Of a stretch of DNA of 64,000 nt, positions 1-64,000 are shown one piece after another (the first letter of the stretch is position 1; each line of letters opens with the position of its first letter). Source of the DNA: Chloroflexota bacterium (GTDB lineage Bacteria > Chloroflexota > Anaerolineae > Anaerolineales > Anaerolineaceae); assembly GCA_021779955.1 (NCBI GenBank), contig JAJXZS010000050.1, positions 62,001 to 126,000 on the forward strand, written 5' to 3'. The notes beneath the pieces are model-generated. The model ran no database searches. It was not told the origin of the DNA and worked only from the letters and a program-made list of their open reading frames with translations. The position numbers and the translations under genes were made by a program.

Positions 1-221
1 AGCTTGTAAAGCTCCGGGAAATTTTTGATCCAGCGGTCATAGTCCGTTTGTGACTCGCGCAAAAAGAAAGGCGATCGTTTATCGTCCAGCGGATTGACAA
101 TCTCGGTCTGAACTGAATCGCCATAACGCTCGTTGAGGGCTCTGTCGAGCGCGACGGCGGCGCTGCGGTGCCCAAACCCCGCATCCGCCATCAGGATCAA
201 TATCTTTTTCTTGGGTTCCAT
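1..221 (-). CDS. MGDG-synthase/UgtP-like glycosyltransferase, N-terminal fragment
   Basis: Only the first 73 codons are inside the window; the gene runs off the left edge. The visible N-terminus has a Lys-rich start, a hydrophobic strand and then GFGHRSAAVAL, the nucleotide-sugar fold loop typical of the monogalactosyldiacylglycerol synthase / processive diacylglycerol glucosyltransferase family, which makes membrane glycolipids. The start is the ATG at 221, preceded by GGAGAAACC. It lies 27 bases downstream of pncC on the same strand and is probably co-transcribed with it. The family call rests on this short stretch; acceptor and donor sugar cannot be read. Confidence 0.6.
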   Translation of the reverse strand, partial: MEPKKKILILMADAGFGHRSAAVALDRALNERYGDSVQTEIVNPLDDKRSPFFLRESQTDYDRWIKNFPELYK

Positions 222-248
222 GGTTTCTCCCCAATCACTCTCAAAATG

Positions 249-782
249 TCAGGAAGGGCAGCCCGGCCATTGCTCGGATGGAAGGTGCCCCTCGAGGTAA
301 TCAGCCACAAGCTGCAGTGCTGCCTGTGCTGAGTCCTCCTTGTTTTTGATTCTGTCGCCTTTCCAGCAGAAATGCCACGCCCATTGACCATCACCTGCGC
401 TCATGCCGACCCAGACGGTGCCTACTGGCTTTTCGGGCATGCCTCCGCCCGGCCCTGCGATACCGCTGATCGAGACCCCGATCACCTTATCGAGCGGAAA
501 TCCGCCCGAAAGCGACTTCCGGACGCCTGCTGCCATCTCAAGAACAGTTTGCTTGCTCACTGCTCCATACTGCTGCAGGGTTTCGTGCTTCACTCCCAGG
601 ATGGACTCTTTGACTTCATAGGCGTAGGCGGTGACGCTGCCCAGGTAATAATCGGATGATCCGGGAATATTCGTAATGCGGTGTCCCACCAGTCCGCCCG
701 TGCAGGATTCCGCCACCGTCAGGCGCATGCCTTTTTCGCGTAACAGGATGCCAACTTTCTCTTCAAGAAGGATCTCTTTCAA
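249..782 (-). CDS. pncC: Nicotinamide-nucleotide amidohydrolase (CinA C-terminal domain protein)
   Basis: A 177-residue stand-alone CinA C-terminal domain, the usual length for PncC, which deamidates NMN to nicotinic acid mononucleotide in pyridine nucleotide recycling. The motif AESCTGGL near residue 24 holds the catalytic Ser of the family, followed by GSVTAYAYEVK and the glycine-rich SGIAGPGGG loop. Start: a TTG at 782 preceded by GGAGTTGAC; an internal ATG at about residue 19 would cut into the first helix. There is no N-terminal MoCF-like CinA domain. The window also contains NAD+ synthetase, so NAD metabolism appears twice, though not in one operon. Confidence 0.88.
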   Translation of the reverse strand: MKEILLEEKVGILLREKGMRLTVAESCTGGLVGHRITNIPGSSDYYLGSVTAYAYEVKESILGVKHETLQQYGAVSKQTVLEMAAGVRKSLSGGFPLDKVIGVSISGIAGPGGGMPEKPVGTVWVGMSAGDGQWAWHFCWKGDRIKNKEDSAQAALQLVADYLEGHLPSEQWPGCPS

Positions 783-972
783 GTCAACTCCGCTGTATTT
801 TTGTCCTTATTATAACCCGGCAGACAAGGCTAATCTGTCCGTGCTAAAATATTCAGTGGTTCCAAATGAACGGAAACGGCGTTGAGCGAAACATAAGCAC
901 GCTTGCCGGTATCCGTTGAACCTGGTCCCCGAAGGACCTGGATTGGTGAAAAAGGAATATAAAGAGGCAACG

Positions 973-1854
973 ATGAAGATTGGGCTTCAAATCCCTAATT
1001 TTACCTGGCCGGGTGGACCGGCGAAGATCGGGCAAACTCTGGTCGAGATCGCCCGTAATGCTGATGAGCACGGCTTTTCAGATATCTGGGTGATGGATCA
1101 CTTCTTCCAGATCGGCAGCGTTGGCCCCAAAGAAAACGAAATGATGGAAAGCTACTCTACGCTTTCCTTTATCGCAGCCCATACCCGTGCTGCCCGCCTG
1201 GGAACCATGGTGACAGGGGTCGTCTACCGTCATCCCGGCATTCTGGTCAAGACGGTCACAACCCTCGATGTGCTCTCGGGCGGCAGAGCCTTCCTCGGAA
1301 TTGGCGCTGCCTGGAACGAGGTCGAATCGCGCGGGCTGGGTGTGCCTTTCCCGCCTGTCAAGGAGAGGTTCGAACGCCTCGAAGAAACTCTGCAGATCGC
1401 GCTGCAGATGTGGTCGGGCAATAACGGTCCTTATAACGGAAAACATTACCAGCTGGCGGAAACACTTTGCATCCCGCAGCCGCTGACGAAGCCTCACCCT
1501 CCCATTTTGATCGGAGGCAGCGGCGAGCAGAAGACCCTGCGCCTGGTGGCGAAATATGCCGATGCCTGCAACATCTTCGGAAACCAGGGCATCGAATTCG
1601 TCCGCTCGAAGCTCGACGTCTTGAAGCAGCGTTGCGACGAGGTTGGCCGAGATTACAATGCCATCGAAAAAACTGCGCTTGCGACCGTAAATTTGGCCCC
1701 CGGGGCGATGAAGACCAACGACGTGATCGAGCTTTGCCGCAGCATGGCTTCGGTAGGCATCCAGCATATGATCTTCAATATGCCAAATGTTCATGAGATC
1801 AAACCGCTCGAAACCTTTGGCAAGGAGATTATTCCTGCTGTTTCAGAAATGTAA
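973..1854 (+). CDS. LLM-class F420-dependent oxidoreductase
   Basis: A 293-residue luciferase-like TIM-barrel flavoprotein. The N-terminus MKIGLQIPNF, the DIWVMDHFF strand, HPGILVKTVTTLDVLSGGR and the PPILIGGSGEQKTLRL strand are typical of the family that transfers hydride from reduced F420 (or FMNH2) to an unknown substrate. The ATG at 973 is chosen because AAAGAGGCA precedes it and the protein then begins at the first beta strand; an in-frame upstream start at 916 would add 19 residues that do not look like this family. It stands alone between divergent pncC and the B12 riboswitch. F420 use is inferred from the family. Confidence 0.85.
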   Translation: MKIGLQIPNFTWPGGPAKIGQTLVEIARNADEHGFSDIWVMDHFFQIGSVGPKENEMMESYSTLSFIAAHTRAARLGTMVTGVVYRHPGILVKTVTTLDVLSGGRAFLGIGAAWNEVESRGLGVPFPPVKERFERLEETLQIALQMWSGNNGPYNGKHYQLAETLCIPQPLTKPHPPILIGGSGEQKTLRLVAKYADACNIFGNQGIEFVRSKLDVLKQRCDEVGRDYNAIEKTALATVNLAPGAMKTNDVIELCRSMASVGIQHMIFNMPNVHEIKPLETFGKEIIPAVSEM

Positions 1855-1951
1855 AACGATCTGTTCGCGTGATGTACTGATCTTCCGCCGCGCTCCAGAT
1901 GGAAGAACCCGTCAGGTTCAGTGATGCGGGCAAAATCCCTGTTCGCTGAAC

Positions 1952-1979
1952 TTGACGCCCATCAGGAGTCTGATAGAAT
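1952..1979 (+). promoter_or_regulatory. Sigma-70-like promoter of the B12 transport operon
   Basis: TTGACG at 1952-1957 and TAGAAT at 1974-1979, spacing 16. It would start transcription about 15-20 bases before the cobalamin aptamer, the right place for a riboswitch leader. Confidence 0.6.
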
Positions 1980-1998
1980 ACATCTACAATTGAATACT

Positions 1999-2121
1999 TG
2001 CAATTTGGGTGCCTTAATCTCTGCGGAGAAGGCTCAAAGGCGAAATCGGTTCAAGTCCGATGCTGTTGCGCAACTGTAAATCAGAAAATCTGATAAGCCA
2101 GGTCGCCCGCCCAAATTTGCG
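1999..2121 (+). promoter_or_regulatory. Cobalamin (B12) riboswitch aptamer
   Basis: Closing stem P1 pairs 2000-2009 (GCAATTTGGG) with 2111-2120 (CCAAATTTGC) plus the preceding C, with one bulge. Between them are the conserved elements in order: GGTGCC, a GAGAAGGCTCAAAGG segment, GGTTCAAGTCCGATGCTG, GCGCAACTGTAA, and the B12 box form AAGCCAGGTCGCCCGCC. It lies directly upstream of a B12-type ABC importer, which confirms the ligand class. Downstream, CCTC at 2131-2134 and ACCTC at 2154-2158 compete for GGAGGT at 2142-2147, followed by a terminator at 2182-2210. The natural reading is transcriptional attenuation when cobalamin is bound. Confidence 0.9.
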
Positions 2122-2181
2122 GAACCACAACCTCGCACAAAGGAGGTGGACCAACCTCAGAATTTGCTCGACTGAACTCAT

Positions 2182-2210
2182 CCCCTGCCCTCGCGACAGG
2201 GGCTTTTTTT
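2182..2210 (+). terminator. Riboswitch expression-platform terminator
   Basis: CCCCTG (2182-2187) pairs with CAGGGG (2197-2202) and is followed by C and seven T. It sits between the cobalamin aptamer and btuF, so it works as a regulated terminator. Confidence 0.8.
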
Positions 2211-2259
2211 CCGGCCGCATGCCGGAAGTCCGAAAAAGTTTACGATTAAGGATTATTTC

Positions 2260-3198
2260 ATGAAAAAATTCACTCAAATCCTGGCCGCCGGACTGCTGAT
2301 CATCACGCTTGTAGCAGCCTGCGCTCCTGCAGCATCCCCCGCTCCCGCCGCAGCGACCGCCGCCACGATCACCTTCACTGACGGTTTGCAGCGCACGATT
2401 GAACTTGCCCAAACCCCGCAGCGCGTGGTAGCGCTCGCGCCTTCACTCACCGAGATCCTGTTCGCAGTCGGAGCGGGCAGCCAGGTGGTTGGCTGCGACA
2501 CCTTCGCCAACTATCCTGAGACCGTCACGAACCTTCCGGATATAGGCGGTTCGAACGGCGATTACAACTATGAAGCGATTGCTGCCCTCAAGCCCGATCT
2601 CGTCCTGGCGACTGAGATCAACACCGTCGATCAGGTGGACGCAATCGAAAAACTCGGCATCCAGGTGGCTTATCTCTCCAACCCCGTCACGCTCGAAGAT
2701 ACCTATAAGCTGATCTCCGAAGTGGCGCTGCTCACCGGTCACACCGCCGAGGCGGATACGCTAAACGCCAGCTTGCAACAGCGTGTTGCCGCGGTCGAGC
2801 AGAAGATCAGCCAGGCAGCATCGAAGCCTATGGTGTTCTACGAACTCGACGGCAGCGACCCTTCCAAACCCTGGACGCCAGGCCCTGGTACCTTCATGGA
2901 TCAACTGATCACCCTCGCGGGCGGCGCCAACGCTGGGGCGATCATGTCAGACGCCTGGGGACAGCTCAGCCTGGAGCAACTGCTCTTGCAGAATCCCTCT
3001 CTGATCATCCTAGGTGATTCGATCTACGGCACCAAGCCGACGGATGTGAGCGCCCGTGCAGGCTGGGGCGACATCCAGGCAGTCAAAGATGGCAAGATCT
3101 ATGAATTCAACGACGATCTGGTCAGCCGGCCCGGTCCCCGTAACGTGGACGGCCTGGAGCAGTTGGCTAAACTGATCCACCCTGAGTTGTTCAACTAA
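2260..3198 (+). CDS. btuF: Cobalamin ABC transporter substrate-binding lipoprotein
   Basis: A 312-residue class III binding protein. Residues 1-21 form a lipoprotein signal ending in VAAC, so the mature protein is lipid-anchored at Cys21, followed by an Ala/Pro linker. The two-lobed metal-chelate binding fold is visible in QRVVALAPSLTEILFAVGAG, NLPDIGGSNGDYNYEAIAALKPDLV and the long backbone-helix region around 165-190. The sequence of the fold (BtuF/FhuD/FepB class) does not itself fix the ligand; the upstream cobalamin riboswitch does. AAGGAT lies 8 bases before the ATG. The btuC start follows after 3 bases. Confidence 0.9.
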   Translation: MKKFTQILAAGLLIITLVAACAPAASPAPAAATAATITFTDGLQRTIELAQTPQRVVALAPSLTEILFAVGAGSQVVGCDTFANYPETVTNLPDIGGSNGDYNYEAIAALKPDLVLATEINTVDQVDAIEKLGIQVAYLSNPVTLEDTYKLISEVALLTGHTAEADTLNASLQQRVAAVEQKISQAASKPMVFYELDGSDPSKPWTPGPGTFMDQLITLAGGANAGAIMSDAWGQLSLEQLLLQNPSLIILGDSIYGTKPTDVSARAGWGDIQAVKDGKIYEFNDDLVSRPGPRNVDGLEQLAKLIHPELFN

Positions 3199-3201
3199 TC
3201 C

Positions 3202-4221
3202 ATGTCCAGTCGCGCCCGCCCCTTTTTGATCCTTGCTCTTCTGCTGATGCTTGCTTTCTTCTTGAGCATGGCCATCGGCAGCGTCAGCATTCCCATTGAG
3301 ACGCTCTTCTCGCTGCTCTTCTCCGGTGCTGCAAATCGGGCGGGCGACCTGCAAACCTTTGCTACAATCCTTTTTCAGCTCCGTATTCCCCACGCGGCAT
3401 TGATGATGCTGGTGGGTGCTTCACTTGGGGGCAGCGGTGCCGCTTACCAGGGCCTCTTCCGCAATCCTCTGGCCGATCCCTACCTCATCGGTGTGGCATC
3501 TGGCGCGGGGCTCGGAGCGATTGCAGCCATGGCCGTCAAATGGCCGTACACGCAGTTGGGACTTTTCGCGGTTCCCCTGGCGGCCTTTGCAGGGGCGCTC
3601 CTCGCGGTGCTGATCGTCTACCAGCTTGGCCATGTGGGAAAGATTGTCCCCACGACTACATTGCTGCTTGCCGGAGTCGCCGTCAGCTCGTTTGCCACGG
3701 CGCTTACTTCCTATTTGCTCATCAACTCAACCGGCGAGCTCAGGCGGGCGCTCGTCTGGCTGCTTGGCGGCTCGACAATGACCGGCTGGCAGCCGGTGCT
3801 GGGAGTGCTCCCTTACGCGCTCGCTGGCCTGGCCATCATCCTGGTCAATGGGTATCCCCTCAACGTGCTTCAATTTGGAGATGAACAGGCCAGGCAGTTA
3901 GGCGTCAACGTCGAAAGAGTGCGCAGGTGGACGGTGGTCGCTGCATCCCTGGCGACGGCGGCAGCAGTGGCCTTTGCCGGCGTCATCGGCTTCGTCGGGC
4001 TGATCGTGCCGCATGTTGTCCGTCTGCTCTGGAGCGGGGATTACCGCAAGGTGCTCCCGCTCTCGATCCTGGGAGGGGCGGTCCTCCTCCTGCTCACCGA
4101 TCTCGCTGCGCGGACGATTATGTCGCCCCAGGAACTGCCGGTGGGCATCCTGACTGCGCTTCTGGGTGCACCCTTCTTCCTCTGGGTGCTCAGACGCTCG
4201 AAGACCCAGAACTATTGGTGA
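3202..4221 (+). CDS. btuC: Cobalamin ABC transporter permease (FecCD family)
   Basis: A 339-residue polytopic protein with about nine to ten hydrophobic segments and the FecCD-family hallmarks: RIPHAALMMLVGASLGGSG near the N-terminal third, NPLADPYLIGVASGAGLG, and the cytoplasmic coupling region GVIGFVGLIVPHVVRLL near residue 262. Length is normal. It lies 3 bases after btuF and 4 bases before btuD, so the three are one operon under the B12 riboswitch. Confidence 0.92.
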   Translation: MSSRARPFLILALLLMLAFFLSMAIGSVSIPIETLFSLLFSGAANRAGDLQTFATILFQLRIPHAALMMLVGASLGGSGAAYQGLFRNPLADPYLIGVASGAGLGAIAAMAVKWPYTQLGLFAVPLAAFAGALLAVLIVYQLGHVGKIVPTTTLLLAGVAVSSFATALTSYLLINSTGELRRALVWLLGGSTMTGWQPVLGVLPYALAGLAIILVNGYPLNVLQFGDEQARQLGVNVERVRRWTVVAASLATAAAVAFAGVIGFVGLIVPHVVRLLWSGDYRKVLPLSILGGAVLLLLTDLAARTIMSPQELPVGILTALLGAPFFLWVLRRSKTQNYW

Positions 4222-4225
4222 AGCC

Positions 4226-5008
4226 ATGCTGAACATTCGTTCATTGACCTGCGGTTACGAAGAAAAAATGATCCTGCACTCGATCGACCTGGCGCTGCAG
4301 CCCGGGCAGATACTGGCCGTCATTGGGCCGAACGGCGCAGGCAAATCGACGTTGATCAAGGCAATCAGCGGGGTCATCCCGGTCGACCAGGGCAGCATCA
4401 CCTGGAATGACGTCGATCTCACTGCCCTGCGGACGGAGGAACGCGCCAGGCTCATCTCTGTGGTTCCCCAGGCGCGGAATCTGCCTTCAGGCTTCACTGG
4501 GCGCGAAGTGGTCTCGCTTGGCCGCACGCCTTACCTGAATTGGCTGGGTCAGCTCTCGCAAAGCGACGAAGAAGTGATCGAGTCTGTAATGGCTCAGACC
4601 GGCACCCTCGAGTTTTCGGACCGCCGCATTGGCGAGCTTTCAGGCGGTGAACAGCAACGCTTGCTTCTTGCCAGGGCGCTTGCCCAGCAGACTCCCCTGT
4701 TGCTGCTGGACGAGCCGACTTCGCACCTCGACTTGCAATACCAGGTTCAGCTCATTCACTTGCTCCAGCGTCTCATTCACGAAGAGCGCGCGCTGTCGGA
4801 CAAGGCGGCCATCATCGTGATGCACGATCTCAACCTCGTCGCCCGAGTTGCCGATGCCGTTGCGCTGATCGTCGAAGGCCATCTCGTGGCATTCGGCCCT
4901 CCGCAAGAGGTGCTGACCGCGAACATCCTGGGCCGGGCGTACCAGGTAATGCTCGATGTTGTCAGCGACCCCGCAACGGGAAGCAGCATCATCGTTCCCC
5001 GCCTCTAA
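4226..5008 (+). CDS. btuD: Cobalamin ABC transporter ATP-binding protein
   Basis: A 260-residue ABC ATPase. Walker A GPNGAGKST is at residues 34-42, the Q-loop is in VVPQARN, the signature is LSGGEQQR, Walker B is LLLLDEPTSHLD and the switch His is in IIVMHDLNL. The start is the ATG at 4226, 4 bases after the btuC stop; a longer in-frame start at 4166 lies inside btuC and gives no family-like sequence. It powers uptake through BtuC. Confidence 0.92.
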   Translation: MLNIRSLTCGYEEKMILHSIDLALQPGQILAVIGPNGAGKSTLIKAISGVIPVDQGSITWNDVDLTALRTEERARLISVVPQARNLPSGFTGREVVSLGRTPYLNWLGQLSQSDEEVIESVMAQTGTLEFSDRRIGELSGGEQQRLLLARALAQQTPLLLLDEPTSHLDLQYQVQLIHLLQRLIHEERALSDKAAIIVMHDLNLVARVADAVALIVEGHLVAFGPPQEVLTANILGRAYQVMLDVVSDPATGSSIIVPRL

Positions 5009-5032
5009 TTTCGCTGTTCTGAAAGAAAGCGC

Positions 5033-5063
5033 AAAAAAAGAACTCGCAGCGAGTTCTTTTTTT
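5033..5063. terminator. Bidirectional intrinsic terminator
   Basis: GAACTCGC and GCGAGTTC form the stem, flanked by seven A on the left and seven T on the right. It serves the btu operon on the plus strand and the OsmC gene on the minus strand, which converge here. Confidence 0.88.
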
Positions 5064-5069
5064 GATCGA

Positions 5070-5462
5070 TTACGCCACGCTGGTGAAGACCTTGAATTTT
5101 GGCGGGTGCTCAAGCGATTTCTTGACCTTGCACTGATCGGCCGAACGGATGAGCGCTTCATAATACTTTTCAGGGAAATCCGGCGGAACCTGAATCTCCA
5201 GCTCGATATTTTCCACCAGCCCATTGATCGGGCTGGAGCTCACTCGCTGGCGAATACGAATATCCTCGTAAGGAATGCCGCGCTGCTTGCAGAATCCCAC
5301 AATATAAATCCCTGCACACGTCCCGATCGATGACAGAAACACAAGGAAGGGGGTTGGGTCTTTGGGCATGTACCCGGGGGCCGGCTGGTCGGTCGCAACA
5401 TCGAATGGACCAAAATGCGCATCCACCCTGTCGCCGCCGGGAAAATCAATGATCATTTCCAT
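5070..5462 (-). CDS. OsmC-family peroxiredoxin-like protein
   Basis: A 130-residue OsmC/Ohr-fold protein. Cys49 in SSIGTCAGIY and Cys111 in DQCKVKKSL occupy the places of the two redox cysteines of the family, which reduce organic hydroperoxides; a further Cys58 is present. The N-terminal strand GDRVDAHFGPF matches the YhfA-like branch rather than classical Ohr. RBS AGGTG precedes the ATG at 5462. The terminator at 5033-5063 follows it. The peroxidase role is family knowledge; physiological substrate unknown. Confidence 0.82.
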   Translation of the reverse strand: MEMIIDFPGGDRVDAHFGPFDVATDQPAPGYMPKDPTPFLVFLSSIGTCAGIYIVGFCKQRGIPYEDIRIRQRVSSSPINGLVENIELEIQVPPDFPEKYYEALIRSADQCKVKKSLEHPPKFKVFTSVA

Positions 5463-5486
5463 GAATACACCTCGAAAAATTGTCTA

Positions 5487-6824
5487 CTAGTCAGATGATG
5501 AATCGTCTGTAAAGTTACCGGCAAGCGCCACTTGTTCCGATTTTGGTGCAAGCCTGGGTGCGCCTTTTTTGAGAAAGAAGAACCAATACAACAATGTTGA
5601 GAGCGTGTAAAGCGCAATCGTTCCCGCGAAGGGCATTCCGAACCCGTAATTGACCTGCAAAATACCGCTGATGGTGGGGCTGAATGCCCAGCCAAAGTTG
5701 CTCGCCATGCTGTTCAGGCTGGCGATGGTTGCCCGCGCTTCGGGCTTCACTTTTTCGAGCACGAAAGTCTGATACACTGGCCCCGACATGTTCATCAGTG
5801 TCAGCCGGAAATAATACGCTCCGGCAGCCAGCGGGTACAATGGCGAAAAGCCCAACAGATACAGGAACGGAATGGAAAGCGCCTGGGTGAAAACGACCAT
5901 CTGGATCTTGCCGAACCGGTCTGCCAGGGGTGGCGCGATGAGCAGTCCCAGGCCCATGGCAAGCGTACCGAGCGCGAACATCCCGCCGATTGCGCTGTCC
6001 GTCTGGTGATGCACATTGCGGAAGAAGACGTTCATAAAGGGCATGATCAACCCTGCGCCGATTGAAGTGATCAGCATTGGCAGGATCAACTTACCGACCA
6101 ACGAGGGTTCAGACCGGAAAAAGTGGATGGGAGCGAATACCGTGCGCTGCACCCCATTGTCCTTGAGCGTGCGCATCTTCATCAGGGGGATCAACCCAAG
6201 CGAAGCGGTAAGGGCGATTACCAGCAAAGATGCCCCATACGCCGGTGTGGACGTCGCAGAGACGCTCTGCAGCGCGCCTAGCCAGGATGGCAGCTTGCCG
6301 CCCACCCAGTTGCCAACGGAGGCGGAAGCCGTTTGCAGGCCTGCGCTGTAGCTGAAAAGGTAGACCCTCTCTTTTTCGCCTGAATTCTCCATCAGGAACG
6401 GGCCCATGGTTACGCCTGAAAGGCTCTGACCCAGGCCGATTAGCACGTTGCTCGCGACGAGGACCCAGGCGGTTGGAAATGCCACCATCACCAGGATGGC
6501 CGTAACCACGGCAGAGCTTCCGGCGACGAGCGAGCGCTTTCTCCCGATCAGGTCCGCCAGGTAACCCATGGGCAGAGCGGCAATCAGGGCGGTCAGGCTG
6601 GTGGCTGTGGTCAGATTTCCAAGCAGCGCTTCGTCGTATCCAAGGCTGAGCACATAGAAATTAAACAGCAGGCGGAAAACGCCAAGCGCCGCGCCGGTAA
6701 TAACAGCGTTCAACAAATAATAGCGTGCATTTGGAGAAAAGGCTGCCAGGTTCGAGAGATAGCCGGCGGTTCCGTGCTTAAGACGTGAAAATAGATTCGA
6801 TGTTGTGGGCATGACTGGCGTCAA
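5487..6824 (-). CDS. MFS transporter coupled to an ArsR-type regulator
   Basis: A 445-residue major facilitator with about 12 hydrophobic segments. Motif A is GYLADLIGRKRSL after TM2 and a second copy is LADRFGKIQ after TM8. Its start ATG overlaps the stop of the upstream regulator by four bases (ATGA, 6821-6824), so the two are translationally coupled. A drug or metabolite exporter under the control of its partner is the likely role; the substrate cannot be read. The C-terminal tail is acidic and Ser-rich. Confidence 0.85.
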   Translation of the reverse strand: MTPVMPTTSNLFSRLKHGTAGYLSNLAAFSPNARYYLLNAVITGAALGVFRLLFNFYVLSLGYDEALLGNLTTATSLTALIAALPMGYLADLIGRKRSLVAGSSAVVTAILVMVAFPTAWVLVASNVLIGLGQSLSGVTMGPFLMENSGEKERVYLFSYSAGLQTASASVGNWVGGKLPSWLGALQSVSATSTPAYGASLLVIALTASLGLIPLMKMRTLKDNGVQRTVFAPIHFFRSEPSLVGKLILPMLITSIGAGLIMPFMNVFFRNVHHQTDSAIGGMFALGTLAMGLGLLIAPPLADRFGKIQMVVFTQALSIPFLYLLGFSPLYPLAAGAYYFRLTLMNMSGPVYQTFVLEKVKPEARATIASLNSMASNFGWAFSPTISGILQVNYGFGMPFAGTIALYTLSTLLYWFFFLKKGAPRLAPKSEQVALAGNFTDDSSSD

Positions 6825-7867
6825 TTCTCGTTAATGTATTTTTGCAGGATGGTTTGGGCCGCAGCGACTGCTTCTTCGCGCAATGTGTATTTTTTTTCAC
6901 CTTCAGGTTCGAGCGATATTTGCACGAGGCCTGCGAGACGCAACAATTGCAGGTGATGCGTAACCGTGGGTGGACGAAGCCGTAACTTGCGCGCAAGCGC
7001 AGAAGCTGACAGTGGTTCGGCGTTGAGATACCGCAGCATTTGCAGGCGGGTTGGGTCGGCAAGGGCTTTGAGCACCGCAAGAAGATGATCCGGCACAACC
7101 TCGCCAGGAATGATCGACTGGTCCTCAGGGCGGCACCCGAATAGCATCAACGTTTCATCATTGCTTACAGAGCCATAGATGATCAGCGGAGAAGTCCAGA
7201 ACGAAGGCGCGAGGATGACTTTCGGTTTGCGGATCGCCTTCTCCAGGCTCACTCCGTGACTCAAATCCTCGAGCAGGTCGGGAAGCGAAACGATCTTTGC
7301 GATCTTCATCGCGTTCTGCAGCGCGGACTCGATGGCGGGTTGGATGCGTATCTCTTCTTCGGCGAAGAAATGCTCGTAAAATGAATGAAGCATGATCTTG
7401 AAAGCATCTCCGAACGCTTGCCTATCTTCCCATGCGCGCACAAGGCGCGAGGTGACATCTTCGCTAAGCGTCTGATCGCCAAAGGCATAATTCTTCTGCA
7501 GGACGGCTCTTTGCGCCGAAGTTGCATGGCCGCTGCTGCCGATCTCTTCAAGGGTGTTCTTCACGCGTTCTGGCAAATCGAATCCGAAGGTTAGTTCTTT
7601 GAGCAGGGTTGCGGAGTCTTGAGTAGACAGGTACTGCGCAACCTGGCCCGCGTTTTTGGCATATTCCGGCAGATGATGGATAAAGGTGAGGGGTACCCGA
7701 AAGAAACCCGCCAGCGATTCCATGAACTGTCGTTGTGCCAGCGGTAAACGCGAGCGTACCCCGGCAGCCCAGGATGGGCGAAGCCCAAAATTACCAGGTT
7801 GGTTGAGCACAATCATGCTCACAAATAGATCGTACGTGGTGCCCTTATCCCAATAAAGTTCAGTCAT
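6821..7867 (-). CDS. ArsR-family winged-helix regulator with large N-terminal domain
   Basis: A 348-residue protein, about three times the length of a minimal ArsR protein. The C-terminal part (about 265-335) is a clear ArsR winged helix: LADPTRLQMLRYL, then SASALARKLRLRPPTVTHHL as the recognition helix-turn-helix. The first about 230 residues are an alpha-helical domain, probably for sensing or dimerisation, similar in style to other long actinobacterial and Chloroflexota ArsR proteins; I do not recognise a ligand site. RBS AAGGG precedes the ATG at 7867. A perfect palindrome 18 bases upstream (7885-7900) is a likely autoregulatory operator. Confidence 0.82.
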   Translation of the reverse strand: MTELYWDKGTTYDLFVSMIVLNQPGNFGLRPSWAAGVRSRLPLAQRQFMESLAGFFRVPLTFIHHLPEYAKNAGQVAQYLSTQDSATLLKELTFGFDLPERVKNTLEEIGSSGHATSAQRAVLQKNYAFGDQTLSEDVTSRLVRAWEDRQAFGDAFKIMLHSFYEHFFAEEEIRIQPAIESALQNAMKIAKIVSLPDLLEDLSHGVSLEKAIRKPKVILAPSFWTSPLIIYGSVSNDETLMLFGCRPEDQSIIPGEVVPDHLLAVLKALADPTRLQMLRYLNAEPLSASALARKLRLRPPTVTHHLQLLRLAGLVQISLEPEGEKKYTLREEAVAAAQTILQKYINEN

Positions 7868-7884
7868 TTCAACCCTTAAGTAAA

Positions 7885-7900
7885 TTAGATATATATCTAA
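7885..7900. promoter_or_regulatory. Candidate operator of the ArsR-type regulator
   Basis: TTAGATATATATCTAA is a perfect 16-base palindrome in the intergenic region between the regulator and the cNMP-binding gene. A further half-site TTAGATG follows at 7905. Size, symmetry and position fit an ArsR-type binding site that represses the regulator-MFS operon. Confidence 0.5.
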
Positions 7901-7991
7901 CTCATTAGATGATAACCTGAGTTATAAAGCAGGTCAAGATTTTCCACTAACTTTGAATGAGCTTTGTCGAGCGAGTAAGGATATTTGCCAC

Positions 7992-8020
7992 TTTTGAACG
8001 TCCTTTCCTTTCACTAAAAT
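7992..8020 (+). promoter_or_regulatory. Possible promoter of the cNMP-binding gene, leaderless
   Basis: TTTTGA at 7992 and TAAAAT at 8015-8020 with 17 bases between. The -10 ends six bases before the ATG at 8027, so the transcript would begin at or next to the start codon. Confidence 0.35.
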
Positions 8021-8026
8021 GAGGTC

Positions 8027-8524
8027 ATGCTAAAAGGGGACCTGGTCAAACTTTCCATTTTGCAGGGGCTTAATCGTGATCAACTCGATCTGCTCGAACC
8101 CCTGGTCGAAGTATGCACATTTCCGGCGGGATCGACGCTCTTTGCCCAGGGTCAAGAGGCAACCCACCTTTACCTGATCACCCGGGGTACTATCGAAGTC
8201 CGTTTCAAGCCCTATGACGGTCCGCCGCTGACGGTCTCCCGCATGGGCACAGGCGACGTATGCGGCTGGTCATCGGCGCTCGGCAGGGACGTCTATACAT
8301 CGAGTGCCATCGCCACAGATACCAGCGAAGCTTACTGCATCAGCGGTGCCGCGCTGCACGACCTTTGTGAGCAGCATCCGGATGCCGGCGTGGTAATATT
8401 AGAGAAACTGGCTTCTGCAATTGCCGAGCGGCTTGAAAACACCCACGCCCAAATCATGAGCATCTTGAGCCAGGGAATGAAATTGGAGGATTCGTGCTCC
8501 AGGAAGGCCGAAAAAGATGACTGA
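8027..8524 (+). CDS. Cyclic-nucleotide-binding domain protein without HTH
   Basis: A 165-residue protein. Residues about 10-125 form a cNMP-binding beta-roll: FPAGSTLFAQGQEATHLYLITRG is the usual first half and VSRMGTGDVCGWSSAL the second. The Crp/Fnr C-terminal DNA-binding helix-turn-helix is absent; a single helix and a charged tail end the protein. It therefore cannot act as a classical Crp and is more likely a sensor or redox-partner protein. The next gene, a NifU-domain protein, starts 8 bases before its stop, so the two are coupled. Confidence 0.75.
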   Translation: MLKGDLVKLSILQGLNRDQLDLLEPLVEVCTFPAGSTLFAQGQEATHLYLITRGTIEVRFKPYDGPPLTVSRMGTGDVCGWSSALGRDVYTSSAIATDTSEAYCISGAALHDLCEQHPDAGVVILEKLASAIAERLENTHAQIMSILSQGMKLEDSCSRKAEKDD

Positions 8525-8768
8525 GCAATCCCCTTCATTCTCAACGATCGAACAAATGCGCGGCCTGATCGAAGGGCTGAATTCGTATATCACCACCTAC
8601 CATGGGGGTGCGGTGGAGTTCGTCTCTTTCGACGGCAAGGTGGTCAAGGTGAAGTTGGGCGGAGCTTGCCTGGGCTGCCCTCTCTCCCCGGTGACCCTGA
8701 AGGGCTGGGTCGAAGGCACGATCAGGCAGTTTTTCCCCGAGATCGAAAGGGTCGAAGCGATCAACTAG
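8517..8768 (+). CDS. NifU C-terminal-domain Fe-S scaffold protein
   Basis: An 83-residue stand-alone NifU C-terminal (Nfu) domain. The motif GGACLGCPLSP carries the CXXC pair that binds a transient 4Fe-4S cluster between two monomers, and the flanking AVEFVSFDGKVVKVKLGG strand is typical. It overlaps the cNMP-domain gene by 8 bases. A strong terminator follows at 8771. The role is Fe-S cluster delivery; the coupling suggests the cNMP-domain protein is a partner. Confidence 0.85.
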   Translation: MTEQSPSFSTIEQMRGLIEGLNSYITTYHGGAVEFVSFDGKVVKVKLGGACLGCPLSPVTLKGWVEGTIRQFFPEIERVEAIN

Positions 8769-8770
8769 AG

Positions 8771-8802
8771 AATCAGCGGCGAATCTTACCGCTGATTTTT
8801 TT
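8771..8802 (+). terminator. Intrinsic terminator after the NifU-domain gene
   Basis: AATCAGCGG (8771-8779) pairs with CCGCTGATT (8789-8797), followed by a run of T. It also lies next to the end of the convergent gene at 8801. Confidence 0.85.
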
Positions 8803-9187
8803 ATTCGAGAAAGATTTCCACGTGCTCGTCGTCTTCCACATCCTGAATGTCGACAACCTGGCCTGTGACACCCGCTTTCACGAACCCAAGCAACTGGTCT
8901 GCATCGAGCCCCTGTACTTCGGGACTGAATTTTGCACCCATCTTGAAACCTGCGTTGATGACGCTGATCGGCAGGCGGATGTTAACCCTTGGGCGGCCTG
9001 TGTGCATATCGGTGATGTGGATGCGTAGAAACTTTGGCTCGCGCCCTGGAACCACCTGCGGACCTGATGGCGTTGCCGGGGCTACGGGGGCATCGATCGC
9101 AGCGAGCAACTGGATACCCTCGTCGACCGAGATTTTGTTCTCCTGGATCATCTTCAAAATCTTCAAACGTTCTTCAGTTGAGACCAT
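8801..9187 (-). CDS. YvlB/LiaX-like (SHOCT-like) small protein
   Basis: A 128-residue protein. Residues 1-32 (STEERLKILKMIQENKIS then DEGIQLLAAID) match the short helical N-terminal module seen in YvlB/LiaX and many Chloroflexota proteins. A Pro/Ala linker follows and then a beta-rich domain with RIHITDMHTGRPRVNIRLP. The C-terminus is strongly acidic. Members elsewhere are linked to envelope-stress responses; here nothing in the context fixes a function. Confidence 0.65.
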   Translation of the reverse strand: MVSTEERLKILKMIQENKISVDEGIQLLAAIDAPVAPATPSGPQVVPGREPKFLRIHITDMHTGRPRVNIRLPISVINAGFKMGAKFSPEVQGLDADQLLGFVKAGVTGQVVDIQDVEDDEHVEIFLE

Positions 9188-9327
9188 TCAGTTAGGAATC
9201 CCTGGGATAATTTTACCTTATTCTTGTCCGCCTGGACTTCGAGTGAATGAACCTTCTATAAGAAACGCCATAAATTGGGGAACCGAATAGGACTGATTTC
9301 GTCTTATAATTAGTTTGAGAGGATAAA

Positions 9328-10371
9328 ATGAAAAGGAAAACATACGTTTCTCTGATTTTTGTTTTGATTCTCACAGTAGTAGCTGCCTGTGCGTCGCCTG
9401 CCACCACGCCGCAAACACCCACAGTCCCGTCCACATCGCCAACCCCCTATGTTTCTCCCACGACAACCGTCGTGGCTCCCGAATATGTCATCAGCCTGAT
9501 CAATCAGTTCGTCCAGGAAAACAACATCAACCCGTCAACGGTGACATACGTCTCGAGCGAACAGGTGGATTGGCCTGACGGATGCTTGGGAGTGGTGAGA
9601 ATTGGATACATGTGCGCCATGGTCATCACACCCGGCTACAGGATCCTGATCAATGTAAACAGCCTCACCATAGAATTGCACACCAACCTTGATGGCAGCG
9701 CCATTTTGCTCGCGCCGCTCTCAACTGCTGATGTGCAGCCGCTTTACATCGATTGGACCGATGAGCTCGCTCCGTGCACCGAAGCCCAGGTTTCCGATCA
9801 AACGCTCTTTCTCGGATCCTGTGGACAAAACCTCAGCGCGCTCGCGCCCTTGACCGATACTCAAAAGACCCAGTTGCTGGATTGGGTCCACACCTATGCG
9901 GGTTTTGTGGCTGAAACTCCCAACGGCACACTGGCATTCTACGGCCAGGGTGGCCAGGTTCCTGATGTTACCATCCAGAATGAAATTGCCACATGGCTCG
10001 ATGGAATCGTCGAAGGAACTTCCGCGAGCAGTTTACCGGGAGTCGTAGTGATCTCTTACAGCAGGGCGGGGGGGATTGCCGGTTTTTGCGACAGCGTAAC
10101 CGTCACTTCTTCGGGAGTTGTCAGCGCGCTTTCCTGTAAGAGCAATGTCACCCCCAAGCCTGAAGATCGATTGACCCAGCTTCAAATCGAGAAGCTTTCC
10201 TCATGGCTTTCGATGTATCAATCCACCGAGATCGTTCAGAAAGACAATGCCACGGCGGATTCGATGACCGTGAAATTGAACTTCTCAGGTCAGGGCAGCC
10301 AGCCTGTGCCCGATGAGGTCAAATTGGAAATGCTTGGCTACGTCTCGCAGTTGCTGGCCAGATTGGATTGA
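9328..10371 (+). CDS. Hypothetical lipoprotein with a repeated beta domain
   Basis: A 347-residue lipoprotein. The signal peptide ends in VAAC with the lipidated Cys at residue 21, followed by a Thr/Pro-rich linker to about residue 50. Residues about 75-110 hold DWPDGCLGV and MCAMVITPGYRILI, a short Cys-containing module I recognise from other Anaerolineae exported proteins but cannot name. The rest looks like two similar beta-rich repeats (about 155-245 and 255-345, each with a cysteine pair). RBS GAGAGGATAAA precedes the ATG and TATAAT lies at about 9304. Function unknown. Confidence 0.7.
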   Translation: MKRKTYVSLIFVLILTVVAACASPATTPQTPTVPSTSPTPYVSPTTTVVAPEYVISLINQFVQENNINPSTVTYVSSEQVDWPDGCLGVVRIGYMCAMVITPGYRILINVNSLTIELHTNLDGSAILLAPLSTADVQPLYIDWTDELAPCTEAQVSDQTLFLGSCGQNLSALAPLTDTQKTQLLDWVHTYAGFVAETPNGTLAFYGQGGQVPDVTIQNEIATWLDGIVEGTSASSLPGVVVISYSRAGGIAGFCDSVTVTSSGVVSALSCKSNVTPKPEDRLTQLQIEKLSSWLSMYQSTEIVQKDNATADSMTVKLNFSGQGSQPVPDEVKLEMLGYVSQLLARLD

Positions 10372-10393
10372 GGCAGATTGTTGTTCTGTTACG

Positions 10394-10419
10394 CCCGGCC
10401 AACCGGCCGGGTGGTTTTA
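10394..10419 (+). terminator. Intrinsic terminator after the 9328 lipoprotein
   Basis: CCCGGCC (10394-10400) pairs with GGCCGGG (10405-10411), followed by TGGTTTTAT. Confidence 0.75.
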
Positions 10420-10474
10420 TATCCAGGCCTGGAGCACGGATGTGGTAAGATAAATTCAGTAAAGGGCAGTCAAT

Positions 10475-11242
10475 TTGACCTACTATTCGTTTCTCCTTGG
10501 TATGGGAGCAGTCATCGGCCTCTTGCGCCTGGCAAGAGTGACTCCGCGGGAAAGCCGTAACTCATGGCTGGCAGTTGGGCTGCTCATCTACCTCGGCGCC
10601 CTTGCAGTCGCAAGGCTGGGCTACGTCTTTGAGCATTTCGATTATTTCCGCCGGCATCTTTCGCAGACGCTGGCGTTTTGGACGGGGGGATTCACCTGGC
10701 AGGCAGGCGTGATCGGCGCCTTTGTAGTTCTCTTTATCCTCTCGATCATCCTTCGCAAATCCTGGCGAATGATGCTTGATATTACCGCCATCATTCTCCT
10801 GCCCATGTCCGTCACACTCTGGTTGGGCGCCTGGACGGAAGGTCTTGCCTATGGCGCGGCAGCTCCCGAAGGAGCCTGGTGGGGCTTCCCCTCTCAGGAT
10901 GTTTTCGGCGCGGCAGCTCTGCATCTGCCCGTCCAGTTGATGGCAGCGCTCTCGTTCCTGCTGGTGCTTGGCATCGTCGAAGCGCTCACGTCAAAATCGA
11001 AGCGCAGGGGTGTCCGGGGTTCGCTCCTGTGGCTTGCCTTCTCCGCGCTTATGCTCGTTTTTACGCTGCTCAGAACCGATCCCGCGCCCAACTTGCTGAC
11101 CTTACGCATCGAGACCTGGTTTGCCATTCTATTCAGCGGCGTTTTCATTTTTCTCACTTTGGGATTATATTTTGCATCAATACCAGAAAAAGCCAACCGT
11201 CTTCCCTTGAGTGTGGAAGAGTTAAAGGATGAGCAGGTATGA
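10475..11242 (+). CDS. Lgt-like membrane protein, probably not a lipoprotein transferase
   Basis: A 255-residue protein with about seven membrane segments and the outline of prolipoprotein diacylglyceryl transferase: ARLGYVFEHFDYF, then AFWTGGFTWQAGVIGA, then LGAWTEGLAYG and LHLPVQLMAAL. The key residues differ. The HGG motif with the essential His reads QAG, and the GRWGNF signature reads GAWTEG, losing the Arg and Asn. It is therefore a divergent paralog and probably does not lipidate proteins. Start is a TTG at 10475 after AAAGGGCAG. Its stop overlaps the next ATG by four bases, tying it to the nitrilase and nadE. Confidence 0.65.
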   Translation: MTYYSFLLGMGAVIGLLRLARVTPRESRNSWLAVGLLIYLGALAVARLGYVFEHFDYFRRHLSQTLAFWTGGFTWQAGVIGAFVVLFILSIILRKSWRMMLDITAIILLPMSVTLWLGAWTEGLAYGAAAPEGAWWGFPSQDVFGAAALHLPVQLMAALSFLLVLGIVEALTSKSKRRGVRGSLLWLAFSALMLVFTLLRTDPAPNLLTLRIETWFAILFSGVFIFLTLGLYFASIPEKANRLPLSVEELKDEQV

Positions 11243-12114
11243 AATTGAAAGTCGCATTGGCGCAAATCAACACGGTTCTTGGCGGGGTGGAAAAGAACCT
11301 TGAGAAACACCTCAAATACATCGAGGAAGCCCGCCAGGAAGGCGCTGAACTGATCGTCTTTCCGGAGCTTTCTCTCACCGGCTATGTCTTGCAGGATATT
11401 GTACCCACCGTCGCGCACCATCCCGAGCCATCCGATCCGATCTTTCATGAGCTGCTTGAAGCCAGTCTTGGTATCGACGTGATGGTTGGCTTCGTCGAGG
11501 AAGACCAGCGCAATCGCTTTTATATTTCCGCAGCCTATCTGTCTGCCGGAAAAACGCTGGATGTTCATCATAAAACTTATCTTCCCACCTACGGGCTCTT
11601 TGACGAAGGCCGTTTTTTCGCCCGCGGCGATTCCGTCCACGCCTTCGAAACGCGCTACGGGCGCGTTGGCATATTGATTTGCGAGGAATTCTGGCACGCC
11701 TCGCCGCCCTACCTGCTCTGGCTCGACGGCGCCGATATCTTTCTTTTCCACTCCGCATCGCCTGGTCGCGGTTTGCCGGGTACGGATGAGCCGGGAGAAA
11801 TGGGCAGGCTGGCATCCTCCCGCTGGGTGGATGATATCACCCGCGCCTATGCGGGGCTCTTCACCTCTTTTGTGGTTCACACGAACCGGGTGGGCTTCGA
11901 GGATGGTCTGAACTTCTGGGGAGGCGCAGCCGTTTATTCGCCGGATGGAATTCCGCTCGTTCATGGGCCGCAGCACCAGGAAGCTCTCATTTACGCCGAG
12001 CTCGACCTGAACCAGCTCCACCGGACGCGCGCCCGCCTGCCTCTGCTTCGTGACGAACAAACCGATCTGACCCTGCGCGAATTGAATCGCATCCTGAATC
12101 ATCGCAAGGATTGA
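11239..12114 (+). CDS. Nitrilase-superfamily amidase, probable NAD+ synthetase glutaminase partner
   Basis: A 291-residue C-N hydrolase. The catalytic Glu is in IVFPELSLTGY (near residue 42), the Lys in HHKTYLPTYGLFDEGRFF and the Cys in GILICEEFWH. These motifs match the glutaminase domain of glutamine-dependent NAD+ synthetase. It overlaps the Lgt-like gene (ATGA) and ends 6 bases before nadE. Separate adjacent glutaminase and synthetase genes replace the usual fused enzyme here. A stand-alone omega-amidase-like role is the alternative. Confidence 0.8.
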   Translation: MKLKVALAQINTVLGGVEKNLEKHLKYIEEARQEGAELIVFPELSLTGYVLQDIVPTVAHHPEPSDPIFHELLEASLGIDVMVGFVEEDQRNRFYISAAYLSAGKTLDVHHKTYLPTYGLFDEGRFFARGDSVHAFETRYGRVGILICEEFWHASPPYLLWLDGADIFLFHSASPGRGLPGTDEPGEMGRLASSRWVDDITRAYAGLFTSFVVHTNRVGFEDGLNFWGGAAVYSPDGIPLVHGPQHQEALIYAELDLNQLHRTRARLPLLRDEQTDLTLRELNRILNHRKD

Positions 12115-12120
12115 GGAAAA

Positions 12121-12996
12121 ATGGCCCAAAGTGAAGTGAAATCCAGTTTCCCAAAAGAGAATTCAGGAAGAGCCATGGCTGACCTGACCATCGATACCGA
12201 CCTTGCCCGCAAGATTTTGACCGGCTTTATTCGCACGGAAATCACCCGCGCCGGATTTCAGAATGCAGTCATCGGGCTTTCCGGCGGCGTGGATTCTGCG
12301 CTCGCCTGCTTCCTGGCAGCAGAAGCGCTCGGGCCCGACCATGTGCTCGCGCTGCGCATGCCCTACAGGAGCTCTTCCCAGGACAGCATGGACGATGCCA
12401 AAAGCGTCATCGACGCCCTCGGCGTCCATACCGATACGATCGAAATCACGGCCATGGTCGAACCGCTCATCCAGCACTTCCCGGATATGGATAACCGGCG
12501 CAAGGGCAACATCATGGCCCGCCAGCGCATGATCATCCTCTTCGACCAGTCGGAAGCCTTCAAAGGTCTGGTCGTCGGCACAGGCAACAAGACCGAGATC
12601 CTGCTTGGCTACTCCACCTGGTACGGCGACTCAGCCTGCTCGCTCAATCCCCTTGGCGATCTCTACAAGGCTCAGATCAGGCAGCTCGGCAAAGTCATGG
12701 GCGTGCCAGAGGTGATTCTCAACAAGGCTCCTTCAGCCGATCTGTGGCAGGGTCAGACCGATGAGGGCGAACTCGGCTTCACTTACGACCAGGCGGACCG
12801 CCTGCTTTACCTGCTGATCGACCAGCGTTTTACTCCCGAGGAATGTGTGGAAGCCGGGTTTGGCGAGACATTTGTCCGCCAGGTGATCCAGCGCGTGAGA
12901 CGCAACCAGTTCAAACGCGTGCTTCCTCCCATTGCCAAGTTATCCAACCGCACCGTCGGATATGACTTTCTATACTTGAGAGATTGGGGCACCTGA
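12121..12996 (+). CDS. nadE: NAD+ synthetase
   Basis: An ATP pyrophosphatase-fold enzyme of 291 codons that amidates nicotinic acid adenine dinucleotide. The PP-loop is GLSGGVDSALA, and VVGTGNKTEILLGYSTWYGDSA and NKAPSADLWQGQTDEGELG are the substrate and ATP loops of NadE. Two starts are possible. The ATG at 12121 follows GAGGAAA directly after the nitrilase stop; the ATG at 12175 follows AGGAAGAGCC and gives the usual family N-terminus. No glutaminase domain is fused, so ammonia must be free or come from the upstream nitrilase. Confidence 0.92.
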   Translation: MAQSEVKSSFPKENSGRAMADLTIDTDLARKILTGFIRTEITRAGFQNAVIGLSGGVDSALACFLAAEALGPDHVLALRMPYRSSSQDSMDDAKSVIDALGVHTDTIEITAMVEPLIQHFPDMDNRRKGNIMARQRMIILFDQSEAFKGLVVGTGNKTEILLGYSTWYGDSACSLNPLGDLYKAQIRQLGKVMGVPEVILNKAPSADLWQGQTDEGELGFTYDQADRLLYLLIDQRFTPEECVEAGFGETFVRQVIQRVRRNQFKRVLPPIAKLSNRTVGYDFLYLRDWGT

Positions 12997-13000
12997 TCCA

Positions 13001-14287
13001 TTGTTGAAACTTCCCGGGAATATCCAGATACCCCCTGCCCTCCGCCATCGAAATTTCGCTCTGCTTTGGGCAGGCTTATTGATATCCAACGCCGGATCAC
13101 AAATGCAATTGTGGTCCATTTTTTGGCACCTGCGCCTACTTAGCAGCGAACCCATCGTCGTCAGCGGCATCGGATTTGCCCGTTTCATTCCCATTTTCAT
13201 CTTTGCCCTCATCGGAGGTTTGGTTGCGGATACATTCAACCGCAAGACCATCGTCCTCTTCACCCAAACCGCCATGACCCTGGTCGCAGGCGTGCTCGGC
13301 CTTTTGACGGCACAGGGCACGATCTCATTATGGTGGATTTACGCCCTGGTCGTCGTTCAGGGGATCAGCATCGCCTTCGATGGGCCGGCGCGCCAGAGCC
13401 TGGTACCCAACCTGGTGCCGCGTGAAGACCTTGCGGGCGCGTTCGGCCTGCAATCCATCGCCTCGAACGTTGGTGCTGTTGCCGGCCCGGCTTTGAGCGG
13501 ACTGGTCATCGCCACCATTGGCATTCAATGGTCGTATTGGATCAATGCGATCTCTTTCCTGGCAGTGATTGCTGCCGTGATTATGATGGGCCCTGTTGAA
13601 AACGACACGGTGAGCAAGAAGGGTGCCATCATCGAGGGGCGTATCGTCCCCAGGTTGGACTTGAGCGAAATCCCCGTGGGCATTCGCTACCTGTTTCACC
13701 AACCGATTATCATCTCGAGCATGATTCTCGATTTCTTTGCCACCTTTTTCTCATCGGCCAATACTCTGCTGCCCTTCGTCAGCCAGGATATCCTGCACGT
13801 CGGAGCGGTTGGCTATGGATGGCTGGCAGCCTCGCAATCCATCGGGTCGGTGGCGGCAGCCTTCGTCATGTCGCAAAAGAAGCAGATACTCAAACAGGGG
13901 CAGCTGCTCTTGTGGGCGGTCGCGGCGTTCGGGGCCGCAACCGTGATGTTCGGCTTTTCCAGGATTTACGTGCTCACCATGGCAGCGCTGATCCTCGTAG
14001 GTACTGCGGATACCATCAGCACGGTGCTGCGTAATACCATCCGTCAGCTTCAAACGCCAGACAACATGCGCGGCAGGATGGTGAGCATCAACCAGATCTT
14101 CTTTGCAGGCGGCCCGCAGCTTGGCGAGGTCGAAGCCGGGGTGGTCGCCCAGGCTTTCGGCACGCCTGCGGCAATTATCAGCGGCGGCATCGGCTGCATC
14201 ATCTCGGTGGCTTGGGTGGCTTCCCGCTGGCCGCAGCTCCGCAGGTATAACGGCGACGAGCCCATCCTGGCCGGTCAGGAACCGTAG
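13001..14287 (+). CDS. MFS exporter (MFS_3 / EntS-like)
   Basis: A 428-residue transporter with about 12 hydrophobic segments. LADTFNRKTIVLFTQTAM-type motif A after TM2 (here VADTFNRKT) and FDGPARQSLVPNLVPREDL after TM4 mark the MFS_3/EntS branch, often linked to siderophore or drug export. The start is a TTG at 13001, 4 bases after the nadE stop; NIQIPPALRHRNFALLWAG follows, as in relatives. Last gene of the 10475-14287 run. Confidence 0.82.
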   Translation: MLKLPGNIQIPPALRHRNFALLWAGLLISNAGSQMQLWSIFWHLRLLSSEPIVVSGIGFARFIPIFIFALIGGLVADTFNRKTIVLFTQTAMTLVAGVLGLLTAQGTISLWWIYALVVVQGISIAFDGPARQSLVPNLVPREDLAGAFGLQSIASNVGAVAGPALSGLVIATIGIQWSYWINAISFLAVIAAVIMMGPVENDTVSKKGAIIEGRIVPRLDLSEIPVGIRYLFHQPIIISSMILDFFATFFSSANTLLPFVSQDILHVGAVGYGWLAASQSIGSVAAAFVMSQKKQILKQGQLLLWAVAAFGAATVMFGFSRIYVLTMAALILVGTADTISTVLRNTIRQLQTPDNMRGRMVSINQIFFAGGPQLGEVEAGVVAQAFGTPAAIISGGIGCIISVAWVASRWPQLRRYNGDEPILAGQEP

Positions 14288-14553
14288 AAGAGGGAAATGT
14301 GAGATCCGCGAATCGAGAATAGCGCCTTCGTTTTGAACCTACCGGCATACACCCAAATCACATCGACATCTGGAATAGGGGCTGAACATTGCAGAGGCAT
14401 CGCGGCGATATCGAAATGGCGAACAATTCCAAAGCTTCGCCCCGGTCTCGGCAGCGATAATCTTGGACGGGTGAAGCTGTGTGATTAATTGGCGTTTTGT
14501 TACACTACGCTGCTTCACCTCCGCGACAGCACCCCGGGATAGAATCGAGATAT
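14288..14553. other. Intergenic stretch with no recognised gene
   Basis: Between the MFS gene and the terminator of the ABC-F gene there is no ORF with family character and no clear RNA gene. A short GATCCGCGAATCGAGAAT segment at about 14303 resembles, in inverted orientation, a GATTCTCGG/GGATCTCGAATCTCG segment near 16746-16775. Confidence 0.5.
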
Positions 14554-14585
14554 AAAAACCCCGATCTTTACCATGATCGGGGTTT
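14554..14585 (-). terminator. Intrinsic terminator of the ABC-F gene
   Basis: ACCCCGATC and GATCGGGGT form the stem; read on the minus strand it is followed by a T tract (the A run at 14554-14558). It lies 14 bases after the ABC-F stop. Confidence 0.82.
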
Positions 14586-14598
14586 GGATCAATTTCTT

Positions 14599-16515
14599 CT
14601 AGAAATAATGGGGATTCGCATTGAGTTGGTCCACCAGGCGCGACCAATCCTCCAGCCGCTTGTCCAGCTCGCGGTGCAGATCGGTATATTCGCTGCCCAA
14701 TTTCTGCACCAAACCGGTGTCTGCGGGCGGAGTCTCGAGCTGCTTTTCGATCCCCCTGATTTGGCTCTCCAGCGAACTTATTTTTTCTTCCACTAATTCG
14801 ATCTTCCGCTGGATCTTGCTCTGCTCGCCTTTGCTCATACCGGCCTTGCGGACCGGTTTTGGCGTCATCACCTGCTTCTTTTCAGCCGCAGCCAAAGGTT
14901 GAGCAGTCTGATTTGCGGACGCTTTATATTCGCTGTATGTGCCTTCGAACACCACCAGCTCCTGCTTCGCCGTTACCACCTCCCAGATCTGGGTGGCCAG
15001 GGCATCGATGAGGAAGCGGTCGTGCGAGACGAGCAGAATGGTACCCCTGAAATCGGCAAGCACGCTCTGCAGGATTTCCTGCGATGGCAGATCGAGATGA
15101 TTGGTCGGCTCGTCGAGCAGCAATAGATTGGCGCCCGTAAGCGACAGCACCGCCAGCGCAAGCCTGCCGCGTTCGCCGCCGGAGAGGAGGTTGACCTCTT
15201 TGAACACGTCGTCCCCGGTGAACAGGAACTTTGCCAGGAAATCCCGCACCTCTGCGGGCAGCATTTTGGGAACCTGGGCCTGGATTTCCTCCATCAGGGT
15301 CCAATCGGCATGCAAGCCTTCGTGCGCCTGGGCGAAGTAACCGATCTGCAGGCTCGCTCCGAGCCGTGTTTCGCCTGCGTAGGGCGGAATTTGTTCCAGG
15401 ATTGTCTTGAGGAAGGTCGTCTTGCCTGCGCCGTTGGGCCCGATGATGGCGGCGCACTCGCCGCGCACGAGCGTGATATCGGGCACCTTGAACAGCGGCC
15501 TGCCTTCGTCTTCATAACCGACACTCAACCCGAAGGTCCGCAGCACAAGATCACCTGACCGGCCGGCTGAGCCGAGATGAAGACGCAATTTGCGTTTTTG
15601 GGTGGGCGGCGTCAAACGCGCTTCCTCGAGTAACCGTTCCAGACGTTTGCGCCTACCCTGCGCCTGCCTTGTGTTCTGACCGGCGATATTGCGCCGGATG
15701 TATTCCTCTTCCTTCTCGATGAATTCCTGCTGGTCCTGGTATTCCTCCAGGCGGCGCTGGTAGCGCTCTGTCCGCTGCTTCAAATAGGCGCTGTAGTTCC
15801 CGCGGTATTCTTCCAGGGCGGGGTTCATCTCGAGGATGGTCGTAGCCACCTGGTCGAGGAAGTAACGGTCGTGTGAAACGATCAGCACTGCTCCGTGCCA
15901 ATCTTTGAGATACGATTCGAGCCATTCGACGGCTTCGATGTCCAAATGGTTCGTAGGCTCGTCAAGCAGCAGAAGATCGGGATTGGAGAGGAGAAGCTTG
16001 GCTAAAAACGCCCGGGTTCTTTGGCCGCCTGAAAGCTGTGTCAGCGGGCGATTCTCATCCTCGCGGTTGAACCCGAGGCCGGTGAGGGTCATTCGCGTCT
16101 GCAGCTCGTAATCGTAGCCGCCGAGCGCGTCGAACTCTACCTGCAGGCGTCCATACTCCTCGATGACCTCAATGGCACCTTCAGGGGATGCCATGAGACC
16201 TTCGAGCCGGTGGAGTTCTTTTTGCTTCTCGATCAACGGCTCGAAAACCGTCATGCACTCCGACCACAATGTGCGCTCTGAGATCAGCATGGCTTCCTGC
16301 GGCAGGTAGCCAATCTGAATGCCGCGGGCTTTGCTGATCTTGCCCTCTGACGCTTCTTCTTCGCCTAAAATGATTTTGAGCAGGGTGGTTTTGCCGATGC
16401 CGTTTGCGCCGACCAGGCCGATTCGCGCCCGGTGGGGAATGCTAAAGGTCAGGTCGCTGAAAAGGTCGAACGCCCCGAAGGATTTCGAAAGGTTGTAAAT
16501 GGATAAAAGCGGCAT
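14599..16515 (-). CDS. ABC-F family ATPase (Uup/YdiF-like)
   Basis: A 638-residue cytoplasmic protein with two ABC cassettes and no membrane segment. The first has Walker A GANGIGKTT near residue 36 and signature LSGGQRTR. The second has GPNGAGKTT near 362 and LSGGERGR. Between them lies the charged ABC-F linker (about 245-310, YRGNYSAYLKQRTERYQRR). The last about 90 residues form a predicted coiled coil as in Uup. ABC-F proteins act on the ribosome E site or in DNA transposition control (Uup); which applies here is open. Confidence 0.9.
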   Translation of the reverse strand: MPLLSIYNLSKSFGAFDLFSDLTFSIPHRARIGLVGANGIGKTTLLKIILGEEEASEGKISKARGIQIGYLPQEAMLISERTLWSECMTVFEPLIEKQKELHRLEGLMASPEGAIEVIEEYGRLQVEFDALGGYDYELQTRMTLTGLGFNREDENRPLTQLSGGQRTRAFLAKLLLSNPDLLLLDEPTNHLDIEAVEWLESYLKDWHGAVLIVSHDRYFLDQVATTILEMNPALEEYRGNYSAYLKQRTERYQRRLEEYQDQQEFIEKEEEYIRRNIAGQNTRQAQGRRKRLERLLEEARLTPPTQKRKLRLHLGSAGRSGDLVLRTFGLSVGYEDEGRPLFKVPDITLVRGECAAIIGPNGAGKTTFLKTILEQIPPYAGETRLGASLQIGYFAQAHEGLHADWTLMEEIQAQVPKMLPAEVRDFLAKFLFTGDDVFKEVNLLSGGERGRLALAVLSLTGANLLLLDEPTNHLDLPSQEILQSVLADFRGTILLVSHDRFLIDALATQIWEVVTAKQELVVFEGTYSEYKASANQTAQPLAAAEKKQVMTPKPVRKAGMSKGEQSKIQRKIELVEEKISSLESQIRGIEKQLETPPADTGLVQKLGSEYTDLHRELDKRLEDWSRLVDQLNANPHYF

Positions 16516-16605
16516 GTCCGGGTTTCCATACTTGATTCAAGACGATTAGTATACCATACCGTCATCCAACGGGGGACGGGTTAATGCGCGTAGCTATGAT
16601 TGAGA

Positions 16606-16697
16606 AACCTAACCCCTACCCTTCCCTAAAGGGAAGGGAAAGCCCTCCCTCGCGACCTCTGCGCCCTCTCGCAGGGTTAGAGAAGGTTGGGTAGGTT
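16606..16697. repeat. REP/MITE-like palindromic element
   Basis: AACCTAACCCCTACCCTTC at 16606 and, in inverted orientation, AACCTACCCAACCTTCTC ending at 16697 form imperfect terminal inverted repeats of about 24 bases around a 92-base unit. Inside, CCCTTCCC (16619-16626) and GGGAAGGG (16631-16638) make a perfect 8-base stem. No coding capacity. It lies between two minus-strand genes and resembles dispersed palindromic repeats; copy number cannot be judged from one window. Confidence 0.5.
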
Positions 16698-16785
16698 GAA
16701 CGTTTGGCTCTAGCGCTCAGTATTGCGGGGGTAAAGTCCCGTTTACGATTCTCGGTTCTCGGATCTCGAATCTCGTCTCGCCTTT

Positions 16786-17907
16786 TTACTTCCCTGGTAC
16801 GGTCCATAATACAAGCTGGTCTGCGTAAGCTGACGCCAGCCAGCGGCCGTCCGGTGAAAAAGCCAGCAGGTAGACCGGGTTGGGATTCTCCGTCAGAGTT
16901 GCCGCGACAGTCTCGCTCGCAACATCCCAAACCTGGATCTGGCTCATTGTGCCCACGGCAAGCAGAGTTCCATCGGGCGAGAAGGCCAGGCTGATGGCTG
17001 GCGCGGTCAGGGTGAGCGAACCGCTGAGGCTGGCCGTTGAGGTACTCCAAAGGGAGACCGCAGGCGTGAGGATGCCATCGATGGTCCTGGGAGCGGCTGC
17101 AGCCAGCACGGAGCCGTCAGACGCGAGGGTAAAGACGTCGGTCGTATCTTCCTGTTCGAAAGGAAGGCTCAAAGTTTGGGTGGTGATATCCTGCACCTGG
17201 AGAATGGCTGCGGCATTCCATACGATCGCGGTGTTACTGCCAAAGAATCCGGCGGTGTAACTTGTGGCGGGCGTTTCGAACCCGCTGAGGGTAGCTGTTT
17301 GCGCGCCAAGGGTGACGTCGAACAGAGCGACCTCGGGCTGGTCGAGATTGGAAAGCGAAAGCGTCTTTCCATCAGGCGAAAAGGTGATCGTTCCTGCCGG
17401 AAAACCCGGGTCGAGAGTGCGCAGCACAGTCTTGCTTCTGGCATCGACCAGATCCACCTGCTCGCCGTTCTGATCAAGCTCTGCCACGGTTTTCGCGTCC
17501 GATGATGCGGCCAGGCGCTGAATTCCGGATGGGGCGGCGTAGACCAGCTTTGGCGCAAGCGATGGGACTTCAAGTATGGCATCGCTGAATACCTGTGATG
17601 AATTCTCCGAGCTGTTCTGGCTGACCAGCGAGACACTCTGGCTGTCGGGCGACCACACAAGCTGCTGCGGATTGCTGACGGCGGTTCGCGCCGAAGCGCT
17701 GAGTTGCGGCGCGTTCGCAGAGGTGATCGGAGCGCCTGCAGAGAAGATCGTCACAATTGGGGTGGGCGTACCGGGCTCACCTGGTGCTGTGGAAGTGGGT
17801 TGCGATTCGGATGAAGGGGTAACCTCCGGCGTGACTTTGGGAAGCGAGCAGCCGGCGATGATCAGCATCAAAAGAATCGAAAGGCTCGTGCGAGGGATTG
17901 TTTTCAC
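16786..17907 (-). CDS. WD40-like beta-propeller lipoprotein
   Basis: A 373-residue exported lipoprotein. The signal peptide ends in IAGC with the lipidated Cys at residue 20, then a Ser/Thr/Pro linker to about residue 50. The remainder carries repeated propeller blades marked by WSPDSQSVSLVS, FSPDGKTLSLSN, FSPDGTLLAVGT and FSPDGRWLASAY. Such propellers are protein-interaction platforms. Start is a GTG at 17907 after AAAGGGCACG. The membrane protein gene upstream (17961-19511) is probably related in function by position. Confidence 0.78.
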   Translation of the reverse strand: MKTIPRTSLSILLMLIIAGCSLPKVTPEVTPSSESQPTSTAPGEPGTPTPIVTIFSAGAPITSANAPQLSASARTAVSNPQQLVWSPDSQSVSLVSQNSSENSSQVFSDAILEVPSLAPKLVYAAPSGIQRLAASSDAKTVAELDQNGEQVDLVDARSKTVLRTLDPGFPAGTITFSPDGKTLSLSNLDQPEVALFDVTLGAQTATLSGFETPATSYTAGFFGSNTAIVWNAAAILQVQDITTQTLSLPFEQEDTTDVFTLASDGSVLAAAAPRTIDGILTPAVSLWSTSTASLSGSLTLTAPAISLAFSPDGTLLAVGTMSQIQVWDVASETVAATLTENPNPVYLLAFSPDGRWLASAYADQLVLWTVPGK

Positions 17908-17946
17908 TTTGCGTGCCCTTTCTGACGTCTCGATCCGTCATGGAGT

Positions 17947-17975
17947 ATTATACACGCCGCTCAGTTGAGCAATTC
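17947..17975 (-). promoter_or_regulatory. Possible promoter of the WD40 lipoprotein gene
   Basis: On the minus strand GAATTG (17970-17975) and TATAAT (17947-17952) are 17 bases apart. The -35 lies inside the end of the upstream gene. Confidence 0.45.
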
Positions 17976-19511
17976 GTCGAGCTTGTCCTCCCCCCAGGTG
18001 ATCGCCTGATCCTTTGCAGAATCGAAAAGGCCTGCGATCCAGTTCTTCAGGGCTGCTTTTTGACGATTCACCAGTTCACGCATCCCTTGCTTGACCTTGA
18101 TTTGGGCGCTTTCGGCCAGTTCTTGCGCATTTTGCTGGAGGCCTGTGCTCAGGCTTGCCGTGGTTCCGGTGAGGATCACCGGGCGCTCGTTCACCAGGAT
18201 CAGCGCGCTGCCCATCTCGTCGACGCTCACAGGCACGCCCGCCCCGGATTCGAGCGACGTGGCATCAACCGGGAAGGCTGCGAGCGATTTGACCTGCAGA
18301 TTTGCCAGGCTGACCGGCGCCCCGGTATCGCCGTCGACTGAGCGCCAGACAAGGATGATCATCTGACTGCCCTTCTGGAAGCGATACTCGAAAATCGAGC
18401 CGTCCACCCCCTGCACTTCGCCAAGGGGTTTGGAACCGGCAAGAAGTTCATCCAGATTGCGCAGCGCTTGAAGAGTCTCAGGAGATGACAGGGGATCGAA
18501 GTTCCACATCACCGATGGGACGCTGTTCAGCCCCAGCAGAGGAACGCTTGCCCGTACGGTCATATCCGCCTGCAGCTGGCTCGGGGATATCGAGCGTCCA
18601 GAGGCAGCGGACGTTAGCTGATCCTGAGTCCAACCCAGCCCGCTGACACGAATCTGTTTGCCGCCAAGCTGGCGGATCAGTTCCTGGGCAGCCCGCACCT
18701 CGCCGCTAAGCGTGGTATCGGCTGACGAAAGCGATGCGGCACACTGGGGATTGATCTCAGCCCCGGCTTCGGGCAATGCGGAGCGATCGGGATCGAAAGT
18801 GATACCATCCAGGGTGCTCCAGGCTCTGGCGCCGTTCAGTTCGAGCATGAAGGTGAGAGGGTTCATGGCGCAGGATGAAGAAGTAGAGCCGATAAGAGTC
18901 CCGCTCCACACTTCGTCGTTTGGGTCGCTCGTCTTGATCACAGCGCTGGCAGTTTTAACCAGCTTCGCATAGAGCGCCGGATCCGGATTGACCGCAGCGT
19001 GTTCGTCCATCGGGTAGAGGAATCTCGCTGTGCCTGAATAGGTGTTGATGCGCGCCCCGATTTCCCAGGTGTCGATTTGCTCACCATAGCGATCGACCGC
19101 TGCCTGGACAAATGCCGCCCAGCGCAGCAGGAGTTGGGTTTGGTCGATCGGGAGATTGACCGATGTAACGAGGTAAGCCGGCCCGCCCTGGAGCACGCCG
19201 ATGATCTTGCGCCCCTGGGCAGCAAGCGATGTAATCTGCAGATCGGGTCCGCTTGCAGTCGACCAGTCATATGCGCCCTGGCTGACTTCGATCAATGTCC
19301 AGTCGAGGGAAACGCGAACGATCAAAGGCTGGTCGCCGGGGATCGAGGTGAGGAGACTTGATAAATCGCCTGAAGACGCGGAGGCATCCAGGCCGAGCGC
19401 GTCCACACGGCCGGTGGATACGGGCGTAAAAGATGAGAACATGACGAAACCGGTGCCCACGATCAAGCCCAGTGGAAACAGCCGGCGGATTAGCCAGAAT
19501 AGAAGATCCAT
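17961..19511 (-). CDS. Membrane-anchored glycosidase-like protein, probably inactive
   Basis: A 516-residue protein with one N-terminal membrane anchor (about 6-26) and an exported body. Residues about 55-360 resemble a clan-A glycosidase TIM barrel: LIVRVSLDWTLIEVSQGAYDW at the start, a DTWEIG strand where GH39/GH5-like enzymes have a WNEP-type acid/base motif, and a late VMWNFDPL strand. The expected NEP is replaced by GARIN, so the acid/base residue is missing. A beta-sandwich (about 370-460) and an amphipathic C-terminal helix follow. RBS GGAGG supports the ATG at 19511. Function unknown; family assignment is tentative. Confidence 0.5.
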   Translation of the reverse strand: MDLLFWLIRRLFPLGLIVGTGFVMFSSFTPVSTGRVDALGLDASASSGDLSSLLTSIPGDQPLIVRVSLDWTLIEVSQGAYDWSTASGPDLQITSLAAQGRKIIGVLQGGPAYLVTSVNLPIDQTQLLLRWAAFVQAAVDRYGEQIDTWEIGARINTYSGTARFLYPMDEHAAVNPDPALYAKLVKTASAVIKTSDPNDEVWSGTLIGSTSSSCAMNPLTFMLELNGARAWSTLDGITFDPDRSALPEAGAEINPQCAASLSSADTTLSGEVRAAQELIRQLGGKQIRVSGLGWTQDQLTSAASGRSISPSQLQADMTVRASVPLLGLNSVPSVMWNFDPLSSPETLQALRNLDELLAGSKPLGEVQGVDGSIFEYRFQKGSQMIILVWRSVDGDTGAPVSLANLQVKSLAAFPVDATSLESGAGVPVSVDEMGSALILVNERPVILTGTTASLSTGLQQNAQELAESAQIKVKQGMRELVNRQKAALKNWIAGLFDSAKDQAITWGEDKLDELLN

Positions 19512-19591
19512 AGGTCATCCTCCCGAAGAGATGGTTGCAAGAATGACGCCATCCGTTTGGAATGAGATTCTGGAGGATTGAATGCGGCAAT

Positions 19592-21076
19592 CTACAGTAC
19601 AGGTGGAAGCGAGTCATCCGGCGGGTTGGCAGGATCGGCGGTTTCAGGAACAGCTTGCTCGAAGCGCTTCGCAACGGGAAGCAGGAGCCAGATGCACAGG
19701 GTCAATCCAACCACGGCAAGACCCATGACGAAATAGAACGTTGAGTCGAGGCCTTGAATCTGGGGCGCGATCGGCGCAAGAGTGGGCCCGCCAGAGTAAA
19801 GAACGCCGGCGTACCGCGCCACCTCACGCGACCAGATGGTGGTCAGTACGGCAATGCCCGAGGTGATGCCGAGGAAGCGATCGAGGGTGAGCAGGCCTGA
19901 GATAATGCCCTGTTCGCTAGGTTTGGCTGAACCCATGATCGCGCTGTTGTTTGGAGCCTGGAATGTGCCAATGCCGATGCCAAACGGCAGGCAACGCAGC
20001 ACGAATCCCAGGGTGGTGGTGTTTGCATCGATCTGGGCGATGAGGAGCAGCCCGATAATCTGCAAACCGAAGCCGATCGTGGTGAGCAAGCGGGTACCCA
20101 GCCTGTCTGAAAGTCTACCCGAAATGAGCGAAACGACCCCGGCTGATACCGGCAGTACGGCGATCATCAGGCCGGCGCGTTCAGGCGTAAAACCGCGCAT
20201 ATTCTCCAGGTAGAACGGCAAGAGGACAAGTGTGCCAACGTAGCAGATGTATTCGATGTAGCAGGTGATCAGGTTGAAGTTGAGGAAACTGTTGGAGAAA
20301 AGCGAAAGATCGAGCATCGGTTCGGATACCCTGCGTTCGATCCTGAGGAACGCGGCCAGGGAAGCTGCCGCAATCACAAACAATGCGATCACGGGCGGAT
20401 TGATAAAGCCGTTATTCTGGCCCACGGTCATCGCCAGGAGGAGGGAGACAAGACAAACGAGGAGAACTCCGGCTCCCGCGAAGTCAAAGGTCTGCTTGAC
20501 GCCGGGAGGGTTGAAGGGGATGAAGCGCAAAGCCAGGAAGAACCCGATGATGCCGACAGGCACGTTGACGAAAAACAGCCAGTTCCAGGATAGGCTTCCC
20601 AGGATGATGCCGCCAAGCGTAGGGCCTGCGATGATCCCCACCGAAACCAGGCCGCCAATGACACCGAGCGAAGTGCCGCGTTCTTCACGCGGAAAGGCGT
20701 TGACTGCGATGGCAATGCCAAGCACCTGTGTCAGCGCCGCGCCTACCGCCTGGAAGACACGCGAGGCGATCAGAAAATAAACCGTCGGAGAAAGGCCGTT
20801 CAAGAAAGAGAATGTGGTGAAAATAACCACGCCGACGACATAAAGACGCTTGCGGCCGATCATATCGGATAAGCGCCCAACGAAAAGGATCAGGCAAACC
20901 AGGGTGAGTAGGTAGGCCAGTACCACCCATTCCACCACGGGCAATGGCTGCTTGAGCTCCTGGACGAGCGTCGGCAATGCAATGTTGACGATGCTGCCAT
21001 CGATTGTGGCCAGGAATACCCCAGGCGCCACTGCCGCCATCACCCACCAACGGCGGCTGTAATCCACTTTTTGCAC
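19592..21076 (-). CDS. DHA2-family MFS multidrug efflux transporter
   Basis: A 494-residue protein with about 14 hydrophobic segments, the DHA2 (EmrB/QacA) number. The N-terminus ATIDGSIVNIALPTL, motif A GRLSDMIGRKRLYV and motif C GPTLGGIILGSLSW followed by NWLFFVNVPVGI are typical for proton-driven drug export. Start is a GTG at 21076 preceded by AGAGG; a promoter lies at 21104-21131. No membrane-fusion partner gene is adjacent. Confidence 0.87.
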   Translation of the reverse strand: MQKVDYSRRWWVMAAVAPGVFLATIDGSIVNIALPTLVQELKQPLPVVEWVVLAYLLTLVCLILFVGRLSDMIGRKRLYVVGVVIFTTFSFLNGLSPTVYFLIASRVFQAVGAALTQVLGIAIAVNAFPREERGTSLGVIGGLVSVGIIAGPTLGGIILGSLSWNWLFFVNVPVGIIGFFLALRFIPFNPPGVKQTFDFAGAGVLLVCLVSLLLAMTVGQNNGFINPPVIALFVIAAASLAAFLRIERRVSEPMLDLSLFSNSFLNFNLITCYIEYICYVGTLVLLPFYLENMRGFTPERAGLMIAVLPVSAGVVSLISGRLSDRLGTRLLTTIGFGLQIIGLLLIAQIDANTTTLGFVLRCLPFGIGIGTFQAPNNSAIMGSAKPSEQGIISGLLTLDRFLGITSGIAVLTTIWSREVARYAGVLYSGGPTLAPIAPQIQGLDSTFYFVMGLAVVGLTLCIWLLLPVAKRFEQAVPETADPANPPDDSLPPVL

Positions 21077-21103
21077 GTTAACCTCTGCCCCGCCAAGAAA
21101 ATC

Positions 21104-21131
21104 AGTGTAGCACGCGGAATTAAATTTTCAA
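21104..21131 (-). promoter_or_regulatory. Promoter of the DHA2 transporter gene
   Basis: Minus strand TTGAAA (21126-21131) and TACACT (21104-21109), spacing 16, about 28 bases before the GTG start. Confidence 0.55.
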
Positions 21132-21211
21132 GTAAAAAAGGAAGCAGTCAATTGACAGGCGGGTTCTTCTCGTTGAAAATAGGCATACGTTCATTCAAAG
21201 GAGTGCAGTTC

Positions 21212-21943
21212 ATGATGCAAAAAGAAACTTTCGATGTCCTTCTGCTGCTGGCAAGGCCCGCAGCGGGAAAAAGTGAAGTGATTCATTACCTCGAAAACAC
21301 GCCGCTGGAGCAGAGATCAGAACGTTTTCATGTCGGAAAGCTGGCTGAAATCGACGATTTTCCGATGCTGTGGACGTGGTTCGAGGAGGATGCGCTGCTG
21401 GAAAAGATGGGGCATCCCAGGCTCCACACGGATGCCGATGGATATTTCCTTTCGCAATACCTGTGGGATCTGCTCATCGAGCGGATGGGCCTGGAATATC
21501 TGAAGCAGAAACGCGATATTGCGGGCTTTGACACCAGCTACACCACCCTGGTGGAGTTCTCGCGGGGAAGCGAGCACGGCGGATATGCAAGCGCCTTTCG
21601 GCACTTGAGCCGGGAAATTTTGGAACGCGCCGCGGTGCTCTACATCGACGTCAGTTGGGAAGAATCACTGCGCAAGAACCGAAAACGCGCCAATCCGGAA
21701 AAACCCGACAGCATCCTCGAGCATTCGCTCCCCGACAGCAAGCTTGAAAAGATGTACAAGGAAGTGGATTGGGCTGAAGTCAGCCGCCCGGACCCACAGT
21801 ACCTGCACATCCAGGGATTCAAGATGCCTTATGTCGTATTTGACAACTCGGACGACGTGACAACCGGGCAGGGGGGTGCGTTGGGAAAGCGGCTGGAATC
21901 GTGCCTGACCAACTTGTGGGCGCTCTACCGTTCTGGAGGATGA
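21212..21943 (+). CDS. P-loop protein of unknown function
   Basis: A 243-residue protein. The first strand and loop LLLLARPAAGKSE (about residues 8-20) fit a P-loop of the kinase type. A conserved-looking middle (LAEIDDFPMLWTWFEED, then GFDTSYTTLVEFSRG) and VLYIDVSWEESLRKNRKRANP suggest an Asp-containing second strand and an Arg-rich lid. The start is the ATG at 21212 after AAAGGAG; longer starts are unlikely. Its 3' end overlaps the convergent lipid kinase by 19 bases. A small-molecule or nucleotide kinase is plausible but not shown. Confidence 0.6.
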   Translation: MMQKETFDVLLLLARPAAGKSEVIHYLENTPLEQRSERFHVGKLAEIDDFPMLWTWFEEDALLEKMGHPRLHTDADGYFLSQYLWDLLIERMGLEYLKQKRDIAGFDTSYTTLVEFSRGSEHGGYASAFRHLSREILERAAVLYIDVSWEESLRKNRKRANPEKPDSILEHSLPDSKLEKMYKEVDWAEVSRPDPQYLHIQGFKMPYVVFDNSDDVTTGQGGALGKRLESCLTNLWALYRSGG

Positions 21944-22896
21944 ATCAGGGGATTGAAGAACTCGATCTCGGGCAGCAAAGATTTGTGCGGAGGCGGGATG
22001 ATCAACTGCACGGCATTCGCCACCACTTGAATTTGCACAGGCGTGGTGCCGATGATTTCACCGTCAGCCTGTACGATGACCGGTTTGCTTGATGTGATCG
22101 AAATGTTCTCGCAACCCTTAAAAATGCGATAGATCGGCGTGATCTTCTCGCGTTTGATAACCACGCGCCAGAAGAGCGCCGGAGCATCGAGGATCGTTCT
22201 GGCGCGTAAAATGATCAAATCCATCTTGCCGTCATCGGGGCGGATATTCAGTATCTCCTCCAGGGCGCGCAGGCCGATGATCCCGTAATTGGCGACAAGG
22301 ATTTCGGATGCACGGGTCTTGAAGCGTTGGCCGTCGATCACCAGCCGGTAGCGCTTGAGCTTGAGGCCCAGGATCTGAGTGAAGACATTCGAGAAATAGG
22401 CAAAGATGCCGAACTTGCGTTTTTCCTCACGGCCCGTGCTCTGGATCATCGCTGCGGAGAAGCCGATGGTCAGGTTCATGGCGTGGACGGTATCCCCGAT
22501 GTCCATCAGGTCGAGGCTGGCTATGTTGTGCTCGCCTAGAATCAGGCCGATTGCGCGCTGAGGATTTAAAGGGATGGCGAAATGGCGCGCAATGGCATTC
22601 CAGGTTCCAGATGGGATGATGCCGAGTGGCACAGGCGAGTTCTTCATGGCTGCCGCTACGGCGGCAACGGTGCCGTCACCGCCGGAAGCGACGACCAGGC
22701 CGCACGAATCTTCCAGCGCAGTTTTCACTACAGCACCGAGGTCGTCATCCGTCCTGGTGAGGTAAACTTCCACTTCCCAACCCGCTTTTTCCAACTCGCG
22801 GCAGCAGAACGCCTGCAATTGATCCGGGTTGCCAATGCCTGAAACCGGGTTGAGGATGAGCAATGCCTTGCGTTGGTTTTGCTTTTGGGAAGTCAT
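21925..22896 (-). CDS. Diacylglycerol/lipid kinase family protein (YegS/BmrU-like)
   Basis: A 323-residue DAGK-catalytic-domain protein. LILNPVSGIGN near residue 12, GLVVASGGDGTVAAVAAAM near 68 with the GGDGT nucleotide-binding motif, and PLGIIPSGTWNAIARHF are the three signature blocks. A C-terminal beta domain follows as in YegS/DgkB. It phosphorylates a lipid such as diacylglycerol at the membrane. RBS GGAGC precedes the ATG at 22896. Confidence 0.88.
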   Translation of the reverse strand: MTSQKQNQRKALLILNPVSGIGNPDQLQAFCCRELEKAGWEVEVYLTRTDDDLGAVVKTALEDSCGLVVASGGDGTVAAVAAAMKNSPVPLGIIPSGTWNAIARHFAIPLNPQRAIGLILGEHNIASLDLMDIGDTVHAMNLTIGFSAAMIQSTGREEKRKFGIFAYFSNVFTQILGLKLKRYRLVIDGQRFKTRASEILVANYGIIGLRALEEILNIRPDDGKMDLIILRARTILDAPALFWRVVIKREKITPIYRIFKGCENISITSSKPVIVQADGEIIGTTPVQIQVVANAVQLIIPPPHKSLLPEIEFFNPLIHPPER

Positions 22897-22980
22897 CGAA
22901 GCTCCGTGAACTTACCCATCCATTATACGCTGACAGGCACGCCCTGAAGTAAAAGCCCTGCTTAGAAGGTGGAATAAATT

Positions 22981-24192
22981 CTAGAAATAATTCTGGAGCG
23001 CGGGGAGCAATTCTGCAGGCTGCGCCCTGGTTAAAATCACTTCAGGGGTCTTATGCCAGGCGGCGCAATCGCGGATGGCTTGAGCTAACGAGGCTGCGAA
23101 TTCCCGGTCGATGGTAACGCCGGGATCGAGATAGACGGACTTGACCTCGAAGACCCCCTTTTGCCTGTGGGCTTTCGCATCCAGCCTGCCGGCCAATTGA
23201 CCATTGTGCAGGATGGGAAGCAGGTAATAGCCATAGACGCGCTTGTGCTGCGGAAGGTAAACCTCTATGGTGTAGTCGAAGTCGAAGAGCTCCCTGGTGC
23301 GTTTGCGATCCCAGATCAGCGAATCGAAAGGAGAGAGCAGTGTGGTATGGGTGGCTTCAAGGGCACCGGCAGCAGCCTGCTCGGCGAGCTCGAGGCCGCG
23401 CGGCGTCACCAGGCAGGGTTGCTTCAGCCCCTCGATATCGATCTCGATGACGCGGCCGGTTCCTTTCAGCCGCTTGAGCATTGCTGGTACGACCTTTTTT
23501 GGCAGCCTGAAATAGTCGGCGACCCAGGATTCAAGGGAAAAGCCGAGCGCATCGAGTGTTTTCTCGCATAAGGTTGCGTACACGTCGTCCAGGGATGGGA
23601 CATTCGCATCCTGCCAATCGGGATACAATCGTTCACGCAGGTCATAGACGCGCTGGAATTTTTCGCGCCGCGAGACCATGACAATACCTTCCTGCAAGAG
23701 ATACTCGAGCACATTCTTTTCGATCTTCCAATCCCACCAGGCGCCCCGTTTGCCGTCCTTGCGCTCGAAAGTGGCTGACTTGACCTCGCCGTTGCTGCGG
23801 ATGTGTTCGAGCACGCGGTCGATATCGTCCTCATGGCGTTCGCGCCAGCTCTCTGAGTACCAGCCGCGGATGCCTTCGAGCGTCATCCGGCGGTGCAGGG
23901 CGAAATCCTCGACCGGCAGGAAACAGGCAGCGTGGGCCCAGTATTCGAAGAGCTGTTTCTCTTCGAGCAGTTCATCCAACCAACCGGGGTTGTAGTCGCC
24001 CAGGCGGCTCCAAAGTGAAAGATACGGGCTCCGCGCAACGACATTGATCGTGTCGATCTGCAATTCCCCCATGCGCCGGATGGACTCGAGAACGTCCTGC
24101 TTCGTTGAGGGACGCGAAGGGGCCTGCAGCAGGTTTTGGGCTTGTACGGCCAGCAGTCTTGCTTGTTGTTTGGAAAGAGACAAGTTCGCCAT
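22981..24192 (-). CDS. YcaQ/AlkX-family DNA glycosylase-like winged-helix protein
   Basis: A 403-residue protein of the HTH_42 family. The N-terminal LSKQQARLLAVQAQ and IRRMGELQIDTINVVARSPYL blocks are diagnostic; the latter contains the QxD motif used by E. coli YcaQ to unhook interstrand DNA crosslinks. LFEYWAHAACFLP and LLSPFDSLIWDRKRTRELFDF are further family landmarks. The promoter at 24221-24249 suits the ATG at 24192. A repair role is inferred from the family. Confidence 0.83.
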   Translation of the reverse strand: MANLSLSKQQARLLAVQAQNLLQAPSRPSTKQDVLESIRRMGELQIDTINVVARSPYLSLWSRLGDYNPGWLDELLEEKQLFEYWAHAACFLPVEDFALHRRMTLEGIRGWYSESWRERHEDDIDRVLEHIRSNGEVKSATFERKDGKRGAWWDWKIEKNVLEYLLQEGIVMVSRREKFQRVYDLRERLYPDWQDANVPSLDDVYATLCEKTLDALGFSLESWVADYFRLPKKVVPAMLKRLKGTGRVIEIDIEGLKQPCLVTPRGLELAEQAAAGALEATHTTLLSPFDSLIWDRKRTRELFDFDYTIEVYLPQHKRVYGYYLLPILHNGQLAGRLDAKAHRQKGVFEVKSVYLDPGVTIDREFAASLAQAIRDCAAWHKTPEVILTRAQPAELLPALQNYF

Positions 24193-24220
24193 TTCGCTCC
24201 GATGAGAAAATACGTTCTAT

Positions 24221-24249
24221 ATTGTACTTCAAAAAAAGGGACAAGGCAA
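24221..24249 (-). promoter_or_regulatory. Promoter of the YcaQ-like gene
   Basis: Minus strand TTGCCT (24244-24249) and TACAAT (24221-24226), spacing 17, about 30 bases before the start codon. Confidence 0.55.
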
Positions 24250-24329
24250 TCCTGGCAAGAGGCCTTGACGATGCAGAGAGCAAGGATAAACGATGGTGCA
24301 AGTCGCCCAACGACGTCGATTGTCCCTGA

Positions 24330-24351
24330 TTTGTAACCGGTTTGTAACCGG
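24330..24351. repeat. Tandem 11-base repeat, candidate regulator site
   Basis: TTTGTAACCGG occurs twice back to back (24330-24340, 24341-24351), one helical turn apart, with a palindromic AACCGGTT at the junction. It lies about 80 bases before the SDR gene that opens the CoA-pathway block, a good position for an activator or repressor site. Confidence 0.45.
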
Positions 24352-24432
24352 AGCCTGCTAAACTGATTTTGTCCAATGCGTTTTAATTAATCGCAAAATT
24401 TCGTCACGTATTACATCAAATGAGGAGGGGTT

Positions 24433-25197
24433 ATGCGCCTTAACGGCAAAGTAGCAATGATTACCGGCGGAGCGGCGGGTATCGGTAAGGCAACCGCGCA
24501 GTTGTTTGCCAAAGAGGGAGCGAAGGTAGCCATTTGTGACGTTTCCGAAGCACTTGGTGAAGAACTGGTCAAAACGCTGGGTCCTGATGCCTCGTTCACC
24601 AAAGTGGATGTCACAACCCGGGAGGAAGTTCAGCAGTGGGCTGAACAGGTAGTGGCGAAGTACGGAAAAGTCGATATTTTGGTCAATAACGCAGGCATCA
24701 CCCGCGATGGTCAATTCATCAAGATGAAAGACGGTGAACTGGTCAAGCAAATGGACGAAGATGCCTTCGACATGGTCGTTTCTGTGAACCTGAAGGGCGT
24801 GTTCAACTGCGCCCAGGCAGTTTCGCCGTTCATGGTCAAACAAAAAGGCGGTGTGATCCTCAACGCGTCATCGGTTGTCGGGCTGTATGGCAATTTTGGG
24901 CAGACCAACTACGTGGCGACCAAGGCAGGCGTGATCGGAATGACGCGCGTGTGGGCACGCGAGCTTGGCAAGTACGGCATCCGCGTCAATGCGGTGGCGC
25001 CAGGGTTTGTGATGACCGAAATGGTTGCCAGGATGCCTGAAGAGGTTCTTGCCGGCATGCGCGCAAAGACTCCGCTTGGGCGTTTGGCCGAACCGGAAGA
25101 TATCGCCAATACCTATCTATGGCTGGCATCTGACGAAGCCTCCTACGTCCACGGCGCTACCATCAGCGTAGACGGCGGCATCGTCCTGGGCACGTAG
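24433..25197 (+). CDS. FabG-like short-chain dehydrogenase/reductase
   Basis: A 254-residue classical SDR. TGGAAGIGKATA near residue 11 binds NAD(P), NNAG near 88 stabilises the fold, and the catalytic Ser, Tyr and Lys appear in NASSVVGLYG and NYVATKAG. It probably interconverts 3-oxoacyl and 3-hydroxyacyl thioesters. RBS GAGGAGGGGTT is strong. First gene of an eight-gene plus-strand run of thioester enzymes; the next start is 27 bases away. Confidence 0.9.
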   Translation: MRLNGKVAMITGGAAGIGKATAQLFAKEGAKVAICDVSEALGEELVKTLGPDASFTKVDVTTREEVQQWAEQVVAKYGKVDILVNNAGITRDGQFIKMKDGELVKQMDEDAFDMVVSVNLKGVFNCAQAVSPFMVKQKGGVILNASSVVGLYGNFGQTNYVATKAGVIGMTRVWARELGKYGIRVNAVAPGFVMTEMVARMPEEVLAGMRAKTPLGRLAEPEDIANTYLWLASDEASYVHGATISVDGGIVLGT

Positions 25198-25224
25198 CCT
25201 GAACTCATTATTCCCGGAGGACAT

Positions 25225-26211
25225 ATGACAAGATACGCAACGATAATTTCCACCGGAGCATACCTTCCCGAGATCGAACGCACCAATGCATCGATGGCAG
25301 AGAGGTTTGGCGAGGTGATTGGCAAGTTCGAGGCCTCTTCAGGCATTCGCACACGTTTTTACGCTCCGGACGACTGGGCAACTTCGGACCTGGCTGCGCA
25401 GGCAGGCAAGAAGGCACTGGAGAAGGCCGGATTGAAGCCTGAAGATCTGGATCTGATCATCCTCGGAACGGATAGCCCCGATTACATCACCCCCGCAACC
25501 TCTGCAGTGGTGCAATTCAAGCTGGGCGCCAGAAACGCCGGAACTTTCGACGTGGGCTGCGCCTGCGCTTCATTCCCCACCGGGCTGAATATCGCCGCCG
25601 GTCTGATTGCCGCCAACCCGAATTTGAAATATGTGATGGTCATTGGCGCGTACATGATGCACAAACTGTCTGACTGGGAGAATGACGTGATGTCTTTCTT
25701 CTACGGTGACGGGGCTGGTGCTGCCATTCTGACCGCCAGCGACAAGCCGGGTTTTGTGTCGTCGACGTTCTTTGCAGACGGCTCATATCACAAGCATTGG
25801 GGCATCTACTCCGGCGGAACGTTCGAACCCGCGACCGAAGAAAGCGTCAAAGCCGGCCGGACGAAGGTCAAGCTGATCACGCCCTTCCCGCCGGAAGTCA
25901 ACCACGAGGGTTGGCCGGCACGGATGCGCGAACTGGCAAAGAACGGCAATTTCGACCTGAAGGACGCCGATCTGGTCATCTACACCCAGGTGCGCCTCAA
26001 CAGCATCAAGCTGGTGCAGGAGACTCTTGGCCTGCCCATTGAGAAAGCGCATTGGGTGATGGACCGCTTCGGGTACACCGGCTCAGCTTGCCTGCCCATG
26101 GCATTCGACGATGCCGTCAGCCAGGGCAAAGTCCATTCCGGCGACCTGGTCCTCTTCGTGGGCTCGGGCGTGGGTTACAACCAGGCGGGTTCCGCCTTCA
26201 TCATGCCTTAG
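25225..26211 (+). CDS. KAS III (FabH)-like thiolase-fold protein with altered catalytic residues
   Basis: A 328-residue thiolase-fold protein of the FabH/HMG-CoA synthase group. The nucleophile is present: Cys114 in GCACASFPTG. The FabH His and Asn are not. The site that reads PHQAN in E. coli FabH aligns with YTQVRLN (Thr254), and the GNTS site reads GYTGSA (Tyr284); the 30-residue spacing is conserved. Decarboxylative condensation by the usual mechanism is therefore unlikely. Acyl transfer or an HMG-CoA-synthase-like reaction are alternatives, supported by the thiolase and DUF35 genes downstream. Confidence 0.8.
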   Translation: MTRYATIISTGAYLPEIERTNASMAERFGEVIGKFEASSGIRTRFYAPDDWATSDLAAQAGKKALEKAGLKPEDLDLIILGTDSPDYITPATSAVVQFKLGARNAGTFDVGCACASFPTGLNIAAGLIAANPNLKYVMVIGAYMMHKLSDWENDVMSFFYGDGAGAAILTASDKPGFVSSTFFADGSYHKHWGIYSGGTFEPATEESVKAGRTKVKLITPFPPEVNHEGWPARMRELAKNGNFDLKDADLVIYTQVRLNSIKLVQETLGLPIEKAHWVMDRFGYTGSACLPMAFDDAVSQGKVHSGDLVLFVGSGVGYNQAGSAFIMP

Positions 26212-26219
26212 GAGAATCG

Positions 26220-27560
26220 ATGAATCCGGGTGATCTCTACAAACAAAAACTGATCAGTATCCCCGAAGCAGTGGGCAAGATCCAATCTCACCAGACGGTG
26301 GGAGTGGCGATGGCTGCTGCTGAGCCGCCGGGCTTGCTCGCCGAGCTCGGAAAACATCGCGACAGGCTCGAAGATGTCAATGTTTGGGTGTGTCTACCCC
26401 TGGGTTCATACGATTTTGTGCTCGACCCGGGCATGGACGGGCATTTCTTCGTCGAAAACTGGTTTTACGGCGCTGCCGACCGCAAAGTTCATTCCCAGGG
26501 GCGCACATCGTACATCCCAAACAATCTGCACCAGGCAGCCACACGTAAGCTCTACGGCGCCAAAAACAGTGTCAACGTTTTTCTTGGCACTGCGACGCTC
26601 CCGGATGCACGCGGCTTCATGTCACTTTCGTTGGGCCTTGTGCTCGAGAAGCAACTGATCGAAGCGGCCGACCTGGTCATCCTCGAAATCAACCAGAATC
26701 TGCCCCGGACCCTTGGCGACACCCAGGTCCACATCTCGGAAGTGGATTACGTGGTGGAAAATCATTGCGCACTTCCGCAATTTCCACCGGATGTTCCAAC
26801 TGCAATCGAAGAATCCATCGGCGGCTACATTGCTGAGATGATCCAGGACGGATCGACGCTGCAGCTTGGCATCGGCGGTATTCCGAACGCGATCACGCCC
26901 TTTCTGATGCACAGAAATGACCTGGGCATCCACACCGAAATGTTCACAGACGGCATGGTCGATCTATACAACGCAGGCGTCATCACCAACAAGCGCAAGA
27001 CCTTGTGGAAGGGGAAGATGGTCGGCGCTTTCGCGTTGGGCACCCAGAAACTCTACGACTTCGTCGATAACAACCTGGGCGTCGAATTCCAGCAAGGTAA
27101 AGTTACCAACGACCCCACCGTGGTGGGGCGCAACTACCGCATGATCAGCATCAATACTGCGCTGCAGGTCGATCTGTATGGACAGGTCTGCTCGCAGTCG
27201 ATCGGCAGCCGCCACTTCTCAGGCACCGGAGGCCAATTGGACACCCACCGCGGCGCCCAGCTTTCAGATCAGGGGCGCGGGATTATTGCGCTGCGCTCGA
27301 CCGCCAGGGGCGGCACAGTTTCCACGATCGTGCCATTTCTGCCTGAAGGCACCGAGATCACCGTACCCAGCCAGGATGTGGACACCATCGTCACCGAGTA
27401 TGGCGTGGCGGATCTGAAAGGGCTGTGTGTGCGGGAGCGCGCCATCGCGCTGATCAATATCGCGCACCCCGACTTCAGGGATCAATTGAAAGACGAAGTG
27501 ATGCGCGTCGGCATCGTGCCAAAGTTTTCGGTTCCGGTCCAATGGGAGGGCGAGAAATGA
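26220..27560 (+). CDS. Family I CoA-transferase / acetyl-CoA hydrolase-like
   Basis: A 446-residue protein of the 4-hydroxybutyrate CoA-transferase / acetyl-CoA hydrolase family. LGIGGIPNAI and HTEMFTDGMVDLYNAG carry the conserved glycine loop and the Glu that forms the acyl-CoA anhydride intermediate. GRNYRMISINTALQVDLYGQV and the C-terminal VTEYGVADLKG are further landmarks. It would activate a free carboxylic acid with CoA from acetyl-CoA. The ATG at 26220 follows TTAGGAGAATCG; a much longer in-frame start overlaps the previous gene and is rejected. It overlaps the next gene by ATGA. Confidence 0.87.
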   Translation: MNPGDLYKQKLISIPEAVGKIQSHQTVGVAMAAAEPPGLLAELGKHRDRLEDVNVWVCLPLGSYDFVLDPGMDGHFFVENWFYGAADRKVHSQGRTSYIPNNLHQAATRKLYGAKNSVNVFLGTATLPDARGFMSLSLGLVLEKQLIEAADLVILEINQNLPRTLGDTQVHISEVDYVVENHCALPQFPPDVPTAIEESIGGYIAEMIQDGSTLQLGIGGIPNAITPFLMHRNDLGIHTEMFTDGMVDLYNAGVITNKRKTLWKGKMVGAFALGTQKLYDFVDNNLGVEFQQGKVTNDPTVVGRNYRMISINTALQVDLYGQVCSQSIGSRHFSGTGGQLDTHRGAQLSDQGRGIIALRSTARGGTVSTIVPFLPEGTEITVPSQDVDTIVTEYGVADLKGLCVRERAIALINIAHPDFRDQLKDEVMRVGIVPKFSVPVQWEGEK

Positions 27561-27862
27561 ATCAACTGATTGGCAAGTGGCAGCAGCCGGCCGGTCAACC
27601 TTATCCGGGGCTGTGGTTCATGTTCAATGAAGATGGCACTTTCCAGGCTGAATTCAACGAAATGGGCATTACCTCATCTGGAACGTATGCGCTGAACGGC
27701 GACCTGATCTCGATGGATCAGAGCCAGCATTCCCTGGGATTGGTAGGCAAGTTCGAAGGCAGATTTGCAGTCGAGAAGGATACGTTGAAAATGGCGCTCG
27801 GAAACCCGGGTGAGAAAGCTCCCGCAGACCTGAGCAAGGCTCGCATTTATATCAGACAGTAG
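27557..27862 (+). CDS. Small beta-rich hypothetical protein in the CoA operon
   Basis: A 101-residue protein, start ATG at 27557 overlapping the CoA-transferase stop by four bases. It is almost all predicted beta strand with alternating GLWFMFNEDGTFQAEF and SGTYALNGDLISM, which recalls lipocalin-like or META-type folds that bind hydrophobic ligands. No Cys and no signal peptide, so it is cytoplasmic. The tight coupling implies a role in the pathway, perhaps ligand carriage; not recognised as a named family. Confidence 0.6.
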   Translation: MNQLIGKWQQPAGQPYPGLWFMFNEDGTFQAEFNEMGITSSGTYALNGDLISMDQSQHSLGLVGKFEGRFAVEKDTLKMALGNPGEKAPADLSKARIYIRQ

Positions 27863-27878
27863 AAAGGATCGCGCACCG

Positions 27879-29141
27879 ATGTCATCAAAATTAGCCAGAG
27901 GTGTCGCTCTCGTTGGGGCCGGAATGAGCAAGTTCGGCGCTTTCAAGGGCAAATCCTCGAGAGATTTGTTCGTTGAAGCCTTTGTCGAGATGCTCGAATC
28001 CGTCGACAAAGGGATCGACCCGAAAGAGATCAATGCGCTTTACGTTGGCAATTACAGCAGCGATCTTTTCGAGGGGCAGGGGCACATTGCACCCATCATG
28101 GCGAGCTGGACGGGTTTGAGCCCGCTGCCGGCTGTGCGCGTCGAAGATGCCTGCGCAAGCGCCGGCGTCGCCGTGCGCGAGGGCATCCTGGCTGTAGCCT
28201 CAGGTATGTACGATGTGGTCGTGGTCGGCGGCGTGGAAAAGATGACCGATCTCCCTATCGAAAAGGTAACAGATACGCTCGCAACGGCTGCCGATGTGCA
28301 ATATGAGATTCCAGCGGGTTTCACCTTCCCGGGTTTCTACGCGGCAATGGCAACCTCCTACATGGCTGCTTACGGCGCCACCCCCGAGACGTTCATGAAG
28401 GTCGGCATCAAAAATCACAACAACGGCGCCATGAACGAGAAAGCGCAGTTTGGAGCCAAGATCAGTACGCTGATGGAAGCCCGGCGCCAATCGGCGATCA
28501 AGAAGGGCCTGCCCGTGCCAGAGTGGGATTCTGAGATGGATTTCATGCACGATGACAGGGCAAACCCGATCGTCGCGTGGCCGATGCGTCTTTACGATTG
28601 CAGTCCGGTTTCCGACGGAGCAGCTGTGGTGCTGCTGGTGAGCGAAGACCTGGCGAAGAAATATACCGATCACCCGATCTATGTGGCTGGGATGGGGCAG
28701 GCGAGCGACGGCGCTTTGCACGACCGTCCGGTGTTGAATTCGATTCCATCGGCCAAACTGGCAGGCGAGCAAGCCTACCGCATGGCCGGCATCACCCCGC
28801 AGGACATCGACTTTGCCGAGGTACACGATTGCTTCACTGTAGCCGAGGTCATCGCCTCTGAAGACCTTGGCTTCTTCGAACGCGGCAAGGGCTGGATTGC
28901 TGCAGAAGAGGGCGTCACAAGCCGTGAAGGCGCGAAGCCGATCAACCTTTCAGGCGGGTTGAAGTCCAAGGGTCACCCGGTCGGCGCTTCAGGCGTTGGA
29001 CAGGTGGTCGAGGTCTTCAAGCAGTTACGCGGACAGGCCGGTCCACGCCAGAAACCCGGACAATTGAGATTTGGCCTCACCCATAACGTGGGCGGCACCG
29101 GGCAAACCTGCGTTGTGCATATCTTCGAGCGGAGGGACTGA
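27879..29141 (+). CDS. Thiolase-family acetyltransferase (SCP-x type)
   Basis: A 420-residue thiolase of the SCP-x / archaeal acetoacetyl-CoA thiolase type. The acyl-accepting Cys is in RVEDACASAG, HDCFTVAEVIASEDLG is the middle motif and GGLKSKGHPVGASGVGQ carries the catalytic His. The late CXG-type cysteine position reads NVGGTGQTC. It would cleave or form 3-oxoacyl-CoA. RBS AAAGGATCG precedes the ATG; the DUF35 gene starts one base after the stop. Thiolases of this branch usually work with a DUF35 partner. Confidence 0.87.
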   Translation: MSSKLARGVALVGAGMSKFGAFKGKSSRDLFVEAFVEMLESVDKGIDPKEINALYVGNYSSDLFEGQGHIAPIMASWTGLSPLPAVRVEDACASAGVAVREGILAVASGMYDVVVVGGVEKMTDLPIEKVTDTLATAADVQYEIPAGFTFPGFYAAMATSYMAAYGATPETFMKVGIKNHNNGAMNEKAQFGAKISTLMEARRQSAIKKGLPVPEWDSEMDFMHDDRANPIVAWPMRLYDCSPVSDGAAVVLLVSEDLAKKYTDHPIYVAGMGQASDGALHDRPVLNSIPSAKLAGEQAYRMAGITPQDIDFAEVHDCFTVAEVIASEDLGFFERGKGWIAAEEGVTSREGAKPINLSGGLKSKGHPVGASGVGQVVEVFKQLRGQAGPRQKPGQLRFGLTHNVGGTGQTCVVHIFERRD

Positions 29142-29142
29142 C

Positions 29143-29556
29143 ATGGATAACCAATTCACTCACACCGCATTTAGTAGTTACCTGAACGAACACCGCTTGA
29201 TGGGCACGCGAAACAAGGCTGACGGATCGTTGTATTGCCCTCCGCGCCCTATTGACCCGCTGAACCACTCGATCGACATGGAATGGTTCGAGTTCAAAGG
29301 GTTGGGCAAACTCGAGGGGTTCACCATTGTCTACATCGGCTCGACAGCCATGATCGCGGCAGGCTATGACCGCAAGAATCCCTATTGCGTCGGCATCGTC
29401 AAACTCGACGAAGGCCCGATGATCAGCGGATTGATCCTGGGCGTGGATGTTTTCCATCCGGAAACGATCAAGATTGGCGCCCGTTTCAATGCGACTTACG
29501 TGGATCGCGGCGAAGGCGAAGCAAAGAAGAGCTTTCTGGCGTTCGAACCTGTATAG
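29143..29556 (+). CDS. DUF35 OB-fold protein lacking its zinc ribbon
   Basis: A 137-residue DUF35/ChsH2-like protein, partner of the thiolase upstream. The OB-fold part is recognisable: DMEWFEFKGLGKLEGFTIV, VGIVKLDEGPMISGLI and IKIGARFNATYV. The N-terminal rubredoxin-like ribbon, normally four Cys, retains only Cys32 (LYCPPRP). In archaea a thiolase, an HMG-CoA synthase and a DUF35 protein form one complex that channels acetoacetyl-CoA; the gene set here (KAS III-like, thiolase, DUF35) recalls that. The start at 29143 follows GGAGGGACTGAC. Confidence 0.75.
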   Translation: MDNQFTHTAFSSYLNEHRLMGTRNKADGSLYCPPRPIDPLNHSIDMEWFEFKGLGKLEGFTIVYIGSTAMIAAGYDRKNPYCVGIVKLDEGPMISGLILGVDVFHPETIKIGARFNATYVDRGEGEAKKSFLAFEPV

Positions 29557-29570
29557 AAGGGATGATCCAG

Positions 29571-30377
29571 ATGCCGAAGGTTATGGTCGACGACGTCAAC
29601 CTGTATTATGAGCTTCACGGCCCTGAAAATGCCGATGTGATCGTGCTTTCCAATGGCATTTTCATGTCTACAGCGTCCTGGGGATTCCAGGTGGCAGAGT
29701 TGAAGAAGCATTTCAGGGTGCTGACATACGATTGCCGCGGCATGTGGAAATCGGATCACCCCGCCGGCCCTTATTCGATGGAGATGCACGCAGACGACCT
29801 GGCAGGCTTGCTCAAGGCCTTGAGCATTGAGAAGGCGCACATCGCCGGCATCTCATACGGCGGTGAGGTAAGCATGACCTTCGCCCTCAAATATCCGCAA
29901 ATGGTGAGAAGCCTGATCGTCTCATCGAGCGTCAGCCAGATCGACCCGCTGCTGATGGCCATCGGTCAAAGCTGGGCAGTTGCGATGGAATCGCATGACC
30001 CCGGCACCCTGTACGACGTAACCCTGCCCTACAACTTCTCTGAACGGTATATCAAGGCCAATGCAGAGCTGCTGGCCGCGTCAAGGGCCCGCTACGGAGA
30101 CATGGATTTCGATTCGGTATCCGAGCTGATGAAAGCGTTCGTAAGGCTCGAGCTGACCGGTGAACTGGCGAAGATCAAGTCGCCGGCGCTGGTGATGGTG
30201 GGAGAAAATGACATCCTGAAATCGCGCAATTACTCGGAGATCATCGCAAGCCAAATACCGGGAGCCGAACTGGCCGTCATCCCCCATGCAGGGCATGCAG
30301 TGTGCCTCGAGCAGCCGGGCATTTTTAACGATCTATTATTGGGATTTGTGTTGAAGCATTGTGAGGCCGTCGCATGA
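29571..30377 (+). CDS. Alpha/beta hydrolase
   Basis: A 268-residue alpha/beta hydrolase. The nucleophile elbow is GISYGGE with Ser near residue 95, the early strand loop LSNGIFMSTASW provides the oxyanion hole, the acid is in VMVGENDILK and the His is in PHAGHAVCLEQP. The overall pattern resembles 3-oxoadipate enol-lactonase and related esterases. The start ATG at 29571 has AAGGG nine bases before it; the ATG at 29562 is too close. It overlaps the hotdog gene by four bases. It may hydrolyse a lactone or thioester of the pathway. Confidence 0.82.
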   Translation: MPKVMVDDVNLYYELHGPENADVIVLSNGIFMSTASWGFQVAELKKHFRVLTYDCRGMWKSDHPAGPYSMEMHADDLAGLLKALSIEKAHIAGISYGGEVSMTFALKYPQMVRSLIVSSSVSQIDPLLMAIGQSWAVAMESHDPGTLYDVTLPYNFSERYIKANAELLAASRARYGDMDFDSVSELMKAFVRLELTGELAKIKSPALVMVGENDILKSRNYSEIIASQIPGAELAVIPHAGHAVCLEQPGIFNDLLLGFVLKHCEAVA

Positions 30378-30778
30378 GCATTCATATCCAACCAGCACCT
30401 TTACCGGGCACCCAGGAAACTTACAACCACACCATCGGCGAGGAGGAACTGGCCGCCTTTGCGGGGCTGGTGGGAGCCCAACCGGTCGATCTGGGGATCG
30501 AGGTACAGGCAGCGAAAGATACGTCCGTTCCGAACCTGTTCATGATTGGGATCGTGGGCGGTTTGTTGAACACTCAGTTCTCAAAATTGGGTTCCGAATG
30601 CATCAATATGCACTTCGAATTCCTGGCGCCCATCCATTGCGGTGATTGCATCGAGACGACGATCGTACTGGCAAGCGCCGATATGGTCAAACACCTCGCC
30701 ACGTATCGGATGGATTGTTTCAACCAGTCCAAAGAACAGGTGATTACAGGGCAGGCGGTGATGATTCTGCCGCGCTAG
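30374..30778 (+). CDS. MaoC-like hotdog-fold protein without the hydratase dyad
   Basis: A 134-residue hotdog-fold protein. FAGLVGAQPVDLGI aligns with the hydratase segment usually written as a GD-NPIH motif, but the catalytic Asp and His are both absent. MIGIVGGLLNTQF and INMHFEFLAPIHCGDCIETTI are the hot-dog helix and the strand pair of the family. It could bind acyl thioesters, act as a thioesterase, or be a structural subunit. Last of the eight thioester genes; the ABC importer follows after about 117 bases. Confidence 0.7.
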   Translation: MSIHIQPAPLPGTQETYNHTIGEEELAAFAGLVGAQPVDLGIEVQAAKDTSVPNLFMIGIVGGLLNTQFSKLGSECINMHFEFLAPIHCGDCIETTIVLASADMVKHLATYRMDCFNQSKEQVITGQAVMILPR

Positions 30779-30895
30779 TCTCAATTTGTAAAATATGTCT
30801 GATCGGGAAATTCAGGAGGTGAAACCCAGTTGTTGAGTCCGCAATTTGAATCAGTCCACATCTATTTTGCTCTACAATAACATGGAGGAGAGAGT

Positions 30896-32272
30896 ATGAA
30901 AAAGCTGTTTGCTGTTGTCAGTGTGCTCATGGTCGTGTCCTTGCTGCTTGCAGCATGCGCAACACCCACGCCTGCACCCACCACTGCAGTCCCCACTACT
31001 GAGGCGCCAACCGTTGCCGCCACCACCGAAGCCCCCACCCCTGAACCTGCGGGCCTCACCTGCGCTGCGCCTGTCAAAGTCGGCCTGATCACCGATCTGA
31101 CCGGGCCCCTTGCCAGCTACGGAGAAATGATCGTTCGTTCCTTTATGCTTGGCATGGAATACGCAGCCGGCGCTCCCGGTTCTGCAGGCGCGAAATTCGA
31201 TTGGAAGACCGCCACGCAAAATAATTTCACAATCGATAAATGCGAAATCCAGGTCTTCGTGCGCGACGATGCCAGCGTTCCTGATACCACGACCACCGTG
31301 GCAAATGAGTTGATCGATGTTGAAAAAGTGAATATCCTGGTCGGCACCACTTCTTCCGGCGCCACCGCTACCCTGCAGGGCATTGCGCTCCAGAACAAGA
31401 TCCCCTTGATTGTGGCCCCCGCTGCTGCGAACGATATCACCGGTGTGAACTTCAATGAATACACCTTCCGCACCAGCCGCAACAACTACCAGGACGCCAT
31501 GAATGAATGCCTGGCCCTGACAAAGACATACACGAAATTCGTCCAGATCGCCCCTGACTATGCCTTCGGCCGCGGCTCTGCAGCAGCTTTCCGCGATGCC
31601 TGCACGCTCGATGGCGGTACTTTCGTAGCCGACGACATCTTCGCCCCATTGACCACCACCGATTTCACTCCCTACATGGAGCAGATCGCCAATTCAGGCG
31701 CCCAGGCATACATCGTAACCTGGGCAGGCACCGGGTTTGTCTCTTTGATCCAGGCTGCCAAAGATCAGGGTGTCACCGATAAGATGGCCCTCGGTACAAC
31801 TTTCGTGAACAATGCAGTTATGCCTGCACTCTATTCCAACTACATCGGTACGACAGCCGGCATTATCTACGCTTACATGGCGCCCAAGAATGCCATCAAC
31901 GACTTCCTCGTTGCCCAGGAAAAAGCTGTATACGGTGTGGTTCCCGATCTGTTCGATGCCGATGGCATGAACGCCGCTTTGATGATCGCTGCCGCTTTGA
32001 AAGCGACCAACGGCGATGTCACCGGTGATGTCATGGTCAAGGCGATGGAAGGCTTATCCTTCGACGGCCCCAAGGGCCTCATCCAGATTCGTCCCGAAGA
32101 TCATGTCGCCATCCAGGATATGTATATTCTGACTTTGAATAATCTCACCGATCCCAATGCCAACTACTACACCTATGTCGACACCACCCGCCCTGAACCG
32201 CCTTGCTTGTTACCCGAGACCTTAAAATCCCGCTGCGGTTCCTTGCCTTACGGCACCCTTTCTGGCAACTAA
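30896..32272 (+). CDS. Branched-chain-type ABC transporter substrate-binding lipoprotein
   Basis: A 458-residue LivJ-type (type I periplasmic fold) binding protein. The lipobox LLAAC places the lipidated Cys near residue 20, followed by a long Thr/Pro/Glu linker and the mature domain starting KVGLITDLTGPLASYGE. NYQDAMNECLALT and IVTWAGTGFVSLIQAAKDQG are hinge-region landmarks. Proteins of this group bind amino acids, amides, aromatic acids or dicarboxylates. RBS GGAGGAGAGAGT is strong and TACAAT lies at 30873. The upstream thioester genes suggest a carboxylic-acid ligand. Confidence 0.87.
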   Translation: MKKLFAVVSVLMVVSLLLAACATPTPAPTTAVPTTEAPTVAATTEAPTPEPAGLTCAAPVKVGLITDLTGPLASYGEMIVRSFMLGMEYAAGAPGSAGAKFDWKTATQNNFTIDKCEIQVFVRDDASVPDTTTTVANELIDVEKVNILVGTTSSGATATLQGIALQNKIPLIVAPAAANDITGVNFNEYTFRTSRNNYQDAMNECLALTKTYTKFVQIAPDYAFGRGSAAAFRDACTLDGGTFVADDIFAPLTTTDFTPYMEQIANSGAQAYIVTWAGTGFVSLIQAAKDQGVTDKMALGTTFVNNAVMPALYSNYIGTTAGIIYAYMAPKNAINDFLVAQEKAVYGVVPDLFDADGMNAALMIAAALKATNGDVTGDVMVKAMEGLSFDGPKGLIQIRPEDHVAIQDMYILTLNNLTDPNANYYTYVDTTRPEPPCLLPETLKSRCGSLPYGTLSGN

Positions 32273-32289
32273 GCTTGTCTTTTGGTCCG

Positions 32290-32322
32290 CGTCCCTAAAG
32301 GTCCATGTGACCTTTAGGGACG
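32290..32322. promoter_or_regulatory. Long perfect hairpin between binding protein and LivG
   Basis: CGTCCCTAAAGGTC (32290-32303) pairs perfectly with GACCTTTAGGGACG (32309-32322) around a five-base loop. No T run follows, so it is more likely an mRNA-stabilising or partial-attenuation hairpin that raises binding-protein output over the downstream ATPases and permeases. Confidence 0.7.
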
Positions 32323-32361
32323 GCTTCTCTACTCTGAACAACTCACGACTGAACCGAATCC

Positions 32362-33150
32362 ATGGATCTGGAAGGTATGATGGACAACGAAGTCATTATC
32401 GAAACAATTGATCTCTCCAGGCACTTCGGCGCGCTGGTTGCAGTCGATTCGGTGAATATCAAGGTTCACAGGAACACGCTGCATGCCATTATCGGGCCGA
32501 ATGGTGCGGGAAAAACAACGCTCTTCAACTTATTGAGCGGCAATCTCAGCCCAACGAATGGCAAGGTCATTTTCAAAGGGAAGGATATTACCAATAAACC
32601 CGTGTATAAGTTTATTCATCACGGCATTGGGCGCTCTTTCCAGATCACGAATATCTTTCCCAATCTCACTGTCTTCGAAAATATCCGCCTGGCTTCCCAG
32701 GCGATGGAAAAAGGCAATTTCAAGTTTTGGATGAATGCCTCCCGTTTACCCCGATGCGAACAACGGACCTGGGAGGTTATCGAGCGCGTGGGATTGAAAG
32801 AACGCGCGCATTTGATCGCAAGCACCCTCCCGCACGGTGATCAGCGCAAGCTCGAGCTTGGAATGATCCTTGCGCCGGACCCCGAAGTCCTATTGTTGGA
32901 CGAACCCACGGCAGGCATGGCTGCGGAACAGGTTCCGGAATTGATCCAGTTGATCAAGGAAATCCAGCAAGCTGGAAACAAAACGGTCATGCTTGTGGAA
33001 CATAACATGAACGTGGTAATGAGCATCTCCAACGTGATTACTGTGATGCATCTGGGCAAAGTACTGGCTGAAGGAACGCCCTCGGCGATTGCAGCCAATA
33101 AGGAAGTACAGACCGCATACCTCGGCGGACTTTATGAGTTGGATGTGTGA
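32362..33150 (+). CDS. Branched-chain-type ABC transporter ATPase (LivG-like)
   Basis: A 262-residue ABC ATPase. Walker A GPNGAGKTT near residue 51, Q-loop in IGRSFQITNIFPNLTVFENI, a divergent signature LPHGDQRKLELG as usual in LivG, Walker B VLLLDEPTAGM and the switch His in LVEHNMNVV. The exact start is uncertain: in-frame ATGs at 32377 and 32380 lie just after GGAAGG and would shorten the protein by five or six residues. It pairs with the LivF-type ATPase downstream. Confidence 0.9.
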   Translation: MDLEGMMDNEVIIETIDLSRHFGALVAVDSVNIKVHRNTLHAIIGPNGAGKTTLFNLLSGNLSPTNGKVIFKGKDITNKPVYKFIHHGIGRSFQITNIFPNLTVFENIRLASQAMEKGNFKFWMNASRLPRCEQRTWEVIERVGLKERAHLIASTLPHGDQRKLELGMILAPDPEVLLLDEPTAGMAAEQVPELIQLIKEIQQAGNKTVMLVEHNMNVVMSISNVITVMHLGKVLAEGTPSAIAANKEVQTAYLGGLYELDV

Positions 33151-33201
33151 AATACCTTATCCTGGCAGCATGGTTTACAGCGAATCAACCTTGAGGACTA
33201 A

Positions 33202-33906
33202 ATGACGAATATTCTCGAAGTTCAAGGCATCCATACTTTCATTGGACGTTATCACATCCTTCAGGGTGTGGATGTGAGCGTACCGGAGGGATCGATCACA
33301 GCCCTCCTGGGGCGCAACGGGGCAGGGAAGACCACAACGCTCAAGTCTGTGCTTGGGTTGAGATCGGTACGTGAAGGAAGCATCTTATTCGATGGAAAGC
33401 CTGTACACGGCATGCGCTCGTTCGATATCGCAGCGCTCGGAATCGGATTTGTTCCTGAACACCGCGCCATTTTTCGCGATCTGAGTGTCGAGGAGAACCT
33501 TAAAATCGCCGAACGTCACAAAGGTGATTTGGCAAACAAGCGCGACTTCATCTTCGATCTGTTTCCCGACTTGAAAAAGTTTCTTGCCATGCCCGGACTC
33601 AGCCTTTCAGGCGGGCAGCAGCAGATGCTTGCCATCGCCAGGGCTCTCATTGCCGATAATCGCTTGCTGTTGATCGATGAACCCAGCGAAGGTCTCGCCC
33701 CTGTCATCATCGAGCATATGATCTCTGTCATCCGCCAGCTTTCGAAAAAAAGCACTGTGCTGCTCGTGGAGCAGAACTTTTTGGTCGCGAGCAAACTGGC
33801 AGAATATTATGTCATTATCGAAGAAGGCCGTTCGGTCAAAGCCGGAAAAATGAGTGACCTGGTAAACGACAGGGCAGCCATTCACCAATACCTGGGCGCA
33901 GCTTAG
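33202..33906 (+). CDS. Branched-chain-type ABC transporter ATPase (LivF-like)
   Basis: A 234-residue ABC ATPase. Walker A GRNGAGKTT near residue 37, the LivF-type IGFVPEHRAIFRDLSVEENL Q-loop region, signature LSGGQQQML, Walker B LLLIDEPSEGLAP and switch His replaced in position by Gln (LLVEQNFLVA), which is normal for LivF. RBS GAGGACTAA. LivH follows after 8 bases. Confidence 0.9.
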   Translation: MTNILEVQGIHTFIGRYHILQGVDVSVPEGSITALLGRNGAGKTTTLKSVLGLRSVREGSILFDGKPVHGMRSFDIAALGIGFVPEHRAIFRDLSVEENLKIAERHKGDLANKRDFIFDLFPDLKKFLAMPGLSLSGGQQQMLAIARALIADNRLLLIDEPSEGLAPVIIEHMISVIRQLSKKSTVLLVEQNFLVASKLAEYYVIIEEGRSVKAGKMSDLVNDRAAIHQYLGAA

Positions 33907-33914
33907 GAAAAGCC

Positions 33915-35462
33915 ATGAAACCATTCTTCCGTAGAAACTCGATGCTTCTCATCTCCCTTTTAGTCCTGATTGCACTGTTCGCTTTCGCGGGGCGAGGGAT
34001 GGGGTCAAAGGATTTCGTCATCACCATGCTGCGCGGTCTGTCGGTTGGCGCGGTTACTTTTTTGGTAGCCTCGGGCTTCTCGCTGATCTTCGGCTTGCTC
34101 GACGTGCTCAATCTAGCGCAGGGCACACTGTATATGATCGGAGCTTACATCGGGTGGACGATGTATATCCGGCCCGATACCTTTATGGACCTGGTTCCCT
34201 TGCTGGCGCTGATGGTCAGCGGGTTTGCCCTGAACGGCGTCTGGAATATCGTCGTGGGGCACATCCACCTTAACCCGAAGGTCCAGCGCATTATTCCCTG
34301 GACGTTGATCGCACTCTCGCTTGCATTGTTCGCGATTATTCTACCCAAATATCCGATAGCCATTTGGGATTTGAATAATTATGCGCAAAGCCCTGTCACC
34401 TACTCATTCATGGCTGACCAGGGGACACGGCTGCCTGTGACGCCTGCAGTGTTCAGCCAGATTTCTCCATTTTTGGCTTTCGGCGGTCTGCTCCTCGCAA
34501 GCATGCTCTTTGCATTCGCCGTCAGCCTGTTCGGACACGCAGCCCAGGCTCAGGGGCGTCTGAAGGTGAAAAACTTCGTCCCCCTCGCGATTGTGCTGAT
34601 CGTTGCCATGGTGGGATACGTCTTCAACAATACGCTGACCAACTTTTTCCTGGGCATGGATACGACAGTTCTGTTCCTGATCTCTGTCCTCGTCGCAGCT
34701 TTAAGCGGCGCAGCGCTGGGTGGTCTTATGGAGACCGTGCTCATCCGCCCGCTGTACAGCCGTCCGATCTACCAGTTGATGTTGACCATTGGATTGAGCG
34801 CCATCGGCGTGCAGATCGTGCAGGCGATTTGGGGACGTAATGAATTCATCATGCCGAAACCTTCGCTGTTTGCGGGCTCAGGAGGCGCCTGTCCAGCGTC
34901 CAGCCTGGCCTCCTGGCTCCAAAACCATTGTTCGACCATTTGGCTGCTGGGCGGACGGGTCAGGGTGTACGATGAAATCTTCATCCCGCTGGTTGGAATT
35001 ATCGTGCTGATTGCAGTGTGGATCCTGCTTAAGCGCACCCGCCTGGGTATGGTGATCCGAGCCGGAGTCCAGGATCGCGAAATGGTCGAAGCGCTTGGCA
35101 TCAATGTGCGGCGTGTATTCACCATGGTATTTGCCCTCGGCGTGGGATTGGCCACATTCGGCGGCAGCCTCGCTGCCCCATCCACAGGTCTTTCGAACGC
35201 AATGGGTGAGAGTCTGCTGCTCAGCGCTTTGATTGCCCTGGCGATCGGCGGGCTGACCAGCTACCCCGGCGCTGCGTTGGGTTCTTTGCTGGTTGGATTC
35301 ATACAACAATTTATCATCAAGTATGGGCAGATTGGCATTCCCATTCCATTTACCGATATTGTTTTCAAGCCGTCCCCGCCCATTGTTCCAGCTTCCACCG
35401 TGCTGCTGATGGTGATTGTGCTGCTGATACTTCCTCACGGCCTACTCGGAAAGAAGGAATAA
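33915..35462 (+). CDS. Branched-chain-type ABC permease (LivH-like), expanded
   Basis: A 515-residue permease, about 200 residues longer than usual LivH. Residues 38-90 (GLSVGAVTFLVASGFSLIFG, LNLAQGTLYMIGAY) and 250-515 (GLMETVLIRPLYSRPIYQL, then RAGVQDREMVEALGINV, the coupling loop) are the ordinary core. Between about 92 and 250 lies an insertion with three or four extra hydrophobic segments and exported loops. A smaller insert with two Cys (GGACPASSLASW, NHCSTIW) sits near 320-345. The reading frame is open throughout, so this is not a frameshift artefact. RBS TTAGGAAAAGCC. Confidence 0.85.
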   Translation: MKPFFRRNSMLLISLLVLIALFAFAGRGMGSKDFVITMLRGLSVGAVTFLVASGFSLIFGLLDVLNLAQGTLYMIGAYIGWTMYIRPDTFMDLVPLLALMVSGFALNGVWNIVVGHIHLNPKVQRIIPWTLIALSLALFAIILPKYPIAIWDLNNYAQSPVTYSFMADQGTRLPVTPAVFSQISPFLAFGGLLLASMLFAFAVSLFGHAAQAQGRLKVKNFVPLAIVLIVAMVGYVFNNTLTNFFLGMDTTVLFLISVLVAALSGAALGGLMETVLIRPLYSRPIYQLMLTIGLSAIGVQIVQAIWGRNEFIMPKPSLFAGSGGACPASSLASWLQNHCSTIWLLGGRVRVYDEIFIPLVGIIVLIAVWILLKRTRLGMVIRAGVQDREMVEALGINVRRVFTMVFALGVGLATFGGSLAAPSTGLSNAMGESLLLSALIALAIGGLTSYPGAALGSLLVGFIQQFIIKYGQIGIPIPFTDIVFKPSPPIVPASTVLLMVIVLLILPHGLLGKKE

Positions 35463-35468
35463 TCCACC

Positions 35469-36554
35469 ATGCTTAAAACGAGAATCTCTTTCTTTCGGGA
35501 GCAACGGAATCCCATCATCCTGCTGCTCATCACCCTTGCCCTGCCCTTCATCATCGGTATTTTTGAAGGCAGTTCTCCGCTTATGGTATGGGCCAACCAG
35601 GGCAGCATTTCAAAATTTATTGAGGGTTTGGGAATTGAAATCTTCATCCTGGCACTCTATGCATTGAGCTTTGACCTGATCTTTGGGGTTACCGGGCTGC
35701 TCTCTTTCGGTCACGCAATGTTTTTCGCGGTGGGAGCTTACCTTACCGGCATTGCACTCAAGACTCTCGGTCTTCCACTTTATGCGGTCATTGGTTTGGT
35801 ATTTGTGGCGGCCATCGTGCAGGCAGTCTTGTTTGGACTGGTTTTACCGCGCGTGAAAGGGATCACATTTGCCCTGGTCACGCTTGGGATGGCCTCGGTT
35901 TTTCATATCGTGGTGATGTCGAGCGATGTGGCAAATTACACCGGCGGTGACGTCGGCCTCCAGGGAGTTGTCGTCCCCGCGTTCATCAATCCGGCCATTG
36001 AGCGCCTGCGTTTCTATTTCATTGCCCTTATCATCCTCTTCCTGGCATACTGGCTCTATAAGGTGTTCGTCAGCTCGCCTACAGGAAGAGTATGCGTGGC
36101 GATTCGTGAAAACGAAGACCGCGCCAAGATGCTTGGTTACAACACATTCAAATTCAAGCTCGCAGCCCTGATGCTCGCCTCGATTACGGCTGCATTTGCC
36201 GGAACGCTGCATGCGCTCTATCAACCTGTGATCAGCCCGACGATTGCCGATCTGGGATTCACCGTTACAGCTCTCTTGATCGTATTGATCGGCGGCGTGG
36301 GCACGCTCAGCGGTGCTGTCATTGGTGCGCTTGTTTATCGCCTGCTCGATTTTGTATTGCGCCGGTACATTGGCGCGAGCGCGAGCCTGGTCACAGGCGC
36401 AATTTATGTGGCGTTCGTCCTGTTCATCCCATACGGGATTATGGGCACCTGGCAGCTCAAGAAGTGGGCCTGGAAAGAAGGTATACAGCGGTTGCTGCGG
36501 CTGTTTCAGGTCAAGCCTGAAGAGGGCGAACCCAAACCGCAACAAAGCAAATAA
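35469..36554 (+). CDS. Branched-chain-type ABC permease (LivM-like)
   Basis: A 361-residue permease with about ten hydrophobic segments. GVTGLLSFGHAMFFAVGAYLT is the LivM landmark and CVAIRENEDRAKMLGYNTFK the cytoplasmic coupling loop; IGGVGTLSGAVIGA follows. Normal length. It starts 6 bases after LivH, completes the five-component importer and is followed at once by a terminator. Confidence 0.9.
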   Translation: MLKTRISFFREQRNPIILLLITLALPFIIGIFEGSSPLMVWANQGSISKFIEGLGIEIFILALYALSFDLIFGVTGLLSFGHAMFFAVGAYLTGIALKTLGLPLYAVIGLVFVAAIVQAVLFGLVLPRVKGITFALVTLGMASVFHIVVMSSDVANYTGGDVGLQGVVVPAFINPAIERLRFYFIALIILFLAYWLYKVFVSSPTGRVCVAIRENEDRAKMLGYNTFKFKLAALMLASITAAFAGTLHALYQPVISPTIADLGFTVTALLIVLIGGVGTLSGAVIGALVYRLLDFVLRRYIGASASLVTGAIYVAFVLFIPYGIMGTWQLKKWAWKEGIQRLLRLFQVKPEEGEPKPQQSK

Positions 36555-36577
36555 ACGGCTCGCAAGAGCCGTTTTTC
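36554..36577 (+). terminator. Intrinsic terminator of the Liv-type ABC operon
   Basis: ACGGCTC and GAGCCGT form the stem around GCAA, followed by five T. It overlaps the stop codon of the LivM-like gene. Confidence 0.85.
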
Positions 36578-36616
36578 TTGAGAACCAGGGGGATGAAACG
36601 TATATTTAAAGGGTCA

Positions 36617-39600
36617 TCAGGCAGAAGTTAGCTGCTTCCACAGACGGGTGGTTTCGATTGAAGGCTCGACGTCGAGCTCATCGTGCAGCACGCTGACGCA
36701 GCGTTGGTATACGGCATTGACGGTCGCTCGGTTACCCCTGGCGGCGTGGCATTGCATCAGCATCTGCACCGCGTACTCGTTGCATGGGTCGAGAGCCAGG
36801 ATGTCGTGGCTTACCTTGATGGCTGAATCGAACATTTCGCGGAAAAGGTAGGCTTTCAGCAGGCGTTGGGCGGTAACAAAGTAAACGTCTCTGAGCCTGC
36901 TGCGCATGTCGTCCGCCCAGGGTTCTGCGACGTTTTCGCTGAGGTAATCCGCCTGGTAGAGCTCCAATGCCTCTGCCCAGTCCTCCTCTTTTGGAGAGGT
37001 GCAAAGCTCGTTGAAGTCGTCGATATCGACGCAGATTTGGGCAGCCGGGTTCAAGCCATAAAGATTCTCGCGCCTGGCGACGAAAAATGGCGCCCTGCCC
37101 GGATCGCGCATCGGCTCGAGGGCGTGATTCAGGGCGCTGAGCGCAACCTTGAGCGTTTGCCCCGAGCCGTCGATGTCGAGATGCGGCCAGAGCCGGTCTG
37201 AAAGCTGCTCGCGGGTGAACCACTTGCCGCGGTTGGTGACGAGGAACTGGAAAAGCTGGCGGGCCTTCTCGCGCTGCCAGTCATGCGGTGAAACTTGTTC
37301 GCCGTCGCGCCAGACTTCGAAAGGTCCGAGCGTGCGTACTTCGAGTCCGTAGCCGGGATGATACTCGGCGTTCTCCAGCCCGAGGTCTTTGATCAATTGG
37401 GCGATCCAATCCGATTCAAGCCCCTGGCGCTGCGATTCGATCAATAGAGGCAGATAGATCTGCGGGTTTTGAACTCCGAGCATGCTGGCTTTTGTGAGAA
37501 TGAATCCAAAGTCATGCTCGCGCAATAAGGGAACGACCTGGGCAAACGTCTGCACTGCTTCCGATTTCAGCCCGTTCAACCAAGAATTGAGCACCTGGGC
37601 ACATCTCGTTGTGGCTTCGCCGAATATATCGCCTGCCTGGATGAAACGCTCAAGCCCGTTTTGCAGCCATTCTTCAGCCTTGTCCGGCTTACCTTCGAGG
37701 GTGAAGGCGGTGCCCATGCTGGTATTCAGCAGCGCCACAAACCACAAATCGCCGGACGTTTGGGCAATGTCGATTGCCTGGTCTGCATAGATTTTTGCCT
37801 GGGCAAGATTGCCCTGGTAACCGTAAAACCGGCACAATCCCCACAAAGGTTCGACCTGGACGCGCATGACATTGAAGGCACGCACCAGTTCTATCGAGCG
37901 TTGATAAAATTCGACCGCTTTTTGGGTGTGGGTGGAGCGCCAGGAAAGCTGGGGGTAAATCTGATAGGCATGGCCAAGGCGCATCCAGCCCACAGCCTCG
38001 ACGAAAGGCGAATCCAGTTTTTGGCCGACTTCGATGCCCTGACGGGCGAAGTACTCGCCCCTTTTTACATTGCCCATCATCAAGTGGGTAAGCGCCAGCA
38101 GGAGCGACATTTCGCGGTGGAAGCGCTGCGGACGCTGCCTGCGCGCCTCCTGATCGAGCAGACCCGAAGATTCGAGTACGGCGATGCCTTGCTGGAGGCG
38201 TCCGGTGCGGAGCAGTGAGCGCGCTTCAAGGTAGATGTCATCTGGGCCGGATTCGGAACGAAGCATGCTGGCTTCCTGGTGCAGAGCCAGGGCTTCCAGG
38301 GGTATTCCTAGGTTGAGCTTGTTTTCAGCAAGCTGATCGAGGAGTTCGGCAACTTCGCTGGGGTGTTCTTGCGGCTCGAGCAGCGCGATGGCTTCTTCGA
38401 GCAGGCTGGAAGCCTTGAGAGGACGGATTGTGTCGAGGTAAACCTGGGCTTTACTCCGCAGCGCCTGGCTCCTGCCCAAAGGATCCTTCTGTTGTAGATA
38501 GATGCTGTAGGCGTGATTGTAGGCCGTGACGGCCTCTTCGAAACGCGACATCAGGCGGAGAACATCGCCGTGAAGCAGATGCAGTGACGGATATTGCTCC
38601 ATCTGCCTTTCGTCCAGCTCCCCGATCCAATACGCGAGAGTGCGCAGGCGGCCAAGGTTGAGCATATCGCGACCGATCGAATCGATCAACCGGGCCGCCG
38701 AGGCATGGTCACCACAAGCAAGCTGATGGAAAATCGCCTCTTCGATATCGCCGGATTCCGTGTAATATTTCGCGGCTTTACGATTGAGATTCGCCACAAG
38801 TTCAGGAGTCTTCATCGCCTGGTTTGAAAGGAAGTCCTGGAACAGGCGCTGGTAGCGATAGACGATGTCGTCGACCGTGGAAATGAAAAGGCCCTTCTCA
38901 TTCAGAAGCTGGAGAATTTCCTGGCTGTCCGTGATATCCAGTAAAGCATTGCAGCATTTGGCATCCATGCGGCGAAGCACCGAGGTGTGAACCAGGAACT
39001 GCTGTACCGGTTCTGCCTGGCGCATCAGCACTTCCTGGGCGAGGAAATTGAAAATTTCCGATAATGCCGAAGGCAGAGCGGAGAGTATGTTATCCAGTTT
39101 CTTGGAATGGCTTGCCTGGATGCGCTGCCAGATCATTTCGAGGGCGATGATCCAGCCGTCGGTATAAGTGAAGAGGGCAGCAGCCTGCTCGCTGGTGATG
39201 GGAAAGTGATGGTGTTCGGAAAACAAGGCAAGGATCTCGTCCTGCGTAAAGGACAAATCGGACTGTTCGAGGATCAGGACGCTGCCTTTGACCCGCCAGC
39301 GGATAAAAGCCGGCGTTTCAGGCACCTCGCGGCAGGCGATGGAGATGCGCAAGCGGGGAGGCCGCCGTTCGACCAGTTGCTCGAGCCATCGGCCAATATC
39401 GGGCACCTTGTTGACAATGTGGAAATCGTCCATCACCAGCACGGCGTCCTCCTCGAGGTCGGTGGTCAATTGATTGAGCAGCGCAGTGATCACTCCCTGG
39501 GCAGCAGAGATGCCATCCTGCTCGAGCCGGCGCAGCAAAGGCTCGGGATTGGGCAGCAAGGCCGAAATCAGGTGAGCGATGAACACCGTGGGGTCGCGGT

Positions 39601-39817
39601 CGGTCTCGGTGATGTCGTACCAATAAACGCGGGGATATTGACGGCTCAACTCGATCAGCGCGGACGTTTTGCCAAATCCGGTGCCTGCGTGAATCACCGT
39701 TAACGGATGATCGAATGATTCCGTCAGTTTTTCGTGCAGTCTCGGACGCTGGAAGATTGCCCGTTGAGGTTGCGGCGGGATAAGCTTGCTGCGTATAACC
39801 ATGTCAGACAGGGGCAT
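36617..39817 (-). CDS. MalT/BTAD-type giant transcriptional regulator
   Basis: A 1066-residue regulator. The N-terminal P-loop domain opens with the MalT-like VIRSKLIPPQPQRAIFQRPRL and has Walker A HAGTGFGKTSALIEL near residue 43 and a Walker B VLVMDDFHIVN. A long TPR-type superhelix fills about 340-800. The C-terminus holds an OmpR-like winged helix (about 825-925, LEVRTLGPFEVWRDGEQVS) and a BTAD repeat domain as in SARP regulators, instead of the LuxR domain of MalT. The start could be 39817 or the internal ATG at 39802. Inducer and targets unknown; it is divergent from glycerate kinase. Confidence 0.83.
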   Translation of the reverse strand: MPLSDMVIRSKLIPPQPQRAIFQRPRLHEKLTESFDHPLTVIHAGTGFGKTSALIELSRQYPRVYWYDITETDRDPTVFIAHLISALLPNPEPLLRRLEQDGISAAQGVITALLNQLTTDLEEDAVLVMDDFHIVNKVPDIGRWLEQLVERRPPRLRISIACREVPETPAFIRWRVKGSVLILEQSDLSFTQDEILALFSEHHHFPITSEQAAALFTYTDGWIIALEMIWQRIQASHSKKLDNILSALPSALSEIFNFLAQEVLMRQAEPVQQFLVHTSVLRRMDAKCCNALLDITDSQEILQLLNEKGLFISTVDDIVYRYQRLFQDFLSNQAMKTPELVANLNRKAAKYYTESGDIEEAIFHQLACGDHASAARLIDSIGRDMLNLGRLRTLAYWIGELDERQMEQYPSLHLLHGDVLRLMSRFEEAVTAYNHAYSIYLQQKDPLGRSQALRSKAQVYLDTIRPLKASSLLEEAIALLEPQEHPSEVAELLDQLAENKLNLGIPLEALALHQEASMLRSESGPDDIYLEARSLLRTGRLQQGIAVLESSGLLDQEARRQRPQRFHREMSLLLALTHLMMGNVKRGEYFARQGIEVGQKLDSPFVEAVGWMRLGHAYQIYPQLSWRSTHTQKAVEFYQRSIELVRAFNVMRVQVEPLWGLCRFYGYQGNLAQAKIYADQAIDIAQTSGDLWFVALLNTSMGTAFTLEGKPDKAEEWLQNGLERFIQAGDIFGEATTRCAQVLNSWLNGLKSEAVQTFAQVVPLLREHDFGFILTKASMLGVQNPQIYLPLLIESQRQGLESDWIAQLIKDLGLENAEYHPGYGLEVRTLGPFEVWRDGEQVSPHDWQREKARQLFQFLVTNRGKWFTREQLSDRLWPHLDIDGSGQTLKVALSALNHALEPMRDPGRAPFFVARRENLYGLNPAAQICVDIDDFNELCTSPKEEDWAEALELYQADYLSENVAEPWADDMRSRLRDVYFVTAQRLLKAYLFREMFDSAIKVSHDILALDPCNEYAVQMLMQCHAARGNRATVNAVYQRCVSVLHDELDVEPSIETTRLWKQLTSA

Positions 39818-39823
39818 GCCTTA

Positions 39824-39851
39824 ATTCTATGCAAAAGGGCAGAAAGTTCAA
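39824..39851 (-). promoter_or_regulatory. Promoter of the MalT/BTAD regulator, possibly leaderless
   Basis: Minus strand TTGAAC (39846-39851) and TAGAAT (39824-39829), spacing 16. The -10 ends six bases before the ATG at 39817, so the mRNA may lack a leader. Confidence 0.5.
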
Positions 39852-40002
39852 TGTTTTAGCAAAACTCGCTGCTCGAAACAGATTCGCAAAATTCATTTTT
39901 ATGGCAAAATGAGTGCAGTATTCTTCAGCATCCGCTTGAATTATGGGCGTGAATGAATACGATCGGTCACCTCTGTCTGCATCAAGAAGAACCCGAGGCA
40001 AT

Positions 40003-41136
40003 ATGAAAAAAATCATTCTCGCGCCGGACTCATTCAAAGGCTCGCTCACTGCAATTGAAGTTTGCGAGATTCTGGATCAGGTAATCCACAAGCAATTCCC
40101 GAAATGCGAAATCGTGCAAATGCCCCTCTCCGACGGCGGCGAGGGCTTTGTCGATTGTTTACTGGCTGCCGTTGGGGGTGAACGCATACTGGTGAGGGTC
40201 AATGGGCCTATGGGAAAAGCGATCGAAGCCGCCTATGGGGTGCTTCCTGATGGATGCGCCGTCATCGAGATGGCTGCCGCTTCCGGCTTGACTTTGGTGA
40301 ATCGTGACGAACGCAATCCCCTGCAGGCAACCACTTTGGGTACCGGCCAGTTGATTCGCCATGCGCTGGATCAAGGCTGTCGCGAGCTTGTCATCGGGCT
40401 GGGCGGCAGTGCAACCACCGACGGCGGAGCGGGGGCGGCATCTGCGTTGGGGATCCGCTATCTTACGCAGGAAGGGCGTGAAATCCTTTCAGGCAGCAAC
40501 CTGGCTCAATTGGACCACATCGACATCAGTCGAATGGACGGGCGCCTGGCCGAATCGACGATCATTTTCGCTTGCGATGTGACGAATCCGCTCTATGGAC
40601 CAAACGGCGCGGCCTGCGTCTTTGGCCCGCAAAAGGGTGCAAACCCGGAACAGGTGCAATCGCTCGATAAAGGATTGGAGAAACTGCGGAGTGTCGTATT
40701 GCAGCAGACCGGGATCGATGTGCAATCACTCCACGGAAGCGGGGCGGCCGGAGGACTGACCGTTCCGTTCGTGGCTTTTTGTGGAGCCCAAATCGGCAGC
40801 GGGCTCGATTTCATGCTGGATGTGGCCGGATTCGACTCCGCCCTCATTGGCGCAGACCTGGTCGTCACAGGCGAGGGGCGCACGGATGGCCAGAGTGCAA
40901 TGGGCAAAGTACTTTCGGGGGTGGGAGCGCGTGCCAAACGCCGTGAGGTTCCCGTTCTGGCGATTTCAGGCTCACTCGACAAAGGTTATGAACAGCTCTA
41001 TGCCGGCGGCATCACTTCCATGTTTGCTGCGCTGCAGGCGCCTCAGGCTTTAGAGGATGCCATGGCACATGCACGCGAGAACCTGACCCGCGCGGCCGAG
41101 AATATCTTCCGCCTGATGCGTTCAATCGATCGGTAA
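40003..41136 (+). CDS. Glycerate kinase (type I)
   Basis: A 377-residue GlxK-type glycerate 2-kinase. ILAPDSFKGSLTAIEV at the N-terminus, MPLSDGGEGFVD, GLGGSATTDGGAGAASALG and GSGAAGGLTVPF are the four signature blocks. It phosphorylates D-glycerate to 2-phosphoglycerate with ATP, joining glyoxylate or serine breakdown to glycolysis. Start: ATG at 40003 after CGAGGCAAT; a longer start at 39943 gives non-family sequence. It stands alone between the regulator and the molybdenum hydroxylase. Confidence 0.9.
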   Translation: MKKIILAPDSFKGSLTAIEVCEILDQVIHKQFPKCEIVQMPLSDGGEGFVDCLLAAVGGERILVRVNGPMGKAIEAAYGVLPDGCAVIEMAAASGLTLVNRDERNPLQATTLGTGQLIRHALDQGCRELVIGLGGSATTDGGAGAASALGIRYLTQEGREILSGSNLAQLDHIDISRMDGRLAESTIIFACDVTNPLYGPNGAACVFGPQKGANPEQVQSLDKGLEKLRSVVLQQTGIDVQSLHGSGAAGGLTVPFVAFCGAQIGSGLDFMLDVAGFDSALIGADLVVTGEGRTDGQSAMGKVLSGVGARAKRREVPVLAISGSLDKGYEQLYAGGITSMFAALQAPQALEDAMAHARENLTRAAENIFRLMRSIDR

Positions 41137-41157
41137 GGCTAATTCCAACCGGGTCGT

Positions 41158-43509
41158 CTATTTCAAACCCAGCTTGCACGCTGTGGAGGATCCCTCTTTG
41201 CGCAGATCTCTACCGAGCAGCACTCTTTCGAGGTTGGCGGGAAGCGAGCGGATGCGGCGGCCGGTGGCGTTGGCGATGGCATTGACTATCGCAGGCGCTG
41301 CAGGCACAAGCCCGGTCTCCCCGAGATTCTTCGCGCCGTACGGACCTGCGCTGAAGGGTTTTTCGACGAATTCGCCCTGGATGTCCGGAATATCCATTGA
41401 GGTTGGGATAAGATACTCGTCGAAGTTGGTCGCCTGCAGATAGCCCTGGTCGAAATCGACGCGCTCCATCAGTGCGTAGCCAAGGCCTTGCGCAATCCCT
41501 CCGAAGAGCTGCCCGTAAGCGCCTTGAGGGAAAATGACTTTACCCGTATTGTGTACTGCCCAGAATCCAGTTACGTCGACCTTTCCTGTACCGGTATCTA
41601 CCAGAACTTCGGCCACCTGCGCGCCGTAATGATAGGCGAAGTAAGGCTTTCCCTGACCTTTTTGCATCGACCAAGAAATTTCAGGTGCTGACCAGCGCCC
41701 GCGGCTGCTGAGCGCCAGCCCAATTTTCCGCGCATGGTCTACCACCTTCTCGAACGAAGCGGGCTCTTCGCCTGGCCCGATGAACAATTCGCCATGGCGG
41801 ATGATTTCCGCAGGCCGGCAGGCAAACAGGTCGGCGGCAGCCTGGTTAAGCAGCTGCGACAATTGTTCGGCAGTCACGCGGGTGGCGTTGCCGCCGAGCA
41901 CTGTGGCGCGTGAGGCCACAGTAGGTCCGCTGTCTTGAGCGGAATTCGTATCGGGTCGCGGCATCACGAAGCGGTTCGGGTCAAGACCAAGCGTCTCCGC
42001 AGCGATCAGGGTGAAGGTCGTGCGTGAACCTGTGCCGTAGTCTGTCAGCCCTGAGGTGAGGGTGAGGCTGTAATCGGGGTTGACTTCGAGCGTACCGGCA
42101 GCAAAATCAGCTCCCTCTGCTCCCAATGAGATGCCATGGAACAAGGCAGCGACCCCAATCCCGCGCCTGAGCTCGCCGGGGATTGGAGCTTTTGACGCTT
42201 CGCTTGTGTAAAGCGGGTGCTTGTGCTGCCATCCTGAAAGCCTGCGCACCTCATCGAGGCATTCCGCGAGTCCCACATCATCGCCCAACTTTTGACCATG
42301 CGCCGTAATGTCGCATGGAAGAAGGCAGTTTTGCAGGCGCAGGTCGATCGGGTCGATGCCCAGTTTGAGCGCGAGTTCGTCCATCGCCGATTCAATCGCA
42401 AAGCAGACTTCGGCGTTGCCGAATCCGCGGAAGGCGCCGGAATAGCCGTTGTTGGTGTAGACGACGTCTGTATCCACGTGGCAGGCGTCGTAGCGGTAGG
42501 GTCCCATGGCATGGATGCTCGAGCGCCAGGCGGTGAACGGCGTAATGCTGGAATAAGCTCCGCTGTCGACCAGGGCATGGATGCGGCTGGCGCGCAACCT
42601 GCCGGAGGCATCTGCGCCGAGTTGAATGTGCATCTGCATGGCATCGCGCTTGTACGAAGCGATCATCGACTCTTCGCGCGGGAGGATCATCTTGACCGGG
42701 CGGCCGGTGAGCTGCGCCAAACGGGCAACCTGCGCCGAGATTTGGTACATCAGGTCGTCTTTGCCGCCGAATGCTCCGCCAACCACAGGCTGGATGACGC
42801 GAACCCTGCCTTCGGGCAAACCGAGTACCTTCACCAGGTTGGCGCGGTTGAGAAACGGGCTCTGGCAGGAAGCATAGACCGTCAGGCTTCCATCACTTTC
42901 GGGTATCGCCAAAGCGCCTTCGGGCTCCAGGTAAGCATGCTCCTGGTGCATGGTCGAATACTCTGCTTCAAGAGTGACTGCGCAGGTGGAAAGCTCGTGA
43001 GCAGGGTCGCCTTTTCGCACCGCATATTGGTTCAGTAAGTTGCCGCGGGGGTAGCCTTCGGCATCGGCGGGCTGCTCGCCGATGAGTGCCGACGAAGGAT
43101 CGAGGGCGTGAGTCATGTCGAAGACCGCAGGCAGCTCCTCCAGTTCGATCACCGCAGCGTCCACTGCCTGCTGCAGTGCGGATTCAGTCTCCGCAGCGAT
43201 ACTGACAATTCCATCCCCAACGTAGCGCGCCCGCTCGTAAGCCAGCATGAACATGTCTTCGACAGGATAGCCAAAGCGGCCGTGGTTGACAAAATCTTCA
43301 GACGTGATGGCGGCCACAACCCCCGGGATCTTCAAAGCGGCGCTGAGATCGATGCGCTTGATCCGTGCATGCGGGAGGGTGCTGCGAATGGTGCGCGCCA
43401 GGAGCATGCCTGGCACGAAATAATCGGCAATGTACATGGCGCTGCCAAGCACCTTTTCGAGCGCGTCGACACGGTCTGCGGGTTTACCGATAAAACGATA
43501 TTCAGGCAT
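41158..43509 (-). CDS. Molybdenum hydroxylase (xanthine dehydrogenase family), large Mo subunit
   Basis: A 783-residue molybdopterin-binding subunit. GGAFGGKDDLMYQ and AFRGFGNAEVCFAIESAMD are the xanthine-dehydrogenase-type pterin and active-site segments (not the CO-dehydrogenase CSFR type), and KNLGETGLVPAAPAIVNAI near the C-terminus carries the active-site Glu. It hydroxylates a heteroaromatic or purine substrate; identity cannot be read. It overlaps the iron-sulfur subunit gene by 8 bases and is the last gene of the three. Confidence 0.9.
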   Translation of the reverse strand: MPEYRFIGKPADRVDALEKVLGSAMYIADYFVPGMLLARTIRSTLPHARIKRIDLSAALKIPGVVAAITSEDFVNHGRFGYPVEDMFMLAYERARYVGDGIVSIAAETESALQQAVDAAVIELEELPAVFDMTHALDPSSALIGEQPADAEGYPRGNLLNQYAVRKGDPAHELSTCAVTLEAEYSTMHQEHAYLEPEGALAIPESDGSLTVYASCQSPFLNRANLVKVLGLPEGRVRVIQPVVGGAFGGKDDLMYQISAQVARLAQLTGRPVKMILPREESMIASYKRDAMQMHIQLGADASGRLRASRIHALVDSGAYSSITPFTAWRSSIHAMGPYRYDACHVDTDVVYTNNGYSGAFRGFGNAEVCFAIESAMDELALKLGIDPIDLRLQNCLLPCDITAHGQKLGDDVGLAECLDEVRRLSGWQHKHPLYTSEASKAPIPGELRRGIGVAALFHGISLGAEGADFAAGTLEVNPDYSLTLTSGLTDYGTGSRTTFTLIAAETLGLDPNRFVMPRPDTNSAQDSGPTVASRATVLGGNATRVTAEQLSQLLNQAAADLFACRPAEIIRHGELFIGPGEEPASFEKVVDHARKIGLALSSRGRWSAPEISWSMQKGQGKPYFAYHYGAQVAEVLVDTGTGKVDVTGFWAVHNTGKVIFPQGAYGQLFGGIAQGLGYALMERVDFDQGYLQATNFDEYLIPTSMDIPDIQGEFVEKPFSAGPYGAKNLGETGLVPAAPAIVNAIANATGRRIRSLPANLERVLLGRDLRKEGSSTACKLGLK

Positions 43510-43984
43510 GGCCCTTTTTCTCCTTGCGGCTCAAAGAGGTCTGCTCGATGGCATCCACAATTTGCTGATAGCCCGTGCAGCGGCACAGATTGCCTGCGAT
43601 CGCCTCCCGTATTTCCGTGCGGGTGGGCTGGGGATTGTCTGCCAGGAGGGCTTCACCTGCCAGGATCATGCCAGGTGTGCAGAATCCGCATTGCACAGCG
43701 CCGTAGCGGATGAAGGCCTGCTGCAGGTCGTTGGGGCTTCCGTCAGGCAGGCACACGCCTTCGATGGTGATTACCTCCCGGTCTGCAGCCTGAGCGGCCA
43801 GTACCATGCACGAATTGACCAGCTTGCCGTCCAATAGCACGGAGCATGCGCCGCATTCACCCACGTCGCAGCCTTCCTTGGTGCCCGTAAGATGCAAGTA
43901 CTCCCGGAGCAGCTTCAAGAGTGAGATATCGCCTGGAGCTTCCACTTCGACTCTTTGGTTGTTCAATAACAATGAATATTTCAT
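43502..43984 (-). CDS. Molybdenum hydroxylase iron-sulfur subunit
   Basis: A 160-residue protein with two 2Fe-2S clusters. The ferredoxin-type cluster uses [15 protein letters not shown] and the later NSC; the helical cluster uses CGFCTPGM and CRCTGY, so all eight cysteines are present. It passes electrons from the Mo site to FAD. The ATG at 43984 overlaps the FAD subunit stop by four bases (ATGA); a start further upstream lies inside that gene and is rejected. Confidence 0.92.
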
Positions 43985-44847
43985 GCCGCCGCCAAAGGAA
44001 ATACCTGGCCAAGAATTCGAGCGGTCATTGCTTCGAGAGCCGGAATTTTGTACTCTGAGGACCAACGTCTGCCGGAAAGCCGCAGCATTTCAGCTACTGT
44101 TGCCCTGGCGGCAAGGTTGAAAAGCAAATCGGAAGGCGCCTCACCCAGCAGAAGTTCCTCGACCGCCGCCAGACGCTCGATGCTCGGCGTGGCAGAGCCG
44201 GTGACCAGGCGGGCTTCGGCAATCCTGCCGTCGTCGTTCAAGCGCCCCAGCGCGGCAACGGTCAGCCTTGAAATCGCCATGGCGTTGCGCCTTCCGAGCT
44301 TAAGGAAGGCGCTGCGGCTGCCTGAAGCAGGGATGGGATAGCTCAACGACAAAAGCAAACCGCCCGATGGGAGCAATGTGTGGTTTGGCCGGGTAACGAA
44401 TCGGCTGACCGGCATACTTTGCCCGCCTGCCGGTGTGAGGATGGAAGTCGACGCGTCAAGACAGATCAACGCGGGCAGCGAATCGGCACAGGCCGCGGCG
44501 TTGACCACATTGCCGCCGAGAGTGCCCATATTTCGGATTTGCACGGCGCCCACCGAATGGCATGCCTGAACCAGCGCGGGAGCAGTCTGCTGAACCAGCG
44601 GCGATTCCATCACTTCGTTAAAAGTGGCCGCTGCACCGATGATCACCCTGCCGTTTTGCTCTTCGATCTTTCGAAGCTCCGGGATGAGCGAAATATCCAC
44701 CAGGCGGTCGCAATAATGCGGATCATGGCGCAGGAGCAGCATAATATCTGTGGCGCCTGCCAGTGCTCTGCTGCGCAAACCCGGCTCGTTGAGCAGGGTC
44801 ATTGCCTCGCTCACGCTTGTTGCCCGGATGGTTTCGAAACTTTCCAT
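43981..44847 (-). CDS. Molybdenum hydroxylase FAD-binding subunit
   Basis: A 288-residue CoxM/XdhB-type flavoprotein. ALAGATDIMLLLRH near residue 34 is the first FAD loop and IRNMGTLGGNVVNAAACADSLPALICL near 105 the second. The C-terminal CODH FAD domain (about 175-285) is present. First gene of the order FAD, Fe-S, Mo subunit; promoter at 44989-45016. No dedicated MoCo maturation gene is next to it. Confidence 0.9.
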   Translation of the reverse strand: MESFETIRATSVSEAMTLLNEPGLRSRALAGATDIMLLLRHDPHYCDRLVDISLIPELRKIEEQNGRVIIGAAATFNEVMESPLVQQTAPALVQACHSVGAVQIRNMGTLGGNVVNAAACADSLPALICLDASTSILTPAGGQSMPVSRFVTRPNHTLLPSGGLLLSLSYPIPASGSRSAFLKLGRRNAMAISRLTVAALGRLNDDGRIAEARLVTGSATPSIERLAAVEELLLGEAPSDLLFNLAARATVAEMLRLSGRRWSSEYKIPALEAMTARILGQVFPLAAA

Positions 44848-44988
44848 GCAGATTCTCCCGAAGTTGGTAACTGCTTGCTGCCTTTAGCCGCTTAACCGGG
44901 CGCTTTCGCTCCGAAGGTAGAAAATCTCATCCAGATTGTCTGAGTTTCGCGGGAGCCCAACGTTATCCTCTCGCAGATGGTAACCGAA

Positions 44989-45016
44989 AGTATACACATT
45001 CCCTGTAAAATGTCCA
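44989..45016 (-). promoter_or_regulatory. Promoter of the molybdenum hydroxylase operon
   Basis: Minus strand TGGACA (45011-45016) and TATACT (44989-44994), spacing 16. The leader would be about 135 bases long. Confidence 0.55.
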
Positions 45017-45106
45017 CATACAACGCGGGAGAATTACCGTTCGCGCAAGCTCGCAGAGGATAATAAATCTCTGCCTATCGTGATCAAAGCCGGTGTGAAA
45101 CTGGAT

Positions 45107-46087
45107 TTAAAAGAGAGCAGGCTGCTTCGAAGCGGGTTTGACCTGCGCAGCGTGCTCTTCAAGCCAGGCGAGCAGTTGGATCGGTTTAGCCTGGAAGGGA
45201 TGCGGAAACGGTAGGGCGCCCTTTTGAATGAGTTGCCTGTTTCCCTCGGGCATTTCAGGATGGTCAAGGGCAAAGACGGGAATCCATTTGGCTCTAAGCG
45301 CCTCTGTCGCGCCGGCCCAGGTGCCGCCCTTTTCAAAATCGCTGGCAACGACGATTGCATGGTCGGCCAATGCGTAGATCAGCTTGTTCCTGCCCATGGC
45401 GGTGCCCACGCTGAAAGGTGCATTCGGCGAGTAGGGCGTCGCGAGGCAAAGGTCGCCCCGTTGGAGTGCATTTCGGTTCTCTGGGTCGCGGACGGCCTTC
45501 TCGAGATTGTCTGATAGGATGCCAACGGCCGTCCCGCGTGCGCCGAGGGCTGCCCGCATGCTCAAGCTGTCCACTCCTTTTGCTCCCCCGGAATACAGCA
45601 CCAGGCCAGACATTCCGCATGCATTTCCCACGAACTCGGCGCATGTTTCCCCTGCCACATCGAGATGGCGCGAGCCCACAACGGCAATTCCGGGTTGGCC
45701 GAGCAGCGCTTTTTCACCCGAGTAAAAGAGGATAACCGGAGCGGCATCTTTGAGGCGCTGACGGTAACGTTCAGGGTAGTTCGCGTCTGCCCGCGTCATC
45801 ACCTGGATGCCAAGTCTCTCGAGGCGTCCCAGCTCGATCTCAAGCGATGTCCGACGCAGCAAGAGCTTTGAAACCCGCTCCGCATTCTTCTCCGTGAGTA
45901 CCAATTGGCAGGCCGCGCTTTCGATGCCCTGATTTAGCAGATCCCCCGGACGCATGGATTCGGTTTGAAGTTTTCTCGCCAGGTCATTCCACTCCTTGAG
46001 AGCAAGAGGCGAGAAATCCGTTGCAGGTGAAAGACCCAAATGCGAGCAGAGAAGCAGGATTGCCAGGGTATCTTGGGAAAGGTTCAT
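45107..46087 (-). CDS. DprA-like protein coupled to RecQ
   Basis: A 326-residue DprA/Smf-like protein of the SLOG Rossmann superfamily. GIAVVGSRHLDVAGETCAEF, LVLYSGGAKGVDSLSMRAALG and the F-x-x-x-x-x-MGRNKLIYALADHAIVVAS segment parallel the GSR, SGxAxGID and RN-x-I motifs of DprA. An N-terminal helical region of about 100 residues precedes; the C-terminal winged helix of classical DprA is not evident. The ATG at 46087 overlaps the recQ stop (ATGA). A longer start lies within recQ. Classical DprA loads RecA on incoming single strands; the coupling suggests a joint role with RecQ. Confidence 0.78.
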   Translation of the reverse strand: MNLSQDTLAILLLCSHLGLSPATDFSPLALKEWNDLARKLQTESMRPGDLLNQGIESAACQLVLTEKNAERVSKLLLRRTSLEIELGRLERLGIQVMTRADANYPERYRQRLKDAAPVILFYSGEKALLGQPGIAVVGSRHLDVAGETCAEFVGNACGMSGLVLYSGGAKGVDSLSMRAALGARGTAVGILSDNLEKAVRDPENRNALQRGDLCLATPYSPNAPFSVGTAMGRNKLIYALADHAIVVASDFEKGGTWAGATEALRAKWIPVFALDHPEMPEGNRQLIQKGALPFPHPFQAKPIQLLAWLEEHAAQVKPASKQPALF

Positions 46088-48201
46088 TGATTCGTGTTCC
46101 TTTTTGTCGCCTGGGCCATGGCAAATGGATAGACGGGTCCGCTGCCGTTCTTGCGAAGAAGATATCCTGCCATGGTCAGCGTCCAACCTGAATCTATAAT
46201 ATCATCGATAACCAAAACAGGCCCTCCGGGAAGAGGTTTTTTAATCGAGAGTGAATTGAGCACATTCCGCGCCTGCATGCTCTCGTTTTGCATCGTCTTC
46301 TGCTCTGGGGCATCAGAACTGCGAATCAATACCGGGTGGAAGGGGATTCCCAGCCGGTCTGCAATTCGCTGGGCAATGTCTGCCACGAGCTCAGGCCGCC
46401 GCCTTGAAGGTATTGCAGTGATCCATTGGGGCGCTGGATTGGGTCTCCAGCGCATCTTGATCAAATGTGCCGCGGCGTCGGCAAGCTCATCTGAAAATCG
46501 ATCGGTTTGATATTTCCCCTCCCGCACCAGTTTTCCCCAACCAACGTCACCGTAATAGCTCAAGCTTTGTCCTATTTCATTCTGCAGGTAAGGCGGCACC
46601 TTTTTACCCGTTGGAAGAATTCCTGAAGGTGCTTTTTCCTTTGGCTTGATCACTATCTGTAATTCGTTCAGGAAATCTTCCGCTTCGATCACCCTGGAGG
46701 AGGCGACATCAGAAGATAAGCCTTTGCTTTGACAGTTGGCGCACCGTCCACAGGGATGCGCAGTCGTATCGCCAAGGGATCTCTGCAGGAACTCCATGAG
46801 ACAGCCGCGAGAATGGACATAGCGGTTGATCTCATGCCATTCTTTCCAGCGCAAATCGGTGAACTTCTTTATCTGCGCATCGTCGGGCTGCCATTCGCGT
46901 CCGGTAAGACGGTAAGCATAGTCATCACCTTCCATGGTTCGCTCTACAACACTGTCGACCTCAAGGAGTCTGAGCACCTGCCGGATTCCGCCCGACGTGT
47001 AGTTGACTTTTCGCATCAGTTGGTCGACCGAAATCCCTTTCTCCTTGGATAGAGCCGCCAGGGTGGCTTCGAAAGCCTTGTTGCTTGGCGTGGCATTGTT
47101 GATCATAAATTTCTGGATATCTTCATCTTCATCGCCGCAGAGCAGGATGCCGTAGGCTTTATCCAGGCTCCTGCCTGCCCTGCCCACCTGCTGGTAGTAC
47201 TCGATCACCGATTTGGGTCGCTGGAAATGGATGACGAATGAGACGTCCGGCTTGTCAAAGCCCATCCCCAGGGCAACTGTGGCGACAAGAAGTTCGATCT
47301 TGTTCTCGATGAACGCCGCTTCGAGCTCGGGCCGGTTGATTTCAGTCTCATCCTGGGCGTGATAGGCTTCGGCTTTATAGTTGTGCTGCTTTAACCATCG
47401 GGCCACTATCTCGGTATCATGTACGGTCTGGCAATAGACGATGCCGCTGCCTTTGAACTTCGATAGGTTTTCAGCCAACCAGGCCAGGCGTTCTGCCCGG
47501 CTCCCAACGAAAAGGTTCTGCAGGCGGAGAGATTCACGAGCAAGCGGACCCTTGAACAACTCAAGGGTGGAGCCGAACTGCGCCTGTACGTCTGCGATCA
47601 CCCTTAGATTTGCGGTGGCTGTTGTGCCGAGTACGGGCATCTCTTTCGGGAGCGTCCGTAGAAGCTGACCGATTCTCCGGTAGTCCGGCCTGAAATCGTG
47701 CCCCCAATCGGAAATACAATGGGCTTCGTCCACCACGATCAGGCCCATATTCCCTGCAATTCGCGGCAGGACGAAGCTTTGAAAATGTTCGCTTGCCAGG
47801 CGTTCCGGTGAGATCAAGACGATGTCGCACTCGTTGTTGATTAAAGCCAGTTCTGCTTTCGCCCAATCTTGCCGGTTTCCACTGTTGATGGTTTGTGCCC
47901 GGATGCCGATGCGATTTGCCGTCTCGATCTGGTTACGCATAAGGGAAAGCAGCGGGCTGATGAGCAGCGTTGGACCTGCGCCCTGCTCGCGGAGCAGCCT
48001 GGTTGCAAGAAAATACACCAGGCTCTTGCCCCATCCGGTACGCTGTACCACCAGCGCCCGCTTCCTTTTCAATGCAACCGCTTCGATAGCTTCCCACTGG
48101 CCGGGGCGAAAGTCCTTGTCAGTGCCTAGCATTTGACGCAGTAAATCAAGGCAATGCTGCTTGATTGCGGAGTTGGCTTCGATGAGTTCCCCAGCTGCCA
48201 T
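46084..48201 (-). CDS. RecQ-family helicase with C-terminal phosphoribosyltransferase-like domain
   Basis: A 705-residue protein from the ATG at 48201. Residues 1-350 are the RecQ helicase core: Walker A QRTGWGKS at 53-60, DEAH at 158-161, then FQRPKSVIEYYQQVGRAGRS as motif VI. A four-Cys zinc site follows (CLMEFLQRS, then PCGRCANC). Near the C-terminus VLVIDDIIDSGWT (662-674) is the PRPP-binding loop of type I phosphoribosyltransferases, preceded by HPVLIRSSDAPEQ. The promoter at 48291-48319 excludes a start at 48288; 48243 is possible. Coupled to the DprA-like gene. Confidence 0.82.
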   Translation of the reverse strand: MAAGELIEANSAIKQHCLDLLRQMLGTDKDFRPGQWEAIEAVALKRKRALVVQRTGWGKSLVYFLATRLLREQGAGPTLLISPLLSLMRNQIETANRIGIRAQTINSGNRQDWAKAELALINNECDIVLISPERLASEHFQSFVLPRIAGNMGLIVVDEAHCISDWGHDFRPDYRRIGQLLRTLPKEMPVLGTTATANLRVIADVQAQFGSTLELFKGPLARESLRLQNLFVGSRAERLAWLAENLSKFKGSGIVYCQTVHDTEIVARWLKQHNYKAEAYHAQDETEINRPELEAAFIENKIELLVATVALGMGFDKPDVSFVIHFQRPKSVIEYYQQVGRAGRSLDKAYGILLCGDEDEDIQKFMINNATPSNKAFEATLAALSKEKGISVDQLMRKVNYTSGGIRQVLRLLEVDSVVERTMEGDDYAYRLTGREWQPDDAQIKKFTDLRWKEWHEINRYVHSRGCLMEFLQRSLGDTTAHPCGRCANCQSKGLSSDVASSRVIEAEDFLNELQIVIKPKEKAPSGILPTGKKVPPYLQNEIGQSLSYYGDVGWGKLVREGKYQTDRFSDELADAAAHLIKMRWRPNPAPQWITAIPSRRRPELVADIAQRIADRLGIPFHPVLIRSSDAPEQKTMQNESMQARNVLNSLSIKKPLPGGPVLVIDDIIDSGWTLTMAGYLLRKNGSGPVYPFAMAQATKRNTNQ

Positions 48202-48290
48202 TGGTGTGCCGCCTTGTGTGCGATGATGAGTTCTCTCCAGCATTCGAATACCCCGGGTGCTGGTGCAAGGACCGTAATGAAAGCACAACT

Positions 48291-48319
48291 ATTATGCGGC
48301 TGAATCCACGGCCGTGCAA
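48291..48319 (-). promoter_or_regulatory. Promoter of the recQ-dprA pair
   Basis: Minus strand TTGCAC (48314-48319) and CATAAT (48291-48296), spacing 17. It separates the pair from the GH65 gene upstream on the same strand, though no terminator is seen between them. Confidence 0.5.
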
Positions 48320-48345
48320 TCGAATCGGCGGCTCGAATCAGCTCT

Positions 48346-50676
48346 TTACGATCGCTCCCTCGTCCCACCTTTTTCAGCATGTGTGCTGACCCATGGAATG
48401 ACCAGTTCGCCTGTGGGATGGATAGGATAGATCGAATCGCCAAGAGTGATCGAAAGGTTCTCAGTCAATGGGAAGAGTGGCTTGACGGTGATTTGTTCGT
48501 GTGTGATGACGATCCGCAGTTTTTGCCCGCGCACCTCGAACGGAAGCGTCACCTGGCGCCAGTGCTCGGGCAGGCGTGGATTGATCGAAATTGTATCTCC
48601 CAGGCACTGGATGCCGCACAGTCCGAACACGGCTGCCATCCAGGATCCCCCGCTGCTGGCCGAATGTGTGCCTCCGATATAGAGCTTGCCGACATACTGC
48701 TTGCCCTCGCCGGTTAGATCGATGGTTGCCGTCTTGAGGAAATACTTGTACGCCCAATCCACCTTACCGATCTGAGACGCGATCAGCGAATAGGAGCAAG
48801 CGCTGAGGCTTGATCCATGTTCGGTTCTTGGTTCGTAATACTCCCAGTTCGATTCTTTTGTCAGCGCTGTGAACCGTTCGCTGAATAGCGCGAGCATCAA
48901 CACCACGTCCGACTGTTTGATGATTTGAGTATTCGTTGCCAATCCATTGCCGCCGCCGAGGTATTCGTTGGGGTCCAGCCGGCGCATCAGCAGGTTTTCG
49001 AGAGAGGTGTCTTCGAGTGAGAAGTAGCCGTCAAATTGAGGGACGACCGAACCCTCAGGCAGTTCGTCCGGGAGGTACAAATTGGCAGCCACAACTGCGA
49101 TGCGAGATAGGTCTGCCTCAAAACCCAGGGAAGCTACCAGGCGGTCATAGAACTCGGGCGAGTTCTTTTGCAGATAGTCGGAAAGGAACAGGCAGATATC
49201 GAAGGTGTGCGCAATCAGGCGATTGGTAAAGGCATTATTGTGAACACGCTCATGATATTCATCCGGACCGGTGACATCCAGGATTTCATGCTGCTGTTTA
49301 TCGGGACTGTAATAGGCATACGACATGAAAAAGCGTGCGCATTCGAAAACAACCTCAGCCCCGCCGTCGTACCAGATGCTCGCATCCCCTGTGGCAACGT
49401 AGTATTTCCAGAATGCATAGGGGATGTCGGCGCTGATGTGGACCTGCTTGTCGCGGAAGTACGTGCGCATGGGTCGGTCGGTGAAAATATCGGTCAGGTT
49501 GAAAAGTGTGCACACATCGTCGCCGGTGTCCTGGCTTTCCCAGGCGTAGAATGCACCCCGGTAGCCATACTCTCTCGCTTTTCGGCGCGCGCCTTCAAGC
49601 GTGTGATAGCGGTACAGCAGCAAGTTGCGCGCAATCTCCGGAAAGGCATGCATGAAGAACGGGAGCATAAAGATCTCTGTATCCCAGAAAATGGCTCCCT
49701 TGTACATCTGACCCGAAATCCCCCTTGCCGGGATGGATGCGGACGCGCTGTGGGCGGGTACGCTCGCCAGGAGTTGGTAGATGCTGTAGCGCAGGGCTTC
49801 CTGCGCAACCGGATCGCCTTCAATTTCGATGTCGCAAGCGTCCCAACGCTGCTTCCAGAGTTCACCGTGGGCTGCGCGTTGAGCTTCGAAGCCTTGTCTG
49901 GCTGCCATGCGGCACAGCTCACGGCTCGTGCCCATTGGGTCAGGTTCATCCGCGGAGGCAACCAGGGCAACAAACTTATAAAACGTAAAACCCCTGTTGA
50001 GATGATCCACCCGAAAAGTACGCAGCACCGAGTGCTGATCGAGCAGTTCCCCGGCATCTTCGGGTATTGTGCGATTCTTATTTGAGAAGACGATACATTC
50101 GGATAAAGCCACGGGGACCGAATTTTCGTGAGTCACAGCCCCCAGGGATACAATATCGTCCTCGATATGCGCAGAGATGTCGTCCAAATGCGGACCATTG
50201 ATGTCCCAGACCTCGCCGTCAATACCTGTCTGGATTGTTACGCTGCAATCGCGGTCTGAGATGAGTGAGAACTCCAGGCATAGCAGGTGAAGCTGCGCAA
50301 GCGAGGCGAACCGCTGCGACTTGAGCGTGATTCGCGCGCCGTCAGACGTTTCGAAGATGGTCTCGCGCGTGTGAATCGCGGTATGTATGTTGAGGTTTTG
50401 GGTATGGCTCAATACTTTACTGGAGAGCGTGCTGAGCGCTTCGGTGCCGTAAAAGACCTGCGCAAACCCGGCGTTCGGCAGGTTGACCGGTTCGCGCCAT
50501 TGATCTCCAACTTTGTCGTAGAGGCCTGAAACGATGGTGGCTGTCTTTTCTTCCTTCCTGAATTCATCCAGAGTACCGCGATAACCGAAATAGCCATTCC
50601 CGATCAAGAACTTGATGCCCTGGCGGTCGATGTCTTGCGGCAATAATTGGTTTGTCTCTGTAATATTCCATTCCAT
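48346..50676 (-). CDS. GH65 disaccharide phosphorylase, copy 1
   Basis: A 776-residue glycoside hydrolase family 65 protein. The N-terminal beta-sandwich begins WNITETN and GIKFLIGNGYFGYRGTLDE. The (alpha/alpha)6 barrel holds Glu473 in VTGPDEYHERVHNN, the general acid of the family, and IIKQSDVVLML, the phosphate-side Lys-Gln. No signal peptide, so it acts inside the cell. GH65 members split maltose, trehalose, kojibiose or nigerose with phosphate to beta-glucose 1-phosphate plus glucose. Specificity is not readable; the GH87-like gene nearby favours nigerose-type links. RBS AAGGA. Confidence 0.88.
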   Translation of the reverse strand: MEWNITETNQLLPQDIDRQGIKFLIGNGYFGYRGTLDEFRKEEKTATIVSGLYDKVGDQWREPVNLPNAGFAQVFYGTEALSTLSSKVLSHTQNLNIHTAIHTRETIFETSDGARITLKSQRFASLAQLHLLCLEFSLISDRDCSVTIQTGIDGEVWDINGPHLDDISAHIEDDIVSLGAVTHENSVPVALSECIVFSNKNRTIPEDAGELLDQHSVLRTFRVDHLNRGFTFYKFVALVASADEPDPMGTSRELCRMAARQGFEAQRAAHGELWKQRWDACDIEIEGDPVAQEALRYSIYQLLASVPAHSASASIPARGISGQMYKGAIFWDTEIFMLPFFMHAFPEIARNLLLYRYHTLEGARRKAREYGYRGAFYAWESQDTGDDVCTLFNLTDIFTDRPMRTYFRDKQVHISADIPYAFWKYYVATGDASIWYDGGAEVVFECARFFMSYAYYSPDKQQHEILDVTGPDEYHERVHNNAFTNRLIAHTFDICLFLSDYLQKNSPEFYDRLVASLGFEADLSRIAVVAANLYLPDELPEGSVVPQFDGYFSLEDTSLENLLMRRLDPNEYLGGGNGLATNTQIIKQSDVVLMLALFSERFTALTKESNWEYYEPRTEHGSSLSACSYSLIASQIGKVDWAYKYFLKTATIDLTGEGKQYVGKLYIGGTHSASSGGSWMAAVFGLCGIQCLGDTISINPRLPEHWRQVTLPFEVRGQKLRIVITHEQITVKPLFPLTENLSITLGDSIYPIHPTGELVIPWVSTHAEKGGTRERS

Positions 50677-50777
50677 GGTACGTCCTTGATCTACTTGTAT
50701 GCGCTGCGCTAAGTTGTCAGTTCTCCCCTGAAGACCGGTAAAAGAGGCACTTCCCGCCGGGGAATCATAAGTACGCG

Positions 50778-53012
50778 CTAGATTTTTATTGAGATGCCTG
50801 TCCCGTCCAGTTCACATGCCTTATCGAAGAAATTGACTCTTACCGGGTCTCCTTCAACGACATGCAAAAAGGCTTTTGCCTGGTTCACTTCCACCTTGAT
50901 CACAGATTGTCGATACGTCACCTGAAAGCTGTAACTTTTCCAGTGCCCGGGTATGGACGGCTTGAAAGACAGCAGGTCGCCGTCTGAGCGCATGCCGCCA
51001 AAACCGTATACGATATTCATCCATGCTGCCGCAATCGAGGTCGTATGGATCCCTTCGCACGCGTTCCGGTTGTAATTGTCCAGGTCGATGCGGGTTGCAA
51101 AGCGGAAGAAATCGAAGGCTTCCTGCGAGCGCCCCAGCTCGGCTGCGAGGATGGAATGGACCGAGGGCGAGAGCGAAGATTCGTGAATGCAGCGCGGTTC
51201 ATAGTATTCGTAGTTGGCGCGCTTTTCTGCCGCTGAAAACGACTGGTTGTACAGGAACATGAACATGAGCACGTCCGGCTGCTTGATCATGTCGTTGCGA
51301 TAGATCCGGTCGTACGCCCAATGTGAATAGAGCGGAAATTCCTCGACAGGGATGGCATCGACATCGATGTGCGGCAGGTCGAAAAACCCCAGATGCTGCT
51401 CGAACAGTCCCGTGGACAGGTCATATGGGATCAGCATCTCCTCCGCCATGCGTTTCCATTCTGCCAGCTCGGACGTTGTGACACCCACACTGGCAGGAGG
51501 GATGCTCTTCAATACCTCGAGCGTGTACTCGAACGTGCGTTTTGCCATGTAGTTGGTGTACGCATTGTGGTTGACCATCATTTGGAACTCGTCCGGGCCC
51601 ATCACGGCGTAATAACCAAACTTCCCCCCGGCCGACCACTGTCCCCGCGTGGCCAGGAAGCGGCAAATCTGGACGAGAAGCTCAGCGCCTTCACTGCGCA
51701 GAAATTCCGTATCGCCCGTCACATGCGCGTAATGCCAGACCGCATAGGCAACCGCCGTTGTTGGCTGCAATTGAAGACTGGCGTGCTGCCAAAGCGTGCA
51801 GCTTTCAGTGCCGTCGGATGTGGCAACCGGGAAACACGCTCCCTCGCAATCCAGATCCTTCGCGCGCGCCATTGCCTGCGGCATGGTCTTGTACCGGAAA
51901 TCGATCAACGATTTGGCTGCCGCTGGATTGCTGAAGAGATAGAACGGCAGGCAGTAGGTTTCGGTATCCCAAAAGGCGTTGCCGTTATACGCTTCGCCGG
52001 TTAACCCTTTGGCCCCGATGTTTGCGCCTTTCAACGCGCCGCGGTAGGTCTGCTGCATCTGGAAGATGCAAAAACGGATCCCTTGCTGGGTTTCAGGGTC
52101 GCCTTCGATGGTGATATCGGATTTCGACCAGAAGCCAGCCCAGTAGCGGCGGTTTTCTTCGAGGATTGCTGAGTAATCCTTCGTGACGCATTGCATCGCC
52201 GACACGCCTTTGTTCCAGGCTTCCTCCAGCGGCTGATTCGGGTCGCGTTCCGTATAAAGAATCACCGGCCTTTCGACGATTGATTCCCGGCCCTGTTGAA
52301 GTTCGAGGTCAAAGACGTATCCTGTGAACTTCTCGCCTTCGATGGGCTCCGGCTTCGCGTTTGCAGAGACACGCATCCCTGCAAATACCCGCTGGTTCAC
52401 CGAAGTGCTGACCCCCAGCAGCATCCCTGTGTCTTTCCGCGGGCAAGACCAGAAATTCTGCCCGTACATGCGGTGCGGCGTCGAAAAATCCAGGCCCAGC
52501 GTCAGCTTGGGCCTGCCTGAGAAGTTCAAGGGCAGGAAGCGAATTTGCTGGCACGCCAGCTCGTTGGTTTCCATGCTCAGCAGGCGTAGAAATACGATCC
52601 TGATCTTTTTACCGGAAGCGGTTTCCCAGACAGTTTCACGGCGCAACTCGCCGCTTCGAAAATCCAGTTCGCGTCGAAATTCTGAGTATTTGCACCTGGC
52701 CAGGTCGAGAATTTCGCCGTCCAATTCAATGCGTGTATACAACCAATCGACTGTATTGACCATAAAGGCCAGACGGGTGGAAATCCCCTTGTAAGCCGTT
52801 CCTTCGGTGAAGCGCTCTTCATAGACCCCATTCAAGTAAGTGCCGGTAAGGTGGTCACCGGAGTAGCCCTCCTCAAAATACCCGCGCGTCCCCTGGTACT
52901 CATTCGCAAGCGAAAACAAAGACTCGGAGACTTCGCTCCGGTCGGGATGGAAACCGTCTTCGATGATTTTCCAAGGGTGAACCTGTAAGTATTGATCTGC
53001 GATTTTTGCCAT
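50778..53012 (-). CDS. GH65 disaccharide phosphorylase, copy 2
   Basis: A 744-residue GH65 protein, a distant paralog of the adjacent one. The N-terminus PWKIIEDGFHPDRSEVSESL and the block SLANEYQGTRGYFEEGYSG belong to the branch often annotated kojibiose/trehalose phosphorylase-like. Glu475 in MGPDEFQMMVNHNAYTN is the general acid; the usual His after the Tyr is replaced (GPDEFQ). MIKQPDVLMFMFLY keeps the phosphate-side Lys-Gln. Cytoplasmic. Its promoter carries a LacI operator at 53110-53123. It is first in the minus-strand pair of GH65 genes, 101 bases before copy 1. Confidence 0.87.
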   Translation of the reverse strand: MAKIADQYLQVHPWKIIEDGFHPDRSEVSESLFSLANEYQGTRGYFEEGYSGDHLTGTYLNGVYEERFTEGTAYKGISTRLAFMVNTVDWLYTRIELDGEILDLARCKYSEFRRELDFRSGELRRETVWETASGKKIRIVFLRLLSMETNELACQQIRFLPLNFSGRPKLTLGLDFSTPHRMYGQNFWSCPRKDTGMLLGVSTSVNQRVFAGMRVSANAKPEPIEGEKFTGYVFDLELQQGRESIVERPVILYTERDPNQPLEEAWNKGVSAMQCVTKDYSAILEENRRYWAGFWSKSDITIEGDPETQQGIRFCIFQMQQTYRGALKGANIGAKGLTGEAYNGNAFWDTETYCLPFYLFSNPAAAKSLIDFRYKTMPQAMARAKDLDCEGACFPVATSDGTESCTLWQHASLQLQPTTAVAYAVWHYAHVTGDTEFLRSEGAELLVQICRFLATRGQWSAGGKFGYYAVMGPDEFQMMVNHNAYTNYMAKRTFEYTLEVLKSIPPASVGVTTSELAEWKRMAEEMLIPYDLSTGLFEQHLGFFDLPHIDVDAIPVEEFPLYSHWAYDRIYRNDMIKQPDVLMFMFLYNQSFSAAEKRANYEYYEPRCIHESSLSPSVHSILAAELGRSQEAFDFFRFATRIDLDNYNRNACEGIHTTSIAAAWMNIVYGFGGMRSDGDLLSFKPSIPGHWKSYSFQVTYRQSVIKVEVNQAKAFLHVVEGDPVRVNFFDKACELDGTGISIKI

Positions 53013-53094
53013 CCGATATTTCCTATCTTAAGTGTCACAATCCAATCACCGGTTATGAAAAGGGCATTCACCTGCGATAACCGGAATCAATAAA

Positions 53095-53122
53095 ATAGTA
53101 AGGATAAACGTTGAACGTTCAA
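53095..53122 (-). promoter_or_regulatory. Promoter of the GH65 pair
   Basis: Minus strand TTGAAC (53117-53122), inside the LacI operator, and TACTAT (53095-53100), spacing 16. Operator binding would block RNA polymerase directly. Confidence 0.6.
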
Positions 53123-53123
53123 C
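53110..53123. promoter_or_regulatory. LacI-family operator 1 (GH65 promoter)
   Basis: GTTGAACGTTCAAC, a perfect 14-base palindrome with a central CG, the form bound by LacI/GalR proteins. Identical to the copies at 54165 and 55617. Confidence 0.82.
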
Positions 53124-53130
53124 TTGATCC

Positions 53131-53155
53131 TGAAAAAAAAGAGCTTATGTGCTCT
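53131..53155 (-). terminator. Intrinsic terminator of the lacI-type gene
   Basis: Read on the minus strand, AGAGC, loop, GCTCT and then eight T. The stem overlaps the stop codon of the regulator, so lacI transcription ends before the GH65 promoter. Confidence 0.75.
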
Positions 53156-54149
53156 CCCTTTCGACCAGGTTGACAGGCAGAACCAGCCGGCTGCCGGTGG
53201 AATTCGAATGATTCAAGATATTCAGTAAAGTCCTCGTGGCGGTTTCGCCTTTTTCGAAAATATTCTGATCGACCGTGGTCAATTCGGGGTAAACCTGATA
53301 GCCAAGGTAAATATTATCGAAGCCGACCAGGCCGAAATCTTCGCCAACCTTGACGCCCTTTTTGAGCAAGCCATGCAGGATACCCACGGCGATCATGTCT
53401 TCTGTACAGAATGCGGCATCGAGGCCTTGAGCGATCAACGCCTCGGCGTATTGAATCCCGGCTTCGAATGGGACACCTGTTTTGTCGAATACAGTCTCTC
53501 TTAATTTGGCTTCCTTCAGCGCTCGTTTGTATCCCTGGTAACGTTTTTGCATCAAGGGCCCGTGCAGTTCAACCGAACATAGGGCGATATTTCGAAAGCC
53601 CTTCTCGATCAGGTGCTGGGTTGCCAGGTAGCCGCCGGTGGTATCGTCGGAATTGACATACGAGAAATTGGCATCGCTGGTTTGAGAATAATTGTCTATC
53701 AAAACCACCGGGATCGACTTGGACTTGAGCACCTTGAGGAAATTCCGGTCGAATTCCCCGACGGCTAGGATTCCGTCCACGTTACGCGCGTCGATCCAAT
53801 CGCTCACCTGAACCAACTTTTCCTTGTATTGCACGGGGAAGATGATCAGGTCGTAGTAGGCTTCGTTGCGTAGAACGGAGTAGACGCTGTCCATGATGAT
53901 GTTGTAGAAGGGGCTGCTGGTCAGTGTGTTCGGGTCGACGTAAGACGGCAGGATCATGCCAATCAATCGCGATTGATTGGTGATCAAAGAACGCGCCGCC
54001 AGGTTGGGTTTATAACCCAGGTGCTTCGCAGCCGCCAGAACGGCCAGGCGGGTTTCTTCCGAGCACTTGTCTTTGCCCGTGAACACGTTCGAGACTGTTG
54101 TGCGGGAAACCCCTGCTTCTCTGGCTACGTCGATGATTGTCACACTCAT
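53145..54149 (-). CDS. LacI-family transcriptional repressor of the glucan locus
   Basis: A 334-residue LacI/GalR protein. The N-terminal helix-turn-helix and hinge helix are VTIIDVAREAGVSRTTVSNVF and YKPNLAARSL; the rest is the sugar-binding core with QSRLIGMILPSY and DAAFCTEDMIAVGILHGLL. The ATG at 54149 follows AAGGAAG; the GTG six bases upstream is less likely. Operators of identical sequence lie at its own promoter, at the GH65 promoter and between the ATPase and ABC genes, so it very likely represses all of them until a nigero- or malto-type sugar binds. Confidence 0.92.
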   Translation of the reverse strand: MSVTIIDVAREAGVSRTTVSNVFTGKDKCSEETRLAVLAAAKHLGYKPNLAARSLITNQSRLIGMILPSYVDPNTLTSSPFYNIIMDSVYSVLRNEAYYDLIIFPVQYKEKLVQVSDWIDARNVDGILAVGEFDRNFLKVLKSKSIPVVLIDNYSQTSDANFSYVNSDDTTGGYLATQHLIEKGFRNIALCSVELHGPLMQKRYQGYKRALKEAKLRETVFDKTGVPFEAGIQYAEALIAQGLDAAFCTEDMIAVGILHGLLKKGVKVGEDFGLVGFDNIYLGYQVYPELTTVDQNIFEKGETATRTLLNILNHSNSTGSRLVLPVNLVEREST

Positions 54150-54164
54150 AATCACACTTCCTTT

Positions 54165-54178
54165 GTTGAACGTTCAAC
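54165..54178. promoter_or_regulatory. LacI-family operator 2 (autoregulation)
   Basis: GTTGAACGTTCAAC, positioned just downstream of the -10 of the lacI promoter, over the expected transcription start. Suggests autorepression. Confidence 0.82.
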
Positions 54179-54181
54179 ACA

Positions 54182-54210
54182 ATTGTCCAGGATATGCATC
54201 GTTTTGTCAA
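54182..54210 (-). promoter_or_regulatory. Promoter of the lacI-type gene
   Basis: Minus strand TTGACA (54205-54210) and GACAAT (54182-54187), spacing 17. The -35 overlaps the stop codon of the ATPase gene upstream. Confidence 0.68.
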
Positions 54211-55580
54211 GACTCTTGTTGCCTGGCCGACAACTCGCGCGCGTAATCTCTTGTAAGGTGCGTCATTTGATAGCAAGGCTCATCTTGATTCCCGGGTTTT
54301 TGATCGAGGAGGGAATGATCGATCAGGCCGGCCAATTTGAATTCAACATCTGCGTCCGGCGCGACCGACTCCACGTCCTTTGCGCTGAAACTGCCTTCGA
54401 AAGCAGAAAGGCGCAGAAAAAACCGCTGCAGCTCCACCGTAAGCAGTTGGTAACTCCAGTCGAACGCAGCGCGGCGGGTCTGTTGCTGGGGCGGCATCGA
54501 AATCGCGTTGTGGTCGAAGAAGGTCAATCCGTTGCTCCTCAATCGTGTCAGGATGGATTGCGGAGTTGAGTACTTGATCTGGTAAGCTGCCAGTTCGATT
54601 GCCAGTGGAAGCCCGTCGAGAAGCTGGCACAGTTCCGTAATATCTTCCACGTTTTCATTATTAAGAGAAAAAGAGCTGCAGACTGTCTGGGCGCGCTGGA
54701 CGAACAGGGATACCGCCGGGGATTTGGCCCAAAGCTGCTGGTCCTTGACCGTGTCGATACCGGTAATGAATAACGGCTGGACGATGAATTCATGTTCACC
54801 ATAGAGGTTCAGTGAAATGCGGCTGGTAACGATGATTCTCAACAACGGAAGGCTCTCCAGCAGCTCTGTGACGATGGAACTTGCGGCGCGAATCTGCTCG
54901 AAATTATCCAGAATGAGAATGTATTCGCGGTCTTGAAGAGCAGTTATAATCCGATCAATCGTTCCACCGGGTATTCCCATTGCCCTCGCAATAGTCTCAG
55001 CCGTTCCTGAAGGCTCTCGCAATTCGGATAAATCGACAAAACAGGCTTCACAACTCATGCTATGTGCCAGTTCGATGCTTAAGCGCGTCTTGCCGATGCC
55101 GCCAGGCCCGATCAGGGTGAGCAGGCGGTTTCCTTCGTGCGCAAAGATGCGCGAGAGCGAATGAAGCGTCGCTTCGACACCGACCAGGCTGGTCAGCGGA
55201 GCAGGAAGATTGATCTGCGGGATTGGAAGATCCCGCTTTGCTGGAGAACGGATTTCCCAGTGATTCAGAGATTGGAAAATGGTGGTGACGAGTTCACGCA
55301 ATTGATAGAAGTAGGTCGCCCGGCTGATGTTCAGGCGGTCGGCATACACATCGGCGATCGCTTCCGGGTTGGAAAGGACAACGTCGAGAATGCGGCGCTG
55401 GCTGGGAGGGTAGGGAACTTCCCGCATATATTCCTGTACCGCTTTCAATCCGCCCCGTTCACCGATCCAGGACTGGTAGGGTTCCTGCTGGATCAAGCGC
55501 ATTGGAAAGCGGGGAAAATGAAGGAGCGCCTTGACGTGGTCTTCGTCCCAGGGACCGGTGACAGCGATATGTCGATTCAT
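54207..55580 (-). CDS. STAND (NB-ARC-like) ATPase regulator, short form
   Basis: A 457-residue protein. Residues 1-110 contain a predicted winged helix (IADVYADRLNISRATYFYQL) of a type seen at the N-terminus of Chloroflexota STAND proteins. The NTPase has Walker A GPGGIGKT at 158-165, Walker B YILILDNFEQI and the sensor region IIVTSRISLNLYGEHEF. It ends right after the usual YQMTHLTRDYAREL segment, so the long TPR sensor of AfsR/MalT-like proteins is missing. The ATG at 55580 is chosen because a promoter at 55601-55629 excludes the GTG at 55610. It shares the operator at 55617 with the divergent ABC operon. Confidence 0.7.
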   Translation of the reverse strand: MNRHIAVTGPWDEDHVKALLHFPRFPMRLIQQEPYQSWIGERGGLKAVQEYMREVPYPPSQRRILDVVLSNPEAIADVYADRLNISRATYFYQLRELVTTIFQSLNHWEIRSPAKRDLPIPQINLPAPLTSLVGVEATLHSLSRIFAHEGNRLLTLIGPGGIGKTRLSIELAHSMSCEACFVDLSELREPSGTAETIARAMGIPGGTIDRIITALQDREYILILDNFEQIRAASSIVTELLESLPLLRIIVTSRISLNLYGEHEFIVQPLFITGIDTVKDQQLWAKSPAVSLFVQRAQTVCSSFSLNNENVEDITELCQLLDGLPLAIELAAYQIKYSTPQSILTRLRSNGLTFFDHNAISMPPQQQTRRAAFDWSYQLLTVELQRFFLRLSAFEGSFSAKDVESVAPDADVEFKLAGLIDHSLLDQKPGNQDEPCYQMTHLTRDYARELSARQQES

Positions 55581-55600
55581 CGAGGATTCCATACATGTAG

Positions 55601-55629
55601 ATAATAGCACATTTTTGTTGAACGTTCAA
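55601..55629 (-). promoter_or_regulatory. Promoter of the STAND ATPase gene
   Basis: Minus strand TTGAAC (55624-55629), inside the operator, and TATTAT (55601-55606), spacing 17: a near-consensus promoter controlled by the same palindrome as the ABC operon. Confidence 0.68.
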
Positions 55630-55630
55630 C
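55617..55630. promoter_or_regulatory. LacI-family operator 3 (divergent ATPase / ABC promoters)
   Basis: GTTGAACGTTCAAC again. On the plus side TATAAT follows directly at 55631-55636; alternatively TTGAAC at 55618 pairs with TATCTC at 55642. Either way a bound repressor covers the promoter of the sugar ABC operon. Confidence 0.82.
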
Positions 55631-55776
55631 TATAATTAGACTATCTCTAGACCAAATCCTTTTTTAATGACCCTATACTCATGGTAGATAAAAGTGCCGG
55701 AGCGTATCGCGCCTTTACCTGACTCTCGTTCTACCAAACCACTTGCCCCAAAATATATAAGGAGAAGGAATGCAGC

Positions 55777-57273
55777 ATGAATACTAAAAAGATCGCGCTC
55801 GTTATCAATCTGATACTGCTACTTGCGCTGGTGCTTAGCGCTTGCAGTAGCCCGGCTGCCACGACGCCGCCAGCGACCACGGAAGCGCCAGCGACAACGG
55901 AAGCAGTTGTCCCAACCACTGCAACCGAAGCAACCGTAGCGCCAACTGAATCACCGCTCCCCGTTGTACTCAAGTTGCCCGAGCAGATCGCAGGCGGACG
56001 CCCCGTTGCCATCACAGTCGCCGGAGCTCCCCCCGATTCCCAGCCGACATTAGCCGCCAACTACCAGGCTGGCATCGATCGTTTCGAAGCCCTCTATCCC
56101 AATGTGACCATCCGCCCGGATTCCTACACTTACGATCCCGCTACGTTCGCAGCGATGGTCGCTGGCAATACCGTCCCCACCCTCTTCCAGGCATATTTCA
56201 CTGACCCTGCGAAAATGGTCTCCGATGGTGTTGCTGCCGATCTGACCCCCATCTTCGATTCCCTCGGCCTCAAAGATGTCTACAATCCGCAGGTTCTCGA
56301 TCTCGTGACGGTTGATGGTAAGATCTATGGTATCCCCATGAAAGCCTACGCCATGGGACTCGCATACAACAAGACCATGCTCAAGGCAGCCGGATTCGAT
56401 AACCCCCCCACAACCTGGGAAGAACTGGCCACTATGGCAAAAGCCCTCACCAATCGCGACACAGGCGTTGCAGGTTTCTCATTCATCTTTGGTGATCCTG
56501 TGCAGGCCGGTTGGCACACTTCCATCCTCTCGTTCGACTTCGGCGTCAAGAATACCGACCTCGTCAATATGGTGGATGGTAAATTGGTTGCCAGCTTCGA
56601 CAACCAACCCATGCTGGACACGCTGAACATGATCCACGACTTGCGCTGGGTTTCCGATGTTCTGCCCCGCGAGAATAACGACTGGGGCAAGAACGGCGAT
56701 GCATTGGCCACCGGTAAGGAAGCCATGGCGTTGATGGCCAGCGATCAGTTCACCTGGATGAAGCAGAACTATCCCGATATCGATATGAGCCAGTTCGGAT
56801 TTGCACCCCTCCCTGCTGTAAATGGCACCAGTGTCTCACAGGTGGGCGGCGATGTGGCTATGGTCAGCGCAACCGCGACCTCCGATCAGATCGAAGCTGC
56901 TGCATATTACCGCTTGTGGCTCCAACTCGATCCAAATGAAATCGATATCACCTACAAACTGAGCGCCTCCGATCCCACCGTTGTCATCGGCGGACCTACC
57001 ATGCCCCTTTACACCGGGGATTACCAGGCTGCCAAAGCGGCGCTGGATACCAAATACTCCAACCTGCCCGTTGACTACGCCCTCTTCCAGGAAGGCATCG
57101 TTTCCGGAAAGACCCAGGTAATGCTTGAGCCCGGATTTGGCGAAGGACAGGATTTCTACGCCGCCCTTGGTCCGGTGGTCAGCACCATCGTGACCGACGA
57201 AAAGGCTGACATCCCGGCTCTCCTTAAAGAGGCCCAAAATACCTTCCAGGTCAACGTACTCGACCTGAAATAG
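55777..57273 (+). CDS. CUT1-type sugar ABC transporter substrate-binding lipoprotein
   Basis: A 498-residue extracellular solute-binding protein (MalE-like cluster). The lipobox LSAC puts the anchor Cys near residue 23, followed by a Thr/Pro/Ala linker to about residue 65. The mature fold shows GIDRFEALYPNVTI, DGKIYGIPMKAYAMGLAYNKTML and NPPTTWEELATMAKAL, typical of oligosaccharide binders. RBS AAGGAGAAGGA is strong. First gene of an operon with two permeases, a GH87-like enzyme and a P-loop kinase; ligand probably an alpha-gluco-oligosaccharide. Confidence 0.9.
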   Translation: MNTKKIALVINLILLLALVLSACSSPAATTPPATTEAPATTEAVVPTTATEATVAPTESPLPVVLKLPEQIAGGRPVAITVAGAPPDSQPTLAANYQAGIDRFEALYPNVTIRPDSYTYDPATFAAMVAGNTVPTLFQAYFTDPAKMVSDGVAADLTPIFDSLGLKDVYNPQVLDLVTVDGKIYGIPMKAYAMGLAYNKTMLKAAGFDNPPTTWEELATMAKALTNRDTGVAGFSFIFGDPVQAGWHTSILSFDFGVKNTDLVNMVDGKLVASFDNQPMLDTLNMIHDLRWVSDVLPRENNDWGKNGDALATGKEAMALMASDQFTWMKQNYPDIDMSQFGFAPLPAVNGTSVSQVGGDVAMVSATATSDQIEAAAYYRLWLQLDPNEIDITYKLSASDPTVVIGGPTMPLYTGDYQAAKAALDTKYSNLPVDYALFQEGIVSGKTQVMLEPGFGEGQDFYAALGPVVSTIVTDEKADIPALLKEAQNTFQVNVLDLK

Positions 57274-57301
57274 CCCATACTTACTTTTGGTTGCACCGAA
57301 A

Positions 57302-57335
57302 GGAACAGGCAGGATGGCAATATTCTGCCTGTTCC
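57302..57335. promoter_or_regulatory. Perfect hairpin between sugar-binding protein and permease genes
   Basis: GGAACAGGCAG (57302-57312) pairs perfectly with CTGCCTGTTCC (57325-57335). No T run follows. As at 32290, it lies just after a binding-protein gene and may protect that part of the mRNA or attenuate the permeases. Confidence 0.65.
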
Positions 57336-57371
57336 CCGAATATTCTTCAGGGTTAGGAGCTTTGAACCACC

Positions 57372-58301
57372 ATGACCCCATCTACATCAGGCTCGCAAAC
57401 CAAACGTGCACGCTCATTTCAACCCAGAAAAATCTTTGATCAAATTTACGCATACCTGTTTCTTGCACCGGCTCTTTTGATTTTTGCCTTCTTCAGCTGG
57501 AACCCAATTTTCAAAACGGTCATTTTCAGCTTTGAAAAAGTTGGCTTGCGGGGCCCAACAGGTTGGGTTGGCCTAAAAAACTACATTCGCATGTTCGGCA
57601 ACCCGCTTTTTGGAACAGCCTGGGTGAATACGCTCGAATTTGTGATCTTGAGCATCATTTTCGGATTCATGGTTCCGATCCTGCTGGCGCTGATGATCAG
57701 AGAAATGCGCCGGTTCGGCCCCTTCTTCCAGGTGATCACTTACATTCCCACGCTCGTCCCTGTTGTTGTGGCGCTGCTCGTCTGGAGAATGATCTATTAT
57801 CCGGAAGGTGGCGTCCTGAACAGCTTTTTGGCTTTGCTTCACGTCCCGCCGCAGCTCTGGCTGCAAAATCCCCATTTGGTTAAATTCGCGTTGATTCTCG
57901 TGATGACGTGGATGGGAGCGGGCGGTTCCATTTTGATCTATCTGGCCGCTTTGGGCGAAATCAATCCTGAAATCTATGAAGCCGCCGAGTTGGATGGCGT
58001 ATCGCCCATTCAACGCATTCTCTTCCTGACTTTGCCTCTTTTGAAATCCCGAATGGCGATGATGATGGTCCTCCAAATCGTCGCCGTTACCCAGGTTTTT
58101 ACCGAACCCTTTATCCTTTCCACCGGTGGACCTGGCAACAGCTCGCTCACCCCTGTCCTGCAAATCTATCGCACAGCTTTCGAGAACAGCGACTTTGGAC
58201 TGGCATCGACCTGGAGCGTTTCTTTACTTGTAGTCCTGGGAACTTTCATGGCTTTATATGTTTGGCTCAATCACAAGAATGAAGAACAACGCTTGGCTTA
58301 G
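57372..58301 (+). CDS. CUT1 sugar ABC permease (MalF-like)
   Basis: A 309-residue permease with six hydrophobic segments, beginning with a cytoplasmic Arg/Lys-rich tail. The EAA loop is NPEIYEAAELDGVSPIQRIL, where the shared ATPase docks. VGLKNYIRMFGNPLFGTAWVN is the usual first external region. The operon has no ATPase gene, so a multi-use MsmK/UgpC-type ATPase encoded elsewhere must energise it. Confidence 0.9.
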   Translation: MTPSTSGSQTKRARSFQPRKIFDQIYAYLFLAPALLIFAFFSWNPIFKTVIFSFEKVGLRGPTGWVGLKNYIRMFGNPLFGTAWVNTLEFVILSIIFGFMVPILLALMIREMRRFGPFFQVITYIPTLVPVVVALLVWRMIYYPEGGVLNSFLALLHVPPQLWLQNPHLVKFALILVMTWMGAGGSILIYLAALGEINPEIYEAAELDGVSPIQRILFLTLPLLKSRMAMMMVLQIVAVTQVFTEPFILSTGGPGNSSLTPVLQIYRTAFENSDFGLASTWSVSLLVVLGTFMALYVWLNHKNEEQRLA

Positions 58302-58327
58302 CGCCGCTACATCCAAAGGAGTACTTC

Positions 58328-59188
58328 ATGAGCAGTAGTCGTGGAATCATGTCAGATGTCGAGTGGCGGTCACCTGCCGGGCGCGTGATTGTGGCCATTT
58401 TCTTCGTCTTTCTGGTGGTCGTAACCCTGGCTTTTCTCTTTCCGTTTGTGTTCACTTTCACGGCAGGCCTCAAGACCAGTTCGACGATCACAGACCCGGG
58501 ATTGAATCTGTTTCCCAAGCTGCCGCAGTGGAAAAACTACCTTGAGGTCTGGCAGCGTTATGACATGATCGGCATGTTTGCCAACACCTTCTATGTTGCG
58601 GCAGGGATTGTGGTGGGTCGGCTTCTGGTTTCGTCCATGGCGGCGTACAGTATTTCGAAATTAAAACCGGCCGGCAAGCGTATCATTGAGGTTTTCATCC
58701 TCCTGACCATGGCCGTCCCCATGATGGCGTACCTTATCCCCCTCTACGTCACGTTGACCGATCTACCCATCTTACACATCAGCCTTGTGAACACTTATTG
58801 GGGGCTCTGGCTGCCGGGTGCTGGCAGTGCGTTTTACATCCTTGTGCTCAAGAATTCGTTCGATCAAATTCCAAAGGAGATTTACGACGCGGCTGCCATG
58901 GATGGGGCATCGCCTGTGCGCTCATTTTTATCCATGACATTGCCCCTTTCGACTCCCATATTGATCGTCCTGGGGCTCTTGACTTTCGTTGGCGCTTGGG
59001 GAGATTTTCTCCTACCCAAGCTGATTCTGCTCCAGCCATCCCTTCAGACGATTTCCGTGCGCTTGTACGCGTTGGACCGCATCTTCCCATTGAACTTGAA
59101 AATGGCAGGCGCCTTCATCGCCTTGCTGCCTCCACTGATTGCAGTTCTCTTGTTCCAGCGCTATATGAAGAGCGGATTGACTTTCTGA
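58328..59188 (+). CDS. CUT1 sugar ABC permease (MalG-like)
   Basis: A 286-residue permease with six hydrophobic segments and the EAA loop PKEIYDAAAMDGASPVRSFL. RBS AAAGGAG precedes the ATG. Its stop overlaps the next start by one base (TGATG), so the surface enzyme that follows is translated together with the importer. Confidence 0.9.
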   Translation: MSSSRGIMSDVEWRSPAGRVIVAIFFVFLVVVTLAFLFPFVFTFTAGLKTSSTITDPGLNLFPKLPQWKNYLEVWQRYDMIGMFANTFYVAAGIVVGRLLVSSMAAYSISKLKPAGKRIIEVFILLTMAVPMMAYLIPLYVTLTDLPILHISLVNTYWGLWLPGAGSAFYILVLKNSFDQIPKEIYDAAAMDGASPVRSFLSMTLPLSTPILIVLGLLTFVGAWGDFLLPKLILLQPSLQTISVRLYALDRIFPLNLKMAGAFIALLPPLIAVLLFQRYMKSGLTF

Positions 59189-61434
59189 TGCCGGGTTCAA
59201 AACTCTCCTGCATTTTCCTTTTCTTTGTTTCTCTCCTACTCCTGACGGGTTGTGCGAACAACCCGTCAGGAGCGCCAGGTGTGAGTACCAATTCCCCTGC
59301 CTTGCCGCCCGCGGAAGAAAGCACGCTAACATTGACTCAACCGGTCGCGCCGGTCCTTACCAGCGCCCCATTGCCGATTGTTTGGGTACGGATTATGAAT
59401 GTGGGCACGCAGGGTTTTCTCTACGAAGAAGATGGGAAGCTTGCTATCGGTGACGTGGCTGCCGGCGACAACCGCTCGGTTTGGGGAATCGAAGACTATC
59501 AGGGCAGCAAACGGATTCGCAACCAGGCGAGCGGGAATTATCTTTCGATCGAACATGAACAGTCGTTCATCGAAGTTATCCCCATCCAGCCCGATTGGAT
59601 GAGCCCGCGCTGGATGTTCGAAATGGATCCTGCTCAAAACACCGCCGTCATCCGCAACGTGTGGCACAATTGGCAGGTGCTCTTCGTAAAGGACGGCGAA
59701 CTTGCTTATGATCGGACGGACACAACTCAACCCGGCGCGCGCTGGGAACTCCAGCCTACTGAAGGAGGGTCCTTGCTCACGCCCACGCCACCTTCCATTT
59801 CGTTGAAGCCGGCTCCGGCTGAACCCGCAGGCAGCCGTGGTGCGAGCGTTCCCTGGATTGAATATGAAGCCGAAGCCGCAAAAACCAACGGCCAGGTGCT
59901 CGAACCTGACCATACGTTCGGCACATTCCAGTCCGAATCTTCGGGACGCAGCGCCGTCAAACTGGCAGCAAGCGGGCAATACGTCGAATTTGTCGCCGCA
60001 CAGCCTGCGAACTCGATTGTCGTGCGCTACATCATTCCCGATTCCAAAGATGGAACAGGGATGGATGCTACCATCAGCCTCTACGTGGACGGGGTCTTCC
60101 GTCAGAAACTAAAACTGACCTCCAAGTACGCCTGGTCTTACGGGGGTGAAACGCTCACCCTCAATGCGCCGGCAGCCGGAGGCGCCCATCATTTCTACGA
60201 TGAATCCCGCGCTTTGTTGGCGGATATCCCCAAGGGCGCCAGAGTAAGGCTGCAAAAAGATGCGGGCGATACGTCTGAGTACGTAGTCATCGATCTGATC
60301 GACCTTGAGCAGGTGGCTCCTCCAAAATCCATGCCCGATGGGTTCATCTCGATCGCCGATTTCGGAGCGATTCCCAACGACGGCAAGGAGGATGGCGACG
60401 CCATCCGTGCGGCTATCCAACAGGCTCGCGCGAAAAAGACCGGTGTTTGGATCCCTGAAGGCACTTTCGAAAGTGGGGTGGCGCCGTTCGAAGTGAGCGA
60501 TGTCTCCATCCAGGGTGCCGGCATGTGGTATTCGACCATTCACGGCCTGTTCGCCCGCTTCAACTGTGTTGGCAGCAACTGCCGCTATGCCGATTTCGCC
60601 ATCCTGGGCGAAACGATCTTGCGCGACGACAAGTCGCCTGAGAACGGATTCAATGGCGGCGCGGGAACCGGCTCGCGCCTGGAGAACATCTGGGTGGAGC
60701 ATACCAAAGTCGGATATTGGGTGGGTCCCGGAAGCACTGACGGTCTGGTCATACTCAACAGCCGCTTCCGCAACCTCTATGCCGACGGGGTGAACTTTTG
60801 CAACGGAACCAGCAATTCGCTCATCGAAAATTCCCATTTCCGTAACACCGGCGATGATGCGATGGCATCCTGGTCGCCAAAAGGCAGCGGGGTCAATACC
60901 AACAATGTGTTCCGTTTCAATACGGTACAGGTACCCTGGCGGGCCAATTGCATCGCCATCTATGGCGGCGCAGACAATAAGATACAGAACAACCTGTGTG
61001 CCGATGTTGTCACCTATCCGGGAATTTTGATCGCACAGCAGTTCAATTCGAATCCCTTTGGAGGGACAACCCTGGTCGAGCGAAATTCGGTGATTCGCGC
61101 GGGTGGAATGATGTATCATGATCAGCATGGAGCTTTGAAAATCTGGGCCGACGAAGGCGATATTAGCGGCGTGGTGATCAAAGACCTGTTGGTCGACGGC
61201 TCGACCTTTTCAGGCATCGAGCTTCAAGGGAGTCATGCCATCCTGGGCGCAATGTTTGACGGCATCGAAGTGCGCAATGCAGGCACAGATGGTATTTTCC
61301 TCCACTCAGACATCTCAGGTGACGCCTCGTTTTCCAATATTCTTGTTACAAACCCTGGTGGGGCGGGGCTGTTGAATAATTCGCCAAAACTATTGTTCAC
61401 AATAAATCTGGGGAATGGGAACAGCGGTTGGTAA
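59188..61434 (+). CDS. GH87-like alpha-1,3-glucanase / mycodextranase lipoprotein
   Basis: A 748-residue exported enzyme. The signal ends in LLTGC (Cys22), so it is anchored on the cell surface. Residues about 65-195 look like a beta-trefoil carbohydrate module (TQGFLYEEDGKLAIGD). About 220-385 resembles the CBM35-type domain of mycodextranases (WIEYEAEAAKTNGQV, GRSAVKLAASGQYVEF). From ISIADFGAIPNDGKEDGDAI onward it is a right-handed beta-helix with Asp533 (YADGVNF) and Asp556/Asp557 (NTGDDAMASW) as candidate catalytic acids. GH87 enzymes cut alpha-1,3-glucan or nigeran. The start at 59188 overlaps the permease stop; longer starts lie inside that gene. Confidence 0.8.
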   Translation: MPGSKLSCIFLFFVSLLLLTGCANNPSGAPGVSTNSPALPPAEESTLTLTQPVAPVLTSAPLPIVWVRIMNVGTQGFLYEEDGKLAIGDVAAGDNRSVWGIEDYQGSKRIRNQASGNYLSIEHEQSFIEVIPIQPDWMSPRWMFEMDPAQNTAVIRNVWHNWQVLFVKDGELAYDRTDTTQPGARWELQPTEGGSLLTPTPPSISLKPAPAEPAGSRGASVPWIEYEAEAAKTNGQVLEPDHTFGTFQSESSGRSAVKLAASGQYVEFVAAQPANSIVVRYIIPDSKDGTGMDATISLYVDGVFRQKLKLTSKYAWSYGGETLTLNAPAAGGAHHFYDESRALLADIPKGARVRLQKDAGDTSEYVVIDLIDLEQVAPPKSMPDGFISIADFGAIPNDGKEDGDAIRAAIQQARAKKTGVWIPEGTFESGVAPFEVSDVSIQGAGMWYSTIHGLFARFNCVGSNCRYADFAILGETILRDDKSPENGFNGGAGTGSRLENIWVEHTKVGYWVGPGSTDGLVILNSRFRNLYADGVNFCNGTSNSLIENSHFRNTGDDAMASWSPKGSGVNTNNVFRFNTVQVPWRANCIAIYGGADNKIQNNLCADVVTYPGILIAQQFNSNPFGGTTLVERNSVIRAGGMMYHDQHGALKIWADEGDISGVVIKDLLVDGSTFSGIELQGSHAILGAMFDGIEVRNAGTDGIFLHSDISGDASFSNILVTNPGGAGLLNNSPKLLFTINLGNGNSGW

Positions 61435-62087
61435 TGGACCCCAAAACGGACGCTCACCTTCAAGAACTCCTTTCGAACGCCTATATTCTCGGGGGCGCTC
61501 CGTGCAGTGGAAAAAGCACCCTCGCCCAAATGCTCGCCGAACGCCGCGGCCTTGCTTATTACCAGGTGGATGACCATCAGGAGGAGCATTTGCAGCGGGC
61601 CAGGCCGCAAACACAGCCGGTGATGTGTGAATACAGGCGGCGGGACTGGAATAACATCTGGATGCGCCCGGCCGAAGCTTTGCTAAGCGATCTTTTGGCC
61701 TTTGACACTGAAAGATTTCCCTTTATCCTTCAAGATCTTGCAGGGCACGAAGCTGATGGAAGCCTTTTGGTGGAAGGTGCGGCTGTCTGGCCCAAATTTC
61801 TGGATGGCTTCCCTCTAGCCAGGAGTCATGTAATCTTCATGGTTCCCACGCCAGAATTCCAGACTGCGCATTACCAGCAGAGGCCCTGGATCCGGCCCAT
61901 CCTGGAGGCTTGCACCGATCCCCGGCAGGCTTTCGAGCATTGGATGAAAAGGGATGAACTGTTTGGCGCTGCCGTTGCATCGCAGGCTGCCACTCGTGGC
62001 TTTACCACGATCTGGGTGGGCGGCGACACATCTGTTGACCAACTCTATGGCCAAATCTGCATACAGTTTGGCTTTACTGACGAATGA
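61434..62087 (+). CDS. P-loop kinase-like protein at the end of the glucan operon
   Basis: A 217-residue protein whose ATG at 61434 overlaps the GH87 stop by one base (TAATG). Walker A is GAPCSGKS at residues 21-28, as in small-molecule and nucleoside kinases; YYQVDDHQEEHL supplies the acidic second strand and RPWIRPILEACTD a helical lid. No signal peptide. Coupling to the glucan operon suggests it phosphorylates a sugar product or a nucleotide, but no substrate motif is recognised. A second, unrelated P-loop protein of similar style is at 21212. Confidence 0.6.
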   Translation: MDPKTDAHLQELLSNAYILGGAPCSGKSTLAQMLAERRGLAYYQVDDHQEEHLQRARPQTQPVMCEYRRRDWNNIWMRPAEALLSDLLAFDTERFPFILQDLAGHEADGSLLVEGAAVWPKFLDGFPLARSHVIFMVPTPEFQTAHYQQRPWIRPILEACTDPRQAFEHWMKRDELFGAAVASQAATRGFTTIWVGGDTSVDQLYGQICIQFGFTDE

Positions 62088-62164
62088 AATTGGGAAGTGG
62101 AAATTGGCAGCCTCTGGCGTGCGATCGGGCGAATCGAACTGCTTCTTTAGCCCAGCTTAAAGCA

Positions 62165-62195
62165 AAATCTCCGCCACCTGGCGGAGATTTGTTCT
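62165..62195. terminator. Bidirectional hairpin terminator
   Basis: AAATCTCCGCC (62165-62175) pairs perfectly with GGCGGAGATTT (62180-62190), bordered by A-rich and T-rich sequence. It separates the glucan operon from the convergent HtrA-like gene. Confidence 0.72.
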
Positions 62196-62207
62196 CAAAT
62201 GCTGAGT

Positions 62208-63395
62208 CTAGCTTGCTCCAAGCGTAATATCCACGTTGATTCGCTTGCCGTCGCGCAGGACGCTCAAACTGACCGCCTGCCCAACTTTGGTCTGATTGAA
62301 GATGTATGAGATCAGATCCTCGTAGGTGTTCACAGCCTGCCCGTCCACGGCGGTAATGACGTCGCCGCCGGTGATCATCACCTGGCCGGGATACGTCATC
62401 CGTTGGGTGCTGCCCTGGATGCCCGCCTGGTCTGCCGGACCGTTCTGGGTCACGCTGAGCACCAGCACGCCGCGAAGCGTCGTGTCCATGCCGACCCGGC
62501 TGGCGATGGAGGGGGTGAGCGTTTCTCCTGTCAATCCCAGGCTTGGGTGCGTATAGCTGCCATCAGAAATCAGCACAGGCACGACCTTTGAAACGATATT
62601 GGCAGGAATGGCATATCCAATCCCCACGTTCGAGCCTGTAGTCGATTCGATCGCCGATGTGACGCCGATGACTTCCCCGGATACGTTCAACAGAACTCCG
62701 CCCGAATTGCCTGGGTTGATCGCTGCATCGGTCTGGATGATATCCGGAATGGTGTACGAACTGCTGTAAAACGGGTTCGATTCGTCCACCGTGAGCGAAC
62801 GCGATAAGGCGCTTACGATGCCCTGGGTCATGGAACCCTCGAGCCCGTACGGATTGCCGATGGCGATCACCAGGTCGCCTACCTGGACGCTGGATGAATC
62901 GCCCAATTTGATCGGAGTCAGAGTCGCCTTGGAAGCATCGACCTGGATCACCGCGAGGTCCGATTGCGGGTCGGTGCCAACGATGCTGGCTTCCAGCGTT
63001 GTGCCGTCGGCGAAGACAACAGTGATTTGGGTGGCGCCATCGACCACGTGGTTGTTGGTGACGATGTGCCCCTTAGCATCCCACACGAATCCCGATCCTT
63101 CGCTGGTAGCCATGGACGGGCCGTAGATTTGCGTGGCCTGGATGTTGACCACCGCAGAGTTTACATCTTTATAAATCTGCCTGAAAGTCTGCTCCACTAG
63201 CGAAAGAACCGTACTGTCCAGTGTAATACTTGAGTCCAATTGCACCTGTTGGGCCGGGGAGGACTGCGTTGCAGCAGCAGTCGCCGGCTGGGTGGACGTT
63301 TCGGTTTGCGAGAGATTCGCGTTGGTCAATAAAGGCGCGCACGCTGTAACGAGCATCAAAAGAGCAATAAGGCTGCCAATCAACATCTTTTTCAT
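62208..63395 (-). CDS. HtrA/DegP-like S1C serine protease, lipoprotein
   Basis: A 395-residue trypsin-like protease with one PDZ domain. The signal peptide ends in VTAC (Cys about 19), so it is membrane-anchored by lipid. The catalytic His is in GHIVTNNHVVDGA, the Asp in DPQSDLAVIQVD and the Ser in DAAINPGNSGGVLL. The PDZ (about 290-390) contains GGDVITAVDGQAVNTYEDL. It degrades or refolds damaged envelope proteins. RBS AAAGGAAGG precedes the ATG at 63395. Confidence 0.92.
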   Translation of the reverse strand: MKKMLIGSLIALLMLVTACAPLLTNANLSQTETSTQPATAAATQSSPAQQVQLDSSITLDSTVLSLVEQTFRQIYKDVNSAVVNIQATQIYGPSMATSEGSGFVWDAKGHIVTNNHVVDGATQITVVFADGTTLEASIVGTDPQSDLAVIQVDASKATLTPIKLGDSSSVQVGDLVIAIGNPYGLEGSMTQGIVSALSRSLTVDESNPFYSSSYTIPDIIQTDAAINPGNSGGVLLNVSGEVIGVTSAIESTTGSNVGIGYAIPANIVSKVVPVLISDGSYTHPSLGLTGETLTPSIASRVGMDTTLRGVLVLSVTQNGPADQAGIQGSTQRMTYPGQVMITGGDVITAVDGQAVNTYEDLISYIFNQTKVGQAVSLSVLRDGKRINVDITLGAS

Positions 63396-63906
63396 ATCAT
63401 TTGCCTTCCTTTATCCCGGCTGGCACGACTTGTGAACTGCAGCGCGCAACGATTTTTGGGATTTCAACGGATATTTGTAGGGTCTATGACCATCATAAAT
63501 GGAAGATTTGCAGAAATTGTGGCGAAATCATGTACATCTGCCACGCCACATTACCAGGCCTCCAATTTTTGTGCTCCCTGGCAGCGGAATCCAATTCAGC
63601 AGGCGAAGCCAATTCAAATGGGATGGCTGATCGCGCTCCGCACAATCATAAAAGGATTCCCTAGGGAACGTCAATTCTAAAGGAGAAATTCCTCAAAAAA
63701 AGAGGCTTTATGATTGACCTTTATTCCTGGCTTTTCACTCGGGGCGAGGACGCCGAAGATCGACTCTGGCCTTGCAGCAGCCGCGCTTGATGCCTAGCCC
63801 AGGCTCCTCCTTATCGCCATTTGCGTGGATAATCGCCGCCTTCCCCTCTGCGTCGCCTTCTACCTTTCCCCGTTTTGACCTTCGTACCTACATCCTTTAC
63901 GATAGT
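63396..63906. other. Non-coding stretch upstream of the HtrA-like gene
   Basis: About 510 bases with only short ORFs that lack family character or ribosome sites. It contains the leader of the HtrA-like gene. A CRNCGEIMYICHATLPG reading at 63512-63562 looks zinc-ribbon-like but has no coding context. No RNA gene is recognised. Confidence 0.5.
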
Positions 63907-63990
63907 CCTGACGATGCTTTTGTCACAATTCATGACCCTGACGAGGCTTTTATTCATGGGTTATAACCCTGACGATGTTTTTCGTCATGG
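63907..63990. repeat. Short tandem palindromic repeats at the window end
   Basis: CCTGACGATG or CCTGACGAGG begins at 63907, 63937 and 63968 (periods 30 and 31). The last unit folds as AACC-C-TGACGA / TCGTCA-T-GGTT with one mismatch and a TGTTTT loop; the second as ACCCTGA / TCATGGGT with a bulge. The array may continue past the window. Not CRISPR: there are no unique spacers. Confidence 0.5.
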
Positions 63991-64000
63991 TTAAGCTGCC

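Follow-up and report, generated by a model that had tools for sequence, protein, structure and literature searches.

The closest described systems to the locus analysed here come from Lachnoclostridium phytofermentans, for which a cluster combining GH87, GH65, ABC transporter and LacI genes is described (PMC9061262): in this nigerose cluster Cphy_1874 is a GH65 nigerose phosphorylase, with a GH87 gene nearby, the GH31_u1 gene Cphy_1877, an ABC transporter and a LacI protein. The GH65 proteins Cphy_3313 and Cphy_3314, which carry consecutive tags, are reported as a nigerose phosphorylase and an alpha-1,3-oligoglucan phosphorylase, respectively (PMC8950772). On the side of the surface enzymes, characterised GH87 members are given as mutanases or mycodextranases (PMC13421300), and the GH87 enzyme Agl-EK14 is reported to release glucose, nigerose and nigerotriose when acting on the walls of fungi (PMC10696023). 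A polysaccharide utilisation locus (PUL) with GH87 has also been predicted in Prevotella melaninogenica (PMC13421300), in a 2026 paper whose authors state that they are unaware of any PUL with GH87 that has been characterised by experiment.

The window (the whole stretch of Chloroflexota DNA that was analysed, 64,000 nucleotides) holds the same GH87/GH65/ABC/LacI combination as the L. phytofermentans nigerose cluster, but with two GH65 genes, a STAND gene and an operator present in three identical copies, whereas the nigerose cluster as described has a GH31 alpha-1,3-glucosidase; Pfam found no GH31 among the nine ORFs scanned in the locus. It shares with the Prevotella PUL a GH87 core and a predicted role in alpha-1,3-glucan use, but that PUL is described as being of the TonB/Sus type with GH97 and GH99. 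The locus is a compact addition to a known cluster type, with parts known from other bacteria and, here, a private switch. No locus of this kind in Chloroflexota was found described among the matches listed from the subset of open-access literature searched, where the paper on Chloroflexi and GH87, PMC8725595, concerns viral genes and not such a locus. Having computed the families, catalytic residues, operators, conservation and co-occurrence of its parts, we read the whole as a dedicated alpha-1,3-glucan utilisation locus, with a probability of roughly 0.8 as judged from sequence.

Layout of the locus

The features are as follows, with coordinates in the window:

48346 to 50676, minus strand: GH65A, GH65 phosphorylase, no signal peptide (Pfam GH65 N, m and C domains)
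50778 to 53012, minus strand: GH65B, GH65 phosphorylase, no signal peptide (Pfam GH65 domains)
53111 to 53122, no strand: operator O1, TTGAACGTTCAA, 99 bp upstream of GH65B
53145 to 54155, minus strand: LacI-family repressor (Pfam LacI and Peripla_BP_3)
54166 to 54177, no strand: operator O2, TTGAACGTTCAA, 11 bp upstream of lacI
54207 to 55610, minus strand: STAND ATPase, 467 aa (AAA_22, 1.3e-6; homologues in relatives)
55618 to 55629, no strand: operator O3, TTGAACGTTCAA, in the gap that separates the STAND gene from the importer/GH87 unit
55777 to 57273, plus strand: CUT1 substrate-binding lipoprotein, lipobox LSAC (SBP_bac_8, 1.1e-21)
57372 to 58301, plus strand: CUT1 permease, MalF/UgpA-like
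58328 to 59188, plus strand: CUT1 permease, MalG/UgpE-like, its stop overlapping the GH87 start
59188 to 61434, plus strand: predicted GH87 alpha-1,3-glucanase lipoprotein, lipobox LTGC (Pfam, PDB sequence matches, fold)

All of the parts named in the earlier note were recovered between 48346 and 61434 as ORFs with Pfam domains, although one gene shared with relatives, the STAND ATPase (54207-55610, minus strand), was missing from its list. The region had also been drawn to 62087; the P-loop ORF at 61428-62087 (plus strand) drew no tblastn match at E values up to 1e-8 in those loci of the relatives that were searched, so it was dropped as a member and the conserved locus is taken to end at 61434. 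Neither promoter-like sites (4 found vs. 3.6 expected) nor terminator-like sites (4 vs. 5.7) exceeded chance.

The importer is made up of the binding protein and two permeases, all confirmed by Pfam as the note had it, and no ATPase subunit is encoded in the locus. A single ATPase carrying an OB_MalK domain is encoded elsewhere in the genome, on a different contig, and this MalK-type protein would presumably serve the importer.

Predicted specificity of the GH65 phosphorylases

In GH65A the general acid (E473) is retained, as are the two serines and the histidine of the phosphate site described in PMC8626586, and an Arg stands in place of the Lys, as it does in BsGGP; GH65B keeps the acid (E475) and an intact phosphate site including the Lys. 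By the general acid Glu and the phosphate-site residues, both are predicted to be phosphorylases and not hydrolases.

At the six specificity positions GH65B reads F-A-S-T-Q-A (position 416, a gap in the automatic alignment, was placed by hand), agreeing at five of six with the FAITQA motif of the alpha-1,3-oligoglucan phosphorylases, GH65 subgroup 4 (PMC8537180), and differing at S394. Its orthologues carry I, S, C or T at 394 and mostly S at 585. At no position does GH65B agree with the KP, MP, TP or T6PP motifs as given in the text of the same paper. In a GH65 tree (a quick build without bootstraps; 55 rows, 51 of them distinct; 16 of the 80 pairs included; Cphy_1874, Cphy_3313 and Cphy_3314 (strain ISDg) and Calhy_0070 left out) the GH65B clade has an SH-aLRT of 100 and is sister to the maltose phosphorylase clade yet separate from it, maltose phosphorylase 1h54 and two Enterococcus proteins forming a clade of their own. 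Motif and clade together fit a predicted alpha-1,3-oligoglucan phosphorylase.

The neighbour of the GH65A clade (SH-aLRT 99) is glucosylglycerol phosphorylase; the exact position is unsure because this enzyme sits on a long branch. Members of the clade include, from two genomes labelled L. phytofermentans, the GH65 encoded downstream, in a tree that lacks Cphy_1874 and Cphy_3313. The arrangement resembles that of Cphy_3313 and Cphy_3314 in that two GH65 genes are paired, and the clade-mates of GH65A and GH65B, an adjacent pair in the two other genomes labelled L. phytofermentans, are 41% and 52% identical. The order of the two genes is also widely conserved: among the 80 loci kept of 295 confirmed, a member of the GH65A clade lies directly downstream of GH65B in 69, two of them in the genomes labelled L. 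phytofermentans. By this gene order in other strains and by elimination, the member of the pair that acts as nigerose phosphorylase is probably GH65A.

The elimination concerns several known activities. Maltose phosphorylase was rejected for both proteins, since the KV[MF]NES motif is in neither and both fall outside the maltose clade; grouping with these enzymes, which would have spoken against the note's reading, is not seen and that reading stands. The only protein with the TP motif letters (T-R-I-G), L183_x, lies outside both the GH65A and GH65B clades, in a tree with no characterised trehalose phosphorylase. Kojibiose phosphorylase was likewise rejected on the tree and on the EEAPxx motif, against which GH65A has E-E-Q-T and GH65B F-A-S-T.

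It is also important to consider that GH65A might act on some other alpha-glucoside (kojibiose, glucosylglycerol or a glucan branch), with GH65B alone handling alpha-1,3 linkages. Glucosylglycerol phosphorylase is indeed its nearest neighbour among solved enzymes as well as in the tree, and E64, W391 and E392 are common to GH65A and kojibiose phosphorylase; its letters E-E-Q-T-Y-G, however, match neither the KP EEAPxx nor the E-I-G-P-H-P of BsGGP, the KP motif is already carried by the genome's two other GH65 proteins, and A directly follows B in 69/80 loci. We regard this other-substrate role as unlikely, though worth keeping in view, and retain nigerose phosphorylase as the probable activity.

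The GH87 surface enzyme

The earlier note had described a surface-anchored GH87-like enzyme and had allowed that its beta-helix might prove to be that of a pectate lyase. The product of 59188-61434 matches Pfam CatAgl_D1 at 8e-50 (169 bits) and D2 at 8e-33 (114 bits) against a cut-off of 27 bits, its best PDB sequence matches are alpha-1,3-glucanases, and in a structural search the top seven matches are all GH87 (Z 41.9-44.5), with the next fold at 29.8. The catalytic domain, at about residues 217-748, shares fold and Asp triad with Agl-ST (7c7d), Agl-KA (5zru) and Agl-FH1 (6k0m); the triad reported as D1045/D1068/D1069 in Agl-FH1 (PMC10696023) corresponds here to D533/D556/D557, invariant in 7/7 aligned sequences. 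Pectate lyase was rejected, with matches of only 3e-6 to Pect-lyase and 5e-7 to Beta_helix and with no polygalacturonase fold above Z 25. Judged by its Asp triad, lipobox and predicted GH87 fold, the protein is a genuine GH87 enzyme, and the note's description of it is borne out.

At about residues 65-190 there is a ricin-B-like region below the Pfam cut-off (0.0054), with a 1ups match of 1.6e-5 and a poor model, so that an N-terminal module of this kind is only suggested. In Agl-EK14 the ricin-B region is reported to be C-terminal to the catalytic domain (PMC10696023), whereas the enzyme here is a lipoprotein in which it would be N-terminal.

Since the family includes characterised mycodextranases (PMC13421300), the enzyme could instead be one of these, the locus feeding on nigeran (alternating alpha-1,3/alpha-1,4) and importing nigerose and nigerosyl-nigerose; the nigerose would still need GH65A. 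Its nearest solved relatives are nevertheless alpha-1,3-glucanases, in a comparison without a mycodextranase sequence, and the predicted alpha-1,3-oligoglucan phosphorylase would be of little use on nigeran products, which makes a nigeran diet improbable in our view. The earlier note had named nigeran beside alpha-1,3-glucan as substrate: alpha-1,3-glucan is supported, and mutan or pseudonigeran would suit the locus better than nigeran because GH65B is predicted to be an alpha-1,3-oligoglucan phosphorylase.

Operators and co-occurrence

The 2,828,368-base assembly contains TTGAACGTTCAA at exactly three sites, O1, O2 and O3, with 0 occurrences of the control read backward; the note's claim of one operator sequence shared across the locus is confirmed. 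A first guess at the operator, TGNAANCGNTTNCA, was at chance level (3 found vs. 2.6 expected). The LacI orthologues in relatives are 61-76% identical and lie beside the same genes, the operators are common to the LacI-bearing relatives, and an O1-type operator also stands upstream of GH65B in the genomes G332, G397, G712 and G637. With a LacI-family protein and a repeated palindromic operator at each of its units, the locus qualifies as a predicted LacI-controlled regulon, in which autoregulation of lacI via O2 is expected. In G232 the locus genes are present but this LacI and its operator are absent, and the same probably holds for G423, where there is a contig break. (Loci L097, L098, L100, L104, L105 and L119 are the same contigs as G397, G637, G332, G712, G423 and G232, respectively, and are not independent of them.)

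GH87 was counted in the 50 of the 80 loci with Bacillota names, 5 of which are without A directly downstream. It was found in 28/50 of these GH65B-bearing genomes (one match, G766, being weak at 1e-6) vs. 3/196 class controls (p 5e-20, by a Fisher test that dropped the weak matches G766 and G792 and the baseline genomes known to bear GH65B, G764, G777 and G872). Restricting the count to genomes with the A-B pair gives 26/45. At the order level GH87 was present in 8/400 genomes and a full GH65B orthologue in 7/400, with both in 6 (p 4e-11). The association has exceptions in both directions, G637 having the GH65 pair and LacI with no detectable GH87, and G707 having GH87 without GH65B. The 10 kb fetched from the genome L143 contain no GH87, its GH87 being on another contig, whereas in the window it is in the same locus; among the 5 genomes of that genus no further one with GH65 was found. 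That GH87 is undetectable in 22/50 of the GH65B-bearing Bacillota genomes would suit general scavenging of soluble alpha-glucosides with GH87 incidental, but its enrichment with GH65B in two separate samples, the operators serving both halves of the locus and the overlap of the GH87 start with the permease stop make this very improbable.

The STAND gene and a possible replacement of the regulator

The STAND ATPase has profile matches to ADR2 and AfsR and a helical, weakly HTH-like N-terminus, with HTH_24 and NB-ARC below cut-off; its model is poor (mean pLDDT 59). Homologues occur in 5 relatives. In the window, G332 and G397 the protein has 461-483 aa, and only LacI lies beside it, with no sensor. 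In G232, which is without this LacI, and G423, which probably is too, the STAND protein is full-length, with the TPR half that is missing in the window, and a LacI-like/STAS sensor adjoins GH87. G712 has LacI and three operators, a sensor without the STAS-like end and a STAND gene split by a frameshift.

This graded loss of STAND and sensor among relatives suggests that an earlier regulator was superseded by LacI. More tentatively, the older control may have been a STAND protein resembling MalT, built of an HTH-like part, an ATPase and TPR, with a LacI-type/STAS-like sensor, replaced by LacI. In three genera the reading frame of the short form has stayed open; this form may therefore still act as a second, nucleotide-switched input beside LacI.

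Proposed route and implications

Alpha-1,3-glucan occurs in the walls of fungi and in certain bacterial slimes. In the route that we infer from these predicted enzyme activities, the membrane-anchored GH87 endo-alpha-1,3-glucanase would cut the insoluble glucan outside the cell to nigerose and nigero-oligosaccharides, and the CUT1 importer would bring these sugars in using the MalK-type ATPase encoded elsewhere in the genome. The GH65 enzymes would then split the pieces with phosphate in the cytoplasm, and beta-phosphoglucomutase would lead the product into glycolysis; two such enzymes are over cut-off in the genome, one of them about 9.9 kb beyond GH87. LacI would hold all units via the three identical operators, probably released by an imported sugar. 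The sequence of surface cutting, import and phosphorolysis that the earlier note had proposed is thereby supported by the GH87, CUT1 and two GH65 assignments.

Since the locus is compact, combining a single GH87 with a phosphorolytic route and a three-site regulon of its own, its inducer, its transporter ligand and the two linkage-specific phosphorylases would be directly testable. The authors of PMC13421300 know of no GH87 utilisation locus studied by experiment. The graded loss of STAND and sensor where LacI is present would also offer a natural series for following a change of regulator in a sugar locus.

Layout of the locus and its putative operators

The window occupies positions C32:62001-126000 of a source assembly of 2.83 Mb in 56 contigs. 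Its probable placement in the Chloroflexota follows from the names of relatives within its family and order, for instance Anaerolinea sp. and Anaerolineales bacterium. The proposed alpha-1,3-glucan utilization set within the window is arranged as follows.

Gene set of the proposed locus
48346-50676, minus strand: GH65A gene (GH65)
50778-53012, minus strand: GH65B gene (GH65)
53145-54155, minus strand: lacI
54207-55610, minus strand: STAND gene
55777-61434, plus strand: CUT1 binding lipoprotein, two permeases and GH87 lipoprotein

The start of the GH87 gene is overlapped by the stop of a permease gene. The putative 12-bp LacI operator TTGAACGTTCAA occurs three times in the window's genome: one copy precedes GH65B by 99 bp, another precedes lacI by 11 bp, and the third lies in the gap separating the STAND gene from the importer unit. 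Three relatives (G332, G397 and G712) keep the entire gene set in unchanged order, with three copies of the 12-bp sequence each in the G332 and G712 loci and two exact copies plus one with a single change in that of G397. A fourth relative, G637, retains both GH65 genes, LacI and two operators (L092:7629-13355) with neither importer nor GH87 nearby, and a fifth, G750, has one copy within a 3.5-kb contig. The identical 12 bp also flanks a homologous GH65/ABC/LacI set in a Lachnospiraceae genome (L156:6412 and 15633), whose LacI is merely 36% identical. By eye, the window also encodes a RecQ-like helicase with a phosphoribosyltransferase-like C-terminus (46084-48288) adjoining a DprA-like protein (45107-46186), and a large lipoprotein resembling a GH5-type glycosidase lies just beyond the window (L201:4420-6279).

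Identity of the enzymes

In both GH65 proteins the catalytic Glu is intact, as is the Ser-Ser-His phosphate site known from GH65 phosphorylases (described in PMC8626586); the phosphate-site Lys is kept in GH65B and is Arg in GH65A, as it is in the glucosylglycerol phosphorylase BsGGP. Specificity classes within the family carry six-position fingerprints (MP, KV[MF]NES; KP, EEAPxx; TP, TRIGPP; T6PP, DQGQDE; oligoNP, FAITQA; PMC8537180). GH65B reads F-A-S-T-Q-A, with the letter at position 416, an aligner gap, set by hand, and its six closest orthologues read F-A-[ISTC]-T-Q-S, while the letters of GH65A, E-E-Q-T-Y-G, match none of the five. In a quickly built tree of 55 proteins (51 of them different) with SH-aLRT support only, the A sequences group together (99) beside BsGGP, itself a long branch. 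The B sequences make up a second clade (100), with 6w0p and a remoter protein from the window's genus among its members, and this clade is sister to the maltose phosphorylases yet distinct from them. Neither clade includes the proteins whose letters resemble those of TP (L183_x) or T6PP (L187_x), and both other GH65s of the window's genome carry KP letters. For L. phytofermentans strain ISDg, PMC8950772 names Cphy_3313 as a nigerose phosphorylase and Cphy_3314 as an alpha-1,3-oligoglucan phosphorylase, and since these tags are consecutive, neighbouring genes are implied. On the basis of the motif, GH65B would correspond to Cphy_3314, and by elimination GH65A would then correspond to Cphy_3313.

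The GH87 protein matches the Pfam profiles CatAgl_D1 (8e-50) and CatAgl_D2 (8e-33), and its best solved relatives are the alpha-1,3-glucanases 7c7d, 5zru and 6k0m. Its AlphaFold model (mean pLDDT 71, with better values across the catalytic region) has seven GH87 entries as top structural matches with Z of 41.9-44.5, the next fold being an alginate epimerase at 29.8. The catalytic aspartate triad that PMC10696023 reports for Agl-FH1 corresponds here to D533, D556 and D557, which are invariant across seven aligned sequences. Because a lipobox (LTGC) is present, the enzyme is predicted to be anchored at the outer face of the membrane.

As for the remaining steps, the window's genome has one OB_MalK ATPase, on contig C39, and seven HAD proteins matching the beta-phosphoglucomutase model, two of them above the cut-off, where the model finds matches in 14/14 control genomes and exceeds its cut-off in only 4/14. 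One of the two (C32:133344-133994; L201:11345-11995) lies outside the window, about 9.9 kb past the GH87 stop, and the other is a domain in a KP-type GH65 frame of 991 codons (L050, G000:C12:224365-226236).

Distribution of the GH65 pair and of GH87

When 84,980 species genomes were scanned for the GH65B family, 295 relatives emerged. Eighty of the 295 were kept, with names including Bacillota, Chloroflexota, Planctomycetota, Spirochaetota and Calditrichota, and the window's proteins served as tblastn queries (E up to 1e-8) to detect neighbours in their fetched flanks. A GH65A homologue lies at most 1.5 kb downstream in 69 of these 80 loci, 77 of which have space for one; the flanks hold both permeases in 65, the binding protein in 57, LacI in 51, GH87 in 14 and the STAND gene in 4. 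Among the carriers of the pair are two genomes labelled L. phytofermentans, with identities of 52% to B and 41% to A. A Clostridium-type pair occurs in a MAG labelled Anaerolineaceae (L152:10001-14499), and a Chloroflexota-type pair with GH87 in one labelled Actinomycetota (L103:5553-10228), which reflect either inter-phylum transfer or mis-binned contigs.

At the genome level, GH87 is present in 28 of the 50 Bacillota-named genomes among the 80 (one match weak), and in 26 of the 45 that have GH65A directly downstream of GH65B, vs. 3 of 196 controls from the class of an L. phytofermentans-labelled genome (L143), two of these three being GH65B carriers and the third weak. The Fisher p for the Bacillota-named genomes against these controls is 5e-20, or 2e-22 without weak matches and known carriers, values that the relatedness of the genomes inflates. 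Within the window's order (n = 400), GH87 is found in 8 genomes, a full-length GH65B orthologue (identity at least 60%) in 7 and both in 6, giving a similarly inflated p of 4e-11 (2e-9 leaving out the window's genome) where the two samples are taken as identical genomes from their common handles and group sizes. At the phylum level CatAgl_D1 matches in 27 of 400 genomes, above the cut-off in 23. Four of the loci fetched from beyond the window's order, in other Chloroflexota families (L043, L045, L046 and L048), have GH87, CUT1 and LacI-like genes, with no nearby GH65A or GH65B homologue by tblastn.

Possible history of the regulator

By profile searches, the ATPase encoded at 54207-55610 belongs with NB-ARC/STAND proteins, including AfsR. 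The gene is full-length in two relatives, with 929 aa in G232 (L119:6768-9557) and 914 aa in G423 (L062:16096-18840), and both proteins bear TPR repeats (TPR_12 at 2e-17 and 1e-15, respectively; TPR_MalT under its cut-off). In these same genomes a 695-aa sensor adjoins GH87 (L038:3994-6081 and L062:7693-9780, respectively), having a LacI-type sugar-binding domain, a weak STAS-like end and no match to the LacI HTH. In G232 less than 0.5 kb separates the STAND gene from GH65B, with no LacI in that gap, and there is no operator site with up to one mismatch allowed; in G423 neither LacI nor an operator site was found, the contig breaking exactly there. In G712, where LacI and three operators are present, the sensor measures 582 aa and lacks the STAS-like end (L060:15165-16913), and a frameshift divides the STAND gene into frames of 734 aa and 161 aa (L104:6089-8784). 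The STAND frame stops at 467 aa in the window, 461 aa in G332 and 483 aa in G397, all three with LacI; tblastn found no remnant of the TPR half in them, and the searched regions had no sensor homologue besides LacI itself. The fetched region of G637 has neither the STAND gene nor the sensor.

This series fits the hypothesis that LacI may have replaced a STAND/sensor system, which we keep at that strength because the six loci are mutually related and frameshifts in MAGs are possibly errors. That the short STAND frame is open in three genera, with 48-54% identity to the long form, argues that it may still be used.

Relation to known systems

In L. phytofermentans, GH87 near a GH65 nigerose phosphorylase, with GH31, an ABC transporter and LacI, is already described in PMC9061262, and that cluster and the window's locus have GH87, GH65, an ABC transporter and LacI in common. 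The authors of PMC13421300 write that they are aware of no experimentally characterized GH87 locus. The type of locus is already known, and what is noteworthy here is its phylum, its compactness, its operator logic and the possible history of its regulator.
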